Positions 1 through 64,000 of a stretch of 64,000 nucleotides of DNA are shown in pieces. How positions within the stretch are numbered: the stretch's first letter is position 1; each line of letters opens with the position of its first letter. Source of the DNA: Serratia sp. H1w (GTDB lineage Bacteria > Pseudomonadota > Gammaproteobacteria > Enterobacterales > Enterobacteriaceae); contig NZ_AYMQ01000094.1 in NCBI RefSeq assembly GCF_000633355.1, positions 1 to 64,000 on the forward strand, given 5' to 3'. The position numbers and the translations under genes are program-made. Below the pieces are notes generated by a model. That model had not been told where the DNA came from. It made no database searches and saw only the letters and a list, made by a program, of their open reading frames with translations.

Positions 1-60
1 GGTGACCATCTCATTAACCCGCGTACCGTGCAGGCAGGCGGGCCTGTTAACGACGGCGGA

Positions 61-405
61 TCAAATACTGAATGAAGAACCGCAGCCGCAGGTGGTTTTA
101 GCATTCGGGTTAGTCACGATAAAGCGTGAACCTTCCAGCCCTTCGGTGTAATCCACCGCGCCGCCCACCAGATATTGCAGGCTCATCGGATCAACCACCA
201 GCGCGACGCCCTGTTTCTCGATGGTCATGTCACCGTCGTTGATCTTGTCATCAAAGGTGAAGCCGTACTGGAATCCACTGCAGCCGCCACCGGTAATGTA
301 AACCCGCAACTTCAGGTTTGGATTCTCTTCGTCAGCAATCAGGAACTTCACCTTGCTTGCTGCTGCCTCGGTAAATTGCAGGGGCAGTGCTGTTTCATCA
401 CTCAT
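61..405 (-). CDS. erpA: Iron-sulfur cluster insertion protein ErpA
   Basis: A-type carrier that delivers Fe-S clusters to apoproteins in the cytosol, including enzymes of isoprenoid synthesis. The 114-residue product has the three cluster cysteines of the family: Cys42 in GGGCSG and the C-terminal CGCG pair. An upstream in-frame TTG would add five residues, but a GGAG ribosome site seven bases before ATG 405 favours the shorter form, which also equals the E. coli length. It lies downstream of clcA on the same strand, as in E. coli, with its own promoter candidate in the gap. Confidence 0.96.
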
Positions 406-469
406 ACTCGTTACTCCCAACAGTGTTTCGCATCAGGTTACTGCTACGGCGACCCGATTAATGTTGCTG

Positions 470-498
470 ATTATCTAATACCTGAGTGTTGCGTTCAA
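470..498 (-). promoter_or_regulatory. Putative sigma-70 promoter of erpA
   Basis: On the minus strand TTGAAC (493-498) and GATAAT (470-475) are separated by exactly 17 bases, about 65 bases before the erpA start. The -35 box overlaps the clcA stop region. Seen by eye only. Confidence 0.45.
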
Positions 499-1922
499 GT
501 ATTCACCGCATTTGTTGTATTCTCTTTACCTGTTTTCTCGGCCTGTTCCAGCTGCTGCTTGGCTAATGTGCGGGCTAAAATGGCGGAATACAATGGCTTA
601 CCGCCCATAAACTGCGCCACCAGAGTCGCCCCCAGACAGGTGATAATCATTGGCAAAATCAGCTGATAGTTATCGGTCATCTCCAATACCAGCACAATAC
701 CGGTTAACGGTGCACGTACGGTAGCAGCAAACAGCGCTCCCATGCCCGCAATAGCAAAGGTACCGGCCTCGAGGCCGTACTCAGGAAACAGGTGACCGCA
801 GGCCAGGCCATAAGAGGTGCCCAGCAGGGTTCCCAAGGCCAGCATCGGCGCAAAAATCCCACCCGGTGCACCTGAACCGAAACATAGCAGCGTGGTGATC
901 ACGCGGGCGATAAAGATAAACAGCAGCATGCCGACGCTGTAATTGCCCGCCGCCGCGATCGGGATCAAGGCCGAACCACCGCCCGCTGCGGCTGGCTGGA
1001 TCAACCCAAGCACCCCACAGACGCCCCCTAGCAGGGCACCAATCAGCATGAACTTGCCTATCTTGCCACCATGGAAACGGGCAAACATATCCTGCGTACG
1101 AAACACCAGCGCGTTAAACATCACCCCCACCGCGCCAAACACCGCCCCCAACACCAGGTAAAGCCACAGCGTATTAAGCGGTGCCGAAGCGAGTTTACCC
1201 ACCTCGATCAGTGGGTTATCACCGTTGAAAATGCGAAAGACAATGCTCGACATAATCACGCCGATAAACACTGCCTTAATGGAAATCAGGTTGTAGCGAA
1301 ACTGTGGCCGCATCTCTTCGATAACGAACAGGATCCCCGCCAAGGGGGCGTTAAATGCGGCGGAAAGCCCGGCAGCGGCACCGGTGGCTAACATGGAATG
1401 GCGCGCCTCGGCACTGCGCATGCGGAAAATATCCAGCACCATGCGCCCGGCATTGGCCCCCATCTGCACCGTCGGCCCCTCACGCCCCAGCACCATGCCG
1501 GCACCGAGCGTCCCCATGCCACCGATAAATTTCACCGGGATAACCCGCCACCAGCGCACCGGACGTAACTCCTCCAGCGCCCCTTCTATCTCTGGGATCC
1601 CCGAACCGCCCGCCTCTGGCGCAAAGCGTTTGACCAGATAAAATCCCAACGCGGCCAGCATGCCGGAAAAAATAAACGCCAGCGGCCACACCAGGATCCA
1701 GGAATTGGCCACGTAGGCCAGACCCGACAGCCGCTGCTGCTGCACCCAATCCACCGCTTTATCAAAAGCGACGCCCAATAATCCCGCCAATGTCCCCACC
1801 AGCGCCGCCATCAGCAGGATGGCAACCGGCGTCTTATCCTGGCGCATAAGCAGGCGGACTTTATCACGACGCCTCAGGCCCGGGCCTGGAGTCATAGAAG
1901 GCTGTTGCTGTAATTCGGTCAT
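495..1922 (-). CDS. clcA: H(+)/Cl(-) exchange transporter ClcA
   Basis: Inner-membrane chloride/proton antiporter that helps in extreme acid resistance. The family motifs are all present: GGSGIPE (central chloride-binding serine), GREGPTVQ (external gating glutamate), the internal proton glutamate in VIEEMRP, and the C-terminal GKPLYSA tyrosine. Many hydrophobic helices fill the rest. The start is uncertain: ATG 1922 gives 475 residues, close to the 473 of E. coli, while an in-frame ATG at 1949 adds nine; neither has a clear ribosome site. It is divergent from hemL. Confidence 0.94.
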
Positions 1923-2095
1923 ATTGGGTTCTACGTAGTGAAAAGTCATATTAATCGAGATGTTAATTATTCTAGCTCAGTCGCTGTCCTATCGCCCCCC
2001 TAAATAGGTATCTAGCTGTGAACGTTTCATAACTGCGTACACTCCTCTAGAATAGCGCGGTCAAATCATTCAAAAACCAACCCAGGAGCCGGTTT

Positions 2096-3385
2096 ATGAG
2101 CTTACACAGTAAGTCCGAAAGTCTGTACGCCCAGGCGCAACAGCTGATCCCAGGCGGAGTTAACTCCCCAGTGCGTGCATTCACCGGTGTAGGCGGTACC
2201 CCGCTGTTTATCGAACGTGCTGACGGTGCCTATCTGTTTGATGCCGATGGTAAAGCCTATATCGATTATGTCGGTTCCTGGGGCCCGATGGTGCTGGGCC
2301 ATAACCATCCGGCGATCCGCAATGCGGTGATCGAGGCGGCACAACGCGGCCTGAGCTTCGGCGCACCTACCGAGATGGAAGTGAAAATGGCCGAGTTGGT
2401 GACCACGCTGGTGCCAACGATGGATATGGTACGGATGGTGAACTCCGGTACCGAAGCGACCATGAGCGCCATTCGTTTGGCTCGCGGCTACACCAACCGT
2501 GACAAAATCATCAAATTTGAAGGCTGCTACCACGGCCACGCCGACTGCCTGCTGGTGAAAGCCGGTTCCGGTGCACTGACGCTGGGCCAGCCGAACTCAC
2601 CGGGTGTGCCGGCAGACTTCGCCAAGCACACGCTGACCTGTACCTATAACGATCTCGATTCCGTACGTACCGCGTTCGAGCAGTACCCTTCAGAGATCGC
2701 CTGTATCATCGTTGAGCCTGTCGCGGGCAACATGAACTGCATCCCACCGCAGCCAGACTTCTTGCCGGGCCTGCGTGCCCTGTGCGAAAAATATGGCGCG
2801 CTGTTGATCATTGACGAAGTGATGACCGGCTTCCGCGTAGCACTGGCCGGTGCTCAGTCTTACTACGATGTGGTGCCAGACCTGACCTGTCTGGGCAAAA
2901 TTATTGGTGGCGGTATGCCGGTGGGGGCCTTCGGTGGCCGCCGTGAAGTGATGGCTGCCCTGGCGCCTACCGGGCCGGTGTATCAGGCTGGCACGCTGTC
3001 TGGCAACCCGATTGCCATGGCCGCCGGTTTCGCCTGTCTGACCGAGGTTTCCCAGGTTGGCATTCATCAGACGTTGACCGAGCTGACGACCAAGCTGGCA
3101 GAAGGCCTGCTGGCAGCGGCCAAGGCGGAGAATATCCCGTTTGTCGTCAACCATGTGGGCGGCATGTTTGGGCTGTTCTTTACCGACGCGCCGACGGTCA
3201 CCTGCTATCAAGACGTGATGGCTTGCGATGTTGAGCGCTTCAAGCGCTTCTTCCATCTGATGTTGGATGAGGGAGTTTATCTGGCGCCGTCGGCGTTCGA
3301 GGCTGGCTTTATGTCTGTTGCACACAGCGACGAAGATATTCAGCGCACCATCGATGCCGCACGCCGCTGCTTCGCCAAGCTGTAA
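2096..3385 (+). CDS. hemL: Glutamate-1-semialdehyde 2,1-aminomutase
   Basis: PLP-dependent enzyme that converts glutamate-1-semialdehyde to 5-aminolevulinate, the first committed tetrapyrrole precursor in the C5 pathway. The 429-residue protein carries the class-III aminotransferase signature, with the PLP aspartate in [12 protein letters not shown] and the Schiff-base lysine near residue 268 in CLGKIIGGG. An AGGAG site sits just before the ATG. It is monocistronic, divergent from clcA and convergent with ampE, with a hairpin between the latter two. Confidence 0.97.
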
Positions 3386-3391
3386 TCTGCT

Positions 3392-3415
3392 GGCGGGCGC
3401 AACTCTGCGCCCGCC
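3392..3415. terminator. Hairpin between convergent hemL and ampE
   Basis: Perfect 10-bp GC-rich inverted repeat GGCGGGCGCA / TGCGCCCGCC with a 4-base loop, seven bases after the hemL stop and just beyond the ampE stop. No long T-run follows on either strand, so it may act as a weak bidirectional terminator. Confidence 0.6.
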
Positions 3416-3422
3416 GTTATCC

Positions 3423-4277
3423 TCAGAGCAAGGTGCCGTAGATAGTTAATATCGCCACGACCACTACCACAATCATCGTCACCTTACGCGCCAAAGTCAC
3501 CGCCGCACGCGGCGTCTGCACCGGATCGTTATGCGGTTCGCGGGCCAGAGAGAACTGCGCCAGACGCGTCAACACCTGATACTGCGAAGTATGGCGATCC
3601 CCCAGCGAAGCAAACCACGCGGGCAGCGCCCTTTCACCATGGCCGATCAGCGCATAGGCCACCCCTGCCAGACGAACCGGGATCCAGTCAGCCACATGCA
3701 GCAGGAAATCGATCCCCGTTTGCGAGCGTTGCAACGGTGAATGGTGCCTTGCCAACCAGGTTTGGTAGGCACGCAGAAACGCATAGCCCGCCAGGGCGAT
3801 TGGCCCATAGGGCCCGCACACCGCAAACCAGAACAGCGGAGCCAGATAGTAACGATAGTTAGTCCACAACAGGGCGTTTTGCAGCTCACGCAAGCGTTCT
3901 TCCTCGCTGCAATCCACCGGTAAACCGTGGATCAGCGCCAACTCTTCCGCCATCTGATCGCTGGCGTGGCTATCGCCCTGCCGCGCGGCCTGCAAATAGG
4001 CCCGATAATGTTTGCGCTTGATCCCGGCCCCAACGCACAGCAGGCCAATCACAATCCACAACAGTAACGCCACCACGCCAAAGAACAGGCCCTGCGCCAA
4101 CCACAGGATGCCCCATACGACGAACATCCAGACCAGGGTCAACGCCAGGGTCTGTGCCAAAGAAAACCGATGCAGCCGCTGAAACACCACTTCTAAACGA
4201 TGATCCAACTGCCAATGCTCACCCAGTTTAAACAGGCGTTCCCACGCCAAAACCAGTAATAGCGTAAACAGCGTCAT
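3423..4277 (-). CDS. ampE: Beta-lactamase regulatory membrane protein AmpE
   Basis: Inner-membrane protein of 284 residues, the same length as E. coli AmpE. It has hydrophobic segments at both ends (from [20 protein letters not shown], and a valine-rich C-terminal helix) and the conserved core [16 protein letters not shown]. In other enterobacteria it is the second gene of the ampDE operon, linked to sensing of cell-wall breakdown products and AmpC induction. Here no ampD lies upstream. Downstream it meets hemL instead of aroP. An AGGAGAGG site precedes the start. Confidence 0.94.
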
Positions 4278-4630
4278 TAGCTAATCCTCTCCTTCTGTCT
4301 GTTCCCCAGCATAATGCTTGCGGTGGTACGAGTGCCAGCAGCAGAGTAGCATGTTTCCGCGAAGTGAATTTAATGCGTTGATAATAAATAGATTTGTTAC
4401 CTGCGCCGCCACATCAGGCACGGTACTCGGCAGTCGCGGCCTGTTGATGTCAGTCAGTACAACAAATCAGCTTGACGGACACTATTTTCAGTTGCCCAAA
4501 AGTAGTCCTAAAATAACGCGTGAATGGCCTATATTCAGCATCTGATTAACACTGAATATAGGCCAGACTGCCCATGATTAAAACGTTATAGGTTAAAAAA
4601 TACGTTCGTCACCATTGGCCTTAAATAATA
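4278..4630. other. Intergenic region upstream of ampE; ampD missing
   Basis: No convincing gene. The minus-strand frame leading into ampE is open for some 60 codons and ends just before the ampE start, but I see none of the AmpD amidase motifs (for example the zinc-ligand VIHN region). It also holds the perfect 13-bp inverted repeat listed separately. Confidence 0.6.
4526..4564. repeat. Perfect 13-bp inverted repeat
   Basis: GGCCTATATTCAG (4526-4538) and CTGAATATAGGCC (4552-4564) are exact reverse complements around a 13-base loop. It lies about 65 bases downstream of the small unknown gene, so it could be its terminator, an operator or a remnant of mobile-element ends. No T-run follows on the minus strand. 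Confidence 0.75.
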
Positions 4631-4993
4631 TTAAGGCTCAATCCCTTCCGTATACTCAGCCACGCTCACTTCAATTGTTGAATATTGGCAAGTATACACT
4701 GGGAAGGGATTAATGGTATTCCTAGTGAACGGCTCATAATAATACACCCCACTAGGGTCATTGGGATTGGAACCCCGTGAAGGGCTTTGACTTGTCCGAT
4801 AGTATTCCCCATCGGATAAATCCTTAAATGCAAACTGGTAGACAGGATTGAACTGGAACATCCCATTATCATCGACATCACGCCGATCATGGGTCATCCA
4901 ACCGCCAGTTAGACGAACATAAGTATTATCAATGGTGTCGCCAAACTCGGCTTTATACAGTCGATAGATCACATTTAACGGTAGCTTTTTCAT
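4631..4993 (-). CDS. Hypothetical protein, 120 residues
   Basis: Not recognised. The ORF starts with MKKLPLNVIYRLYKAEFGD and has a GAGG ribosome site seven bases before the ATG, which supports translation. The product is rich in Tyr, Asp, Asn, Pro and Ser, without a signal peptide or membrane helix, and looks like a small soluble protein. It has no adjacent partner gene: it sits alone in AT-rich DNA between ampE and nadC, where ampD is expected. Its unusual setting suggests acquired DNA. Confidence 0.5.
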   Translation of the reverse strand: MKKLPLNVIYRLYKAEFGDTIDNTYVRLTGGWMTHDRRDVDDNGMFQFNPVYQFAFKDLSDGEYYRTSQSPSRGSNPNDPSGVYYYEPFTRNTINPFPVYTCQYSTIEVSVAEYTEGIEP

Positions 4994-6348
<1,355 letters not shown>

Positions 6349-6359
6349 TCCACTTACTA

Positions 6360-6389
6360 GCCGCCTTTCGGCTTCGGCTGAGAGGCGGG
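6360..6389 (+). terminator. Putative nadC terminator hairpin
   Basis: An imperfect stem CCGCCT...AGGCGG with an inner GGC/GCC element follows the nadC stop by about a dozen bases and also lies just beyond the stop of the convergent regulator gene. No strong T-run. Confidence 0.4.
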
Positions 6390-6397
6390 GTTGCCAG

Positions 6398-7081
6398 TTA
6401 CCAATAATACCAAAGTCTTGGAGTCGCTCCTCCGGCCACCGATCTTCGGTCGTGGGACAGCCAACTGTCGACAAAAATGCTTTGTACGGCGATCAGTTGG
6501 GCGTAGTGGCGGATCCCCAGCTTGTGCATCGCCTGGCCCTTCTGTGTCGAGATTGTCTTGATACTGCGACTCGTGAGAGCGGCAATTTCGGCCAGAGTCT
6601 TTCCCTGTATCAGGTATTCCACCACCTGCCGCTCTGCCATGGACAACGTTTCCTCATCGCACCCCGGTAAATCACTGCCTACCCGACTACCCTCACCCAA
6701 CAACATCTGACGCAACTGAGCCTGCCATAGGCCCAACGGTTGCCCCAGACGCAGGATATGCCTCACACCCAAGCGGCACAACCGCGTAACCAGATACGGA
6801 ATGGGAACATCCAAGGTCACCATCAGCACGACGCCGGGGAAAGAAAGACGCACCTGCTGTATAAAGCGCAAAGCCAGCAACAAGTCCGCCTGCTGCCCGA
6901 TGTGCAAAGACATAACCACCATATCAACGGGCTGTGCAGCCAGATACCGCTGCGCCTCGGCGATCTTCTGGCAGTGCCAGACCCGCGATAGCGAGTGGGT
7001 GGTGAGTAATGTCCAAATCCCTGCCTGAAAGAAACAGCACGGTGAAACTACCACCACGCGGTCTCGCTTCAGGCTTATCAC
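6398..7081 (-). CDS. LuxR-family transcriptional regulator (third of three)
   Basis: A 227-residue protein of response-regulator shape. Residues 1-125 resemble a receiver domain, but the phospho-acceptor strand reads DMVVMSLH, with no aspartate at the usual site. Residues 150-200 form a LuxR-type helix-turn-helix (MAERQVVEYLIQGKTLAEIA, then SRSIKTISTQKGQAMHKLG). It overlaps the preceding regulator gene by ATGA, so the two are translationally coupled. As the last gene of a fimbrial operon it probably controls fimbriae or motility, by analogy with fimbria-linked LuxR proteins. Targets unknown. Confidence 0.85.
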   Translation of the reverse strand: MISLKRDRVVVVSPCCFFQAGIWTLLTTHSLSRVWHCQKIAEAQRYLAAQPVDMVVMSLHIGQQADLLLALRFIQQVRLSFPGVVLMVTLDVPIPYLVTRLCRLGVRHILRLGQPLGLWQAQLRQMLLGEGSRVGSDLPGCDEETLSMAERQVVEYLIQGKTLAEIAALTSRSIKTISTQKGQAMHKLGIRHYAQLIAVQSIFVDSWLSHDRRSVAGGATPRLWYYW

Positions 7082-7779
7082 GTTGTGGCCTGCAAAGGAT
7101 AATGCCGCATGCTACGAGGCGTGTCGGTGACCAGACTGCGCAAGTGGTGGAACAGTTCAGCATCGTTGCGAACCCCCAGCTTGCGCATGCTATTACACTT
7201 ATGCGCGCTGATGGTTTTGACACTGCGATGCAGCAAATCGGCAACGTCAGAAACGCTCATCCCTTGCTGCAAATGTTCCAGCACCTTGTGCTCTGCCTGC
7301 GTCAGCACCGCTAGATTGTCTTGCTCTTGCGCTGGAGAGGCGTTGGGCAGCAGGTACTTTGCCAGACTTGGGCTACAAACCTTGGCACCGGTCAACGCCA
7401 GCGCCATATCCCGGCGTGTCTGCTCCTGCGACTCCTGGCGGGCAAGCAGGCTGATATGGGGCCTGGCATTTAGCAGGGTTAACAATGCCATGTCCCGACA
7501 ATAGGTACATACCACGATATGCAGCGTAGGAACACGTTCAGAGAGCAGCAGCAACTGTTGCGTATCGTGGGCGATCTCCTGCGGCGAACCACTGAGCACC
7601 ACCGCCAACAGGTCGATCTGTGGCGGCGACCATTGCGCCAGCAACTGCTCAAGCGAAGAAACCATCACCACAAAGTGAGAGGAAGGGCCCAAACTCTGAA
7701 TAAAATGCGCTACCCCGGCCTGCAGCGGAGGTAAAGGGGCAACGACGGCCAGCTTTATGACCGATAAGGACGTTTTCAT
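7078..7779 (-). CDS. LuxR-family transcriptional regulator (second of three)
   Basis: A 233-residue paralogue of the flanking regulators. The N-terminal pseudo-receiver has DLLAVVLSGS where the phosphorylated aspartate should be, so it is unlikely to be phosphorylated normally. The C-terminal LuxR HTH reads LTQAEHKVLEHLQQGMSVSD and SVKTISAHKCNSMRKLG. The longest ORF starts at 7806 inside the upstream gene. I chose ATG 7779 because an AGGAG site lies nine bases before it, leaving a 10-base gap. Likely regulator of the fimbrial locus. Confidence 0.85.
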   Translation of the reverse strand: MKTSLSVIKLAVVAPLPPLQAGVAHFIQSLGPSSHFVVMVSSLEQLLAQWSPPQIDLLAVVLSGSPQEIAHDTQQLLLLSERVPTLHIVVCTYCRDMALLTLLNARPHISLLARQESQEQTRRDMALALTGAKVCSPSLAKYLLPNASPAQEQDNLAVLTQAEHKVLEHLQQGMSVSDVADLLHRSVKTISAHKCNSMRKLGVRNDAELFHHLRSLVTDTPRSMRHYPLQATT

Positions 7780-7789
7780 ACGGCGACTC

Positions 7790-8488
7790 CTAGACCAGTA
7801 ATCCATTACGCGCTAGATAATCTCCACGAGTGTAGAGATCGCTATCACTGTGGAAGCCGAGTTTATACATCGCTCGACGTTTGTGGGTGCTGATGGTGCG
7901 GACATCCCGAGCCAACACCCGTGCCGTTTCGGTCACCGTTCTACCGGAAAACAGGCACTCCAGTACGTCCATCTCACGCCCGGTTAATGACAATGACGGC
8001 GCGCCGCTGCCCAGTAATGCCACCGCTGACGGGCTAAGGCTGGACAACCCCGCCAGCGCACAGAGTGCACCTTGTGTCAGTGATGACAGGGGATCCTGCT
8101 TGAGGTAAATACCGCCGACCCGTAAATTTCTCAACTGTGCCAGCAGGTGCGGTTCCTGCAAGGTGGTAGCGACGATAAGCGGTACCCGCTCCCAGTACTG
8201 GCGCAAATGGCCAATCATGCGCAGGCCCTCTAATACCGACTCACCTTCGCCACAGAGTTCGGTAACCACTACGTTCACTTTGCCCTGCTGCATCGCAGCG
8301 GGCAGATCGCGCACTTTCTCTACCTGCACACAATCAAGGACCTGAAACTGCGGCGGCTGAAATGCGGAATAGATCCCGGCGCGGGTTATCGGGCAAGCGT
8401 CCATCAGCAATAGCCGATCTATGCGGCATGCCGTCTGCATTTTCGGTAGCGGAATGCTGTTCCATACGGTTGATGTCATCATGATCAT
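7790..8488 (-). CDS. LuxR-family transcriptional regulator (first of three)
   Basis: A 232-residue protein with a receiver-like N-terminus (RLLLMDACPITRAGI) and a LuxR HTH at the C-terminus (LTGREMDVLECLFSGRTVTE, RTISTHKRRAMYKLG). The predicted phosphorylation strand reads VVVTELCGEG, with Glu where Asp is expected. The start at 8488 is supported by an AAGGA site; an in-frame ATG at 8533 has none. It follows the minor pilin gene after a 183-base gap containing a 9-bp inverted repeat, so it may have its own promoter or be read from the pilin operon. Confidence 0.87.
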   Translation of the reverse strand: MIMMTSTVWNSIPLPKMQTACRIDRLLLMDACPITRAGIYSAFQPPQFQVLDCVQVEKVRDLPAAMQQGKVNVVVTELCGEGESVLEGLRMIGHLRQYWERVPLIVATTLQEPHLLAQLRNLRVGGIYLKQDPLSSLTQGALCALAGLSSLSPSAVALLGSGAPSLSLTGREMDVLECLFSGRTVTETARVLARDVRTISTHKRRAMYKLGFHSDSDLYTRGDYLARNGLLV

Positions 8489-8525
8489 AGTTCCTTTATT
8501 AATGACCCGGCTTGCCCTGATAATG

Positions 8526-8556
8526 ATTGGCACCTCAAATAGGCTTGGGTGCCAAT
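8526..8556. repeat. Perfect 9-bp inverted repeat upstream of the LuxR genes
   Basis: ATTGGCACC (8526-8534) and GGTGCCAAT (8548-8556) around a 13-base spacer, about 40 bases before the first LuxR start. The dyad spacing of about two helical turns would fit a dimeric regulator's operator. It could also be an attenuator between pilin and regulator genes. Confidence 0.5.
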
Positions 8557-8671
8557 ACGCAGGCTCTCTTCACCAATTCGCAGCTCGGGATTAATGTTCA
8601 ACGGCCAAAAAAAACAGACAGACCATCAAACTTAACCACGTATTACCCACTGCGATGACTAATTTGGCTTA

Positions 8672-9199
8672 TCAGTTATAGGTAAAGTCGACTGACATTA
8701 CCGAAGCGATATTACCTGGTGTAACCGCATCTTTGGCATAGGCACTGGCTAACAGTGAAAATGTTGCCGAGTTTCCTGTCACCGTCGCTTCCATGCTGGA
8801 TCCCGGATTTTGCAAGGTAGTAGGGGACGCCTCTTGCGCCACTTCTACCGCCACGTTACCTGCCATCCCCGTACCGCTGGTTGTCGCGTAGCGCCCGCCA
8901 GCCGCAGCATCCGGCGTACCGCTAAACGCTGCGGTAACCTTGGTGGTTGTCGTTGGACAATCCTTCACTACCAGCTTGAATGGCACCGCCGTGGAAGTGT
9001 CGCCTGCCGTCGCCAGGTCCTTCGCCTGAATACTGGTCCCCAGATTGACGTTCAAATCTGAGTTAGTGGTGTCTACGGTACAAGGTGAAGCAACCACAAC
9101 ACCGGTAATATTAACTTGAGTTGGAGCTGCCACGACCTGATGAACACCGGCACCCAAAATAATCAAGGCGAGCAGCGTACGTTGAGTTTGTTTTTTCAT
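8672..9199 (-). CDS. Minor fimbrial subunit (FimA/FimF-type pilin)
   Basis: A 175-residue secreted pilin with an N-terminal signal peptide (MKKQTQRTLLALIILGAGVH, cleavage probably near VVAA) and one pilin domain. Cys in SPCTV and in VKDCPT form the usual intradomain disulfide, and the C-terminus ends SVDFTYN, the beta strand recognised by chaperone and usher. It lies last among the structural genes, after the adhesin, and is probably a minor or adaptor subunit. The AAGGAA site precedes the ATG. Confidence 0.88.
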   Translation of the reverse strand: MKKQTQRTLLALIILGAGVHQVVAAPTQVNITGVVVASPCTVDTTNSDLNVNLGTSIQAKDLATAGDTSTAVPFKLVVKDCPTTTTKVTAAFSGTPDAAAGGRYATTSGTGMAGNVAVEVAQEASPTTLQNPGSSMEATVTGNSATFSLLASAYAKDAVTPGNIASVMSVDFTYN

Positions 9200-9270
9200 G
9201 AGGTTTCCTTACTGTTCCCGTCTATATTCAGGCAGGGAATTCCTGCCTGATTTCCTTGAGTTAAAAAAAC

Positions 9271-10299
9271 TTAATTAATTTCTGCATTAATGGTGGCCAC
9301 GGCATTAAACTGCCCTATAGCCGGGGGATTGCCAGTCACGTTCATCGGTGCCAGACTCATAGAGCTGGTGCCAGTTTGTGAAGAATAGTCGAAGGTGACA
9401 GGCAGATTTCCATTGACCGGCGGCACGATATTACCGTTCGCGTCACGTACCCGAACCCCGATATCATTATTGTCCGTCTTCAATGCGGTTGGGTCCCCCC
9501 CCGATGGCTCACCACTAAAGGATAAGCTGACGACAACACCGTTAGAAATATTGTTACAGGCCAGCGTCATATCAACGACTTTGGGGGTAAACCCCTTGGC
9601 AATTTCACCGGGATCCTTGATGTCATTTGACATGATATTGCCAAACTTGACATTAATGACCTGCCCGGCATTAACTTCACAAGATTGTGGTACCGTTACC
9701 GATCCGCTCATATAGACAGACGACATCGGCATCCCGCCATAGGATCCCATGACTTTTGTGCCATAAAGGTCCAGGATCTTAGTGCTTGGGATGACGACCT
9801 GCCCCACAAATGGCCGGGTAAAGTATAAAGACACATAGCCATTAGCACCGGATATCCAGTTGGTTACACCCGAACAGGCGCTGACAAATTTATTGCCCTG
9901 GTCGTCGAATGGGGTGGCTACGTGTTCCCCCCTGTTTCCTCCAATCCATAATTCAGTAGCCACTTCCAGATATTTATTTAATGAATGAAATTCTAATCCA
10001 TCAAAGTTCCGCGTAGCTGTCAGATTGCCCGGTACCACTGCCTTATAGTAGGTTATAGCCGGGGTGGTACAATCACAGTTGGCAGCGTAATTCGCCGCTA
10101 AATTCCACTGGTAGGTTCGATTAAAATACATGCCAGCCTTGTTGTCCGCTGGATTGTCGTACTGTTTGACAAAGGGGAAGTTATATATCTTCGTACCGCC
10201 TACCGTGGTACACCACCCGGTTGCCGCAAAGCTTGATACGGAAAACAGGCACAGCAGGCCGCCCAATGTTAATTTAACTAACCTGATTAACTTCATCAT
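9271..10299 (-). CDS. Fimbrial tip adhesin (FimH-like two-domain)
   Basis: A 342-residue protein with signal peptide (cleavage near SSFAATGWC). Residues about 25-200 form a cysteine-containing N-terminal domain of the lectin type. From about residue 203 (VPQSCEVNAGQVINVKFGNI) a pilin domain follows, ending in the typical alternating strand NAVATINAEI. This two-domain build is that of tip adhesins, which bind host or environmental glycans; the ligand cannot be told here. The start is six bases after the usher stop, with an AAGGA site. A second ATG directly follows the first. Confidence 0.85.
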   Translation of the reverse strand: MMKLIRLVKLTLGGLLCLFSVSSFAATGWCTTVGGTKIYNFPFVKQYDNPADNKAGMYFNRTYQWNLAANYAANCDCTTPAITYYKAVVPGNLTATRNFDGLEFHSLNKYLEVATELWIGGNRGEHVATPFDDQGNKFVSACSGVTNWISGANGYVSLYFTRPFVGQVVIPSTKILDLYGTKVMGSYGGMPMSSVYMSGSVTVPQSCEVNAGQVINVKFGNIMSNDIKDPGEIAKGFTPKVVDMTLACNNISNGVVVSLSFSGEPSGGDPTALKTDNNDIGVRVRDANGNIVPPVNGNLPVTFDYSSQTGTSSMSLAPMNVTGNPPAIGQFNAVATINAEIN

Positions 10300-10305
10300 C
10301 GTTCC

Positions 10306-12873
10306 TTACCGGCACTGCGCATTCAGCATCTGAATGCCAGCACTTTCCGTTGTCTGTTTTGTCAGTGAGTAACTCACCTGACACTGTTGGTCTGAAGCGC
10401 TGCCCCACTTCACATTCAGGCTGCCGCTGTCTGCCATCCCGGTCAGATAAACCTGGCCACCGTCCCCGACGATAAAGCCCTGTGCTGTTTTCTGCGCCGG
10501 ATCGCTCACCGTGGCACCGAACGGTACCGGTGCGCCGCCCTGGCGTAACAGCGTCATCAGTATTCGCTGACCCACGTTGGCCTGGAAGTTGGCTCGAACC
10601 ACTGCGCCACGGGTTGGCACCACGTTCTGAGAGGTCAACTCCACCTCAACGTCATCCGCCATAGTTTCGGTATTCAACTGCACCTGATTCTTGCGATAAG
10701 GGCTGACGTACGGCACGATGGCATAGCCACGCCAGTCGGTTTTAACCCCGGTCTGGTTGTTAACGCCCGTGCCACCTGCTCCTGGTGCTTTCACCAGCGC
10801 AATGGTTTCACCCAACGGTTGGCCGAAGGTCACCCCGTTCTGGTGCGCCACAATACCGCCCTGCAGGCCGTAGTTCAGACGCTGGCTATTGCGATCGTAG
10901 GCATAACCCGCCAACACTTCCCCATAGGTACCGCGATAGTCGGCATTCAGGTTGCCGCCGTTACCGATGCCTTTGTTGCCATAGCTTTGCTGTACGCCCC
11001 AACTCAGGTTGTTATCCGCTAACGCCGTGCCGTTCAGGCCGACGGAGTTGTTGGTGGAACCCTTCTGGCTGGTGTTCAGGTTGTAGCTGGCATAAGTCCT
11101 GCTCAGCCAACGATCCAGCGGTATGCTGACGTTAAGCGCAAAGATCTGATCGCGGTCATAAACGGCGCCACTGCTGTTGCCACTGGCCGTCGAATTTTCG
11201 TTATAGCTGTAGCTCAACCCGTAGCTGATACCGTTCCAGCTGTTGTTATAGCCGGCACCAATCGAACGCAAGGTACGATCGCTGTTCCAGTAGTCTTCGC
11301 TGACCCAGTTTAATGACAGGGTTCCCGCCGCATCTCCCAAGTTCTGGCTAATGGTCAACTCACTGCGGTTGCGCCTGCGGTCGATAAGCCGGTAACTACT
11401 ACCGTCACGGTAGGTGTCCAATACTTCCTGCAAACTGTAATAGCCAGCGGTTGAGTAACGGTAACCGGCAATCGAGAAGTTGGTACCGGTCTGGACGAGG
11501 TTCTTGCTGTAACGAACTCGCCATGACTGGCCATCGGTTTTAGGTTGGTCTTGCATCGTAGACCATGCCTGGGTCACGTCTGCCGAGATGGCACCGATGT
11601 CACCCATGTTCTTGCCCAGCCCCAAGGCCACTGACTGGTACTTGCTGGCAAACTGGCCACCGCCGTAGGCCGTAAAGCCATTGGACAGACCATAAATCGC
11701 CGTGCCCTGGCTGAACAGGGTCTTGTCTATGCTGTTGTCATAAGAACGGTACTGCCCGCTGGTGACCGAGTACTTCAAACGACCTTGACGCTGCAGCACT
11801 GGCAGCGAGGCAAACGGCACCACCATCTGCTGTTGGCTACCGTCAGCTTCCCTGATGGTCACCATCAGGTCACCGCTGCCCCCGGTAGGGAACATATCAT
11901 TGATTTCAAAGGCACCTGGCGCCACGTAGGTCTGGTAAATCACGTAGCCGTTCTGGCGGATAATCACCTGCGCATTGGTTCGAGCAATACCCCGAACCGT
12001 TGGCGCATAGCCCTTCAGGCTGTCCGGTATCATTTCGTCGTCCGAGGCCAACTGCCCACCACGGAACGGTACGCTGTCGAACACGTCCGAAGGCGAACTG
12101 CTATCCCCCAGCGTCATCTGACTTTTCAGCGCGATAATGTCACGCTGGGCATAGGTATAGATGGTGTCCCATTTATCCTGACCGTCACTGCTTCGGCTCC
12201 AGGTGGTGTAATTACGCAACCGCCACGCCCCGATGTTGACACCTGGCCGCAGGTTGACGTACTGGCTGTTGCTGTCTTGGCTATTGCCATTACGTGCATA
12301 AGTATTGGCACCGCTCATGCTATAGTTGAGCAGCAATGCCGGGATACCTTGATCCCACTGGCTTTCAGGAACGTAACCACGTGCTTTCTGTGAGAGGGCT
12401 GCCTGAGGAATACTGATCAGTAATTGCTGTTCGCTGAAACGGAACTGGGCGCTGGCCTGGGGAATGGCACTGAGGTTGGCGCATTGTGACTTGGCATCAC
12501 CGAGCCCTGGGAATAAATCGGTTTTCACCCCCAAGGCATTAAGTTGCTCTACGCTCAGACAAGGTTGCAGATGCTCTTTGCCATCAGCCCCTTTTTGCAT
12601 ACTGAACGTCACATCCCGTGTGTCCTGCTGTTCGTTATTAAGATAGATATCGACGCGATAGGTGCCCGGCGCCTGACCTATGCCTTCTTCAAAAACCGTT
12701 AAATCTGTCGCGCCCTGGTTTGGGTTATCCATTTGCAGCAGTGCAGGGTTGAAATAGTCGCGCGCCTGTACGCTAAAGGATAGGGTTCCCATCAATGCCA
12801 ACTGGGTAGCAATCAAATAAGCCAGCCTGCTGATGCGTGGCGAATGCCCGGCCTGGCTTTTATTGTTATTCAT
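10306..12873 (-). CDS. Fimbrial outer-membrane usher protein
   Basis: FimD-family usher that receives chaperone-pilin complexes and assembles the pilus through a large beta-barrel in the outer membrane. The 855-residue product has a signal peptide, the N-terminal usher domain (FNPALLQMD), the barrel and plug region (PFRGGQLASDDEMIPDSLKG, PTVRGIA, GAFEINDM), and the C-terminal domains ending with LNAQCR. I chose ATG 12873 (MNNNKSQAG), which has a GGAG site; the ORF is open to 12951. The order pilin-chaperone-usher is typical. Confidence 0.93.
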   Translation of the reverse strand: MNNNKSQAGHSPRISRLAYLIATQLALMGTLSFSVQARDYFNPALLQMDNPNQGATDLTVFEEGIGQAPGTYRVDIYLNNEQQDTRDVTFSMQKGADGKEHLQPCLSVEQLNALGVKTDLFPGLGDAKSQCANLSAIPQASAQFRFSEQQLLISIPQAALSQKARGYVPESQWDQGIPALLLNYSMSGANTYARNGNSQDSNSQYVNLRPGVNIGAWRLRNYTTWSRSSDGQDKWDTIYTYAQRDIIALKSQMTLGDSSSPSDVFDSVPFRGGQLASDDEMIPDSLKGYAPTVRGIARTNAQVIIRQNGYVIYQTYVAPGAFEINDMFPTGGSGDLMVTIREADGSQQQMVVPFASLPVLQRQGRLKYSVTSGQYRSYDNSIDKTLFSQGTAIYGLSNGFTAYGGGQFASKYQSVALGLGKNMGDIGAISADVTQAWSTMQDQPKTDGQSWRVRYSKNLVQTGTNFSIAGYRYSTAGYYSLQEVLDTYRDGSSYRLIDRRRNRSELTISQNLGDAAGTLSLNWVSEDYWNSDRTLRSIGAGYNNSWNGISYGLSYSYNENSTASGNSSGAVYDRDQIFALNVSIPLDRWLSRTYASYNLNTSQKGSTNNSVGLNGTALADNNLSWGVQQSYGNKGIGNGGNLNADYRGTYGEVLAGYAYDRNSQRLNYGLQGGIVAHQNGVTFGQPLGETIALVKAPGAGGTGVNNQTGVKTDWRGYAIVPYVSPYRKNQVQLNTETMADDVEVELTSQNVVPTRGAVVRANFQANVGQRILMTLLRQGGAPVPFGATVSDPAQKTAQGFIVGDGGQVYLTGMADSGSLNVKWGSASDQQCQVSYSLTKQTTESAGIQMLNAQCR

Positions 12874-12976
12874 CCGTTTTACTCCATTGCCTGCAGGGTG
12901 AAATCCCCCCCTGTGTCCTGTGCCCCACGGCCTGTGGGGATGCCTGCTCAATCAACGCAATACCTTGCAAGTCCTG

Positions 12977-13654
12977 CTATAACGCTGCGAGCTGCTCTTT
13001 GCTTACCGCCCCGTAATCATTGATAATCTTCCAGCTGAGCGGGCCGCCGCTCACTCCGGTTGGCAGCGCAAAGCTTGCGGTACTCATCGGAGCCACATAG
13101 GTCACATCGCTCAATTTCTTGCCTGCAACCTTCACTTCATAGAAGTTCATATAAAACGGCGTTGGGTTGGTCACCTGCAGGTTATTACCACTGCGCTGCC
13201 AGGTAAGTTTCTCTGTCACTTGCTCCGGCGTGCCTTTGATACCCTGCGGGCGGTAAATCAGCTTGATGCGCGTCTTCACTGCAATTTGCAGCGTATTGCG
13301 GACGTCACCTTTGCTGGCGGCGGGAATGGACTTGATGTTCATCCAATACAACGATTCTTTATCGGAGGACAGATTGCCCCCGGCACGCACTACGCGCAGG
13401 ACGTTTTTCTGGTCGCCATCCAGGCGGAACAGCGGCGGGGTCACCACAAAGGGGGCTTTCTCAGCGCCACCTGCGGTGGTCTCTACCCAGGTCTGGATGA
13501 GGTACGGCCCCTTGTCCGGGTTACTGACGCTCAGTGAAGACTCCTTTTTACCGCCTTCATAAATCAGACGCGTACCGCCCACAATCACGCCGGCCTGAGT
13601 TGCACAACTCATCATCAGCAAGCCCATCAGCACTGTGGCAGGAATAAATTTCAT
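12977..13654 (-). CDS. Periplasmic fimbrial chaperone
   Basis: PapD/FimC-type chaperone that caps pilin subunits by donor-strand complementation. The 225-residue protein has a signal peptide (MKFIPATVLMGLLMMSCATQA), the first Ig-like domain starting GVIVGGTRLIYEGGKKESS, the pilin-binding G1 strand region followed by KTRIKLIYRPQGI, and a second Ig domain. ATG 13654 has an AGGGG site and gives the normal signal-peptide start. It lies between the major pilin and usher genes. Confidence 0.93.
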   Translation of the reverse strand: MKFIPATVLMGLLMMSCATQAGVIVGGTRLIYEGGKKESSLSVSNPDKGPYLIQTWVETTAGGAEKAPFVVTPPLFRLDGDQKNVLRVVRAGGNLSSDKESLYWMNIKSIPAASKGDVRNTLQIAVKTRIKLIYRPQGIKGTPEQVTEKLTWQRSGNNLQVTNPTPFYMNFYEVKVAGKKLSDVTYVAPMSTASFALPTGVSGGPLSWKIINDYGAVSKEQLAAL

Positions 13655-13746
13655 ACAAACACCCCTAAAATGAGACATAAAGGCCAGCTCAACTACCGCT
13701 GGCCTGAAATCAGAACAACTAATCTCTACGTCGAATCGGTAAAGTC

Positions 13747-14280
13747 TTAGTTGTAGTTAAGGGTGAAGCTAGCGGTGGAGTTCGCAACACCAGAAGTGAT
13801 GGTGGCGGAGGTAGAGATATAACGTGCAACGAAGTCCAGATCGTTATTACCTACAACCAGTGGATATGATTTGGATGCAGTAAACAATGGAACTACAGCG
13901 TTAGCGTCATCGCTCAGCTGAATACCAACACCTGTTGCGCCACCAGCAGTCAGTGCCAGAACGGTGTTGTCACCAGACACAGCGATACCGTCAAATTTGA
14001 CTGAAGCTTGAGTTGCCGCAGCCGGGCAACCTGTCAATTTGATGGTGAAATTGGTTGCAGAAGATTTAACACCCGCAGTCGGAACGCCACCCACGTTGAA
14101 AGAAGTGGTAGCGACTTCACCCAGATTTACTTGCAGCGGGCTGCCTGGGTTGTTAGTCACAACACAAGCGTCATCGGTGATTTTACCAACGAAATCAACT
14201 TGACCATCAGCAGCCGCAGCAGCGGTAACGGCAAATACAGAAGAGGCTAATACGGCAACAGCGATCAGATTCTTTTTCAT
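13747..14280 (-). CDS. Major fimbrial subunit (FimA-like pilin)
   Basis: A 177-residue pilin with signal peptide MKKNLIAVAVLASSVFAVTA, a mature start near AAADGQVDFVGKI, two cysteines (DACVV and LTGCPA) for the domain disulfide, and the C-terminal strand ASFTLNYN. It is the first gene after the candidate invertible switch, like fimA. The start at 14280 follows an AAAGGA site; the longer ORF (14307) begins within the leader. The 152-base untranslated stretch to the inverted repeat resembles fim operons. Confidence 0.9.
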   Translation of the reverse strand: MKKNLIAVAVLASSVFAVTAAAAADGQVDFVGKITDDACVVTNNPGSPLQVNLGEVATTSFNVGGVPTAGVKSSATNFTIKLTGCPAAATQASVKFDGIAVSGDNTVLALTAGGATGVGIQLSDDANAVVPLFTASKSYPLVVGNNDLDFVARYISTSATITSGVANSTASFTLNYN

Positions 14281-14432
14281 ACAACACTTTCCTTTAATGT
14301 AATGCACTCATGTGCATAGCAAAATTATTTGACATAGCCTTATGTCGTTCCCTGTTTATTTAGTTCCTAGCGATAACCTCGCCCGTTAAATAACTGCTCG
14401 GGCCGTTAAGCCTTGTCTAACCGACGAGTCAT

Positions 14433-14746
14433 TTTGAACTAAAGTGTACCGTCCAGTTTTTTATACTGAAATTTACAATATGACAGCATTAAACTTCAGA
14501 AGGAGATCAGATAGTAAACAATAGCTAACCAATGGGACTATTCTGATCGGGCGTGAGGAGACGTCGTGATAAGCCTGAAAAGTGATAAACAAGAACGAAC
14601 TGGGAAAAAATCATGAAAGGAAATTAGCAAGAAAATGGTTTAATTCATTGATATAAATTAAATTTAAAAAATAAAAACACTCGCTATAACAAATTTGTTG
14701 ACTAGCAAAAAGATAATCCTTAGAGTGCGTGACAGTTTAGTTCAAA
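14433..14746. promoter_or_regulatory. Candidate fimS-like invertible promoter element
   Basis: TTTGAACTAAA (14433-14443) and its exact reverse complement TTTAGTTCAAA (14736-14746) bound a 314-bp AT-rich stretch without genes, between a FimE-like recombinase and the major pilin. The E. coli fim switch is about the same length and in the same position. AAAGTGTACCG follows both sites in direct orientation except for one base nearby. Promoter-like boxes inside: TTGACT (14698) with TAGAGT (14721), 17 bases apart, pointing away from the pilin; and a weaker CTGTCA/TATAAA pair near the left end pointing toward it. Inversion is inferred. Confidence 0.65.
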
Positions 14747-14779
14747 GTGTACCGGGTGAATTAAATCATTACATTTCGT

Positions 14780-15328
14780 TTACCAAACTTCCTTAAACCT
14801 CCGCGCATTGCTGGCCGTATAAAGTACGGTGTGCTGAATATTCTTATGTCCCAGGAAATCCTGAATCAATCTTGTATCTATCCCTCGATCTGCCAGTGCA
14901 AATCCACAGCCATGCCGCAGCATATGGGGGTGAGCGTTGACCTCCAAACCAGCTAACTCACTGTAATTACGCATTAGCCAATAGATCCGCTGGCGGGATA
15001 GATGATTCCCCTTCTCGGAGAGGAATAACCAGTCGCTGTCGGCACCTCGATAATTACGTCTAACTTTCAACCAGGCGCGTAGCGCTTTATGTTCTTTGGC
15101 ATATAAAGGATGAATGGTGGAAAAGCCGTTCTTCAACCGATGGATATAAATGCTTTTGCCTTCCAGGTCGATATCGGAAAGGCGCCAACGGTTGATCTCA
15201 CTGACGCGACACCCGTGGATAAAACACATCCAAATCAAACAGTAATCGCGCTCCGGGTGCTTGCCATGCTGGGTAGCCCCTAGCAGACGCGCCACTTCGG
15301 AAGGAGTCAGATGCTTGCGATTATTCAT
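14780..15328 (-). CDS. FimE/FimB-like tyrosine recombinase (switch-proximal)
   Basis: A 182-residue site-specific recombinase of the short fimbrial class, which has only the catalytic domain. Catalytic residues are visible: Arg41 (HGCRVSE), His135-x-x-Arg138 (HMLRHGCG), His161 (LGHKN) and the nucleophile Tyr170 (VLYTASNA). It lies 33 bases from the right inverted repeat and is transcribed toward it, in the place of fimE. It probably inverts the adjacent element and so switches fimbriae on and off. GC is lower than in the backbone genes. Confidence 0.92.
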   Translation of the reverse strand: MNNRKHLTPSEVARLLGATQHGKHPERDYCLIWMCFIHGCRVSEINRWRLSDIDLEGKSIYIHRLKNGFSTIHPLYAKEHKALRAWLKVRRNYRGADSDWLFLSEKGNHLSRQRIYWLMRNYSELAGLEVNAHPHMLRHGCGFALADRGIDTRLIQDFLGHKNIQHTVLYTASNARRFKEVW

Positions 15329-15866
15329 AGTGCCTCACTGTTACTTTACAAAGAAATGTGCAGGGCTATTCATCCTTTTACATACCTACAAGATTAATGG
15401 GATCGTCGATGCAAGGGTGGTGACAGCTTCAGCCGACCCCCAGAAACAGTATAGCGGAGAGGAAAAATGACAACAGCCATGGAATGATTAAGGGTATCTG
15501 GCAGAAAAAAATCCTGACCACCAAACCCTGTCAGCAAGGGCTACACCTTGCCATTTCCAAGATAAGTCCTAATTGATTTTATTAATAAACAGCGAAATAA
15601 CCACTCAGAGTGAGTTCCAGAATCGATATTGACGATATAAGTTCCAATCTATTTTAACGTTTTTGAATAACCTTCACCCTTTTATGGAACGCCCATTTTA
15701 AATCATCTTGAATGCCTACGAGAGGTCCAATTAAAGTACCCCCCTTTATTATCACGTGACTTTATTAGTGAAAGTATAGGTAAAAAGCTAGACTCAGTCA
15801 TCATTCGATGGCACTAGTTGTCATTGACGAATTAAGGGGGGGATTACTTTCCCAACAGGCTCTGCT
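15329..15866. other. Intergenic region between the two recombinase genes
   Basis: AT-rich, 538 bases, no supported ORF. It should carry the promoter of the switch-proximal recombinase near 15330-15450. Near the other end is an imperfect inverted repeat: AAAGTACCCCCCTTTATT (15733-15750) against AATTAAGGGGGGGATTACTTT minus its last base (15830-15850). Confidence 0.55.
15733..15850. repeat. Imperfect inverted repeat downstream of the distal recombinase
   Basis: Arms at 15733-15750 and 15830-15850 match in AAAGTA, a run of at least six C/G and CTT-ATT, with a two-base gap, about 80 bases apart. It begins 16 bases beyond the stop of the distal recombinase. It may be a second recombinase site or simply a structured 3' end. 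Confidence 0.45.
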
Positions 15867-16427
15867 CTATAATGCAATCGAGCGAAAACGCCAGGCGTTG
15901 CTAGCCGTATAAATTACCGTGTTTTGAATATTTTTATGGCCCAGATAGTCCTGAATTAAACGTGTATCGATACCGGTATCCGCCAGCGCATAGCCACAAG
16001 AGTGGCGTAACATATGCGGATGCACCGGAACATTCAGATCGGCAAGTTCACCATACTCGCGGATCAGGCGATGCAGTTGCTGGCGAGAGAGCCGCCCCCC
16101 CTGGCGTGACAGAAACAGAAAGTCACTATCTGCTTCAAGATATTGCGGGCGCAGAGCTAGCCAACTGACCAACGCAGACCGCTCACGTGGCTGGATGGGA
16201 TGCTGGACGGAAAAACCGTTTTTCAGGCGATTGACATACAATTTATCGCTGATTAAATCCAAATCCTGCAACCGCAGATTACAGAGCTCCGAGACACGCA
16301 ATCCGTGAATGAAACAAACCAGTAGCATGCATTTATCGCGGATAGTGTTCTTATGTTCAGGAATGGCATCGAGTAAACGCTGTACTTCATCCATACTCAA
16401 AAACTTACGATTGGTGTTAGCCGACAT
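15867..16427 (-). CDS. FimB-like tyrosine recombinase (switch-distal)
   Basis: A 186-residue paralogue of the neighbouring recombinase, with Arg44 (HGLRVSE), HMLRHSCG, LGHKN and the tyrosine of VIYTASNAWRF. ATG 16427 has an AGGGA site; the ORF is open seven codons further. Its place farther from the switch corresponds to fimB, which in E. coli inverts in both directions whereas FimE favours ON to OFF; whether these two share that division cannot be seen from sequence. Confidence 0.91.
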   Translation of the reverse strand: MSANTNRKFLSMDEVQRLLDAIPEHKNTIRDKCMLLVCFIHGLRVSELCNLRLQDLDLISDKLYVNRLKNGFSVQHPIQPRERSALVSWLALRPQYLEADSDFLFLSRQGGRLSRQQLHRLIREYGELADLNVPVHPHMLRHSCGYALADTGIDTRLIQDYLGHKNIQNTVIYTASNAWRFRSIAL

Positions 16428-16765
16428 GCAGTATTTCCCTATACCCATTTATGTTCAGAAATTTGATTTAACGACATAAGAAAATTCTGGTCAAGCTCCT
16501 GACTAGAGGCTTATTGGGACTTTGTGGAATAACTCTAGTTTCAGTGGGCTTAGCGCCTTTATTTATTTGTAACTATTGGTAACAAAATGTGTATTAGTAT
16601 ATTTTTTGAACCAATAATTCAATCCGGGAGAATTAGTTAACCCTGCCGATTTTGAGTTGGACATCATTTTTCAGCGGTGTTCTGGTGATAAGGAGCAACC
16701 CATAGAGTTGCAATAGAGAGGGAGTTAGTGAAGGAGGGGTATGCAGAGATACCCCCGAGCTTAAC
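16428..16765. other. Intergenic region between recombinase and biosynthetic cluster
   Basis: No gene supported. It holds the upstream region of the distal recombinase and, at its low-identity right end, a hairpin that probably ends the biosynthetic operon (16736-16755). Confidence 0.6.
16736..16755 (-). terminator. Putative terminator of the peptide/fatty-acid operon
   Basis: Perfect 7-bp stem GGGGTAT / ATACCCC with a 6-base loop, 10 bases after the ketoreductase stop on the minus strand. The following minus-strand sequence is pyrimidine-rich but not a pure T-run. Confidence 0.5.
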
Positions 16766-17500
16766 TTAAACGGTTAACCCCCCGTCCAGGATCAGGCTTT
16801 GGCCCGTCATATAACGGCTGTCATCACCGATCAAAAACGCGGTGGTGCGTGCCACTTCGCTGGCCTTACCCAGGCGGCGCAGCGGGATTTGCTTGCGCAG
16901 TGCCTTCAGCGCCTCTGGCGGAATGGCCTGCGTCATTTCGCTTTCGATAATCCCCGGCAGCAGGCAGTTCACCCGGATACCAAAGCGTGCCACTTCCAGC
17001 GCCAGGGATTTTCCCATGCCGATCATCGCTGCTTTGCTGGCCCCGTAGGCCGTCTGCCCGGTGTTGCCCTTGATGCCGGTGACCGAAGACATCAGCACCA
17101 TCGCCCCTTCCCCCTGCGCCATCATCGCCGGCAGTAGATGGCGGTTCCAGTAGAAAATGGCGTTGAGGTTGGTGTCGATCACCTGCCGCCAGCGCTCACC
17201 GGTTTGCTGGATATGCAGGTCATCCAGCGTGATCCCGGCGTTATGGATCACCGCAAAAGGCGCGCCATGGCGTGCCAGCAACTGCGGAGCCACGGCATCC
17301 ACCGCCTGCTCGTCGCTGCCATCACACACGCAGCTTTCCACCCAGCCCGGTAAACCCGCGCAGGCTTTTATAACTGCCGACTCCGCCTCGGAGCCGCTAC
17401 GGCAGGTGAACACCACGTTCCACTGTTTGGCCAACTCTTCCACCAGCGCCCGGCCAATCCCCCGGCTACCGCCTGTCACTAACACCCATTGTTTTGTCAT
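16766..17500 (-). CDS. 3-oxoacyl-ACP reductase (FabG-like, SDR family)
   Basis: Short-chain dehydrogenase that reduces 3-oxoacyl-ACP to 3-hydroxyacyl-ACP with NADPH. The 244-residue protein has the cofactor loop GGSRGIGRA, HNAGIT, and the catalytic tetrad Asn111, Ser139, Tyr152 and Lys156 (YGASK), plus the C-terminal GQSLILDGG. ATG 17500 lies four bases after the ACP stop. It is not the housekeeping fabG: the neighbours are a dedicated ketosynthase, dehydratase and ACP. It closes the operon. Confidence 0.9.
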   Translation of the reverse strand: MTKQWVLVTGGSRGIGRALVEELAKQWNVVFTCRSGSEAESAVIKACAGLPGWVESCVCDGSDEQAVDAVAPQLLARHGAPFAVIHNAGITLDDLHIQQTGERWRQVIDTNLNAIFYWNRHLLPAMMAQGEGAMVLMSSVTGIKGNTGQTAYGASKAAMIGMGKSLALEVARFGIRVNCLLPGIIESEMTQAIPPEALKALRKQIPLRRLGKASEVARTTAFLIGDDSRYMTGQSLILDGGLTV

Positions 17501-17504
17501 AGGA

Positions 17505-17753
17505 TCACTGTTGCGCGTCGACCAGGCTTTGACAGAGTTCACCCAGCGTCATATTCGGCTTGTCGATGAACATTTCGGCGGTCAGCGTGGCCCCAAACTC
17601 ACGTTTGGCCAGCACCATCAGCTCCACATAGTCCAGGCTGTCCAGCTTCAACTGATGTAGCGGCATCTCTGGCGACAGATCGCTCATTTCGAGATCTTTG
17701 GCATCACAAATCATTTCAGTGACGGTGTCATAAACCTGTTGATACTTTTCCAT
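17505..17753 (-). CDS. Acyl carrier protein of the dedicated fatty-acid module
   Basis: An 82-residue acidic carrier protein. The phosphopantetheine attachment site is Ser39 in KLDSLDYVEL. Helix positions fit a type-II ACP. It carries the growing acyl chain between the adjacent ketosynthase, ketoreductase and dehydratase. No phosphopantetheinyl transferase gene is nearby, so a host enzyme would have to activate it. The start has 16 bases to the dehydratase stop. Confidence 0.9.
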   Translation of the reverse strand: MEKYQQVYDTVTEMICDAKDLEMSDLSPEMPLHQLKLDSLDYVELMVLAKREFGATLTAEMFIDKPNMTLGELCQSLVDAQQ

Positions 17754-17769
17754 GATGATATCCCTGTAG

Positions 17770-18579
17770 TTAATTGTCGGCCAATGGCCATGTTTTTAAG
17801 GTCACCGAGGTGACGAGCAACGGGTGCCGCTGCGTTCTGGCCTCGATCACCGTACGTAGCACAAACCCGTTGCTTCTATCCCCGATAATCAGCATCGGCT
17901 GGATGTGGTAATACAACCGATCTTCGGGTTCAAACAGCGCCGTGGGGGTAAACAAACGGGCGCTGAAGTGAGTTTCATGGTGCGTCTGCACCACCGGGAT
18001 CTGGGCAAACACGTCGATCAACGTGGCAGCCTGGAGTTCCGGTAGGGCGGTGGTTAGCGCCGCCAACGTTGCTGGAGACTTGACCAGCAGTTGGAACAGC
18101 AGGGCATCGAAGAAACTCCACGCCTGCGTGGCTTCCAATGCCTGCCCCGGGAAGGACTGGCAGAGCGCCATCACCTCAGCCACGGTCAGCGCATGCTGGT
18201 GATTGCAAGCCGCCAGTTCCAACGGGCGGCCCGCAGCCAGCTTGCTGTTGAAGCAGTTTTGCCGAGTAGCGCAATCCAACAACTCGCCGGTGATCTGTTT
18301 GCCGTTGCCCCCGATCTGCAAATCATACGGCGTCTGGCACAGCACCGGCCGACGCATGCGGGTACTGAATACATAAAAGTCATGTTCCGGCGGAGCTGCA
18401 AGCAGCGTCGCACTCAACTGACGTTTCATGTCCAGCATCGCCCGCATCCCATGGACGCTCAGTTGATCGGCCCCCATTTTGCGGACGTGTTGCAGATCAA
18501 AGTGGATCGGGTTGTAGTCGCCGGAGAAGGCGGCCCACTCCTCGGCATCGCGCAGGGTGTAGTTGAGGATCATACTCAT
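17770..18579 (-). CDS. MaoC-like hotdog dehydratase/hydratase
   Basis: A 269-residue protein with an N-terminal MaoC-type hotdog domain: the hydratase motif SGDYNPIHFD supplies the Asp and His pair. The C-terminal half (from about residue 180, HETHFSARLF) looks like a second hotdog fold without the catalytic pair. It would dehydrate 3-hydroxyacyl-ACP to enoyl-ACP. No enoyl reductase lies in the cluster, so the chain may stay unsaturated or 3-hydroxylated. It overlaps the ketosynthase gene by ATGA, showing translational coupling. Confidence 0.8.
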   Translation of the reverse strand: MSMILNYTLRDAEEWAAFSGDYNPIHFDLQHVRKMGADQLSVHGMRAMLDMKRQLSATLLAAPPEHDFYVFSTRMRRPVLCQTPYDLQIGGNGKQITGELLDCATRQNCFNSKLAAGRPLELAACNHQHALTVAEVMALCQSFPGQALEATQAWSFFDALLFQLLVKSPATLAALTTALPELQAATLIDVFAQIPVVQTHHETHFSARLFTPTALFEPEDRLYYHIQPMLIIGDRSNGFVLRTVIEARTQRHPLLVTSVTLKTWPLADN

Positions 18580-19826
18580 GCCTGCCCAATAACCAGCGCC
18601 GCATTGGCACCGCCAAAGCCGAAGCTCAGATTCAGGATGTTCTGCAATTTAGCCGGGCGGTGCCCTTCACTGATGTAGTCCAGGTCGCACTCCGGATCGG
18701 CATTTTTCAGGTTACAGGTGGCTGGCATCAGCTGATGCTGCAACGCCTGCAGGCAGATAATGGATTCAAAACTGCCCGCCGCCGCAATCAGGTGTCCAGA
18801 GTAAGACTTGGTGCTGGAAAGCGGCGTGCGGCAGGCCGCCTCGCCAAAGGCCAGCTTGATCGCCTGGGTCTCATTCAGATCGTTGAGCGGCGTGGACGTG
18901 CCATGGGCATTGATATAATCGATATCTTCCGCCGTCACCCCAGCCTGGTCCAGCGCGTGCTGGATGGTTTTCACCCTGGCAATCTTGTCTTCTGCTGGCG
19001 CGGTAAAATCAAAGGCATCGGAGTAGTTACCGTAGCCCTTGATCTCGCCAAAGATCGTTGCCCCACGCGCCAGTGCGGCTTCGCGCTCTTCAAGACACAG
19101 CACGGCAGCCCCTTCGGACAGCACGAAACCGTTGCGATCGAGGCTGAAGGGGCAGCAGGCCTTGCTGGCGTCGTCCTGTTCACTTGCCAGGGCGCGCAGA
19201 ATATCGATGTTCCACACGGCGGCATCGGTACGCAACGACTCACCGGCCCCGGCCAGCATCATCGACGCACGGCCGCTGCGGATCACCTCGGCCGCATCAC
19301 CAATGGCGATCGTTCCGGTGGCGCAGGCGGCAATCGGGCTATTTTGATAACCACGCAGGCCCCAGAACAGGCTGCACGCTGCCGTAGCCGCATTCGGCAT
19401 GGACAGGAAGCAGCCAAACGGTGAGCCCAACCCCGTACGGAGATAGCCTTCATAGTTAAGGTGGGTTTCATCCTGACCCGCCCAGCCGCTGCCGATGATG
19501 GTGCCGCAGTCCAACAGATCGTAATACGCCGCCGGGCTCTCCCCGTGGAAGGCCATCTCCATCGCTTCGCGGGCCGCCCCCAGCGCAAGACGGGCAAAAC
19601 GAGGCAGACGACGGCGGATCGCCGCCGGTACCCCCTTCAGGCTGGGTTCTTCGTCGATCACGCCGAAGAAACGTGACTGGATCCCCTTGGCAGACATATC
19701 GACATGGCGATAGCCCAGTTGATAATCCATGATCGCTGCCCAGCTTTGCTCGGCATTCATCCCTAATGGTGTGACCGCACCGAAACCTGTAACCACCACG
19801 CGACGTGGCAAAGCATCTTTATTCAT
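18576..19826 (-). CDS. Beta-ketoacyl-ACP synthase (FabF-like)
   Basis: A 416-residue condensing enzyme with the Cys-His-His triad of KAS I/II: Cys168 in AACATGT, His308 in NAHGTSTPLND and His345 in KSYSGHL. It extends an acyl-ACP by malonyl-ACP condensation. The KSYSGH motif departs from the usual KSMTGH, and a glycine follows ACAT where FabF has serine, so this is a specialised branch rather than the primary fabF. It starts four bases after the outer-membrane factor gene. Confidence 0.9.
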   Translation of the reverse strand: MNKDALPRRVVVTGFGAVTPLGMNAEQSWAAIMDYQLGYRHVDMSAKGIQSRFFGVIDEEPSLKGVPAAIRRRLPRFARLALGAAREAMEMAFHGESPAAYYDLLDCGTIIGSGWAGQDETHLNYEGYLRTGLGSPFGCFLSMPNAATAACSLFWGLRGYQNSPIAACATGTIAIGDAAEVIRSGRASMMLAGAGESLRTDAAVWNIDILRALASEQDDASKACCPFSLDRNGFVLSEGAAVLCLEEREAALARGATIFGEIKGYGNYSDAFDFTAPAEDKIARVKTIQHALDQAGVTAEDIDYINAHGTSTPLNDLNETQAIKLAFGEAACRTPLSSTKSYSGHLIAAAGSFESIICLQALQHQLMPATCNLKNADPECDLDYISEGHRPAKLQNILNLSFGFGGANAALVIGQA

Positions 19827-19830
19827 GATT

Positions 19831-21225
19831 TCATCCTGTTATATCACCGTTTTTTTCCACACCGCCGCCCAGCGCCAGCCACAGTTTCATGGTGGCATTG
19901 AGGTAGTTGTACTGTAGATCTGACAAATTGGTTTCGATGGTCAGCAGATCGTCCTCGGCATCCAGCAGGCTCTGGAAAGAGACTGCCCCTACCTGGTACT
20001 GGCTTCTAACCAATACCAAACGCTGCTGGCTAAGTTGCAGATTCTGTTGCTGATTGATCTTTTGCTGCTGATAACTGAGGCGTTGCGACATGGCGTTATC
20101 CACGTCGGAGAGCGCGCTATAAACCTTGCTACGGAAAGTGATCGCCGCCTGTTTGACGTCCAGACCCGACTTCTCGATGGTTAACTGCACCGTATTCCAC
20201 TGCACAAATGGCAGCGCAGCGGTGGCTCCCAGCGTCCTGACAGGATTGCTGAACCATTGAGAGAAAATGTTGCTGGCGGAGCCGAGTGAGGCAGCCAGTG
20301 ACAGCGAAGGATAGAAGCTTAAACGTTCCACATCCGAACCGGCCAGGGTAGCTCGCAAACGCCCTTCCGCCGCCTTCACGTCTGGACGACGGGCAATAAC
20401 CTCTACCGGCAGCACCTTGGCAATCGGCACATCCTGATTGATATCCAGCGAGCTGCGTTCCGCCTGACGATCGGTGGGCGAACGGTTGAACAGGATCGCC
20501 AGCGCATTACGGTTCTCTTCCCGTTGCTGTTGCAGCGTACGGTAGGTGTTCTCTCGATTAAGCAGCGACTGCTGTGCCTGTAACAAATCGAGCTGCCCTG
20601 CCGCGCCGGAAGCATAACGGGATTGCACCAGCGCCAGCGTCTGCTGACTAATTTCCAGGCCCGCTTGCTGCTGTTTTATCTTCTGGTTGAGGTTGGCGAT
20701 CTGCCAGTAATACTGCGCCGTGCTGCCAATGAGCGTTAGCGCGGTGTTTTGCCGATCCTGCTCCGTGGCTTCAACCTGCCACTGCGCTTGCTCTCTGGCT
20801 CGAGCCAATTTGCCCCATAGGTCCAGCTCATAGCTCAGCGACAACGTCGTGCTGTAAGACTCCGTCGGAGTGGTATTGCTGCGCAGGTTTTTTCTGTTGT
20901 TGGCGCTCCCCCCAACCGACACTTCCGGCGTTAAATTGGTATCGGTCAACCCAGCCGCCAATCGGGCCTGCTGGAGTTGTATGCCCGCGATCGCCAGATC
21001 GTTGTTGCTGGTCAGTGCGCGTCCGATCAGCATCGAGAGCTGTGGATCGTCAAAGTTATCCCACCAGTGGTCGGTGTGTTGCAGATAACCTGAACCGGTA
21101 TCCTGCACCCGCCACTCAGTAGGCACCGACAACATTGGCCGCTGATATTCGCTTTTCGTCAAAGAGCCACAACCGCTCAGCAGCAAGGGCAACAAGATAG
21201 CCAGAGAGAATTTGTTCATCATCAT
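19831..21225 (-). CDS. TolC/NodT-family outer-membrane efflux lipoprotein
   Basis: A 464-residue outer-membrane channel. The lipobox LLLSGCGS around residue 18 predicts a lipid-anchored mature N-terminus, as in OprM/NodT members. Two tandem repeats of long alpha-helical stretches (QQARLAAGLTD..., QQQKINQQQNLQLSQQRLVL) fit the periplasmic tunnel. With the MacA/MacB-like proteins it would form a tripartite trans-envelope pump. Its ATG overlaps the macB-like stop. Confidence 0.92.
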   Translation of the reverse strand: MMMNKFSLAILLPLLLSGCGSLTKSEYQRPMLSVPTEWRVQDTGSGYLQHTDHWWDNFDDPQLSMLIGRALTSNNDLAIAGIQLQQARLAAGLTDTNLTPEVSVGGSANNRKNLRSNTTPTESYSTTLSLSYELDLWGKLARAREQAQWQVEATEQDRQNTALTLIGSTAQYYWQIANLNQKIKQQQAGLEISQQTLALVQSRYASGAAGQLDLLQAQQSLLNRENTYRTLQQQREENRNALAILFNRSPTDRQAERSSLDINQDVPIAKVLPVEVIARRPDVKAAEGRLRATLAGSDVERLSFYPSLSLAASLGSASNIFSQWFSNPVRTLGATAALPFVQWNTVQLTIEKSGLDVKQAAITFRSKVYSALSDVDNAMSQRLSYQQQKINQQQNLQLSQQRLVLVRSQYQVGAVSFQSLLDAEDDLLTIETNLSDLQYNYLNATMKLWLALGGGVEKNGDITG

Positions 21226-23177
21226 TCGCGCGCCAGCGCCTCCGTGGGATGAAGACGTGCCGCATTGCGCGCCGGGAAGAAGCCAAAACCCAGGCCAATC
21301 AGTGCCGAGAACCCGCTGGCAAGGACCAACGGCGGCCAGGTAAAGATCATCGAGAACTCTTGCGTCACCAGAGAGAAAATCACCCCGGCCAACCCGGAGC
21401 CAATAATGCCAATCATCCCGCCCAGCGAGCAGATCACCATCGCCTCAATCAGGAACTGGCGCATAATGTCCGCTGGCCGTGCGCCGACCGATAGACGAAT
21501 GCCAATCTCATGAGTACGTTCGGTAACGGAAACCAGCATGATGTTCATGACGCCTACCCCCCCCACCAGCAGCGAAATTCCGGCAATCGCGGTGATCAAA
21601 AGATTCATGGAATCCGATGCCTTGCGGATGGCCTGCGTCATCTGGTCATTGGTCTGGGTGTAAAAGTCGCGCTGGCCATGAGCCTGTTCTAACAGCTTCT
21701 CCACGCGCCCTTGTACTTCATGCGGTGCAAGCCCGTCACGCACACGCAAGGTCATGGACTCGATCGGCATATCGCCGGACATGCGCTCCAGCAACGCGGT
21801 ATAGGGCATCCAGGCACCCAACATCATGCCGCTGAATTTGCCGCCTTTACGCTCGGCAATGCCGATCACCCGGTAAGGCGTGCCGCCGAGCTGGATGATT
21901 TCCCCCTCTGGTGTTTCATCCGTTTCAAACAGCGTATCGCGTAATTCCGGGTCAATGATCACCACCGGCTCACGCTCGTCCAGATCGCGCTGGGTAAAAC
22001 CGTTACCGGAGAGGAAATGCAGGCCCTGCACGCGGAAATAGGCATTACTGATGCCGGAAATCGCCACCGTGACCTCTTTGCCACCGCGCACTGCGGTCAC
22101 CGCTGTGCTGACCACTGGCGATACACTGTCGACATAAGGCTGGCGAGCCAACAGTTCTACATCGGAAACCTTCAATGCGCGCGCAAAGTCAGGCCGCACT
22201 TTCCCTCTTCCTTCACCGGGGCGGACCTCCAACGTACTGCTGCCCAGTTGGCCGATCTCACTAAGAATATTTTGCCGTGCGCCCTCACCCACCGCCATCG
22301 ACGACACCACGGAGGAGACGCCGATAATGATGCCCAACATCGACAGAAAGGCTCTGGCCCGATGCCCCATCAGCGCACGCCAGGCCATCTTGATCGCCTC
22401 TTGCACGCTCTGCCAGAACGAGTTACGCCCGGTAGCAGCAACCACCGGCAATACCGGACGGGTTTCCAATGGCGCGACCGCTTCATTGCGCCGATCGGCA
22501 ATAATTTCACCGTCGCTGATTTCAATAATGCGCTGCGCCTGATTGGCAACATCCCGATCGTGGGTGACGATAATGATGGTGTGCCCAGAACGATGCAGGG
22601 AGTGCAGGATTTCCATCAGCTCCTGCCCGCTGGCACGATCGAGCGCACCGGTCGGTTCATCGGCCAGAATGATTTCCGCCCCGTTCATCAACGCACGAGC
22701 AATACTCACCCGCTGCTGCTGCCCACCGGAGAGCTGTGCCGGTTTGTAGCCCATCCGCTGTTGCAGCCCAAGCCGGGTGAGCAGGTATTCAGCCCGCGTC
22801 TGACGTTCCGCCGCAGGCATCGCGGTATACAGGGCCGGGATGGCGACGTTTTCGCTGGCACTCAGGTACGGCATCAGGTGATAGCGCTGGAAGATAAACC
22901 CGATGTATTGGCTGCGTAGCTGGGCCAACTGCTCACTGCTGGCGAGTTGGGTGGAGATACCCTTGATCTGCATCTCACCCTCGGTGGGCTTATCCAGGCA
23001 ACCGATGATATTCATCAGCGTGGATTTACCCGAGCCGGACGCACCCACGATCGCCACCATCTCGCCAGGCTGGATGGAAAGGGAGACATTTTTCAGCACC
23101 GCCACCGTCTGCAGCCCGGAGACAAAATGGCGTGAGATCCCGCTCAGTGAGATCAGTGCAGGGGTTGGCTTAACCAT
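21222..23177 (-). CDS. MacB-like ABC transporter (ATPase plus FtsX-type permease)
   Basis: A 651-residue fusion of an ATPase (Walker A GASGSGKST, signature LSGGQQQRVSIARAL, Walker B ILADEPTGALD) and a four-helix permease with a large periplasmic domain, the MacB layout. MacB proteins are mechanotransmitters that push substrates from the periplasm through TolC. ATG 23177 has a GGGGAG site eight bases upstream and overlaps the macA-like gene by eight bases; a GTG three codons earlier is less likely. It may export the mature peptide or give self-protection. Confidence 0.92.
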   Translation of the reverse strand: MVKPTPALISLSGISRHFVSGLQTVAVLKNVSLSIQPGEMVAIVGASGSGKSTLMNIIGCLDKPTEGEMQIKGISTQLASSEQLAQLRSQYIGFIFQRYHLMPYLSASENVAIPALYTAMPAAERQTRAEYLLTRLGLQQRMGYKPAQLSGGQQQRVSIARALMNGAEIILADEPTGALDRASGQELMEILHSLHRSGHTIIIVTHDRDVANQAQRIIEISDGEIIADRRNEAVAPLETRPVLPVVAATGRNSFWQSVQEAIKMAWRALMGHRARAFLSMLGIIIGVSSVVSSMAVGEGARQNILSEIGQLGSSTLEVRPGEGRGKVRPDFARALKVSDVELLARQPYVDSVSPVVSTAVTAVRGGKEVTVAISGISNAYFRVQGLHFLSGNGFTQRDLDEREPVVIIDPELRDTLFETDETPEGEIIQLGGTPYRVIGIAERKGGKFSGMMLGAWMPYTALLERMSGDMPIESMTLRVRDGLAPHEVQGRVEKLLEQAHGQRDFYTQTNDQMTQAIRKASDSMNLLITAIAGISLLVGGVGVMNIMLVSVTERTHEIGIRLSVGARPADIMRQFLIEAMVICSLGGMIGIIGSGLAGVIFSLVTQEFSMIFTWPPLVLASGFSALIGLGFGFFPARNAARLHPTEALARE

Positions 23178-24330
23178 TGCCAGCACTCCCCGCCAACACC
23201 ACGCGGTCGCCCTCTTTCAGCCCTTCTTTCACTTCGGCAAACTGGCGGTCGTTCAGGCCAATGCGCACCCAGCGTGATTCAAGCTGTTTACCGTTCATCA
23301 CCTGCACCTGATAACGATCTTTGCCCTGCTGGGCACCAAAGGCAGCCACCGGTACACGTAAAGCGTTCTTTGCCTGTTCGGTAATGATAAATACCTGCGC
23401 GGTCATCGAGGTGCGCAGCAGACGTTTCCCGTTGGCAATGGCAAACACGCCGCTGTAATACACCGCCGAGGCTTGCTGATTAGAGGAACTGGACGGGTTA
23501 TCTTCCTGCAAAGCGTCACTGGGTGCTTCCTGGATCGAGCCCATCACGCTTTCGTAACGCTGTTTCGGATCGGCCACCACGTAGAACCACAGCGGTTGCC
23601 CCACGCGCACCTTCAGGATATCGGTCTCTGAAATACGGGTGTGTACCGTCATGGTATCCACATCCGCCAGCACCAGAATGGTCGGGACGGTTTGTGACGA
23701 CACGATGGTCTGCCCTTCTTTGGTCACAATGCCCAACACTTCGCCGTCGATCGGCGCAACGATGCGGGTAAAACCCAGATTGGCCTTGGCGGTTTCCAGC
23801 TCCATCTGCGCCTGAACGATCTGCGCGTCGTTGACCTTCAACTGGGCCACCTGGGTTTGGAACTGCGCCTGCGCCTTTTCCAGATCGCTTTTAACGCCTG
23901 AACCATCACGATCCAGCTTCAGCTGACGCTTCAGCTCCTGTTGATACTGTTTGAGCGTCGCCTGGGTGACTTGTTTTTGCGCTTCGGCACTTTGCAGGGC
24001 AGCTTCCGATTTACGCAGTGCATTCTGTTGCAGTGTGGGATCGATTTCCGCCAGCAACTGCCCACGGGTAACGCGATCGCCCTGTTTCACATACAGCTTT
24101 TGTAATTGCCCGTTAACCTGAGCACCCACGCTGACCTGCAACGCGGGTTTGAGAATGCCGGTAGCCAACACGGTTTTTTCGATATCGCCACGGGTGATCT
24201 CTTCGGTGTCATAGGTATTTTCCTGAGTGGGCGCAGTGACGTACCAGACGAGCGCACCCATCGCCAGCAAACATAGCAAGGCTATCGGCACCAGCCAGCG
24301 TTTGGTTATGCCAACCATTTTCAGTTTCAT
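23170..24330 (-). CDS. MacA-like periplasmic adaptor protein
   Basis: A 386-residue membrane-fusion protein: one N-terminal transmembrane segment (WLVPIALLCLLAMGALVWYV), a lipoyl/barrel-sandwich half (VSVGAQVNGQLQKLYVKQGD), a long coiled hairpin at residues about 100-180, the second lipoyl half (GFTRIVAPIDGEVLG), then beta-barrel and membrane-proximal domains. It joins the MacB-like transporter to the outer-membrane channel. Start and the exporter stop overlap as TGATG. Confidence 0.92.
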   Translation of the reverse strand: MKLKMVGITKRWLVPIALLCLLAMGALVWYVTAPTQENTYDTEEITRGDIEKTVLATGILKPALQVSVGAQVNGQLQKLYVKQGDRVTRGQLLAEIDPTLQQNALRKSEAALQSAEAQKQVTQATLKQYQQELKRQLKLDRDGSGVKSDLEKAQAQFQTQVAQLKVNDAQIVQAQMELETAKANLGFTRIVAPIDGEVLGIVTKEGQTIVSSQTVPTILVLADVDTMTVHTRISETDILKVRVGQPLWFYVVADPKQRYESVMGSIQEAPSDALQEDNPSSSSNQQASAVYYSGVFAIANGKRLLRTSMTAQVFIITEQAKNALRVPVAAFGAQQGKDRYQVQVMNGKQLESRWVRIGLNDRQFAEVKEGLKEGDRVVLAGSAGNG

Positions 24331-26465
24331 CAGCACACCGCCGTGGTCAGTACCGGTGGGGTTTCAACGCTGGCCACATGGCCGTTGCTCACGCGGAATA
24401 CCCGGTCGAACATCGGTAATACGCTCTCGCTGTGGGTGACGGTGATCAGCGTTTTATGCCGTTCGCGACAATGTTCCAGCAAGGTGGTCATCACCTGGTG
24501 CGCCGTTTCCTCATCCAGGTTGGCCGTGGGTTCATCCAGCACCAGCACCGGGCGATCGCTGTACATGGCCCGCGCCAGCAACAGACGTTGACGTTGCCCC
24601 AGAGACAACCCGGCGTGGCTTTCACGGATCAGGGCGTTCAGGCCCCCCGGCAGCTTCTCGATCACCGGGGTGAGATTAAGCCCCTCCAGCGAGCGCTCAA
24701 TCTGTTGATGCTTTTGCTCATTAAAGTTCTCATCAAACAGCGTGATGTTGTGCAGCACCGAGGCATTGAACAAGATGTCCTCCTGGCTTTGCAGGAAGAA
24801 CAACGCGTGCACCTGCTGATAATCGAGCGGCTGGCCATCCACTATGATGTCCCCTTGCTGTGGCGGCATCAGGCCGGTCATCACCTTCAACAGGGTACTT
24901 TTGCCCGCGCCAGACTCACCGACAATCGCAATGCTTTGCCCCGGCTTGAACGACAGGGAAAGATCGTGCAACACCGGCTGCTGGGCGTCATAGGCAAAGG
25001 CGATATGGTTATAACGCAGCTGCGAGGTAAAGGCCGGGATCGGCGCTGGCACCGCTGCGTTGCCCAGCTCCGGTGCAGAGCGTGGGGGGAACAGATCCCG
25101 GGCGCGGGTGTCAATCACGTTCAACTGATTCTTTTGCAGGATCGAATAGAAGATTTTGGTGATGTAGGAGGTAAAAATTTCCCGCACAAAGCTATAGGCA
25201 AAGAACTCCCCCAGCGTGATGGTTTCGTTTTTCAACAACGGCAGCGCCAGGAACATAAACAGCACCATTTCCAGGCTGCCGATCAGTTGATACAGGCTGC
25301 TTTTGACCTGTTCGTACATCCGCTGTTGCTGGCGGCAGGTAAACAGCGCCAGGGCGTACTTGGCAAACAGGCTCTTGCGCTGGCTATCGAGCCCGGCTGA
25401 CTTGATGGTGGCGAAACCTTGAATACTCTCCAGGATAAAGTCGCTCTGATCGGCCGTTTTGACCTGCATCTGCTGGGTGTAATAACGGTCACGATAGATG
25501 GCCCAGACGCTGACCAGCCCCATCAGGGCCACGCTGATACCAGACACCATCGCCAGCAGCGGGCTCATGTAACACATCACGGCCAAGGCAATGGCACCAA
25601 TGATCCAATCAGTACGCAGGCCGTTATCCAACTCGATTTTTATGCCCGAGGCCATCTGCCAGCTGGCAAAGCGGCTAAATACATCGCCAGGTGCGCGTTT
25701 ATCAAAGAAGTTCAGTGAGTTACTGAGCAAGCGCGAGAAGCCCGCCACGCTATTGTTCACCACAAAGCGTTTGATAAACCGCTCGGTGATCCAACGCACA
25801 CCGAAGGCCAGCGTGGTCGAAACGACAAACGCCAGCAGGAAGTAAAAATAGGGGAAATCTGTTTGTCCCGCAGAGGAAAAGACCTGGTTGATGGCACTGC
25901 TGACCATCGTCGGCATGATAAACAGGGTCAACGAGATCAGAAACGCCAGTATCATCAAACGGTAAATGCCGGGGATACGTGCCGTTTCTTTCAGGCTCAT
26001 GGTGTCGAACATGCGAAAACGTTTACTGCGCTGTACGTTGGCCAGCGCCTGCGGATCGGGCTGGGTTTCACTGTCCAGCACCAGCGCATAGCCGCTGATA
26101 TCCAACTTTAATGCATCGATAGGCAGCAGTTGCTGGCCAATGCCCGGGTTCATCACGCAAACATGGTTGCCCTTGCGGTAGGCCAGCACCACATAATGAC
26201 TCGCCCCGTAATGCAAAATGGCGGGCAGCGGTATTTCCGCCAGTTCATCATGTTCAAAGGCCACGGGATAAGCAGGCATCGCCAGTTCTGCCATGATATC
26301 GCACAACCTCACCAGCGAGGTGCCATGTTGCGAGGCCGGATAGCGTTCACGCAGGCTTTCCAACGAGACATCGATCCCCTGCGTTTCCGCCATCATGGCG
26401 ATACAGGCCAGCCCACATTCATTCGTTTCGCCTTGAAACACCAGCGTCGGGATTATCTTTTCCAT
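24330..26465 (-). CDS. Peptidase-containing ABC transporter (C39 bacteriocin exporter)
   Basis: A 711-residue transporter of the kind that cuts double-glycine leaders and exports the peptide. Residues 1-130 are a C39 protease: Gln11 and Cys17 (FQGETNECGLAC) and His90 (GASHYVVL) are present, but the third catalytic position is Asn106 (MNPG), where the family usually has Asp. Residues about 165-440 are the transmembrane domain. The ATPase follows (GESGAGKST, LSLGQRQRLLLARA, VLDEPTANLD). The likely substrate is the GG-leader peptide at 28378-28566. Confidence 0.93.
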   Translation of the reverse strand: MEKIIPTLVFQGETNECGLACIAMMAETQGIDVSLESLRERYPASQHGTSLVRLCDIMAELAMPAYPVAFEHDELAEIPLPAILHYGASHYVVLAYRKGNHVCVMNPGIGQQLLPIDALKLDISGYALVLDSETQPDPQALANVQRSKRFRMFDTMSLKETARIPGIYRLMILAFLISLTLFIMPTMVSSAINQVFSSAGQTDFPYFYFLLAFVVSTTLAFGVRWITERFIKRFVVNNSVAGFSRLLSNSLNFFDKRAPGDVFSRFASWQMASGIKIELDNGLRTDWIIGAIALAVMCYMSPLLAMVSGISVALMGLVSVWAIYRDRYYTQQMQVKTADQSDFILESIQGFATIKSAGLDSQRKSLFAKYALALFTCRQQQRMYEQVKSSLYQLIGSLEMVLFMFLALPLLKNETITLGEFFAYSFVREIFTSYITKIFYSILQKNQLNVIDTRARDLFPPRSAPELGNAAVPAPIPAFTSQLRYNHIAFAYDAQQPVLHDLSLSFKPGQSIAIVGESGAGKSTLLKVMTGLMPPQQGDIIVDGQPLDYQQVHALFFLQSQEDILFNASVLHNITLFDENFNEQKHQQIERSLEGLNLTPVIEKLPGGLNALIRESHAGLSLGQRQRLLLARAMYSDRPVLVLDEPTANLDEETAHQVMTTLLEHCRERHKTLITVTHSESVLPMFDRVFRVSNGHVASVETPPVLTTAVC

Positions 26466-26489
26466 GATCTGACTTCTTCAATTTCCGGG

Positions 26490-27437
26490 TTATTCATTGA
26501 TAAAAAATAACGAATGTGCGTGCCATAACAGCCAGTCCTCGGGATGCCGGACGATCGAACTCTCAACAATTTCTGGCAATTTGGCTTTCACGCTGCGCGC
26601 CGGGATCGGCGGATCAATATGGATTTTTATCTCTTTGTCGTAATACAGGTAATAAAACACCACCTGCGCCGACAGCGCCCGGGCAATGCGGATCAAGCCG
26701 CTGTGCAAATTGGCCGGGCGATCAAACAGGCGGCAACTGAGCTTTGCCGTTTGCGCCGTATTGGTATTGACGGTGTAATCCGGCGAGATATCCGGGAAAA
26801 TCATGATATTGCGTTGATGATCGGCCGCTTCCATAATCGCCCCCATCAGATTGCCGGCAATTTCCCGGTTATCATCATGGATCGAGCAGTAGGACAGGTT
26901 AACGCCCCCTAACTCCCGCGCCTTGGCGTGATACACCTCAACGCTAACGGAAACTATCGCCGTCGCCTGCCCCGGAAACACCCCGGCACCCACCATGCCG
27001 GCCAGCACGTCAGAGAGCATATGCAGCGGTGCCAGCACCACGGGGTGCCCTGCCTGATGCAAAGGTTCGACAACCGCATTAAGCTCAGCCTGGCAGCGAG
27101 CCAACTGGGCTGCGACCTGAGGGCTCTGGCCGTAGGTTGCGGCCAGCTCCAGTAAACGGCGGCGCTGACTGGTGCGGGCAAAATTCCCTTGGTAGTCAGC
27201 CCCGAGCAGAGATTGCTTGTTGGCCTCGGCCACAAAGGCACGCCGACGATCGCCCCGGTTACCTAATCGCAGCCAGCGGCCCAGCGCCGCCAGCCCAAGG
27301 AACCAACGGTAGCTGCCATGGCGCAGCAGCCAACAAACCGTCTTGCCGTATGCTCTGCGCAAGGGCAACAAACTGCGAGCAATGCCTGTGAGCGCCTCTC
27401 TCCACGCCAGATATATCCACACGGCAAATAAACGCAT
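26490..27437 (-). CDS. LpxL/HtrB-like acyltransferase
   Basis: A 315-residue protein with a hydrophobic N-terminal segment and the general build of lipid A lauroyl/myristoyl transferases, which move an acyl chain from ACP to an acceptor at the inner membrane. The expected HX4(D/E) motif is not exact: the best site is His139-Met-Leu-Ser-Asp143, with only three residues between. In this cluster the natural donor would be the dedicated ACP and the acceptor possibly the peptide. Its start overlaps the DsbA-like stop as TAATG. Family call moderate, substrate unknown. Confidence 0.7.
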   Translation of the reverse strand: MRLFAVWIYLAWREALTGIARSLLPLRRAYGKTVCWLLRHGSYRWFLGLAALGRWLRLGNRGDRRRAFVAEANKQSLLGADYQGNFARTSQRRRLLELAATYGQSPQVAAQLARCQAELNAVVEPLHQAGHPVVLAPLHMLSDVLAGMVGAGVFPGQATAIVSVSVEVYHAKARELGGVNLSYCSIHDDNREIAGNLMGAIMEAADHQRNIMIFPDISPDYTVNTNTAQTAKLSCRLFDRPANLHSGLIRIARALSAQVVFYYLYYDKEIKIHIDPPIPARSVKAKLPEIVESSIVRHPEDWLLWHAHSLFFINE

Positions 27438-28111
27438 TATTTCTCCAGCGGTTTGTCATGCTGCAACAGTGACAACAGATGATCGGCAAACTCAGGGAAT
27501 TCGCGATCCTGCAGGGCCAGCCACTTTTTGTTGACGATAAACGTTGGGGTCGCCTTGATTTTGTAATACCCAGACACTTTGGTCATATAGTTCAGCAACT
27601 CTGCCACCTGCGGTGTCTGGCTGGCTTTGTTATAAGCCTCAATATCGATACCGTTTTTCGTTAACCATTGATCGCGGATGCCTGGGTTAGTCAGATCGAT
27701 TCTTTGTTTAATGATGGCGTCATAAGCGCTTGCACGGTGCTGTGATTCAATGCCCATCACCGTCAGGGTGGCAAACAACGGGGCGAAGCTCGCCAAACCA
27801 TCATTGTTCAGGTTGGCAATGTGCAAGCGAACGAATTGAGTCCCGGCCGGCATCCGGGCTTCCATCTTGGAGACATCCTCGTCATTCAAGGCACAATAGT
27901 GGCAACCGTAAGAGAAGATCTCAATAATCGTATTATCCGTATTTATCGGACTGATTTTAATATCGTCCTCGCCGAGCATAGTCAGAGCCTGTTGCTCAGG
28001 AGCAGAATTCTGATTCAGTATAAAATAGTGGAAATAAGCCGTGGTGATCAGCGAAGAGATAATAATAACCAAAAGGGTATAGGCGAAAAGATAAAAGGGC
28101 TTCTTGAACAT
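27437..28111 (-). CDS. DsbA-like thiol oxidoreductase, membrane-anchored
   Basis: A 224-residue thioredoxin-fold protein with an N-terminal membrane anchor (residues about 8-30) and the redox motif Cys70-His-Tyr-Cys73. KATPTFIVN supplies the cis-proline loop. The C-x-x-C with His in the second place suggests an oxidase of DsbA type working in the periplasm. It follows directly after the cysteine-rich peptide gene, so formation of that peptide's disulfides is the plain inference. A rather low-GC gene. Confidence 0.88.
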   Translation of the reverse strand: MFKKPFYLFAYTLLVIIISSLITTAYFHYFILNQNSAPEQQALTMLGEDDIKISPINTDNTIIEIFSYGCHYCALNDEDVSKMEARMPAGTQFVRLHIANLNNDGLASFAPLFATLTVMGIESQHRASAYDAIIKQRIDLTNPGIRDQWLTKNGIDIEAYNKASQTPQVAELLNYMTKVSGYYKIKATPTFIVNKKWLALQDREFPEFADHLLSLLQHDKPLEK

Positions 28112-28129
28112 GATCGCAGCGTCCTAAAT

Positions 28130-28157
28130 TACATATACCCAAAATCTTTCAAGGTTG
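28130..28157. repeat. Degenerate enterobacterial repeat (TTCAAG-TTGC type)
   Basis: ATACCCAAAATCTTTCAAGGTTGC resembles the common intergenic repeat of Serratia and Yersinia that begins ATACCC and contains TTCAAGTTGCAG. Only this short arm is recognisable. Confidence 0.4.
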
Positions 28158-28307
28158 CGTGCTAATACCCACCAACCTTAATGCATAAGGGTAAATCGAT
28201 TAGCACTTAATAACGGAGGGATATTGATCGTTTTAGTCAGGCAGGCTGGCAATAATCCTTGCAGCAGTCACATCCCAGTCCATTAAAAATGCACGAGAAT
28301 CAAACAG

Positions 28308-28336
28308 GCTGATGCGATAAACCCTACCGCATCAGC
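28308..28336 (-). terminator. Hairpin between peptide gene and downstream operon
   Basis: Perfect 9-bp stem GCTGATGCG / CGCATCAGC with an 11-base loop, about 40 bases after the peptide stop. On the minus strand a moderately T-rich stretch follows. It probably acts as a partial terminator, letting the peptide message exceed that of the export genes, as is common for small-peptide operons. Confidence 0.55.
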
Positions 28337-28377
28337 ACTGGCATCAGTTCCTGTCAGACAGGATACCGATGTTTACA

Positions 28378-28566
28378 TTATGGCTGCGCAGGGCAGCTGC
28401 TCAGCGCAACTGGTTTGCTGTCAACGCTAACAACCTTGCCATCTTTGTCTACACAAGTGGTAACAGCATTACAAGTGGTTGGAGTCAGGTTTACATACTC
28501 AACGCTACAGGTTTTGCAAGTGCCGCCAACGATTGTGCTAGCTTCAGAAACGTTTAATTTTTTCAC
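28378..28566 (-). CDS. Double-glycine leader peptide, cysteine-rich (DUF4762-like)
   Basis: A 62-residue precursor starting at GTG 28566, seven bases after AAGGA. Residues 1-15 (MKKLNVSEASTIVGG) form a classical double-glycine leader. The 47-residue core has five cysteines (Cys17, 20, 32, 38, 58) and many Thr, Val and Ser. The leader resembles the small enterobacterial family I know as DUF4762, which has no experimentally known role that I can name. The adjacent C39 exporter and DsbA-like protein suggest a secreted, disulfide-bonded peptide such as a bacteriocin or signal. No immunity gene was recognised. Confidence 0.8.
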   Translation of the reverse strand: MKKLNVSEASTIVGGTCKTCSVEYVNLTPTTCNAVTTCVDKDGKVVSVDSKPVALSSCPAQP

Positions 28567-29179
28567 AACATCATCCTTATATAAAAGTGAAATTTAATAG
28601 CCCTAGTTATTTCCATCATAAATAATAGAAAAAATCTATGCTCAATATAAAGGCACGATAACTCATGCCTTTATTAAAGCATGATATTAGAATAGTTAAT
28701 TATTCCCTCTACTGCAGTGATGACAACGATAGCGCTATATTTAATGCATTTCAATAATAATTTTAGCATCAAATATCACGAAAACATTATATTACAGAAC
28801 ATCCGATCAAGGATATTTCTTACATACAGGTAGGTTAATACTCTAAAAATAACAATAATAGCCTGAATATACCGCATGAGAGACCCAAAGGCTAATGCAG
28901 GATCATTCTTATTACCTAAGAATAATCATCCACTAAAAATCAGAAGGTTTTAGCGAAAAATCAGACGTTTCGCAGCCTCACCGGCGGTTCAAAGGGAAGA
29001 GGTGAGACTTGCAAAGGCAGCGTCGTCACTCGGTTGTGAAGCACTACGCATTCTTTTTCAACGCTGAGTAACGCGGACACATTGTGATGGAACAACTACG
29101 CATAATTCTTATCCTCTTCTCGCCACCGGATTTTGAGCATTTTAACGTTGCCTCCTGATCACTACGGAGGAAACAACAG
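28567..29179. other. Intergenic region between peptide gene and ppdD
   Basis: AT-rich, 613 bases, no supported ORF. It must contain the divergent promoters of the peptide operon (minus strand) and ppdD (plus strand). A 9-bp inverted repeat lies at 28647-28674. The region marks the right edge of the inserted block. Confidence 0.6.
28647..28674. promoter_or_regulatory. Inverted repeat upstream of the peptide gene
   Basis: ATAAAGGCA (28647-28655) and TGCCTTTAT (28666-28674) form a perfect 9-bp dyad with a 10-base spacer, about 80-110 bases before the peptide start. A possible operator for the operon; no regulator gene is known to match it. Confidence 0.4.
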
Positions 29180-29617
29180 ATGGGAACACAACGCGGTTTT
29201 ACCCTGATCGAATTAATGGTGGTTATCGCCATCGTCGCCATTCTCAGCGCCATTGGCATCCCAGCCTATCAGCGTTATATCCAGAAAGCCGCCATGACTG
29301 ACATGCTGCAGGCCATGGTGCCCTATAAAATGGCGGTTGAACTGTGCGCGCTGGAAGGCGGCGGCCCGTCAGGCTGCGATGCAGGGACTAAAGGCATCCC
29401 CGCCGGGGCAGCAACCCGCTATGTCAGCAGTATTCAGGTCAGCGGGGGTACCATCAGCCTCGTTGGTACCCAGAGCTTGCAAGGGCTAACGGTGACGCTG
29501 ACCCCCACCACCGACGCCACCGGCCCGATGCGCTGGACGCGCCAATGCAACAGCAGTAACACCAGCCTGCTGGAAACCTGCCAGGAAGTTTTCCGTTTTG
29601 ATGATGCCACCCAGTGA
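29180..29617 (+). CDS. ppdD: Type IV prepilin PpdD
   Basis: A 145-residue major prepilin. After a short basic leader MGTQRG comes the prepilin peptidase site G/FTLIELMVVIAIVAIL, with Glu at mature position 5. Two C-terminal cysteines (RQCNSS and ETCQEV) can form the D-loop disulfide. A GGAGG site precedes the ATG. It starts the ppdD-hofB-hofC operon, whose pilus is often weakly expressed in enterobacteria. Confidence 0.94.
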   Translation: MGTQRGFTLIELMVVIAIVAILSAIGIPAYQRYIQKAAMTDMLQAMVPYKMAVELCALEGGGPSGCDAGTKGIPAGAATRYVSSIQVSGGTISLVGTQSLQGLTVTLTPTTDATGPMRWTRQCNSSNTSLLETCQEVFRFDDATQ

Positions 29618-29626
29618 GGAACCTGC

Positions 29627-31063
29627 ATGGAAATCAGCGATGAAATCCACGCGCTGTGCCAGCGTTACCAGGCGCTGGCCCTTAGCGAAGACGCACAGCG
29701 GCTGACTATTGCCCTGCATGGCGAAATCCCTGTGGCTCTGGTGAGCGCGCTGCGTTTCGCCACTGGTAAAAGCGTTGGGATAGAACAATGGCCTATTGCA
29801 CGGCTGGAGCAGGCACAGCACCAACGGCAACCTCTCGCCCTGGTGCCTGCACAGGAAAATACCGAGGAACAATCCCCTTCGCTTAATGACGACGGCGATA
29901 CTCCGGTGGTGCAATTCATTAATCAGACGCTGCGCAGCGCCATCCAGCGGCGCGCCTCTGACGTACATTTTGAGCCTTATCAGCAGAGGTTCCGCGTCAG
30001 GTTAAGGATTGACGGTGTCCTTCAGGCTATCGCTTCCCCACCCTTTTCGCTGGCAGCCAGGATCACCGCCAGACTGAAGATCATGGGGCAGTTGGATATC
30101 GCCGAGCGCCGCCTGCCGCAGGATGGCCAACTCAGCGTGCAGTTAGATAACGCCAGTTTCTCAATGCGTATCTCTACCCTACCCACGCTGCATGGTGAAA
30201 AGGTAGTGCTGAGGATCCTGCAAACCGACCGCCAGGAATTACCGCTCGAACAGCTTGGCATGAGCCAGGAAGCGCTTGGATCTTATGCCGATGCCCTCTG
30301 CAACCCGCAAGGCATGATCCTGGTTACCGGCCCAACCGGCAGCGGTAAAACCGTGACGCTGTACAGCGGGTTACGCCAGTTGAACGATGCGCAGAGCAAC
30401 CTGTGCAGCGTCGAAGATCCCATCGAGATCCCGGTATTCGGTATTAACCAGACGCAGGTCAACAGCAAAACCGATCTGGATTTCGCCCGCGTGTTGCGTG
30501 CTCTGCTGCGCCAGGATCCGGATGTCATCATGATCGGCGAGATCCGCGATAAAGAAACGGCCGAAATTGCCGTCAAGGCAGCTCAAACCGGGCATCTGGT
30601 GTTATCGACCCTGCATACCAATTCCACCTGCGAAACCCTGACCCGCCTGACCCAAATGGGCATTCCCGGTTACCTGCTGGCGGCCTGCCTGAAACTGGTG
30701 ATTGCCCAACGCCTGGTGCGGCGTTTGTGCATCCATTGCCGCTATCCACAAGTGGAGATCCTGCACTTCCCGGCCGCTATCTGGCCAGAACCCCTGATCC
30801 CGTGGCGTGCAGCTGGCTGTGAGCATTGCTTTGGGGGTTATTACGGTCGGATTGGCGTCTACGAGTTGCTGAAGATCACCCCGGAGATCCAGAACGCCCT
30901 GATGCAAAATGCCTCGGTGAGACAGTTGGCCGATATTGCACAACAGCAAGGCCAGGTGGCGCTGTTGCAAGCAGGCCTGACGTTGGTCGCTCAGGGAACC
31001 ACCTCGCTGGAAGAGCTATATCGCGTGGTTGGGGTAACCACTCAGACAGAGAGCAAACCATGA
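29627..31063 (+). CDS. hofB: Type IV pilus assembly ATPase HofB (PilB/GspE family)
   Basis: Cytoplasmic hexameric ATPase powering pilin polymerisation. The 478-residue protein has the Walker A VTGPTGSGKTVTL, Asp box and Walker B (DPDVIMIGEIRD), and His box (GHLVLSTLHTN). Its zinc-binding cysteine pairs are RLCIHCR and GCEHCFGGYYGRIGVYELL. It begins nine bases after the ppdD stop and overlaps hofC by ATGA. Confidence 0.94.
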   Translation: MEISDEIHALCQRYQALALSEDAQRLTIALHGEIPVALVSALRFATGKSVGIEQWPIARLEQAQHQRQPLALVPAQENTEEQSPSLNDDGDTPVVQFINQTLRSAIQRRASDVHFEPYQQRFRVRLRIDGVLQAIASPPFSLAARITARLKIMGQLDIAERRLPQDGQLSVQLDNASFSMRISTLPTLHGEKVVLRILQTDRQELPLEQLGMSQEALGSYADALCNPQGMILVTGPTGSGKTVTLYSGLRQLNDAQSNLCSVEDPIEIPVFGINQTQVNSKTDLDFARVLRALLRQDPDVIMIGEIRDKETAEIAVKAAQTGHLVLSTLHTNSTCETLTRLTQMGIPGYLLAACLKLVIAQRLVRRLCIHCRYPQVEILHFPAAIWPEPLIPWRAAGCEHCFGGYYGRIGVYELLKITPEIQNALMQNASVRQLADIAQQQGQVALLQAGLTLVAQGTTSLEELYRVVGVTTQTESKP

Positions 31064-32259
31064 AAACTCGCCGCCTGTTTGTTTGGCAAGCTATCGACAG
31101 CCAGGGTGGCATTCGCAATGGCGAACTGCTGGCGGAGGAGAAAAATCAGGTCTATCAGCACTTGCTGGAACAGGGGTTACAACCTTATCAAATGGGGCCT
31201 GGGAAACGGGTTTCTGCACGTCAATGGCGTGGCGAGCCGATGATCCAATTCACCCGCCAGTTGGCAACCCTGTTGCAGGCCGGGCTACCGCTGGTCAATA
31301 GCCTGGAGCTGCTGGCGCAGGAGCATCAAGCGGCGGCCTGGCGCTGTCTGTTGCGGGAAATCAGCCACAGCGTGGCAATGGGGCACCCCTTTTCCGAAGT
31401 GATTGCCGAGCAGCATCGCGTATTCCCCTTAATCTATCGCCAACTGATCGCCATCGGCGAATTGACGGGTAATCTGGATCGCTGTTGCCTGCAGTTGGCA
31501 CAGCAGCAAGAAGCCCAGCAGAAGCTACAGAAGAAGGTCCTGAAGGCACTGCGCTACCCGCTGTTTATCTGTCTGGTGGCCATGGTGGTCACTATTTTAA
31601 TGTTGGTGATGGTGCTGCCGGAGTTTGCCAAGATTTATCAATCTTTCGATGCTCCATTACCCTGGTTTACCCAGGGCCTGCTGGCACTGTCTGGCGTCTT
31701 GATCGCTACCGGGCCTTATCTGTTGCTCGCGGTCGCTGGGCTGGCAGGGTTTTATTGGCGCTGGCTGCATCCGTTGGCGGATTGGCAACAACGTGAACAG
31801 GCGATGTTGCTGCGCATCCCGTTGATTGCCTCGTTGGTCAAGGGCAACTGCCTGAGTCAGGTATTTCGTATTCTGGCCATGACCCAGCAGGCGGGATTAA
31901 CGCTGGTGGCAGGGCTAAGTGCGGCGAAGCTATCGGTGAATATTGTGTTTTATTGCCAGGCGCTGACGGCGATAGAACAGCAACTGTCCCAAGGATATCC
32001 CTTCCACAGTGCGCTGGCTCAACAGCCGCTGTTTCCCTCGCTGTGCCAGCAGTTGGTGCGGGTGGGGGAAGAATCCGGCACGTTGGATATTCTGTTGGAC
32101 AAGCTGGCGGTTTGGCACGAACAACAGACCTATGAACTCGCCGATACGCTGGCACAAACGCTGGAACCATTGCTGATGATAGTGGTAGGAGGGATTGTGG
32201 GAACGCTGGTGGTCGCGATGTATTTGCCGATATTCCAGTTGGGGAATGTGCTGGGGTAA
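31060..32259 (+). CDS. hofC: Type IV pilus inner-membrane platform protein HofC (PilC/GspF family)
   Basis: A 399-residue polytopic protein with two copies of the GspF domain (FTRQLATLLQAGLPLVNSLE and the second RILAMTQQAGLTLVAGLS), each followed by membrane helices. It anchors the pilus assembly motor. The frame is open farther upstream, but ATG 31060, overlapping the hofB stop, gives MKTRRLFVWQAIDSQG, the family N-terminus. Confidence 0.93.
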   Translation: MKTRRLFVWQAIDSQGGIRNGELLAEEKNQVYQHLLEQGLQPYQMGPGKRVSARQWRGEPMIQFTRQLATLLQAGLPLVNSLELLAQEHQAAAWRCLLREISHSVAMGHPFSEVIAEQHRVFPLIYRQLIAIGELTGNLDRCCLQLAQQQEAQQKLQKKVLKALRYPLFICLVAMVVTILMLVMVLPEFAKIYQSFDAPLPWFTQGLLALSGVLIATGPYLLLAVAGLAGFYWRWLHPLADWQQREQAMLLRIPLIASLVKGNCLSQVFRILAMTQQAGLTLVAGLSAAKLSVNIVFYCQALTAIEQQLSQGYPFHSALAQQPLFPSLCQQLVRVGEESGTLDILLDKLAVWHEQQTYELADTLAQTLEPLLMIVVGGIVGTLVVAMYLPIFQLGNVLG

Positions 32260-32274
32260 TTCCCTGTTTGATAA

Positions 32275-32294
32275 GGGCGCAGCATGCGGCGCCC
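32275..32294. repeat. Palindromic repeat, family 2 (copy 1)
   Basis: GGGCGCAGCATGCGGCGCCC lies between the convergent hofC and guaC genes. It is a near-perfect 20-bp palindrome, matching copies at 36012, 59191 and 63055. It may serve as a bidirectional terminator here. Confidence 0.75.
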
Positions 32295-32309
32295 CACCAT
32301 GTCAGACCG

Positions 32310-33353
32310 TTATTTGCTGCCGAAAACGCGGTTTTCCTGCTCCGCCACGCGGATAAAGGTGGTGCGCTTGGTCAGCTCTTTCAGACGCTCTGCGCCTACG
32401 TAAGTACAGGCAGAACGCAGGCCGCCGAGAATATCGCGCACGGTAAACTCGACTTCACCACGCAGTGGCAGCTTGACGGTTTTACCTTCTGCCGCACGGT
32501 AGCCAGCTACCCCACCCACATGGCGTTTCATGGCGGACTCTGAGCTCATGCCGTAAAACAGCATGAATTTCTCACCGTTCTCTTCCACCACGGTGCCTTC
32601 ACATTCATCGTGCCCGGCCAACATGCCGCCCAGCATGACAAAGTCTGCACCGCCGCCGAAGGCTTTCGCCACATCGCCCGGAACAGAACAGCCGCCATCG
32701 CTGACAATCTGCCCGCCCAGACCGTGTGCAGCATCGGCACACTCGATCACGGCGGAAAGTTGTGGATAACCTACGCCGGTTTTCACACGGGTAGTACAGA
32801 CCGAACCAGGGCCAATCCCGACCTTCACGATGTCGGCACCGGACAGCACCAGCTCTTCCACCATTTCACCGGTAACCACGTTACCCGCGCAAATCACATG
32901 GCTTGGGCAGGCTTCACGGGCTCTTTTCAGGAAGGCCACAAAGTGTTCGGAATAACCGTTGGCCACGTCGATGCAGATAAATTTCAACAGCGGAGAGAGC
33001 GCCAGGATCTGCTTCATCTTGACGAAATCGGCTTCAGAAGTCCCGGTAGACACCATCACATGGCGCAGCACGGATTCAGGCACGCGCTGAACGAACTCAG
33101 CCCATTGCTCTACGGTGTAATGTTTATGAACGGCGGTGAGAACGTCGAAGGATGCCAGGGCCTCGGCCATGCGGAAGGTGCCAACCGTGTCCATATTGGC
33201 GGCGATAATCGGCACACCGGACCAGTTCCAACCTGAATGTTTGAAGGTAAACTGACGCTCCAGTTCAACTTCCGAACGGCTTTTCAGCGTGGAGCGCTTA
33301 GGGCGGATCAACACATCTTTAAAGCCTAACTTCAAATCTTCTTCAATACGCAT
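32310..33353 (-). CDS. guaC: GMP reductase
   Basis: NADPH-dependent reductive deamination of GMP to IMP, returning guanine nucleotides to the common purine pool. The 347 residues match the E. coli length. The IMPDH/GMPR barrel shows the active-site cysteine loop [11 protein letters not shown], the nucleotide-binding SDGGCS and [11 protein letters not shown]. It is single-gene, convergent with hofC and divergent from coaE, as in E. coli. Confidence 0.96.
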
Positions 33354-33700
33354 GACTGATGATTTCCTGGTTTTTGGCGACGGATCGCAGAGGGATTTCG
33401 AACCTCTACCCTACAACTTGAAAGACGACGGGTAGGTTATTGCCAGTTCCAGTGATGCTATCATACGCACTAATAATCACTCGGCAAGACTGCGATTTCA
33501 CCTTTATTTGCGGTACAATCCCACAAATTTACCTGCTACACCCCAATGTGATTGCCGCCTCATTTTCCCGATGCCACGACTCAATATTTCTCAGCTGAAA
33601 CCTCAAGCGCGAGGTAAGCCACGCGCGCCCGCTTGCACTTCTGCGCGATCGCTTTATGATTCGTTTATTATTTTTGGTGAAATCAGGATCCCCTTCGACC
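33354..33700. other. Intergenic region between guaC and coaE
   Basis: No gene. It carries the divergent guaC and coaE promoters and a fragment of an intergenic repeat at 33400-33440. A T-arm-like string GGTTCGAAATCC occurs on the minus strand but no tRNA folds around it. Confidence 0.55.
33400..33438. repeat. Degenerate enterobacterial repeat with dyad symmetry
   Basis: AACCTCTACCC and GGGTAGGTT flank ACAACTTGAAAGACGAC. The string resembles the end of the common repeat AACTTGAAGTATGACGGGTA of Serratia and Yersinia. It lies about 50-85 bases before guaC and could form a leader hairpin. Confidence 0.45.
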
Positions 33701-34324
33701 ATGGCCTACATAGTGGCATTAACCGGCGGTATCGGCAGCGGCAAATCCACCGTAGCCAACGCCTTTGCACGTTTAGGCGTGGTCATTGTTGATGCGGATA
33801 TCATCGCTCGCCAGGTTGTTGAGCCTGGAACCCCGGCATTGGACGCTATTGCGGCACATTTTGGTAATGAAATGTTGCTGACGGACGGATCCCTCAACCG
33901 TGCGGCTTTACGTCAGCGGATCTTCAGCGATCCCGACGAAAAGCGCTGGCTAAACCAGCTGCTGCACCCTCAGATCCAGCGGGAAACGCAGCGACAACTA
34001 GCCAACGCCCAGAGTTGTTACGTACTATGGGTAGTACCCTTGCTGGTAGAAAACGGCCTGCAAGATCGTGCCGACCGCGTTTTAGTGGTGGATGTCGACA
34101 GCGAAACACAATTGGCCAGAACCATGGCCCGCGACGGCATCGACCGCCAACAGGCGCTAAATATTCTGTCTGCACAGGCCACGCGTGAACAGCGCCTGGC
34201 CGTTGCGGATGACGTCATTGACAATAGCGGCAGTGCACAGGAAATCGCATCCCATGTCGCCGCATTGCATCAACACTATCTTGAGCTGGCAACTTCAGCG
34301 ACCCGACAGGATCACACCGAATGA
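33701..34324 (+). CDS. coaE: Dephospho-CoA kinase
   Basis: Last step of CoA synthesis: ATP-dependent phosphorylation of the 3'-hydroxyl of dephospho-CoA. The 207-residue P-loop kinase starts [17 protein letters not shown] (Walker A) and has DADIIARQV and VVPLLVENG. The ORF is open 15 codons upstream, but ATG 33701 matches the family start. It overlaps zapD by ATGA. Confidence 0.95.
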
Positions 34325-35073
34325 GTGACGCTTCCCCGACTGTTCTCTTTGAACACCCGTTAAATGAAAAAATGCGTACCTGGCTGCGGATCGAGTTTTT
34401 ATTGCAGCAGCTCCATGGCCAAAGAGCACTGAGCGAAACGGCAATCGCCCTGACTTTTTTCCGCACCGTTGCGGACCTGCTGGACGTATTGGAACGTGGC
34501 GAAGTGCGCACCGAACTGCTGAAAGAGCTGGAACGCCAGCAGCAGAAATTACTGCAATGGGCAGAGTTGCCCGGTGTCGATATCTCGGTGGTCAATCAAC
34601 TACGCAGCCAATTGAAAGGTTGCGCCTCAGCGCTGATGTCTGCCCCACGTATGGGTCAGGCACTACGTGAAGATCGGCTGATAAGCCTGGTTCGCCAGCG
34701 TCTGAGCATCCCTGGCGGCTGTTGCAGCTTCGATTTGCCAACGCTGCATATGTGGATGCACGTGGCGCAACATGAACGTGATGCCGACGTGGCAGAGTGG
34801 TTGCAAACCCTCGAACCTTTGAATCAGGCGCTGACCATCGTGTTGGATCTGGTGCGCCAGGCCGGACCGTTCCGCAATCAGATCAGCCTTAACGGCTTCT
34901 TCCAGGATAACGCCGAGGGTGCAGATCTGTTACGCTTACGTATTAATCTGGCTTACCAGCTTTACCCGCAGATTTCCGGCCACAAGACGCGCTATGCCAT
35001 CCGTTTCCTGCCGCTAGACAGTGAAAACGGCGTAGTGCCGGAGCGTCTGACCTTTGAGCTGGCCTGCTGTTGA
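34321..35073 (+). CDS. zapD: Cell division protein ZapD
   Basis: A 250-residue cytosolic protein that cross-links and bundles FtsZ filaments at the Z ring. It follows the E. coli protein along its length, beginning with [20 protein letters not shown] and holding the central [14 protein letters not shown] motif. It is coupled to coaE by an ATGA overlap and followed by yacG. Confidence 0.94.
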
Positions 35074-35107
35074 TGATAACCCCTTGGATTTTAAGAGGGA
35101 GCAAGGA

Positions 35108-35305
35108 ATGAATATGACCGTAGTAAAATGCCCAACCTGTGGCAAAGGCGTGGTTTGGGGCGAAGTCAGCCCATTTAGGCCGTTCTGCTGCAAGCGCTGC
35201 CAGCTGATCGATCTGGGTGAATGGGCCGATGAAGAGAAGCGTATTCCCAGCAACGAAGATCTGAACGAAAGTGAAGATTGGTCGGAGGACCGGGAGCCGC
35301 TTTGA
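35108..35305 (+). CDS. yacG: DNA gyrase inhibitor YacG
   Basis: A 65-residue zinc protein that binds GyrB and inhibits gyrase. The four zinc cysteines are in CPTCGK and CCKRCQ, followed by [15 protein letters not shown] and an acidic tail. Two starts are close together: ATG 35108 (GAGGGAG seven bases upstream) and ATG 35114 (AAGGA six bases upstream). It completes the coaE-zapD-yacG operon. Confidence 0.93.
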
Positions 35306-35330
35306 ACACGGCTTGCAGCGTGCCTTGGTG

Positions 35331-35487
35331 CCCCCTCACCCTAACCCTCTCCCACAGGGAGAGGGGACCGAACGTGCCACAGATTATCCCCTGCACCTGA
35401 CCGCGACTCCGGGTTAGCCCCCTCTCCCCATACCCGTGTTCATGAAACTCTCAGCCTTTACATCGGGAGAGGGCTGGGGTGAGGGGA
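35331..35487. repeat. Composite palindromic repeat, family 1 (copy 2)
   Basis: Arms CCCCTCACCCTAACCCTCTCCC (from 35332) and GGGAGAGGGCTGGGGTGAGGGG (35466-35487) are inverted, with inner GGGAGAGGGG and CCCCCTCTCCCC units between them. It sits just after yacG and before the mutT stop, between convergent genes. Confidence 0.8.
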
Positions 35488-35526
35488 AATAGCCAACCTT
35501 GACTGACCAACGTTACGGCCAAAAAT

Positions 35527-35931
35527 TTACTGTGCGGCACTGGCCTGCGCCACCAGCAGTTTGATGATAATGACATTGGCTTCGGGGAACTCTTCCTCGC
35601 GCAGATCGGCCTGCTTCACCCAGCGCATCGGCTGCCCTTCACGGCCATAGGGTTCGCCCGCCCACTCTTCCACCAGATAGAAATTCAGCGTCACAATCCG
35701 ATCGGTGAAGCGGTGCTCCAGCACCTCCAATAGTCGAGCCTGTTTAGTGTCGATCCCGGTTTCTTCGAGTAATTCGCGGCCTAATGCCTGTTCCGGCGTT
35801 TCGCCCTGCTCAATCTTGCCGCCAGGGAATTCCCAAAAACCCGCCATGTGCGAATCCGCAGCGCGGCGCGTGATGAAGATTTCCTGCTGTGGGTTACGGA
35901 TAATCCCTACGGCGATGTTCAGGTGCTTCAT
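35527..35931 (-). CDS. mutT: 8-oxo-dGTP diphosphatase MutT
   Basis: Sanitises the nucleotide pool by hydrolysing 8-oxo-dGTP. The 134-residue protein has the complete Nudix box GGKIEQGETPEQALGRELLE followed by ETG. The ORF runs far upstream, but ATG 35931 (MKHLNIAVGIIRN) has a GGAGG site five bases before it and matches MutT. It follows secA, after a strong terminator. Confidence 0.95.
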   Translation of the reverse strand: MKHLNIAVGIIRNPQQEIFITRRAADSHMAGFWEFPGGKIEQGETPEQALGRELLEETGIDTKQARLLEVLEHRFTDRIVTLNFYLVEEWAGEPYGREGQPMRWVKQADLREEEFPEANVIIIKLLVAQASAAQ

Positions 35932-35960
35932 CGCATCCTCCAGATCTTGATAGCTAAAAA

Positions 35961-35984
35961 AAGGGCTCAGCATGCTGAGCCCTT
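35961..35984 (-). terminator. Rho-independent terminator after secA
   Basis: AAGGGCTCAGCATGCTGAGCCCTT is a perfect palindrome; on the minus strand it is followed by a run of T. It lies between the secA stop and the mutT start and should end most secM-secA transcripts. Confidence 0.85.
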
Positions 35985-36011
35985 CAGGTTGATGTAAAAA
36001 TGGAACAGCGA

Positions 36012-36031
36012 GGGCGCAGCATGCAGCGCCC
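36012..36031. repeat. Palindromic repeat, family 2 (copy 2)
   Basis: GGGCGCAGCATGCAGCGCCC followed by CTACGTA, 40 bases beyond the secA stop. It shares the trailing CTACGTA with the copy at 63055. Confidence 0.75.
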
Positions 36032-36070
36032 CTACGTAGTGGGCCCCGAGACCCACTCACCGCGCCTGGC

Positions 36071-38782
36071 TTACTTTTGCAGGCGGCCGTGGCACTGCTT
36101 GTATTTCTTACCGGAACCACAAGGGCAAGGATCGTTACGCCCTACTTTGCGTTCGGCGACTGCCGGAGCATTCGGATCGGTGATCGCCAGGGCGTTTTCT
36201 TCCTGGTGGCTCAGCTGTTGCTGGCGTGCCAGACGCTCGGCTTCTTCACGGCGTTGCAGTTCCAGAGCTTCAACCTCTTCCGGCATGCGCACCTGAACCT
36301 TGCTCAATACGCTGATCACTTCATATTTCAGCGATTCCAGCATGGTGGCAAACATGTTGAAGGATTCACGCTTGTATTCCTGCTTCGGATCCTTTTGCGC
36401 ATAGCCACGCAGGTGAATACCCTGACGCAGGTAATCCATCGCCGCCAGGTGCTCTTTCCACAGGGAGTCCAGCGTTTGCAGCATCACGCCTTTTTCGAAG
36501 TTGCGCATCATCTCAGCGCCAACCACTTCTTCTTTGCGCAGGTAATCTTCCTTCGCTTTCGCCATGATACGCTCACGCAGCGTTTCTTCGTGCAGCTCAG
36601 GTTCTTTATCCAGCCACTCGGCGATCGGCATATCCAGATCGAAGTCGTTTTTCAGGCGCTCTTCCAGACCCTTCACATCCCACATCTCTTCCAGCGACTG
36701 CGGCGGAATGTAGCTGTCGATGGTAGTCTTGAACACGTCTTCACGGATGCTGTTGATGGTTTCGCTCACGTCGGACACGTCGAGCAATTCATTACGCTGG
36801 CTGTAGATCGCACGGCGCTGATCGTTGGCCACATCATCGTATTCCAGCAGTTGCTTGCGAATATCGAAGTTACGGCTTTCAACCTTACGTTGTGCGTTAG
36901 CAATGGCTTTGGTGACCCATGGGTGCTCGATGGCTTCACCATCTTTCATACCCAGTTTGCGCATCATGCCAGAAACGCGATCCGAGGCGAAAATACGCAT
37001 CAGCGCATCTTCCATCGACAGGTAGAAGCGGGAAGAACCGGCATCACCCTGACGGCCGGAACGACCACGCAGCTGGTTGTCGATACGGCGTGATTCGTGA
37101 CGCTCGGTACCGATAATATGCAGACCACCGGCGGCCAGCACGGCATCATGGCGAATTTTCCAAGCCTCTTTAATTGCAGCAATCTGCTCTTCCGTCGGCT
37201 CTTCCAGGTTAGCCACTTCGCTCTGCCAGCTACCGCCCAACACGATATCGGTACCACGACCGGCCATGTTGGTGGCGATGGTGACCGCGGCAGTCTGGCC
37301 AGCATTGGCGACGATATCCGCTTCCATGGCGTGGAACTTGGCGTTCAGAACCTTGTGTTCAATACCAGCCTTGGTCAGTTCGCGGGAAACCACTTCAGAC
37401 TTCTCGATCGAGATGGTACCTACCAGCACCGGCTGGCCGTTGGCGGTACGTTCACGGATATCTTCAATGATCGCGGCGATCTTCTCTTTCTCGGTCATGT
37501 AGACCAGATCCGGCATATCTTTACGGATCATTGGGCGGTTGGTTGGCACCACGATGGTATCCAGCTTGTAGATCGAGCTGAATTCGAAGGCTTCGGTGTC
37601 CGCCGTCCCGGTCATACCGGCCAGCTTCTCGTAGAGACGGAAGTAGTTCTGGAAGGTGATCGACGCCAGCGTCTGGTTTTCGTTCTGAATGTCTACGCCT
37701 TCTTTGGCTTCGACTGCCTGATGCAGACCATCGGACCAGCGGCGGCCCTGCATGGTACGGCCGGTGTGTTCGTCAACGATAATGACTTCACCGTCTTTAA
37801 CGATATAGTCAACGTCGCGGGTGAACAGCACGTGGGCACGCAGTGCGGCAGTAACGTGGTGCATCAGCATGATGTTAGTCGCGGAATACAGCGATTCGCC
37901 TTCATCCATGATGCCCGCTTCCACCAGCATCTCTTCGATCATGATCAGGCCGCGTTCGGTCAGGTGAACCTGGCGTGCTTTTTCATCGACCGAGAAGTGC
38001 CCTTCACCCTGGAAAGTGTCGGAGTCTTCTTTTTCCTGACGGATCAGCTGTGGGATCAGCTTGTTAACCCGCTTGTACATCTCTGAGCTGTCCTCGGCCG
38101 GGCCGGAGATGATCAGTGGCGTACGCGCTTCGTCGATCAGGATGGAGTCAACCTCATCCACCAGCGCATAGTGCAGTTTACGCTGCACGCGCTCTTCCGG
38201 GCTGAACGCCATGTTGTCACGCAGGTAGTCAAAACCGTATTCGTTGTTAGTGCCGTAGGTAATATCGGCAGCATAGGCTTCACGCTTGGCCGGAGCAGGC
38301 ATGCCCGGCAGGTTGATGCCTACGCTCAGACCCAGGAATTCGAACAGCGGACGGTTGTTTTCGGCGTCACGCTGGGCTAGGTAGTCGTTGACGGTAACTA
38401 CGTGTACGCCACGGCCGCTCAGGGCGTTCAGATAGGCAGGCAGGGTTGCGGTCAGCGTTTTACCTTCACCGGTACGCATCTCGGCGATACAGCGATCGTT
38501 AAGTACCATCCCGCCCAGCAGCTGCACATCGAAGTGACGCATACCGAATACCCGCTTACTGGCCTCACGCACCACGGCGAAGGCTTCCGGGATCAGGCTT
38601 TCCAGCACTTCGCCCTTTTTCAGACGCGCACGGAATTCATCGGTCTTGGCCTGCAGTTCGCTATCAGACAGTTTTTCCATGTCTGGTTCCATACGGTTGA
38701 TCACCTCAACCGCTTTGCGCATGCGGCGCAGGGTACGATCGTTGCTGCTACCAAAAACTTTGGTCAATAGTTTAATTAACAT
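36071..38782 (-). CDS. secA: Protein translocase ATPase SecA
   Basis: Motor ATPase that drives preproteins through SecYEG. The 903-residue protein has the DEAD-type motor ([42 protein letters not shown]), preprotein-binding and scaffold regions, and the C-terminal zinc motif [14 protein letters not shown] for SecB and lipid contact. It lies 87 bases downstream of secM, whose translational arrest controls its expression. Confidence 0.98.
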
Positions 38783-38869
38783 GATTCTTCATATCTCTTA
38801 CGCGACGACACCATAATGGCCGTCAACAAGCTGTTGTTTTGTTTGTTTTTGCTGCCCAGGGGGCAAAGA

Positions 38870-39391
38870 TTAGCCGAGGACCGCAGGCCCGGCGCGAATA
38901 CCTTGCACCTGAGCGAGCCATAGCCCGGCCTGATGCTGCGCCAAAGAAGGTACGATGGGGTGATGGGTATCACGAATGATAGTCGGTGGTTTTGGCTCGT
39001 GCGTCAGTAGCGCATTGAGCGTGGAAAGCAGGGCAAGCTGAGCAGGTTCAACTGCAACGCTCTCCGCTTCCTGCACCCGGGCATAGACGGCCTGAGGTGC
39101 CAGAGCAAAAGAGAGGTGACGAATGACGGTGCGAAGCGCATGCTGGTGCCAGTAATCAACGTTAAACGTTGGGCGACGATGCACTTCTTGCAGTAACGCC
39201 AGGCTATTGAAGGCGTGACTGGCTGAATTTTGTCGGTTAAGACTGGACGAGGTGCTCGGTAATGCGCTTTGATCGACAGTGCCGGACAAATTTTGCGGTA
39301 CGCCAAGCGTAGCCGCTACCATCCCCAACAGGAGATGAGGCCAGAAATAACGTCTGCCAAATTGTCGCCAACGATTTAGAATACCGATCAC
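38870..39391 (-). CDS. secM: Secretion monitor SecM
   Basis: A 173-residue exported arrest peptide starting at GTG with [20 protein letters not shown], the long N-region and signal of SecM. Its C-terminus [12 protein letters not shown] stalls the ribosome until SecA pulls the nascent chain, opening the secA ribosome site. Compared with the E. coli motif FxxxxWIxxxxGIRAGP, the first position here is His and Ile is Leu. It is divergent from the DUF721 gene with 26 bases between starts. Confidence 0.93.
38885..38920 (-). promoter_or_regulatory. SecM ribosome arrest codons
   Basis: These codons specify residues Trp158 to Pro169 ([12 protein letters not shown]). The arginine and final proline known to be needed for arrest in E. 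coli are both kept. Confidence 0.85.
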
Positions 39392-39417
39392 GTGTTTATT
39401 ATCCGCCGGAGCCCATT

Positions 39418-39945
39418 ATGCGCGATAGCCGTCCACAATTATTAGATATCCTGTTTGACGACGCGTCTGCAACAGAGAAAGGACCGCTGCATAACGTTCA
39501 GCAACGCGCTATCGCGCTACTGAAACTCAATCGTGCCGTGAAGGGGTTATTGCCCGCTCAGCTGCACCCTTGGTGCCGTGTCGCCAACTTCAGACAGGGT
39601 ATTTTAGTGCTGGAAACCGCCAATGCCAGTTGGATGATGCGCTTACGCTATGAACAACCCAGCCTGCTATCCGCACTACGAGCGCAAATTCTACCATCTT
39701 TGTCGTCAATCGACATCAGGATTAATCCATCGCTGATGGCAAAAGGCAGCAGTCAGGTACAAAATCTAGGCAAAGGCACGGGAAGCGGTCAGCAAGCAGA
39801 AGTTCCCATGCGTCACTTGAGCCTGGAAAGTGCAGAGGCATTACGGGGATTGGCGGCACAGAGCCCAGAGAAATTACGCAAGATTTTAGAACGACTGGCC
39901 TCGTTGGCAGGAGAGAGAGCCAACGCGACCGGTCGTGATAACTAA
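39418..39945 (+). CDS. DUF721 protein, DciA-like
   Basis: A 175-residue protein with a central DUF721 domain (LHPWCRVANFRQGILVLETA, then SWMMRLRYEQPSLLSALR). DUF721 includes DciA, the ancestral loader of the replicative helicase DnaB in most bacteria; E. coli lacks it and uses DnaC. Whether this copy loads DnaB or has another role cannot be told from sequence. The C-terminal third is low-complexity then helical. A GGAG site precedes the ATG. It is convergent with lpxC. Confidence 0.8.
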   Translation: MRDSRPQLLDILFDDASATEKGPLHNVQQRAIALLKLNRAVKGLLPAQLHPWCRVANFRQGILVLETANASWMMRLRYEQPSLLSALRAQILPSLSSIDIRINPSLMAKGSSQVQNLGKGTGSGQQAEVPMRHLSLESAEALRGLAAQSPEKLRKILERLASLAGERANATGRDN

Positions 39946-39961
39946 TTGACGTCTTGGCAGC

Positions 39962-40942
<981 letters not shown>

Positions 40943-40982
40943 TTAGCACAAAGAGCGGAGATTCCAAATTATCGGTTTATTC

Positions 40983-42137
40983 CTAATCTGCCTGCTTGCG
41001 CAGGAAGGCCGGGATATCCAGATAATCAGGCTCTTTGTTAGGTTGCGCGCTCTGATCGTTCACCACCTTGGCGGCAGGTTTCACTTCCTGCTGCAGCGGT
41101 GACATACCATGCTGCTGGTAACGGTGATCCATCACTGGCTGGCTGGCCTGTTTGTTGGTTACCAGAGTGATTTCAGGACGTTTGTCCATACCGATACCGG
41201 TCGCGACCACGGTCACGCGCAGTTCGTCGTTCATTTCCGGATCCAGCGAGGTACCGATGACCACGGTCGCATTGTCGGAAGCGAAAGCACGAATGGTGTT
41301 ACCCACGGTTTCGAATTCATCCAGACGCAGGTCGAAGCCAGCGGTGATGTTGACCAGTACGCCACGGGCGCCGGACAGGTCGATATCTTCCAGCAGTGGG
41401 CTGGAGATCGCCATTTCCGCCGCTTCCTCGGCACGGTCTTCGCCACAGGCGACGCCAGAACCCATCATCGCGTAGCCCATTTCGGACATCACGGTGCGCA
41501 CGTCGGCAAAGTCAACGTTCATCAGGCCTGGGCGGGTGATCAGTTCGGCAATACCCTGTACCGCGCCTTTCAGCACGTCGTTGGCCGCGCCGAACGCGTC
41601 CAGCAGAGAGATGCCACGGCCCAGAACTTTCAGCAACTTGTCGTTCGGGATGGTGATCAGCGAGTCCACGTGCTTGGAAAGCTCAGCGATACCCTGCTCA
41701 GCGAATGCCATGCGCTTCTTGCCTTCAAAATTGAAAGGCTTGGTCACCACGGCCACTGTCAGAATACCCAGATCTTTTGCGACTTCAGCGACCACTGGCG
41801 CAGCACCGGTACCGGTACCGCCACCCATGCCGGCCGCGATGAAGACCATGTCTGCACCTTCCAGGGCGGCGCGCAGGGCTTCACGGTCTTCTTCCGCTGA
41901 ATTGCGACCCACTTCAGGGTTCGCGCCTGCACCCAGACCTTTGGTAATACCGCTACCAATCTGGATGGTTTGGCCAACTGCCGTTTTACGCAGCGCCTGA
42001 GCGTCTGTATTAACGGCGAAGAATTCAACACCTTCGATGCGCTCGCGCACCATGTGTTCAACGGCGTTGCCACCGCCACCGCCGACGCCGATGACTTTAA
42101 TCACCGCGTCATTGGTTAGTTCCATTGGTTCAAACAT
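40983..42137 (-). CDS. ftsZ: Cell division GTPase FtsZ
   Basis: Tubulin homologue that forms the Z ring. The 384-residue protein has the tubulin signature [10 protein letters not shown], the synergy loop region ([15 protein letters not shown]) and, after a flexible linker, the C-terminal peptide [14 protein letters not shown] that binds FtsA, ZipA and MinC. It follows ftsA after a 74-base gap. Confidence 0.98.
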
Positions 42138-42211
42138 AGTTTCTCTCCGTTTTGTGCCTGTCGCTGCGAGATCATAAAAAGATTACTCAGCATGATCTCT
42201 TTGTCTAAACA

Positions 42212-43468
42212 TTAAAACTCTTTTCTCAGCCAGCTATTGATGCGTTTAAACCAATTGCCCACCGAGGCGCGTTTTTCTACTTCTGCCTCACCGCTGAGGT
42301 GAGATTCTTTTCCATAGTGCAGTAGCCCGACCGCTGTAGAATAGTAAGGCTCTTGCGCGTAATCCGTCAGACCCGTGATGTTCAAGGGTTGGCCGATGCG
42401 TACCTGGGTATGGAATACCCGTTGCGCACAAGCTGCCAGGCCATCAATCTGGGCGGCACCGCCGGTCAGCACAATACCCGCTGCCAGATGATGCTTCACC
42501 CCTTGCTGACGCAGTTGCTCCTGCAATTGCAATATTTCATCGTTAACCAGATTCAACAGTTCGGTATAGCGCGGCTCAATCACTTCAGCCAATGTCTGTC
42601 TTTGCAGACTCCGAGGAGGCCTTCCCCCTACGCTAGGAACCTCAACACTTTCATCCTTGCTAACAATCGACCCAAGTGCACAACCGTGTCGAACTTTAAT
42701 CGCTTCTGCGTCGGTCGGCGGCGTGCCGAAGGCGTAGGCGATATCGCTGGTGACCACGTTCCCGGCGTAAGGGATCACTTTGGTGTGGCGTAGCGCACCG
42801 CCGGTATAGACAGCCATATCCATGGTGCCACCGCCGATATCAACCACACAGACGCCAAGCTCGCGCTCATCTTCGGTCAGCACCGCATAGCTGGCGGCCA
42901 GACCGGCGAAAATCAGTTGGTCCACTTTCAGACCACAACGTTCCACTGCTTTGACAATGTTCTTGGCCATATCGTTATGGCAGGTGATCAGGTGCACCTT
43001 GGCCTGCATACGCACGCCGGACAACCCAACCGGGTTTTTGATACCTTCCTGATAGTCGATGGCGTATTCCTGAGGAATAACGTGCAGGATGCGGTGTTCG
43101 TCACGCACACGTACCGATTTGGCAGTGTGCACCACGTTTTCCACGTCTTCCTGTGTCACTTCCTCTTCGGAGATGGGCACCATGCCGATCTCGTTCTGAC
43201 AGCTGATATGCTTACCCGACAAGGCCAGGTAGACCGAAGAAATCTGACAATCCGCCATCAGTTCGGCCTGGTCGATAGCGCGCTGTACGCACTTGACTAC
43301 CGATTCCAGATCGTTAACGCCACCCTTATCCATACCGCGAGACGGGCAACTGCCCACCCCGATAATGTTGACCATGCCATCGGGCAAAACTTCCCCTACC
43401 AATGCGGAGACTTTTGCAGTACCGATCTCCAGTCCAACTACCAGTTTTCTGTCCGTCGACTTGATCAT
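42212..43468 (-). CDS. ftsA: Cell division protein FtsA
   Basis: Actin-like protein that ties FtsZ filaments to the inner membrane. The 418 residues start [20 protein letters not shown] (phosphate 1) and include [13 protein letters not shown] (phosphate 2) and the adenosine motif [11 protein letters not shown]. The amphipathic C-terminus [13 protein letters not shown] is the membrane-targeting helix. It overlaps ftsQ by ATGA. Confidence 0.98.
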
Positions 43469-44319
43469 TGTTGTTTTGCCTGTGCCTGATTCTGTTGCTG
43501 ATTACTGTTTGGCCGATCGCCTGCCGCTGCCTGCGGGTCGATAAATGCCGGAGCCCAGCCGACTGAGGCACCGGAGTCATAGCGTAAATCGACATAGCTG
43601 ACGCGCTTGTTTTCCGCTTGCGCCTGCTGCAACAGTACCGGATAGAGCCCGATAAAGCGTTGCAGACGTCCCATGCGATCGTCACGTCCCAGTTCCAGCC
43701 GAACATCGTTATCCAAAGCCAACTGCCACGAATGGCGAGCCGTCATGGACGCCATCTTGAGCTGATACTTGCTGGCTGCCAGCACGCCATTCATCGCGCG
43801 GTAACCTTCCAGAACATCCTGTTCGCTTCCTTCCGGGCCATAGAGCAACGGTAACTTCTGATTGCCCAAACGCTGCGCCGGAATGCTGAACGATTTGCCT
43901 TCGGCATCCACCATGTGCAAATCATTCCAATGTGCCACCGGGACATACTCCACCAGGTGGATTTTCAGCTCATCCGGCCACTGTTTACGTACGCTGGCCT
44001 GCTTGACCCACGGCAGACGTTCAATCTGCTGCTGGATGATATCCACATCCTGCGTCATAAAGGTGCCCGGTGCTCCCAAAGCCAAGATCGCCTGGCGAAC
44101 ATCGTCGTTAGTGGTGAAATGGCGTTCACCGGTCAGTACCAGCCGCGAGAGTGGCAAACGGCTGGCATCCTGCATCCAGCCCACCACTACCCAACCGCAC
44201 CACAGGATGGTTCCCAGCACCATCAGCAGGAAAATCATCCCCGCCAACTGGGTTCCATTGCTGCGACGTGGGCTGTTATCCGCCTCGCGATCGCGCGCAT
44301 TCAGGGCCGCTTGCGACAT
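43465..44319 (-). CDS. ftsQ: Cell division protein FtsQ
   Basis: Bitopic divisome protein that joins FtsBL to early proteins. The 284-residue product has a short cytoplasmic tail, one transmembrane helix ([20 protein letters not shown]), the POTRA domain ([20 protein letters not shown]) and the beta domain. ATG 44319 ([10 protein letters not shown]) follows the ddlB stop by one base and matches E. coli; a 10-codon longer form is possible. The C-terminal tail is Gln-rich. Confidence 0.96.
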
Positions 44320-44320
44320 C

Positions 44321-45241
44321 TCAGTCAGCCAACGCCAGAATTCCCGCAACCAGCTGCGAGAACGTTAATCCAGACTGCCGGGCCGCCATCGGTACCAGGC
44401 TGTGGCTGGTCATGCCCGGCGAGGTGTTCGCCTCCAGCAGGTAGAAGCGGCCATCGCTGTCTTGCATGACATCAACACGCCCCCAGCCGCTGCAATCCAA
44501 CCCACGGTAAGCCCGCAGTGCCAGCGCAGCCATAGCGGCTTCCTGCTGATCATCCAGACCGCTCGGACAAAAATACTGCGTGTCGTCGGCAATATATTTG
44601 GCCTGATAATCGTAAAACACACCGGCGGGCTGAATACGGATAGAAGGCAGCACCTTATCGCCCAGGATGGCCACGGTGTATTCCGGGCCACTGAGCCATT
44701 TTTCTACCAGCACATCCTCATCGTGACGGAAAGCCTCTTCCAGCGCCCCTTCAAGGGTAGCGCGTTCGGTCACTTTGCTCATGCCAACGCTGGAACCTTC
44801 ACGGCTTGGCTTCACAATCAGTGGTAATCCCAGCGCTTCAATGGCGGCCAGCTGGCTTTGCCGTTCTTCGCCCAAATACTGGCGGCGGCTCAGCGCGACG
44901 TAAGGTGCCACCGGCAACCCCATCGACTGCCACACCATTTTGCTGCGCCATTTATCCATGGTCAGCGCCGAAGCCATCACTCCGCTGCCGGTATAAGGCA
45001 GTTGCAAAAACTCCAGCAGGCCTTGCAATGTACCATCTTCACCGCCACGCCCGTGCAGCGCGATGAACACTTTGGTGAACCCCTGCGCCTTCAAGTCGGT
45101 GACAGGGAAGTCACGGGTGTCGATGCCATGAGCATCAATGCCCGCTTCTCGCAACCCGGCCAGCACCGCCGCGCCAGATTGCAATGAAACTTCACGTTCT
45201 GCGGAGGTACCACCCAGCAATACGGCGACTTTATCAGCCAT
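44321..45241 (-). CDS. ddlB: D-alanine--D-alanine ligase B
   Basis: ATP-grasp enzyme that makes the D-Ala-D-Ala dipeptide for the peptidoglycan stem. The 306 residues match E. coli Ddl[14 protein letters not shown] at the start, [29 protein letters not shown] and the metal site [15 protein letters not shown]. It overlaps the murC end by eight bases. Confidence 0.97.
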
Positions 45242-46709
45242 GATGATCCTCCTGTTTGATCTGTGGTTGCAGTTTTAGTTCAGCCAGTTTGCGCGCGATT
45301 TTACCGACATTACCGGCCCCTTGCACCAGCACCAGATCATCTCCTTGCAACAATTGCGCCAACAGCGTTGGCACGGTATCCGCATCGGACACCAAAATCG
45401 GATCCAGTTTGCCGCGGTTGCGAATGGTACGGCACAGGCTACGGCTATCGGCACCTGGAATTGGCGCTTCACCCGCCGGATAGACATCCAGCATCAGCAA
45501 CACGTCAACCTGCGACAATACGTTGGCGAAATCGTCATACAGATCACGAGTACGTGTATAACGGTGCGGCTGGAAGATCATCACCACCCGCTTGGTTGGC
45601 CAACCGGCACGCGCCGCCTTGATGGTGGCATCAACTTCCGTTGGATGGTGGCCATAATCGTCCACCAGCATGGCGCTGCCCTGCTTTTCGTTCACAGCGG
45701 CCAGCGGGAACTCGCCCAGGAAGTCGAAGCGACGCCCTGTGCCCTGGAAACCGGCCAGCGCACGCAGAATGGCTTCGTCAGCAATGCCTTCTTCTGTTGC
45801 CACAGCAACCGCCGCCGCCGCGTTCAAGGCGTTATGGCGGCCCGGCGCATTCAGGGTTACCGTCATCAGCGGCTTATCCTGACGGCTCAGCGTAAAGTGC
45901 CCTTGTGGCCCTTTCTGGCTGTAGCTTTCGATACGCACGTCTGCATCTTCACTGAAACCATAAGTCGTAATATGGCGACCCACGCGCGGCAACAACTCAC
46001 GCACCACCGGATCGTCAATACACATTACCGCACGGCCATAAAACGGCAGGTTATGCAGGAAGGTGATAAACGTCTGCTTCAAATTCTCGAAATCGCCATG
46101 GTAGGTATCCATATGGTCGGCTTCGATGTTGGTGACAATCGCCACCATCGGTTGCAGATGCAGGAACGACGCGTCGCTCTCATCCGCTTCCGCAATCAGG
46201 TAACGGCTGGAACCCAAACGTGCGTGGGTCCCCGCCGCCTTCACCAGCCCGCCGTTAACAAACGTCGGATCCAGACCGGCTTCGGCATAAATGCTGGAAA
46301 CCATCGCCGTGGTGGTGGTTTTGCCGTGGGTACCGGCAATCGCAATGCCATGACGATAGCGCATCAGTTCGGCCAGCATTTCTGCACGCTGGATCACCGG
46401 AATGCGTGCCTCACGGGCCGCGACAATCTCCGGGTTGTCTGCCGAGATAGCGGTCGAAACCACCACTACGCTGGCATCCAGCACGTTTTCCGGGCGGTGA
46501 TGGAAGTAAATCGTTGCCCCAAGCTCGCTCAACTGCTGGGTGACCGGGTTCGGTGCCAGGTCAGAACCACTGATCTCATAACCCTCGTTGGCCAACACTT
46601 CGGCGATACCCCCCATGCCGGCACCACCGATGCCAACAAAGTGGATGTGCCGGACGCGTCGCATCTCAGGCACGAAAGTACGTAGTTTCGCCAATTGTTG
46701 TGTATTCAT
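45234..46709 (-). CDS. murC: UDP-N-acetylmuramate--L-alanine ligase
   Basis: First of the Mur ligases, adding L-Ala to UDP-MurNAc. The 491-residue enzyme has the N-terminal [20 protein letters not shown], the P-loop [13 protein letters not shown], and the catalytic [10 protein letters not shown]-type region ([13 protein letters not shown]), plus the C-terminal [14 protein letters not shown] 46709 is preceded by GAGAAG; a GTG directly before it is also possible. Confidence 0.97.
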
Positions 46710-46763
46710 CACTTCTCTATCTATCAGGTTCGGTTTAGCTCACAGGGGGTCATCCCTACGGCC

Positions 46764-47828
46764 TTACAGGGCTGCGCGAATAATTTCTGCCGCCACACGT
46801 TCTGTTGCATCCGGGATCGCCACCGCGCGGGCCTTTTCGGCCATCTTCAGCAGCGTAGGACGATCCCAGCTAGCCAGCAGTTCCGCCACGACATCGGCAG
46901 TAAACTGCGGTTGTTCGATAATTTTGGCCGCACCGGCCTCTTCCAGAGGACGTGCGTTCCAGTATTGTTGACGATCTTTGTGCTGGAACGGCACAAAAAT
47001 GGCCGGTAATCCCGCCGCCGCCACTTCGCTGACGGTCAGCGCGCCAGAACGGCACACCACCACATCTGCCCAGGCATAAGCCTCTGCCATGTCATCAATA
47101 AATTCGGTTACCTTGTGCCCGGTCTGCCCTACCCTCTCGTAGTCTTGCAGCACCGTTGGCAACGCGCCCTTACCTACCTGATGCCAGAGGGCTATTCTAC
47201 CGTCCAGCAGCGCGGCGACTTCAGGAACTGTCTGATTCAGCACGCGAGCCCCTTGGCTACCGCCGATAATCAGCACGCGGATTGGCCCTTCGCGCCCACT
47301 CAGACGCTCGGCAGGCAACGACAGTGCCAATACATCGGTACGCACCGGGTTACCCACTACGTCCGCATTCGGGAACGCACCAGGGAACGCCTGTAACACC
47401 TTCTTGGCAATCCGCGAGAGCCAGCGGTTGGTCAGGCCTGCAATGCCGTTCTGCTCATGCAGCACCACCGGAATACCACACTGCCAGGCAGCCAAACCGC
47501 CAGGACCAGAAACGTAACCGCCCATCCCCAGCACCACGTCCGGCTGATAGCTGCGCATAATCGCTTTAGCCTGACGCACCGCTTGCCAGATACGCAGCGG
47601 CGCGGTCAGCTGCGCCTTCAGCCCCTTGCCACGTAGCCCGGAGATGCGGATAAAATCAATCTCGATCCCGTGCTTTGGCACCAGATCGGCTTCCATACGG
47701 TCTGCGGTGCCGAGCCAGCGAACCTGCCAGCCCTGCGCCATCAGATGATGCGCGACCGCCAGCCCCGGAAACACATGCCCGCCGGTACCGCCTGCCATCA
47801 CCATTAAACGCTTAGCTTTACCGCTCAT
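46764..47828 (-). CDS. murG: UDP-GlcNAc transferase MurG
   Basis: Inner-face membrane glycosyltransferase (GT-B fold) converting lipid I to lipid II. The 354-residue protein has the glycine loops [19 protein letters not shown] and [14 protein letters not shown], and the UDP-GlcNAc site [20 protein letters not shown]. It follows ftsW with a three-base gap. Confidence 0.97.
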
Positions 47829-47831
47829 CCG

Positions 47832-49034
47832 CTACCTCTTCACAAACGCCTGCGCTTTGGTCAGGCGCGTTTCATAATCAATTCGCAGCAACAGCACGAT
47901 CGCCGTCGACATAATGATCAGGCTCGAGCCACCGTAACTGATCAGTGGCAAGGTCAAGCCTTTGGTTGGCAGCATCCCCGCTGCCGCACCGACGTTAACC
48001 AACGCCTGGAAACTGAACCAGACACCGATTGAACACGCCAGAAAACCGGAAAAACGCTGGTCTATCTCGAGCGCCCTGCGGCCGATCGACATGGCGCGAA
48101 AAGCGACGAAGAATACCATTAACAGGGCCAAAACCACACCGATATAGCCCAGTTCCTCGCCCAAAATGGAGAAGATAAAGTCGGTGTGCGCCTCGGGTAA
48201 ATACTCGAGTTTTTGTACCGAATTACCTAACCCTTGCCCCCAGAACTCACCACGGCCAAACGCCATCAGCGACTGGGTTAACTGGTAGCCGCTGCCAAAC
48301 GGATCGGCCCACGGGTTCCAGAATGACGTCACGCGGCGCATACGGTAAGGTTCCGCCACAATCAGCAGCACCACGGCGAACACGCCGGAACCGATGATCG
48401 CCAGGAACTGCCACATCTTCGCCCCGGCCAGGAATAGCATCGCCAGCGTGGTGATAAACAGCACCACAACCGTTCCCAAATCCGGTTGTGCCAGCAACAG
48501 TACCGCCAGCACCACCATTACGCCCATCGGCTTGCAGAAGCCCCAGAAGTTGCTGCGAACCTCCTCAACCTTGCGCACCAGATAACTCGCCAGGTAGCAG
48601 AACAGCGACAGCTTGGACAGCTCAGCCGGTTGGATACGCAACGGCCCCAGTGCAATCCAGCGGGATGCCCCGTTGACCGAGCTACCTACCACCAGTACCA
48701 CCAGCAGCAAGACTATCGATAGCAGCAGCATGGCGTTGCTATAGCGTTGCCACACGGCCATCGGGATACGCAGCGTCACCAGCGACAGGCCAAACGCCAG
48801 GCCAAGGTACAGCGCATCACGCTTGGCAAACAGGAACGGATCCTCTGCCAGGCGCTGGCCGATAGGCATCGAAGCCGACGTCACCATCACAAAACCAATG
48901 ATCGCCAGACCGAAAGTCAGCCACAACAGGGTACGGTCATACAGCACCATGCTGACCGCGTCGCTTTCACGCGATCCCATCACCCAGTCTTTCAGCTTGT
49001 TGGTCAGGCCGAACGTCGACACCCGTAGTCTCAT
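47832..49034 (-). CDS. ftsW: Septal peptidoglycan polymerase FtsW
   Basis: SEDS-family glycosyltransferase that polymerises lipid II at the septum with FtsI. The 400-residue protein has ten or so hydrophobic helices, the conserved [11 protein letters not shown], the large periplasmic loop around [19 protein letters not shown], the [15 protein letters not shown] motif and the final [11 protein letters not shown]. It is 14 residues shorter than E. coli at the N-terminus. Overlaps murD by ATGA. Confidence 0.96.
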
Positions 49035-50350
49035 CCGCCCAGCTCCTGCGCCAGACGGGCAAACTCGTTGCCACGCACTTCAAAATTACGGAACTGATCC
49101 AGGCTGGCGCAGGCCGGTGACAGCAGCACCATATCGCCTGACTGCACCTCGCGGGCAATCGCCTGCATTGCCTGCTCCATCGTTTCTGTCAGTGTGGCGA
49201 CTTCCGGACGCAGTTGCGCCAGTTGCCCACCATCACGGCCAAAACAGTACAAACGTACGTTGTCGCCTTGCAGATAACGCGCCAACGGGGAGAAGTCCGC
49301 AGACTTGCCGTCACCGCCCAACAGCAGATGCAATGTACCCTTGACCTGCAGGCCGTTCAACGCCGCTTCGGTACTGCCCACGTTGGTGGCTTTGGAATCA
49401 TTAATCCAACGCACGCCGTGCTGTTCCCACACCAGTTGGAAGCGATGCTCCAGGCCGGTGAAGGTGGTCAGCGCTTTCAAACTGGACGCACGCGGCAGCT
49501 TGACAGCATCGGCCAGCGCCAGGGCTGCCAGCGCATTGGTAAAGTTATGGCGGCCGGTGAGCTTCATCTCGCTGGTGTTGAGGACCTTCTCGCCGTTCAC
49601 ACGCAGCCAGATCTCACCCTGTTGGCGGGTGAGATGGTAATCCCCCACGTCGGCACCAAAGCTGACACAGCGCTCATCGGCACCGCGGATCGGCATGGTC
49701 AGCGCATCGTCCGCATTCACCACGCAGACCCCGGCATTTTCATAGACACGCAGTTTGGCGGCGCGGTATTGCTGCAGGCCAAACGGATAGCGATCCATAT
49801 GATCTTCGGTCACGTTCAAAATGGTGGCCGCTGCGGCGTGCAGGCTGTGAGTGGTTTCCAGTTGGAAGCTCGACAACTCCAGCACGTACAGTTGGCACTC
49901 CTGGCGCAGCAGGCTTAACGCTGGCAGGCCAATATTGCCCCCAACGCCTACGGCCCAACCGGCGGCCTTGGCCATTTCGCCCACCAAGGTGGTGACGGTG
50001 CTCTTGCCGTTGGAGCCGGTGATCGCCACGATCGGCGCCTGGGCTTCACGACAGAACAGCTCAACGTCTCCGACAATCTCAACTCCGGCATCAGCCGCAG
50101 CGCTCAAGGCGGGAGTGGCCAGTGCCATGCCAGGGCTGGCAACGATCAGGTCCGCCGTCAGCAGCCATTCCTGGTTGAGATCGCCCAGATGGCGTTCAAC
50201 GCTCTCGGGCAGTTGATCCAGGCCCGGCGGCGAAATACGGGTATCCATCACCCGCGGCGTCACGCCGCGAGTCATAAAGAAATCAACGCAGGACAGGCCG
50301 GTGAGGCCCAACCCGATGATGACTACCTTTTTACCCTGATAATCCACCAT
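49031..50350 (-). CDS. murD: UDP-MurNAc-L-Ala--D-glutamate ligase
   Basis: Adds D-Glu to UDP-MurNAc-L-Ala. The 439-residue enzyme shows the N-terminal [18 protein letters not shown]-loop [17 protein letters not shown], the [11 protein letters not shown] strand with the catalytic acid and [11 protein letters not shown] in the C-terminal domain. It starts three bases after the mraY stop. Confidence 0.97.
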
Positions 50351-50352
50351 AA

Positions 50353-51435
50353 TTAGCGCACCTTCAGCGTCGCCAGGCCAATCAGCACCAGCATCAGCGA
50401 AATAATCCAGAAGCGCACGATCACCCGTGGTTCTGGCCAGCCTTTCAATTCATAGTGATGATGGATCGGCGCCATGCGGAAAATACGTTGCCCGCGCAGC
50501 TTGAACGATCCCACCTGCAGGATCACCGACAGCGTTTCAACCACAAACACGCCGCCCATGATCACCAGCAAGAACTCCTGGCGCAGCAGCACGGCGATAG
50601 TACCCAACGCGCCGCCCAGTGCCAGTGAACCTACGTCACCCATAAACACCTGAGCCGGGTAGGTGTTAAACCACAAGAAACCTAAACCTGCCCCGACAAT
50701 CGCGGTGCAGACAATGACCAACTCACCCGCATGACGCAGATAAGGAATATGCAGATAGTTGGCGAAGTTCATGTTGCCCGTCGCCCAAGCCACCAGTGCA
50801 AAGCCTGCCGCCACAAACACGGTTGGCATGATCGCCAGGCCATCCAGCCCATCGGTCAGGTTGACCGCGTTGCTGGTACCGACAATCACGAAGTACGCCA
50901 ACAGCACATACAGCAGACCCAGCTGCGGCATGATGTCCTTAAAGAACGGCACAACCAGCTCGGTGGCTGGCGTGTCTTTTCCTACGGCATACATGGCAAA
51001 GGCCACGATCAGGGCAATCACCGATTGCCAGAAATACTTCCAGCGGGCAATCAACCCCCGGGTATCTTTGCGCACCACTTTGCGATAATCATCCACAAAG
51101 CCGACGATGCCGTAACCTACCAGCACGAATAGCACGCACCACACGTAAGGGTTGGACGGATAGGCCCACATCAGCACCGAAATGGTGATGGAGGTCAGGA
51201 TCATGATGCCGCCCATGGTCGGCGTGCCGCGCTTGCTGAAATGTGACTCTGGCCCGTCGTTACGTACGACCTGGCCAAAGGACATTTCCTGCAGGCGTTT
51301 GATCACCTTAGGCCCCATCCACAAGGACAGGAACAGCGCGGTCAGCAGGCTGACAATGGCCCGGAACGTCAGGTAGGAAAAGACGTTGAAGCCTGAATAA
51401 TATTTGACCAAATGTTCGGCCAGCCAAACTAACAT
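50353..51435 (-). CDS. mraY: Phospho-MurNAc-pentapeptide translocase MraY
   Basis: Integral membrane enzyme that moves phospho-MurNAc-pentapeptide to undecaprenyl phosphate, forming lipid I. The 360 residues equal E. coli, with the DDYRK aspartates ([10 protein letters not shown]), [11 protein letters not shown] and the [12 protein letters not shown] histidine motif. Ten hydrophobic helices. Its start overlaps the murF end by seven bases. Confidence 0.97.
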
Positions 51436-52790
51436 GGTGCTTTCTCCTGTAACGCGCGTACTACCTGCTCCATTGCGGCACTACGTGAACCTTTGATTAA
51501 CACGGTAATTACCGCATGTGTTGAAAGTAGTTCCGCCACGCGCGCGGTCACTGCTGTTTTATCCTGATAATGCTCACCGTGACCGGCGGCCGAGCTCAAT
51601 ACCTGGCTCAGTCCACCCACGCTGATAACTTTATCGATACCGGCCTGACGGGCGGCTTCACCCACCTGACGATGGCATTCTTCGGCTTCTGCGCCCAGTT
51701 CGGCCATATCGCCAACGACCATCACGCGGTAACCCGGCATTTCTGCCAATACCTGCGCCGCTGCCGTCATGGAACCGACGTTGGCGTTGTAGCTGTCATC
51801 GAGCAATAACTTACCTGCTGCCAAGGCGATCGGGAACAGACGCCCTGGCACGGCCTGAAGCTGTTTTAAACCTTCACTGACGGCGGCCAACGTTGCACCC
51901 ACTGACATTGCCAGCGCTGCCGCTGCCAACGCATTGGCCACATTATGACGGCCCGGCAATGGCAACTCGATCGCTACCGTGCCGAATGGGCTGTGCAAGG
52001 TGAAGTGCGTTACGCTGCCTTTCACCTGGATGTCACTGGCAAAGAAATCTACTGATTCCGCAGCCTGGGGGGAGAAACGCCAGACTGTCTTGCCCCGTAA
52101 CTGCGTCTGCCAGTGTGGCCAGTCGTTGCTATCTGCATTGAGGATCGCCACGCCATCCGCCGGCAAACCGGCAAAGATCTCGCCCTTGGCCTGCGCCACG
52201 CCAGCCAGTGAACCAAAACCTTCCAGATGGGCAGCGGCCAGATTATTCACCAGCGCGCTCTGCGGTTGTGCCAAGGCGGTGGTATAGGCAATCTCACCGA
52301 TATGGTTGGCACCCAGTTCGATCACCGCAAAATCATGCTGCGGCTCTAAACGCAGCAGCGTTAGCGGCACGCCGATCTCGTTATTGTAATTGCCTGCGGT
52401 ATGCAGCACTTCGCCGCATTCACGCAAAATGGCCGCGGTCATCTCTTTCACCGAGGTCTTGCCCGATGAACCGGTCAGCGCCACCACTTTGGCTGGCACC
52501 TGCTGGCGTACCCAGGCGGCAAACTGCCCCAGCGCCAAGGTGGTATCTTTCACCACCAGTTGTGGGGCATCCACCAATAAGCGCTTACTTACCAGCAAAG
52601 CGCCTGCACCTGCGGCAACGGCATCAGCGGCAAAGTCGTGGGCATCGAAACGCTCCCCTTTCAAAGCCACAAACAGGCAACCCGCGGTGACCTGACGAGT
52701 ATCCCTTGTCACTTCGGTGATGGTGCAATCGGTGCCGATCAGCTCAGCATCCAATACTGCGGCCAGCGTCTGGAGGGAAACCGGGATCAT
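51429..52790 (-). CDS. murF: UDP-MurNAc-tripeptide--D-Ala-D-Ala ligase
   Basis: Adds D-Ala-D-Ala to complete the UDP-MurNAc-pentapeptide. The 453-residue enzyme has the N-terminal substrate domain ([20 protein letters not shown]), P-loop [14 protein letters not shown], the [10 protein letters not shown] strand, and [13 protein letters not shown] near the C-terminal domain. Overlaps murE by ATGA. Confidence 0.97.
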
Positions 52791-54274
52791 GCCAACACCC
52801 CCAGCAGACGAGCGACGGTGGTACGATCGGAGTAGTCCAGGCGGCGGTTGCCCACCAGTTGGTAATCCTCGTGGCCTTTACCCGCCACCAGCACGACATC
52901 TTGTTCTTTGGCCTGCATGATGGCGCTGGTCACAGCTTCTGCACGCCCGTGGATCACCTGCACATGCCCGGCATCCAGCAGCCCGGCCAGAATATCTTTG
53001 ATGATCGCCTGCGGCTCTTCGGTACGCGGGTTATCATCCGTTACCACTACCCGGTCGGCAAACTGCTCGGCAATGCCACCCATAAGTGGGCGCTTACCTC
53101 TATCGCGATCGCCACCGCAGCCAAACACGCACCACAGTTGCCCCTGGCAATGCAGGCGAGCGGCTTCCAGCGCTTTTTCCAGCGCATCCGGGGTGTGGGC
53201 ATAATCCACCACGACCGTCGGCTTGCCTGGCGCATTGAAGACTTCCATCCGGCCACAGACCGGCTGGAGCTGATTGGCGGTGTTAACCAGCTTCTCAAGC
53301 GGGTAACCGAGCGACAGCAGCGTCGCCAATGCCAGGATCAGGTTACTGACGTTGAATGCCCCCATCAGGCGGCTTTCGATCTCGCCGTTACCCCAGCTTG
53401 AGCTGAAGTGGAGGGTGGCACCGTTATCGTGATAGTTCACCGCCGTGGTCTTCAACCAGCGGCCACGACAGCCAGGCTGTAAATTATCCTGCATGGTGAC
53501 GGCTACCGCGTCTGGCAAGTTAGCCAGCCAGCGCTGTCCGACTTCATCGTCGGCATTGATAATGGCCTGCCCAACCTCATGGTTGGCAAACAGTGACCAT
53601 TTGGCCGCTTCGTAGCTGGCCATGTCACCGTGGTAATCCAGGTGATCGCGGCTCAGGTTGGTGAATACCGCGGCGGCAAAAGGTAAGGCCGCCACACGGT
53701 GTTGCACCAGACCGTGAGAGGAAACTTCCATCGCGGCAAAGGTCGCCCCCTGCTGCACCAGATCGTTAAGCACGTGCTGCACGTCGACGGCAGAACCGGT
53801 GGTATTTTCCGTTGGGCAAACCTGATCTAACAAACCGTTGCCGACGGTGCCCATCACTGCGGCCGTTTCCCCCAACAGTTGGCTCCATTGGGCTAACAGT
53901 TGAGTGGTGGTGGTTTTACCGTTGGTCCCGGTCACGCCAATCAGGCGCAGACGCTCGGCAGGCTGATGATAGAAACGCCCGGCTAATGCGGACAGGCGCT
54001 GGCCAAGTTGGCTCAGATAAATCACCGGCACGCCGTGCATTTCACAAATTTTACCGTCTTCAGCTTCGCCTTCCGCTTCGGCGATAACGGCGGCAACCCC
54101 TTGGGCGATGGCTTGCGGAATATAGCGGCGTCCATCCGTTTGATGGCCAACTACGGCGACAAACAGATCCCCGGCAGCCGCAATACGGCTGTCTAATATC
54201 ATTTCCCGCAGCGCGCGCTCGGGTGCCGTTGGCACCCACGGAGCGAGTAAATCGCGCAAATTACGATCGGCCAC
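52787..54274 (-). CDS. murE: UDP-MurNAc-L-Ala-D-Glu--meso-DAP ligase
   Basis: Adds meso-diaminopimelate to the peptide stem. The protein has P-loop [27 protein letters not shown], and the DAP-recognition motif DNPRTEEP. The longest form starts at ATG 54286, but that ATG lies in ATGAGGGT, which looks like the ribosome site for the GTG at 54274. The GTG start gives 495 residues beginning with [14 protein letters not shown], like E. coli, and overlaps ftsI by 14 bases. Confidence 0.96.
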
Positions 54275-56027
54275 CTGTACCCTCATTCTTGTTAATCACT
54301 AATTCGCTTTTGTCACCGGTGGGTAACGCGTCTGGCTGAACGTTCATGATCCGCAGCGCGCCTCCCATGATGGCACCAAACACCGGCGCAGAAATCGCAC
54401 CACCGTAGTATTTTCCACCCTGCGGGTCGTTGATGACCACCACCAGAGCAAAACGAGGTTGGCTAGCTGGTGCCACCCCCGCGGTATAAGCGATATATCG
54501 GTTGACGTATTTGCCATCCGGGCCGACCTTTTTGGCGGTACCGGTTTTAATGGCAATACGATAACCCTTGATGGCGGCTTTCACCCCACCACCGCCCGGC
54601 AAGGCGACGCTTTCCATCATGTGCACTACCGTACGCACGGTAGCCTCGGGGAAGATGCGTTCACCGGCAACCGGAGGGTCAACCTTGGTGATCGACAGTG
54701 GGCGATAAACGCCCAAGCTGCCGATCGTGGCATAGACTCGCGCTAACTGTAACGGGGTTACCATTAGCCCATAGCCGAAAGAGAAGGTGGCCCTCTCTAT
54801 GTCAGACCACCGTTGTTTTTTTGGGTATAAGCCACTGCTTTCTCCGACCAGCCCCAAATTGGTCGCTTTTCCCAGCCCAAAACGTGAGTAAGTATCTACC
54901 AACGCTGAGGACGGCATCGCTAACGCCAGCTTTGAAACACCGACGTTACTCGACTTCTGCAAGATCCCGGTCACGGTCAGTTCCGAATAACGCGCCACGT
55001 CTTTGATTTCATGGCCGCTAACGCGGTAAGGGATGGTGTTGAGCACGCTATTTTCTTTCACTACGCCACGCTGCAACGCCGTCATTACCACCATCGGTTT
55101 AACGGTAGAACCAGGCTCAAAAATATCGGTGATGGCACGGTTACGCATGGTGTCTTTCGGCGTATCGGCCATATTGTTCGGGTTGTACGACGGGCTGTTG
55201 GCCATCGCCAGCACTTCGCCGGTGTTCACATCCACCAGCACCGCGGTACCAGACTCCGCCTTGTTGAAGGCAACGGCGTTGTTCAGTTCGCGATAAACCA
55301 GCGCCTGCAGACGTTCATCGATGCTCAGCGCCAGATTGTGCGCCGCCTGGCTGTCTACCGAGGAGATATCCTCGATCACCCGGCCATAGCGGTCTTTACG
55401 TACCGTTCTTTCACCCGGTTGGCCGGTCAGCCAGCGGTCAAAGCTTTTTTCGACCCCTTCAATACCTTCGCCATCAATGTTGGTCACGCCGATGATATGA
55501 GAGGTCACTTGCCCGGACGGGTAATAACGGCGCGACTCCTGACGCAGGTAGATACCTGGCAGTTTCAGCTTGTGGATGTAATCACCAATCGCCGGGTTAA
55601 CCTGCCGGGCCAGATAGACAAAGCGCCCCTTCGGATTGGCATTGATACGATTGGAGAGCTGATCGAGCGGGATTTGCAACGCGTCGGACAGCGCTTTCCA
55701 GCGCGAATCCAGCGTAATACCCCCACGTTCGTTCAACTCTTTCGGATCCGCCCATACGGCGTTCACCGGTACGCTCACCGCCAGCGGGCGACCAGAGCGA
55801 TCGCTAATCATGCCGCGCGCGGTTGGCACCGACTGTACGCGCAGCGAGCGCATATCGCCTTCCTTCACCAACCGATCCGGATTGATCACCTGCAAATAGG
55901 CCACACGCAGCATCAGCCCAACCAAGGCCAACAGGATACAGCCGCACAGCAACGCAAAACGCCAGCTGACAAAGCTGGCTTGATCTTCCTGGCGTTTCAA
56001 CTTATTACCGGGACGTACTGCTTTCAT
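54261..56027 (-). CDS. ftsI: Septal transpeptidase FtsI (PBP3)
   Basis: Class B penicillin-binding protein that cross-links septal peptidoglycan; target of aztreonam and cephalexin. The 588-residue protein has a cytoplasmic tail and one transmembrane helix ([20 protein letters not shown]), the pedestal domain, and the catalytic motifs STVK (PGSTVKPM), SSN (KSSNVG) and KTGT (IKTGTAKK). It follows ftsL by 42 bases. Confidence 0.97.
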
Positions 56028-56069
56028 GCGTTAGCTATTTGCTCCGTGTCATAACTTCGGCTAAACCAC

Positions 56070-56390
56070 TCATGGCTTGACAATAATATTTTCTTGCGAT
56101 GGATCAACGTGTTGCATCTGCAGCTTCTCAGTGGCGATACGCTCTACACGGCTGTGATCGCCAAGGGCATTCTCTTCCAGGATCAGGTTGCGCCACTCAA
56201 TATCCAGCGCATCCCTCTCCAACACCAGCTGTTCACGCTCGGCGGTCAGCAGGCGGGTACGGTGAGCGGTGGTCACCACAAACACGGCGGAAACCAGCGC
56301 GGCGATCAGCAAAATCATTGGGATCTTGGCATTACGCAGCAGATCGCCACCGATGACGCCGACTAAACCGTGGCGCTCATTGCCAATCAC
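56070..56390 (-). CDS. ftsL: Cell division protein FtsL
   Basis: Small bitopic divisome protein that forms a coiled coil with FtsB and activates FtsWI. The 106 residues contain one transmembrane helix ([20 protein letters not shown]) and a leucine-zipper region ([20 protein letters not shown]). E. coli FtsL is somewhat longer at the N-terminus. It overlaps rsmH by ATGA. Confidence 0.94.
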
Positions 56391-57328
56391 GCAGGCATCC
56401 TCTCGGCAATTCGCAGTACCGAGCTACGCGACCGTGGGTTTTCCGCTACTTCCGCATCACCAGGCATCATTTTGCCCAAAGCTTTCAAGGTACGGCCGCC
56501 CATTTCACGCAGTTGCGCTTCGGTTAACGGTATACCCGCCGGAACCTGGGCACCGCGGCTGTGGTGACGCATAAAGCGTTTGACGATACGGTCTTCCAAC
56601 GAATGGAAGCTGATGATCGACAGACGGCCTTGCGGGGCCAACACGGCCAATGCACCATCCAACGCGCGTTCGATTTCTTCCAACTCACTGTTGATGTAGA
56701 TACGGATCGCCTGGAAGCTGCGGGTTGCCGGGTGTTTATGCTTATCGCGGAACGGGCTGGCATGGGCAATCAGCTCCGCCAGTTCCTTGGTACGGGTCAT
56801 CGGCTCAACGAGGTTTCTTTCCACGATGGCACGGGCAATGCGTTTGGCAAAACGCTCCTCACCGAAGGTTTTCAGCACCCAGGCGATATCGTCTGCTTCC
56901 GCTTTCATCAACCATTCGGCGGCAGATAGGCCGCTTGAGGGATCCATGCGCATATCCAGCGGGCCGTCGCGCATAAAGGAAAATCCGCGTTCTGCATCAT
57001 CCAACTGCGGGGAAGAAACGCCCAGGTCGAGCAACACGCCGTCAATCTTGCCCACCAGGTCCCGTTCCTGCACATAGTCAGCCAAATCGGAAAACGGGCC
57101 GTGGATGATAGTAAAACGTGGGTCTGTAATAGCTTGAGCTGCGGCAATTGCCTGCGGATCGCGATCGATAGCCAGCAAGCGCCCTTCCGGCCCCAGTTGG
57201 GACAAGATCAGACGAGAATGACCACCGCGACCAAAAGTACCGTCGATGTAGATGCCGTTACTGCGAATATTGAGACCCTTTACGGCCTCATCCAACAGTA
57301 CGGTCGTATGTTTATAATTTTCCAGCAT
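56387..57328 (-). CDS. rsmH: 16S rRNA (cytosine-1402-N4)-methyltransferase RsmH
   Basis: SAM-dependent enzyme that N4-methylates C1402 in the ribosomal decoding centre. The 313 residues have the SAM motif [33 protein letters not shown], and the C-terminal [15 protein letters not shown]. It starts two bases after the mraZ stop and matches the usual length. Confidence 0.96.
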
Positions 57329-57330
57329 GC

Positions 57331-57789
57331 TTATAGTGACAAGTCCTGTAGCCGCTCAGACAACGGTTCCTGAGTGGATTGTTCCGCGTCAATATCATCC
57401 TTGACTTGTTGATACCAGGTCTGTTCATCCCACAGTTCAAACTTGTTGAACTGCCCGACCAGCATCACTTCTTTAGTAAGCCCGGCGTGTTGGCGCAGCG
57501 TATTGGCTAACAGCAACCGACCGGCATTATCCATCTGACATTCGCTGGCATGGCCCAAAAGTAAGCGCTGGACGCGGCGCTCGGCGGGATTCATGCTCGA
57601 CAGACGGGACAACTTTTGCTCGATGATTTCCCATTGAGGTAATGGATAAAGCAGCAGGCAGGGCTGATGGAGGTCAATGGTGCAAACCATTTGGCCTTGC
57701 GATTCCTCATTCAGTAAATCCCGATACCGGGTAGGAACGGCGAGCCGTCCTTTACTGTCGAGGTTGACCAACGTTGCCCCACGAAACAT
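57331..57789 (-). CDS. mraZ: Transcriptional regulator MraZ
   Basis: AbrB-like regulator that binds repeats in front of its own gene and represses the dcw operon. The 152-residue protein has two SpoVT/AbrB-like domains ([20 protein letters not shown]; and the [13 protein letters not shown] repeat). It is the first gene of the cluster, with a promoter and three tandem boxes upstream. Confidence 0.96.
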
Positions 57790-57812
57790 ACCTGAGCTAC
57801 CCCCTCGTGACC

Positions 57813-57842
57813 CTTTTCACCACTTTACACCACAAATTCCCA
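57813..57842 (-). promoter_or_regulatory. MraZ-binding tandem repeats
   Basis: On the minus strand TGGGAATTTG, TGGTGTAAAG and TGGTGAAAAG follow each other with an exact 10-base period, between the promoter and the mraZ start. This is the layout of known MraZ boxes. Confidence 0.75.
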
Positions 57843-57850
57843 CATAAGGG

Positions 57851-57880
57851 AGTTTACGGAGGGTATGAAAACCTTGTCAA
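57851..57880 (-). promoter_or_regulatory. Promoter of the mra/dcw operon
   Basis: Minus-strand TTGACA (57875-57880) and TAAACT (57851-57856) with an 18-base spacer, just upstream of the MraZ boxes, as for the E. coli mra promoter. Confidence 0.65.
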
Positions 57881-58685
57881 GCCAGAGCAAGCGCGGTTTG
57901 GCAATATTTATAGGCATATTCTGGGGGCTGTCTCACGAAAGGAACTCTAATTATTGCATGAAGATAAATTAACATCATGATTAAAGAGGAGAATTTTCTA
58001 AGCGGAAATAATGTGATTAAAATAAACACAAATTGACGATTAAATAACTCATTATGCCCTTCTGCAATCCAGGTCTCACTTTTCAACATCGTTCGGGCCG
58101 GGGACAAACCTGCTGCATCCCGCGCTGGCAAAGGCTTGGCCACCAGCGGCCTGATGGCCAGCAAAGGCCATAACCCATTGACTTAATAACACTCAATGCA
58201 TATATCGCCGTTACCCATGCGCTATTTTACTGTAATTATTCCACCAAAGACCAACCCGTAGAAAAAATAATTGCGGCGCAAATGACTTACCACGCTAATT
58301 ATGATGCAAATCATATCGGTAAGATTTTTCTCAAAACACCTATTTACAATTCACCCGGCATTTTTTTTCGCATTTAGGAATATGCGCAAAAATAGTAAGG
58401 CTACCTCCGGTGCATTTATCCGTGCGGCCTCCCCTGGCCAACGAAAAACCATAACACCTTGTTTATAAATGAATTATAAGAATCTGCCATGTTAAATGCC
58501 TGCTTTTTCCGCTTTTCACCCTGTCGTCAGGATAAAAATCAGCCAAATGTTAAAAATAAAAATTTTCAGCCACTTAAAACAAACCAAGCAGTCAAGTAGA
58601 CTACTAACAGGCTAACAAATTAGATAATAACACCAGGTCAACATTCATTATCAACATGTTGACCGTTAAAATCAGGGATCGTGTC
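57881..58685. other. Long intergenic region between mraZ promoter and alaE
   Basis: About 800 bases, AT-rich except near 58080-58160. A minus-strand ORF of 95 codons (57877-58164) lacks a ribosome site and family features and is not supported. The alaE promoter must lie near the right end. Nothing else recognised. Confidence 0.55.
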
Positions 58686-59153
58686 ATGTCTACAGCTGTT
58701 TCTCACTGGCGCAGCGCTGCCGCCGATACTTTTGCGCTGGTGGTGTACTGTTTTATCGTCGGGATGGCGATCGAAATGCTGATCTCGGGCATGAGCTTTA
58801 GCCAATCGCTCTCCTCTAGGCTGGTGTCGATCCCGGTCAATATCCTGATCGCCTGGCCTTATGGCCGCTACCGTGATTTCTTTATCGCCACCGCTCGCCG
58901 CAGCCCCCGCGGGCAATTTTTACTGCGCAACCTGGCCGACCTGTTGGCCTACGTCAGCTTTCAATCGCCGGTTTACGCCGCCATTCTGTGGAGCGTGGGC
59001 GCAGACGGCCAGCAGATCCTGGCGGCGGTGACCAGCAATGCGGTGATCTCGATGGCGATGGGCGTGGTGTACGGCTACTTTCTGGAGTACTGCCGCAGGT
59101 TGTTTCGCGTGGTCCCCTCACCCCAACCCTCTCCCACAGGGAGAGGGAGCTAG
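58686..59153 (+). CDS. alaE: L-alanine exporter AlaE
   Basis: Inner-membrane exporter that relieves toxic intracellular L-alanine. The 155-residue protein tracks E. coli Ala[21 protein letters not shown], the [17 protein letters not shown] motif, [10 protein letters not shown] and [14 protein letters not shown]. Four hydrophobic helices. The natural protein end is blurred: the last dozen residues ([12 protein letters not shown]) and the stop codon come from a family-1 repeat that starts inside the gene. In E. coli alaE is elsewhere; here it sits between cra and mraZ. Confidence 0.92.
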
Positions 59154-59276
59154 TTCAACGTCGTGGGCAGGTCAGGTGGCACGCCGTAGGGGGCGCTGCA
59201 TGCTGCGCCCGTGCCAAGGTCAGATTAAGGAGTCAATGGGTCCCCTCTCCTTTTGGGAGAGGGTTAAGGTGAGGGC
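59113..59276. repeat. Composite palindromic repeat, family 1 (copy 3)
   Basis: CCCCTCACCCCAACCCTCTCCC (from 59115) and the inverse GGGAGAGGGTTAAGGTGAGGG (59255-59275) bracket inner units and one family-2 palindrome. Its left arm overlaps the alaE 3' end. Confidence 0.8.
59191..59210. repeat. Palindromic repeat, family 2 (copy 3)
   Basis: GGGCGCTGCATGCTGCGCCC is the inverse-orientation form of the copies at 36012 and 63055, preceded by TAGG. It is nested inside the family-1 element between alaE and cra. Confidence 0.75.
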
Positions 59277-59280
59277 TGGA

Positions 59281-60285
59281 TTACTTGCGGCTCAGGCTGC
59301 CACGGCGGAACAGGTTACGACGAATGCGCGTCATACCCGGCTTGGGTTTGCGCGGTTCATCCAGGCTGGCTAGTACCAACTCCAGCACCCGCTCGGCAAC
59401 ATCGCGGTGACGCTGGGCCACGGCAAGCACCGGGCACTCCAGGAAATCCAACAGCTCATGGTCACCAAAGGTGGCAATCGCCAGATCCGCCGGTAAACGC
59501 CCACGCTGTTTCAACGTGACATCCATCACCCCCTGCAACAGCGAGAACGAAGTGGTGAACAGTGCCTGTGGCATCGGATGGGTTTTCAACCATTCCGCAA
59601 ACAGCACACCGGCCGCTTCACGTTCATAGCTGTTGGCATACAGATAATCCACCTGCCGCTCATCGTCCTGCCAGGCCTGGCGGAAACCTTGCTCACGCAG
59701 GAAGCTGACCGAAAGTTCTGGCAAAGCCCCAAGATACAACACCGACTTGGCGGGGAAAGTCCGTAACTCCTGCGCCAAGGCAAAAGAATCCTCCTGATCG
59801 GCCCCCACCACGCTGATAAAGTGTTCACGATCCAGCGCGCGATCCAATGCGATAATCGGGAAAGGATCGTTCGCCCAGCGTTGATAGAAAGGATGCTCCG
59901 GCGGCAAGGCGGTAGACACAATAATCGCATCGACCTGACGTTGCAGCAGGTGCTCGATGCAGCGCATCTCATTATCCGGCTGATCTTCGGAACAGGCGAT
60001 CAGCAGTTGGTAACCGCGTTGACGCGCTTGACGTTCCAGATAGTTGGCAATGCGGGTGTAGCTGGTATTCTCCAGATCGGGTATCACCAGGCCGATAGAA
60101 CGAGTGCGGCCCGCACGCAACCCTGCCGCGACGGCATTCGGGTGATAATTGTGCTCCCTGACCACGGCCATCACTTTTTCGACGGTTTTATCGCTGACAC
60201 GATACTGTTTCGCCTTGCCGTTGATGACATAACTGGCCGTAGTGCGCGAAACGCCTGCGAGACGCGCGATTTCATCCAGTTTCAC
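59281..60285 (-). CDS. cra: Catabolite repressor/activator Cra (FruR)
   Basis: LacI/GalR-family regulator of central carbon flow, released from DNA by fructose 1-phosphate. The 334 residues equal E. coli, with the [23 protein letters not shown], hinge helix ([16 protein letters not shown]) and a periplasmic-binding-like sugar domain. In E. coli it is followed by mraZ on the same strand; here alaE lies between. Confidence 0.97.
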
Positions 60286-60484
60286 GTTAACCCCTTTAAA
60301 TAACTCTAAAAATTACAATGGATCGTGTGGCGTTGTTTTACCCCTGGCTTTCAGAGTACGGCATACCGAAAGCAGCGAGGTAAGGAGTAACCATGATAGT
60401 CACTATGGTTATTCAACCCGTAATGGCGATCTAACCGCAGAAAACACGGCCGAGCAACCGCTTTCGCCCAAAGGTGCCAGCAAA

Positions 60485-60532
60485 TGGGCAAAAAAGAAAA
60501 AAGAAAGGGCGTAGCAAGACTCGCCACGCCCT
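60485..60532 (-). terminator. Rho-independent terminator after ilvH
   Basis: Stem AGGGCGT / ACGCCCT (60506-60532) with further pairing inside; on the minus strand it is followed by TTTCTTTTTTCTTTTTT. It lies 25 bases after the ilvH stop. Confidence 0.85.
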
Positions 60533-60556
60533 CGATACCGTGCAGAAAACCCGCTA

Positions 60557-61051
60557 TCAGCGCATAATCTTGTCGCCGCGCGACACGCCAACAATTCCTG
60601 AGCGGGCCACTTCCACGATCTCTGCCACTTCACGTACGGCGTTGAGGAAAGCATCCAGTTTGTCACTGGTCCCGGCCAGTTGTACGGTGTAAAGCGACGA
60701 GGTGACATCCACAATCTGGCCACGGAAGATATCCGTGCTGCGCTTCACCTCTTCACGGCCATAGCCGCTAGCCTGTAGTTTCACCAGCATGATTTCACGC
60801 TCAACGTGTGAGCCTTGTACCAGCTCACTGACGCGCAGCACGTCCACCAATTTGTGCAGTTGCTTCTCTATCTGCTCCAGCACCTTTTCATCACCCACCG
60901 TCTGGATCGTCATGCGCGACAGGGTTGGGTCATCGGTGGGGGCCACCGTCAGGCTTTCGATGTTATAGCCACGCTGAGAGAACAGCCCGACGACGCGCGA
61001 CAACGCACCGGATTCGTTTTCCAGTAATACCGATAAGATACGGCGCTTCAT
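60557..61051 (-). CDS. ilvH: Acetolactate synthase III, regulatory subunit
   Basis: Small subunit that gives valine feedback inhibition to IlvI. The 164 residues comprise an N-terminal ACT domain ([20 protein letters not shown], with the valine-site loop [11 protein letters not shown]) and the C-terminal domain. ATG 61051 overlaps the ilvI stop as TGATG and has a GGAGAG site. A strong terminator follows. Confidence 0.97.
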
Positions 61052-62769
61052 CAGGTTCTCTCCGTTTTGCTGAGCCACATTTCGTCCATGCTTCCACCGC
61101 GGATCTGCATTGGATAAACATGTTCGGTCTCGTCGACGGTGACGTCGACAAACACCAGACGTTCTTTTTCCGCCAGCGCCTGCGCCAGCTTGCTTTCCAG
61201 CTCATCCGGCGTGCGGATGGCAATACCCACGTGGCCGTAGGCTTCGGCCAGCTTGACGAAGTCCGGCAAGGAATCCATATAGGACTGCGAATGGCGGCCC
61301 GAATAGATCATATCCTGCCACTGCTTCACCATGCCCAGATAGCGGTTATTCAGGTTGACTACCACCACCGGCAGGTTGTACTGCAAGGCCGTGGACAGCT
61401 CCTGAATATTCATCTGGATACTGCCGTCACCGGTGACGCACACCACCGTTTCGTCTGGCAGTGCCAGTTTGACCCCAAGGGCAGCCGGCAAGCCAAAGCC
61501 CATGGTGCCCAAACCACCGGAGTTGATCCAGCGGCGCGGCTTATCGAAAGAATAATAGAGCGCGGCAAACATCTGATGCTGACCCACGTCGGAGGTAACA
61601 TAGGCATCGCCTTTGGTCAGCCGGTGTAACGTTTCGATCACCGCCTGAGGTTTGATGGTGCCACTGTCTTTGTTGTAGCCCAGGCAATCACGCGCCCGCC
61701 ACTGTTCAATCGACTGCCACCAGTCACGCAGCGCATCGAAATCCTGCGCTTTGCCCTCTTGTGACAGCAATTCCAGCATCTGCGTCAATACCTGTTTAGC
61801 ATCGCCAACGATAGGAATATCGGCATCCACCGTTTTGGAAATGGAGGTCGGGTCAATGTCGATATGCAACACCGTGGCATCCGGGCAGTACTTGGCCAGA
61901 TTATTGGTGGTGCGATCGTCAAAGCGCACCCCGACGGCAAAGATCAGATCGGAATGATGCATGGTCATGTTGGCTTCATAGGTGCCGTGCATACCCAGCA
62001 TGCCGACGCTTTGGCGATGAGTTCCCGGGAATGCCCCCAGCCCCATCAGCGTACAGGTGACCGGCAGATTCAGCTTCTCCGCCAGTTGTAGCAATTCTTC
62101 ATGGCAGCCCGAATTGATCGCCCCACCGCCCACATACATGATCGGCTTTTTAGCCGCCAGAATGGTTTGTAGCGCGCGTTTGATCTGCCCACGGTGGCCT
62201 TGCACCGTCGGATTGTAGGAACGCATGCTGACGTCCTGCGGATACGCGTAAGGCATTCTTACCGTCGGGCCAACGATATCCTTCGGCAGATCGACTACCA
62301 CCGGGCCAGGACGGCCGGTCGAAGCCAGATAAAATGCCTTTTTCAGCACGGAAGGAATGTCTTCGGTACGCTTGACCAGGAAGCTGTGTTTCACTACCGG
62401 GCGGGAGATCCCCACCATATCGCATTCCTGGAAGGCGTCGTAGCCAATCAGTGAACTTGGCACCTGGCCGGATAGCACCACCATCGGAATGGAATCCATA
62501 TAGGCGGTGGCGATACCGGTAATGGCGTTGGTGGCCCCTGGGCCAGAAGTGACCAGCACTACGCCCACTTCGCCGGTCGCTCGCGCATAGCCATCGGCCA
62601 TATGCACCGCACCTTGCTCATGGCGCACCAGAATATGGTCGATGCCCCCCACCGTGTGCAGGGCATCATAGATATCGAGTACCGCCCCGCCCGGATAGCC
62701 GAATACATGCTTAACGCCCTGATCGATCAACGATCGGACGACCATCTCGGCTCCTGACAATATTTCCAT
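61051..62769 (-). CDS. ilvI: Acetolactate synthase III, catalytic subunit
   Basis: ThDP- and FAD-dependent first step of valine, leucine and isoleucine synthesis. The 572-residue protein has the N-terminal [16 protein letters not shown] and [18 protein letters not shown] (catalytic Glu), and the ThDP-binding [20 protein letters not shown] followed by NN. ATG 62769 has a GGAGG site seven bases upstream; the ORF is open 27 more codons. In E. coli the operon is Lrp-activated. Confidence 0.97.
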
Positions 62770-63109
62770 GGGTTTGCCTCCAGGCTTACATAGCTTGTTC
62801 TTGTCTGACGCCGGAACGTAGCGCCTGTCCTGTCTGGGGCATGGCCCCAAAAATCTTATGGACGTTTTGGACTCTTAACATAGCGTCAGAATATGGGGCA
62901 GGCAAACGGCAAAATGGCTTAACGCAGGCAAGGTTATTGCCATCAGGCTGGAGAAGCGCGGCTTAACAAAACTATGCACTAGCTGAGCGGTTATTCAGCT
63001 AGGCATTGTTTTGCATGGTGGGGTAATTACAGAACTATATTAGGCAAGCTAATCGGGCGCAGCATACAGCGCCCCTACGTACGATGAGCTAACTGAGGCC
63101 TGTTTACCC
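62770..63109. other. Intergenic region upstream of ilvI
   Basis: No gene. It includes the ilvI leader with a small GC-rich hairpin (62836-62848, GGGGC-ATG-GCCCC), the promoter region, and a family-2 palindrome at 63055 next to the end of the ligase gene. Confidence 0.55.
63055..63074. repeat. Palindromic repeat, family 2 (copy 4)
   Basis: GGGCGCAGCATACAGCGCCC followed by CTACGTA; one base off the perfect palindrome. It lies 35 bases beyond the ligase stop on the minus strand. Confidence 0.75.
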
Positions 63110-64000
63110 TCATTTATCCTGATACATGGACTCTATCTCATGCTGATAGCGCTGGAGGATCACCTTGCGACGCAGTTTTAGCGTCGGAGTTAGTTCCCCC
63201 AATTCCATTGAGAAGGCCGCTGGCAGCAGAGTAAATTTCTTCACCTGCTCAAACAGAGCCAGTTCCTTTTGCATCTCCCGCAGGCGGTTTTCAAACATTT
63301 CGAGGATATGGCTGTTACGCAGCAGTTCGAGCCGATCCTGATACTTCAGGTTGACCGATTTGGCGTACTCTTCCAGCGATTCGAAGCTCGGGACGATCAG
63401 CGCGGAGACAAACTTGCGCGCATCGGCAACGATCGCCACCTGCTCAATAAAGCGATCCTGCGCCAAAGTCCCTTCCAGCATCTGTGGCGCAATGTACTTA
63501 CCCCCGGAGGTCTTCATCAGATCCTTCAGCCGCTCGGTAATAAACAGGTTACCACCTTCATCAACCATGCCGGCATCGCCGGTTTTCAGCCAGCCGTCTG
63601 CGGTAAAGCTATCGGCCGTTTCCAGCGGTTTATTGAAATAGCCGCGCATCACGATTGGGCCACGCACCTGGATCTCATTCTCTTCGCCGATGCGCACTTC
63701 CACGCCGGGTAACGGCTTGCCGATTGAGCCAAAGCGGAAGTTATTCTCTTCCCAGCAGGAAACCGTGGCGCAGGTTTCCGTCATGCCATAGCCGTATTTG
63801 ATGTTAATGCCCATCGCCTGGAAGAACAAAATGACATTGTCATCCAGCTTGGCACCGGCCGCAGGCAAGAAGCGCACTCGCCCACCCAGGATCCCCCGCA
63901 GCTTGCTTAACACCAGCTTGTCTGCCCAACGGTGGGAAAGATCGAACAGCTTACCTAACGGCTTGCCTGCCCTTTCCTGCAGGAATTTGCGTTCGCCGCA
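63110..64000 (-). CDS. Long-chain acyl-CoA synthetase, AMP-forming (5' part outside window)
   Basis: C-terminal 296 residues of an adenylate-forming ligase. Visible are the [15 protein letters not shown] motif (A5), [20 protein letters not shown] (A7), [20 protein letters not shown] (A8) and the lysine domain. The stretch resembles bacterial FAA1/FadD15-type long-chain fatty-acid ligases. The frame stays open through the window end, with the start and the P-loop-like A3 motif outside. It would activate fatty acids as acyl-CoA; a link to the peptide cluster is not suggested by position. Confidence 0.85.

What the first reader, a model, noticed from the sequence alone, without database searches (positions are those of the whole stretch)
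28378..28566. Probable new secreted peptide with five cysteines
The 62-residue product has a textbook double-glycine leader and a 47-residue core with Cys17, 20, 32, 38 and 58. An odd cysteine number leaves one free after two disulfides, which could dimerise, or be the site of acylation (S-acyl). No immunity protein is evident, so a signal, adhesin-like or surface role is as possible as a bacteriocin.
Basis: partly seen in the sequence, partly recalled or inferred. Interest (0 to 1): 0.78.

Follow-up and report, generated by a model that had tools for sequence, protein, structure and literature searches.

The report
Fatty-acid-tagged secreted peptide gene cluster
The small cysteine-rich peptide is the first gene of an eleven-gene cluster, found in many enterobacteria, that appears to make it, attach a fatty acid to it, fold it and export it, which would be a new kind of ribosomally made lipopeptide.

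Summary
The ORF is real: minus strand 28566-28378, GTG start, Pfam DUF4762 (37 bits, cut-off 27). Ten co-directional genes follow: DsbA-like protein, LpxL-like acyltransferase (AT), C39 peptidase-ABC exporter, MacA, MacB, outer-membrane channel, and a mini fatty-acid synthase (FabF-like KS, MaoC-like DH, ACP, FabG-like KR). Among 75 distinct clusters found (window's included), 64 hold all ten genes in this order and 69 a profile-recognised precursor. All 20 genomes with an above-cut-off DUF4762 match hold the cluster. Over 69 distinct cores, K-x-G is kept in 69 and the four-cysteine pattern in 67; Cys17, the 'odd' one, is optional. Three clusters without the Dsb gene have precursors with 0-2 cysteines; a fourth, decayed one has no precursor found. 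Best reading: the precursor is acylated from the cluster's acyl-ACP (probably on Lys41), cleaved and exported by the C39 transporter, oxidised in the periplasm and expelled by MacAB plus its channel. Acylation, its site and any activity are inferred. No held paper contains 'DUF4762'.

The parts
28378..28566 (-). precursor peptide (DUF4762), 62 aa; leader 28522-28566, core 28381-28521
   Evidence: PF15959 37 bits, cut-off 27; homologues
28438..28449 (-). codons of D40-K41-D42-G43, the D-K-x-G motif; Lys41 is the proposed acylation site
   Evidence: K-x-G in 69 of 69 distinct cores, D-K-x-G in 68 of 69; predicted to sit in the turn between strands 2 and 3 of a low-confidence model
28647..28674 (.). 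palindrome ATAAAGGCA-n10-TGCCTTTAT, candidate operator upstream of the precursor
   Evidence: the only site in the own genome; with at most one substitution in 8 of 9 clusters of the genus and in none of the other 71 upstream regions examined
28308..28336 (-). terminator-like hairpin between precursor and dsb gene
   Evidence: 13-pair stem followed by T-rich tail; the scan found 1, shuffles gave 1.0 on average, so it is weak on its own; the stem is also there in L140
27437..28111 (-). DsbA-like thiol oxidoreductase with N-terminal hydrophobic anchor, CHYC motif
   Evidence: PF01323 37 bits, cut-off 25.6
26490..27437 (-). LpxL-like (LPLAT-fold) acyltransferase, motif H139-x-x-S-D143
   Evidence: Pfam Lip_A_acyltrans below cut-off (16.6 against 22.3); model pLDDT 81.4; Foldseek PatA 2.5e-10, LpxM 7.9e-9
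24330..26465 (-). C39 peptidase-ABC exporter (leader cleavage and export)
   Evidence: PF03412 80.2 bits, PF00005 103.2 bits
23170..24336 (-). MacA-type periplasmic adaptor
   Evidence: PF16576, PF13437; best NCBIfam MacA, 305 bits, below its cut-off of 342
21222..23186 (-). MacB-type ABC permease
   Evidence: PF12704, PF02687; best NCBIfam MacB, 733 bits, below its cut-off of 966
19831..21225 (-). outer-membrane channel (TolC/NodT type, lipoprotein-like N-terminus)
   Evidence: PF02321 159.4 bits; TIGR01845 258 bits, cut-off 210
18576..19826 (-). FabF-like ketoacyl synthase
   Evidence: PF00109, PF02801; ACATG Cys motif in 74 of 74
17770..18579 (-). MaoC-like (hotdog) dehydratase
   Evidence: PF01575 22.3 bits, below its cut-off of 27; SGDYNPIH motif; NCBI calls a plasmid homologue 'hotdog family protein'
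17505..17753 (-). acyl carrier protein with DSL motif
   Evidence: PF00550 38 bits, cut-off 20.8
16766..17542 (-). FabG-like ketoreductase; the true start may be further in
   Evidence: PF13561 180.9 bits

Best explanation
The peptide is the precursor of a ribosomally made, fatty-acylated, disulfide-bonded lipopeptide. KS, KR, DH and ACP build an acyl-ACP. The LpxL-like acyltransferase at the inner membrane moves the acyl chain to the precursor, most likely to the invariant Lys41 in a hairpin turn. The C39 transporter removes the leader after GG and moves the core into the periplasm. The anchored DsbA-like protein forms the disulfides (proposed Cys20-Cys38 and Cys32-Cys58). MacA-MacB and the dedicated channel expel the product and may also protect the producer. 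Shown: the genes, their order, their conservation and the conserved residues. Inferred: that acylation happens, on which residue, the disulfide pairs, the two-step export and the end use, most likely antibacterial.
For: Eleven genes in one run. Of 75 distinct clusters, 74 keep the order of the genes they have and 64 have all ten downstream genes. 69 of 75 have a profile-recognised precursor; 71 of 71 such precursors beside a Dsb gene lie on its strand, -46 to 534 bases from it. All 20 of 20 genomes with an above-cut-off DUF4762 match hold the cluster, and the 8 stand-alone precursors in 5 loci lie in genomes that also hold it. The AT model has the fold of PatA and LpxM. KS, ACP and AT keep ACATG (74 of 74), DS-x-D (73 of 73) and HxxSD (74 of 75). 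K-x-G is kept in 69 of 69 cores, also in the L125 precursor that lost two cysteines; D-K-x-G is also in two precursors the profile missed in their own loci or found only weakly, S. marcescens pE41 and E. coli p0A3_5. Precursors of the clusters L125, L126 and L144, which lack Dsb, have 2, 0 and 2 cysteines. L125 lost exactly the columns of Cys20 and Cys38, which face each other in the predicted sheet. Periplasmic oxidation followed by MacAB-TolC export is described for enterotoxin STII (PMC8277102, passages).
Against: No experiment shows a lipid on any DUF4762 peptide. AT is below the Pfam Lip_A_acyltrans cut-off, a sequence profile finds no solved relative, and its HxxSD is one residue shorter than the HX4D/E motif that I recall for LpxL. 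The DH is below its Pfam cut-off. Five S. marcescens-group clusters lack DH and KR, and L126 lacks all four synthase genes and the channel, so the synthase is not always needed. The L126 candidate precursor has no D-K-x-G and no cysteine and is identified by leader and place only. A fourth cluster without Dsb, L145, is decayed and no precursor was found, nor in L142 and L143. The tree does not prove separate losses of Dsb: one origin fits 61% of bootstrap trees, and L126 and L144 are very long branches. A D-K-x-G turn could be conserved for folding alone. The precursor model is weak (pLDDT 66.5). The profile that recognised precursors was built partly from the same loci.
Confidence: 0.7

Rival explanations
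1. The synthase and acyltransferase make a free or membrane-bound lipid, not attached to the peptide; the peptide is an ordinary unmodified class II microcin-like peptide exported by its neighbours.
For: LPLAT-fold enzymes with known function act on glycolipids and phospholipids (PatA, LpxM, GPAT are the matches). Double-glycine peptides with disulfides need no acylation (recalled, class IIa microcins).
Against: AT is present in all 75 clusters because it defined the search, but the converse test also holds: 20 of 20 genomes with an above-cut-off DUF4762 match have it. In L126 AT, C39 transporter and MacAB stay together with a double-glycine peptide when the synthase is gone. No other lipid-transfer gene (glycosyl- or phosphotransferase) lies within the run.
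Confidence: 0.15
2. The peptide is acylated, but on its new N-terminus, on a Ser or Thr, or on Cys17 (S-acyl, the first reader's idea).
For: Lipolanthines and goadvionins are N-terminally acylated (PMC13060382, passages). 35 of 69 cores have a Cys at position 1 or 2. LpxL-type enzymes make esters (recalled).
Against: 34 of 69 cores have no Cys at position 1 or 2. The leader is cut during export, while LPLAT enzymes face the cytoplasm (recalled), so a free N-terminus would come too late. No Ser or Thr column of the core alignment is invariant, whereas K-x-G is.
Confidence: 0.25
3. The product is not an antibacterial but a surface-active or surface-bound factor (like dispersin) or a signal.
For: The Aat system acylates CexE and displays it on the cell surface (PMC7943197, abstract). 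No immunity gene is evident. The core is not clearly cationic (4 Lys, 4 Asp/Glu, counted by eye).
Against: Variable loops on a fixed scaffold, multiple copies per genome (three clusters in G932; stand-alone precursors) and presence on conjugative plasmids fit competition better, though not decisively.
Confidence: 0.35

Closest known systems
Class II microcins (MccV type; recalled)
   Same: double-glycine leader, C39 peptidase-ABC exporter, cysteine pairs, Enterobacterales, some on plasmids
   Different: here ten enzyme and export genes including a fatty-acid synthase, an acyltransferase and a DsbA-like protein; a MacA-MacB pair with its own channel; no immunity gene evident
Lipidated RiPPs: lipolanthines, goadvionins, lipoavitides, selidamides, nostolysamides (PMC13060382, passages)
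   Same: ribosomal peptide plus fatty acyl; lipoavitides use a dedicated non-modular fatty-acid synthase (title of a cited paper only; that paper is not held)
   Different: those use GNAT-type acyltransferases on lanthipeptides; here the acyltransferase is LPLAT-type and the scaffold is a disulfide peptide
Aat system and CexE/dispersin (PMC7943197, abstract and one section read)
   Same: substrate acylation coupled to export through an ABC permease, adaptor and TolC-like channel
   Different: AatD is an Lnt-type N-acyltransferase and the substrate goes through Sec; here LPLAT and C39
Enterotoxin STII export by MacAB-TolC (PMC8277102, passages)
   Same: small disulfide peptide, oxidised in the periplasm, then expelled by MacAB-TolC
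   Different: STII enters by Sec and is not described there as acylated; here a C39 exporter and acyl genes
HlyC-type acylation of RTX toxins (recalled)
   Same: acyl-ACP-dependent acylation of internal lysines before export by a C39-family ABC exporter
   Different: Pfam gave no HlyC match for the AT; the C39 domain here keeps its catalytic Cys motif and the substrate is a small peptide

Membership tests
Pfam DUF4762 (PF15959) | score over the curated cut-off | tested here: met
   37 bits, cut-off 27
Class II microcin | double-glycine leader | tested here: met
   GG at 14-15, invariant in the 51-row alignment
Class II microcin | C39 peptidase-ABC exporter | tested here: met
   PF03412 80.2 bits
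Class II microcin | HlyD/CvaA-type adaptor only, general TolC | tested here: not met
   MacA-type adaptor, MacB and own channel
Class II microcin | immunity gene beside the precursor | tested here: inconclusive
   none evident between precursor and KR; all larger ORFs there are assigned; self-protection by MacAB possible
Class II microcin | antibacterial activity | not testable with these tools
   needs an assay
LpxL-type lipid A acyltransferase | Pfam Lip_A_acyltrans cut-off | tested here: not met
   16.6 bits, cut-off 22.3; NCBI names some plasmid homologues LpxL/LpxP family
LpxL-type lipid A acyltransferase | LPLAT fold | tested here: met
   PatA E 2.5e-10, LpxM 7.9e-9; the 16 matches with E up to 0.001 are PatA, LpxM and GPAT
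LpxL-type lipid A acyltransferase | HX4D/E catalytic motif (recalled) | tested here: not met
   H-x-x-S-D, one residue shorter, in 74 of 75
GNAT-lipidated lanthipeptides (goadvionin, lipolanthine, selidamide) | lanthipeptide synthetase and GNAT acyltransferase in the cluster | tested here: not met
   Pfam scans of all eleven gene products give no such domain
Aat/CexE system | Lnt-type (C-N hydrolase) acyltransferase | tested here: not met
   no PF00795 match in any of the eleven products
Fatty-acylated RiPP | acyl group on the peptide | not testable with these tools
   needs mass spectrometry

The most novel reading that the evidence does not exclude
This is a new class of ribosomally made lipopeptide in Enterobacterales: a disulfide-stapled double-glycine peptide fatty-acylated on a hairpin-tip lysine by an LPLAT-fold acyltransferase fed directly by its own ACP and type II synthase, with a modular pathway in which Dsb follows the cysteines, the synthase can be dropped, and AT, C39 exporter and MacAB form the core.
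Probability: 0.5. Interest if true: 0.88.

Novelty: new variant of a known kind. Interest (0 to 1): 0.78.

Why it matters
If right, many enterobacteria, including Serratia, environmental Yersinia, the Klebsiella oxytoca group, Providencia, Hafnia and some E. coli on plasmids, encode a family of secreted lipopeptides. It would add an acyltransferase fold to peptide lipidation, show an ACP-to-peptide route without CoA ligase or thioesterase, and give MacAB-type pumps a dedicated natural substrate. It also gives a Pfam family of unknown function a testable role.

Tried and rejected
Rejected: S-acylation or dimerisation through the odd Cys17 as the general mechanism (34 of 69 cores lack it). Rejected: a lone peptide without machinery. 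Led nowhere: a sequence profile of AT or of the precursor against solved structures; blastn of the window's AT gene in E. coli genomes, although a plasmid homologue is in 9 of 5426; AT in the class beyond the order (1 of 369, the own genome only); more genomes of the family of G201 (only itself held); the precursor of plasmid clusters L142, L143 and L145 (the GG pattern scan gave more hits for its backward control than for the pattern in W01, W02, W04 and W05, and slightly more for W03, so it is uninformative; the five stretches read after it held no precursor). The first family scan of plasmids at E up to 10 also rings in 9 of 14 control genomes, never over the cut-off, so the weak E. coli match was accepted only for its leader, cysteines and DKHG. 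The first tree (C39) failed on a group name; the AT tree replaced it. Rows dropped: L115 and L145 from the AT tree; L055, L115, L143, L145 and ORFs under 600 residues from the failed C39 tree. G064, a sub-cut-off DUF4762 match with a stop inside, was not followed.

Full report
Check of the observation. The stretch 28378-28566 codes on the minus strand for the 62-residue peptide described. It starts with GTG, has AAGGA upstream, a leader ending in GG at residue 15 and five cysteines in the core. PF15959, a Pfam domain of unknown function, matches with 37 bits against a cut-off of 27. In 8 of 10 homologous pairs where dN/dS could be computed it was 0.04 to 0.44.

Surroundings. Ten more genes on the same strand follow down to 16766: DsbA-like, LpxL-like AT, C39 peptidase-ABC, MacA, MacB, outer-membrane channel, FabF-like KS, MaoC-like DH, ACP and FabG-like KR. 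Weak calls are AT (16.6 bits, cut-off 22.3) and DH (22.3 bits, cut-off 27). There is no enoyl reductase, thioesterase or CoA ligase among the eleven products. A terminator-like hairpin follows the precursor (one found, one expected in shuffles) and a palindrome lies upstream.

Distribution. A PF15959 search of 198 genomes of the family found 21 with a match at E up to 0.01, 20 over the cut-off, and 0 of 14 control genomes. All 20 hold the cluster; in L037 no KR was found, and L055 is broken by many frame breaks. Eight stand-alone precursors in five loci lie in genomes that also hold the cluster. A genome-contig scan with the AT alignment gave 54 loci from named organisms such as Serratia, Yersinia, Klebsiella, Providencia, Hafnia, Rahnella, Pantoea, Enterobacter and Citrobacter. 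All 54 have precursor, Dsb, AT, C39, MacA, MacB, channel, KS and ACP matches; 49 also have DH and KR, and the five without are one S. marcescens-group clade. All 7 genomes of the genus have the AT, one with three copies; the order sample gave 9 of 394 and the class sample 1 of 369, the own genome. In plasmids, 14 of 72,556 records match: 10 Escherichia, 2 Salmonella, 1 Chimaeribacter, 1 Serratia, of which I looked at five plus one more E. coli record. A plasmid AT gene is in 9 of 5426 E. coli genomes, all on plasmids.

Counts over all. Deduplicated by AT there are 75 clusters, the window's included. 64 have all ten downstream genes in order; 74 keep the order of what they have; pE41 (L144) is rearranged. 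69 have a profile-recognised precursor, with 69 distinct cores among 72 peptides. The profile was built from 31 precursors that include many of these.

Anatomy of the peptide. K-x-G is in 69 of 69 cores, D-K-x-G in 68, the four-cysteine pattern in 67; L100 lost the last Cys and L125 has two. Core cysteine numbers are 4 in 33, 5 in 30, 6 in 5 and 2 in 1. A Cys at core position 1 or 2 is in 35. The low-confidence model (pLDDT 66.5) gives strands 19-26, 32-39 and 45-53, with D-K-x-G in the second turn. From the register of strands I infer Cys20-Cys38 and Cys32-Cys58.

Natural experiments. L125 has no Dsb gene; its precursor keeps D-K-x-G and the Cys32 and Cys58 columns but lost the Cys20 and Cys38 columns. 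L144 has no Dsb gene; its precursor has two cysteines and D-K-D-G. L126, from another family, has only AT, C39, MacA and MacB; its candidate precursor has a double-glycine leader and no cysteine or D-K-x-G. L145 also lacks Dsb but is decayed and gave no precursor. The tree cannot show that these losses are independent. The E. coli p0A3_5 precursor lies about 4 kb past KR on the other strand, beside an AraC-type regulator, and keeps D-K-H-G and the cysteines.

Enzymes. The AT model (pLDDT 81.4) matches PatA (2.5e-10), LpxM (7.9e-9) and GPAT, although no solved relative is found by sequence. H-x-x-S-D is in 74 of 75, KS ACATG in 74 of 74, ACP DS-x-D in 73 of 73, Dsb C-[HG]-[YFW]-C in 66 of 71, DH motif in 65 of 69, KR motif in 63 of 67; most misses are variant spellings or broken genes. 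The third residue of the C39 triad is Asn in 68 and Asp in 1 of the 69 read by the expression; I recall Asp as usual.

Mechanism. The parts fit one path: acyl-ACP made by KS, KR and DH; acyl transfer by AT, an enzyme type that elsewhere takes acyl-ACP (recalled for LpxL); leader removal and export by the C39 transporter; oxidation by the anchored DsbA-like protein; expulsion by MacA-MacB and the channel. MacAB-TolC export of STII after periplasmic oxidation is a described precedent (PMC8277102, passages). The step from gene content to acylated Lys is inference. The use of the product is open; I favour competition between bacteria.

Comparison and novelty. Known lipidated RiPPs in the passages that I read use GNAT enzymes (PMC13060382), and Aat uses an Lnt-type enzyme (PMC7943197). 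Ten literature searches of the held open library gave no report of this cluster among the titles and abstract starts listed; subscription papers and most preprints are outside it. I file it as a new variant of a known kind, with even odds that it deserves a class of its own.

Noticed in passing
window 28647-28674: Palindrome ATAAAGGCA-n10-TGCCTTTAT upstream of the precursor; once in the own genome, kept in 8 of 9 clusters of the genus. Its regulator is unknown.
   Followed up: partly
window 14780-16448 and 8672-14307: Two fim-type tyrosine recombinases and a fimbrial operon next to the cluster; a recombinase and a pilin gene also follow the cluster in the four S. marcescens-group loci listed.
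   Followed up: no
L060:24-227 and 333-539; L047; L050; L056; L058: Eight stand-alone DUF4762 precursors without acyl genes nearby, in genomes that hold the cluster elsewhere; possibly served in trans.
   Followed up: partly
L078, L084, L088, L091, L092: S. marcescens-group clusters have KS and ACP but no DH or KR; the housekeeping enzymes may fill in.
   Followed up: partly
L143, L115, L055, L145, L125: Clusters with split or frame-broken genes, so the trait is being lost in places.
   Followed up: no
L142, L157, L156: On E. coli plasmids an AraC-type regulator gene accompanies the cluster, next to the precursor in L157 and L156.
   Followed up: no
C39 domains of the clusters: Asn in place of the usual catalytic Asp (recalled) in 68 of 69 readable C39 domains; Asp in L126.
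   Followed up: no
window 6398-8533: Three adjacent response-regulator-like proteins with a C-terminal helix-turn-helix (read by eye).
   Followed up: no
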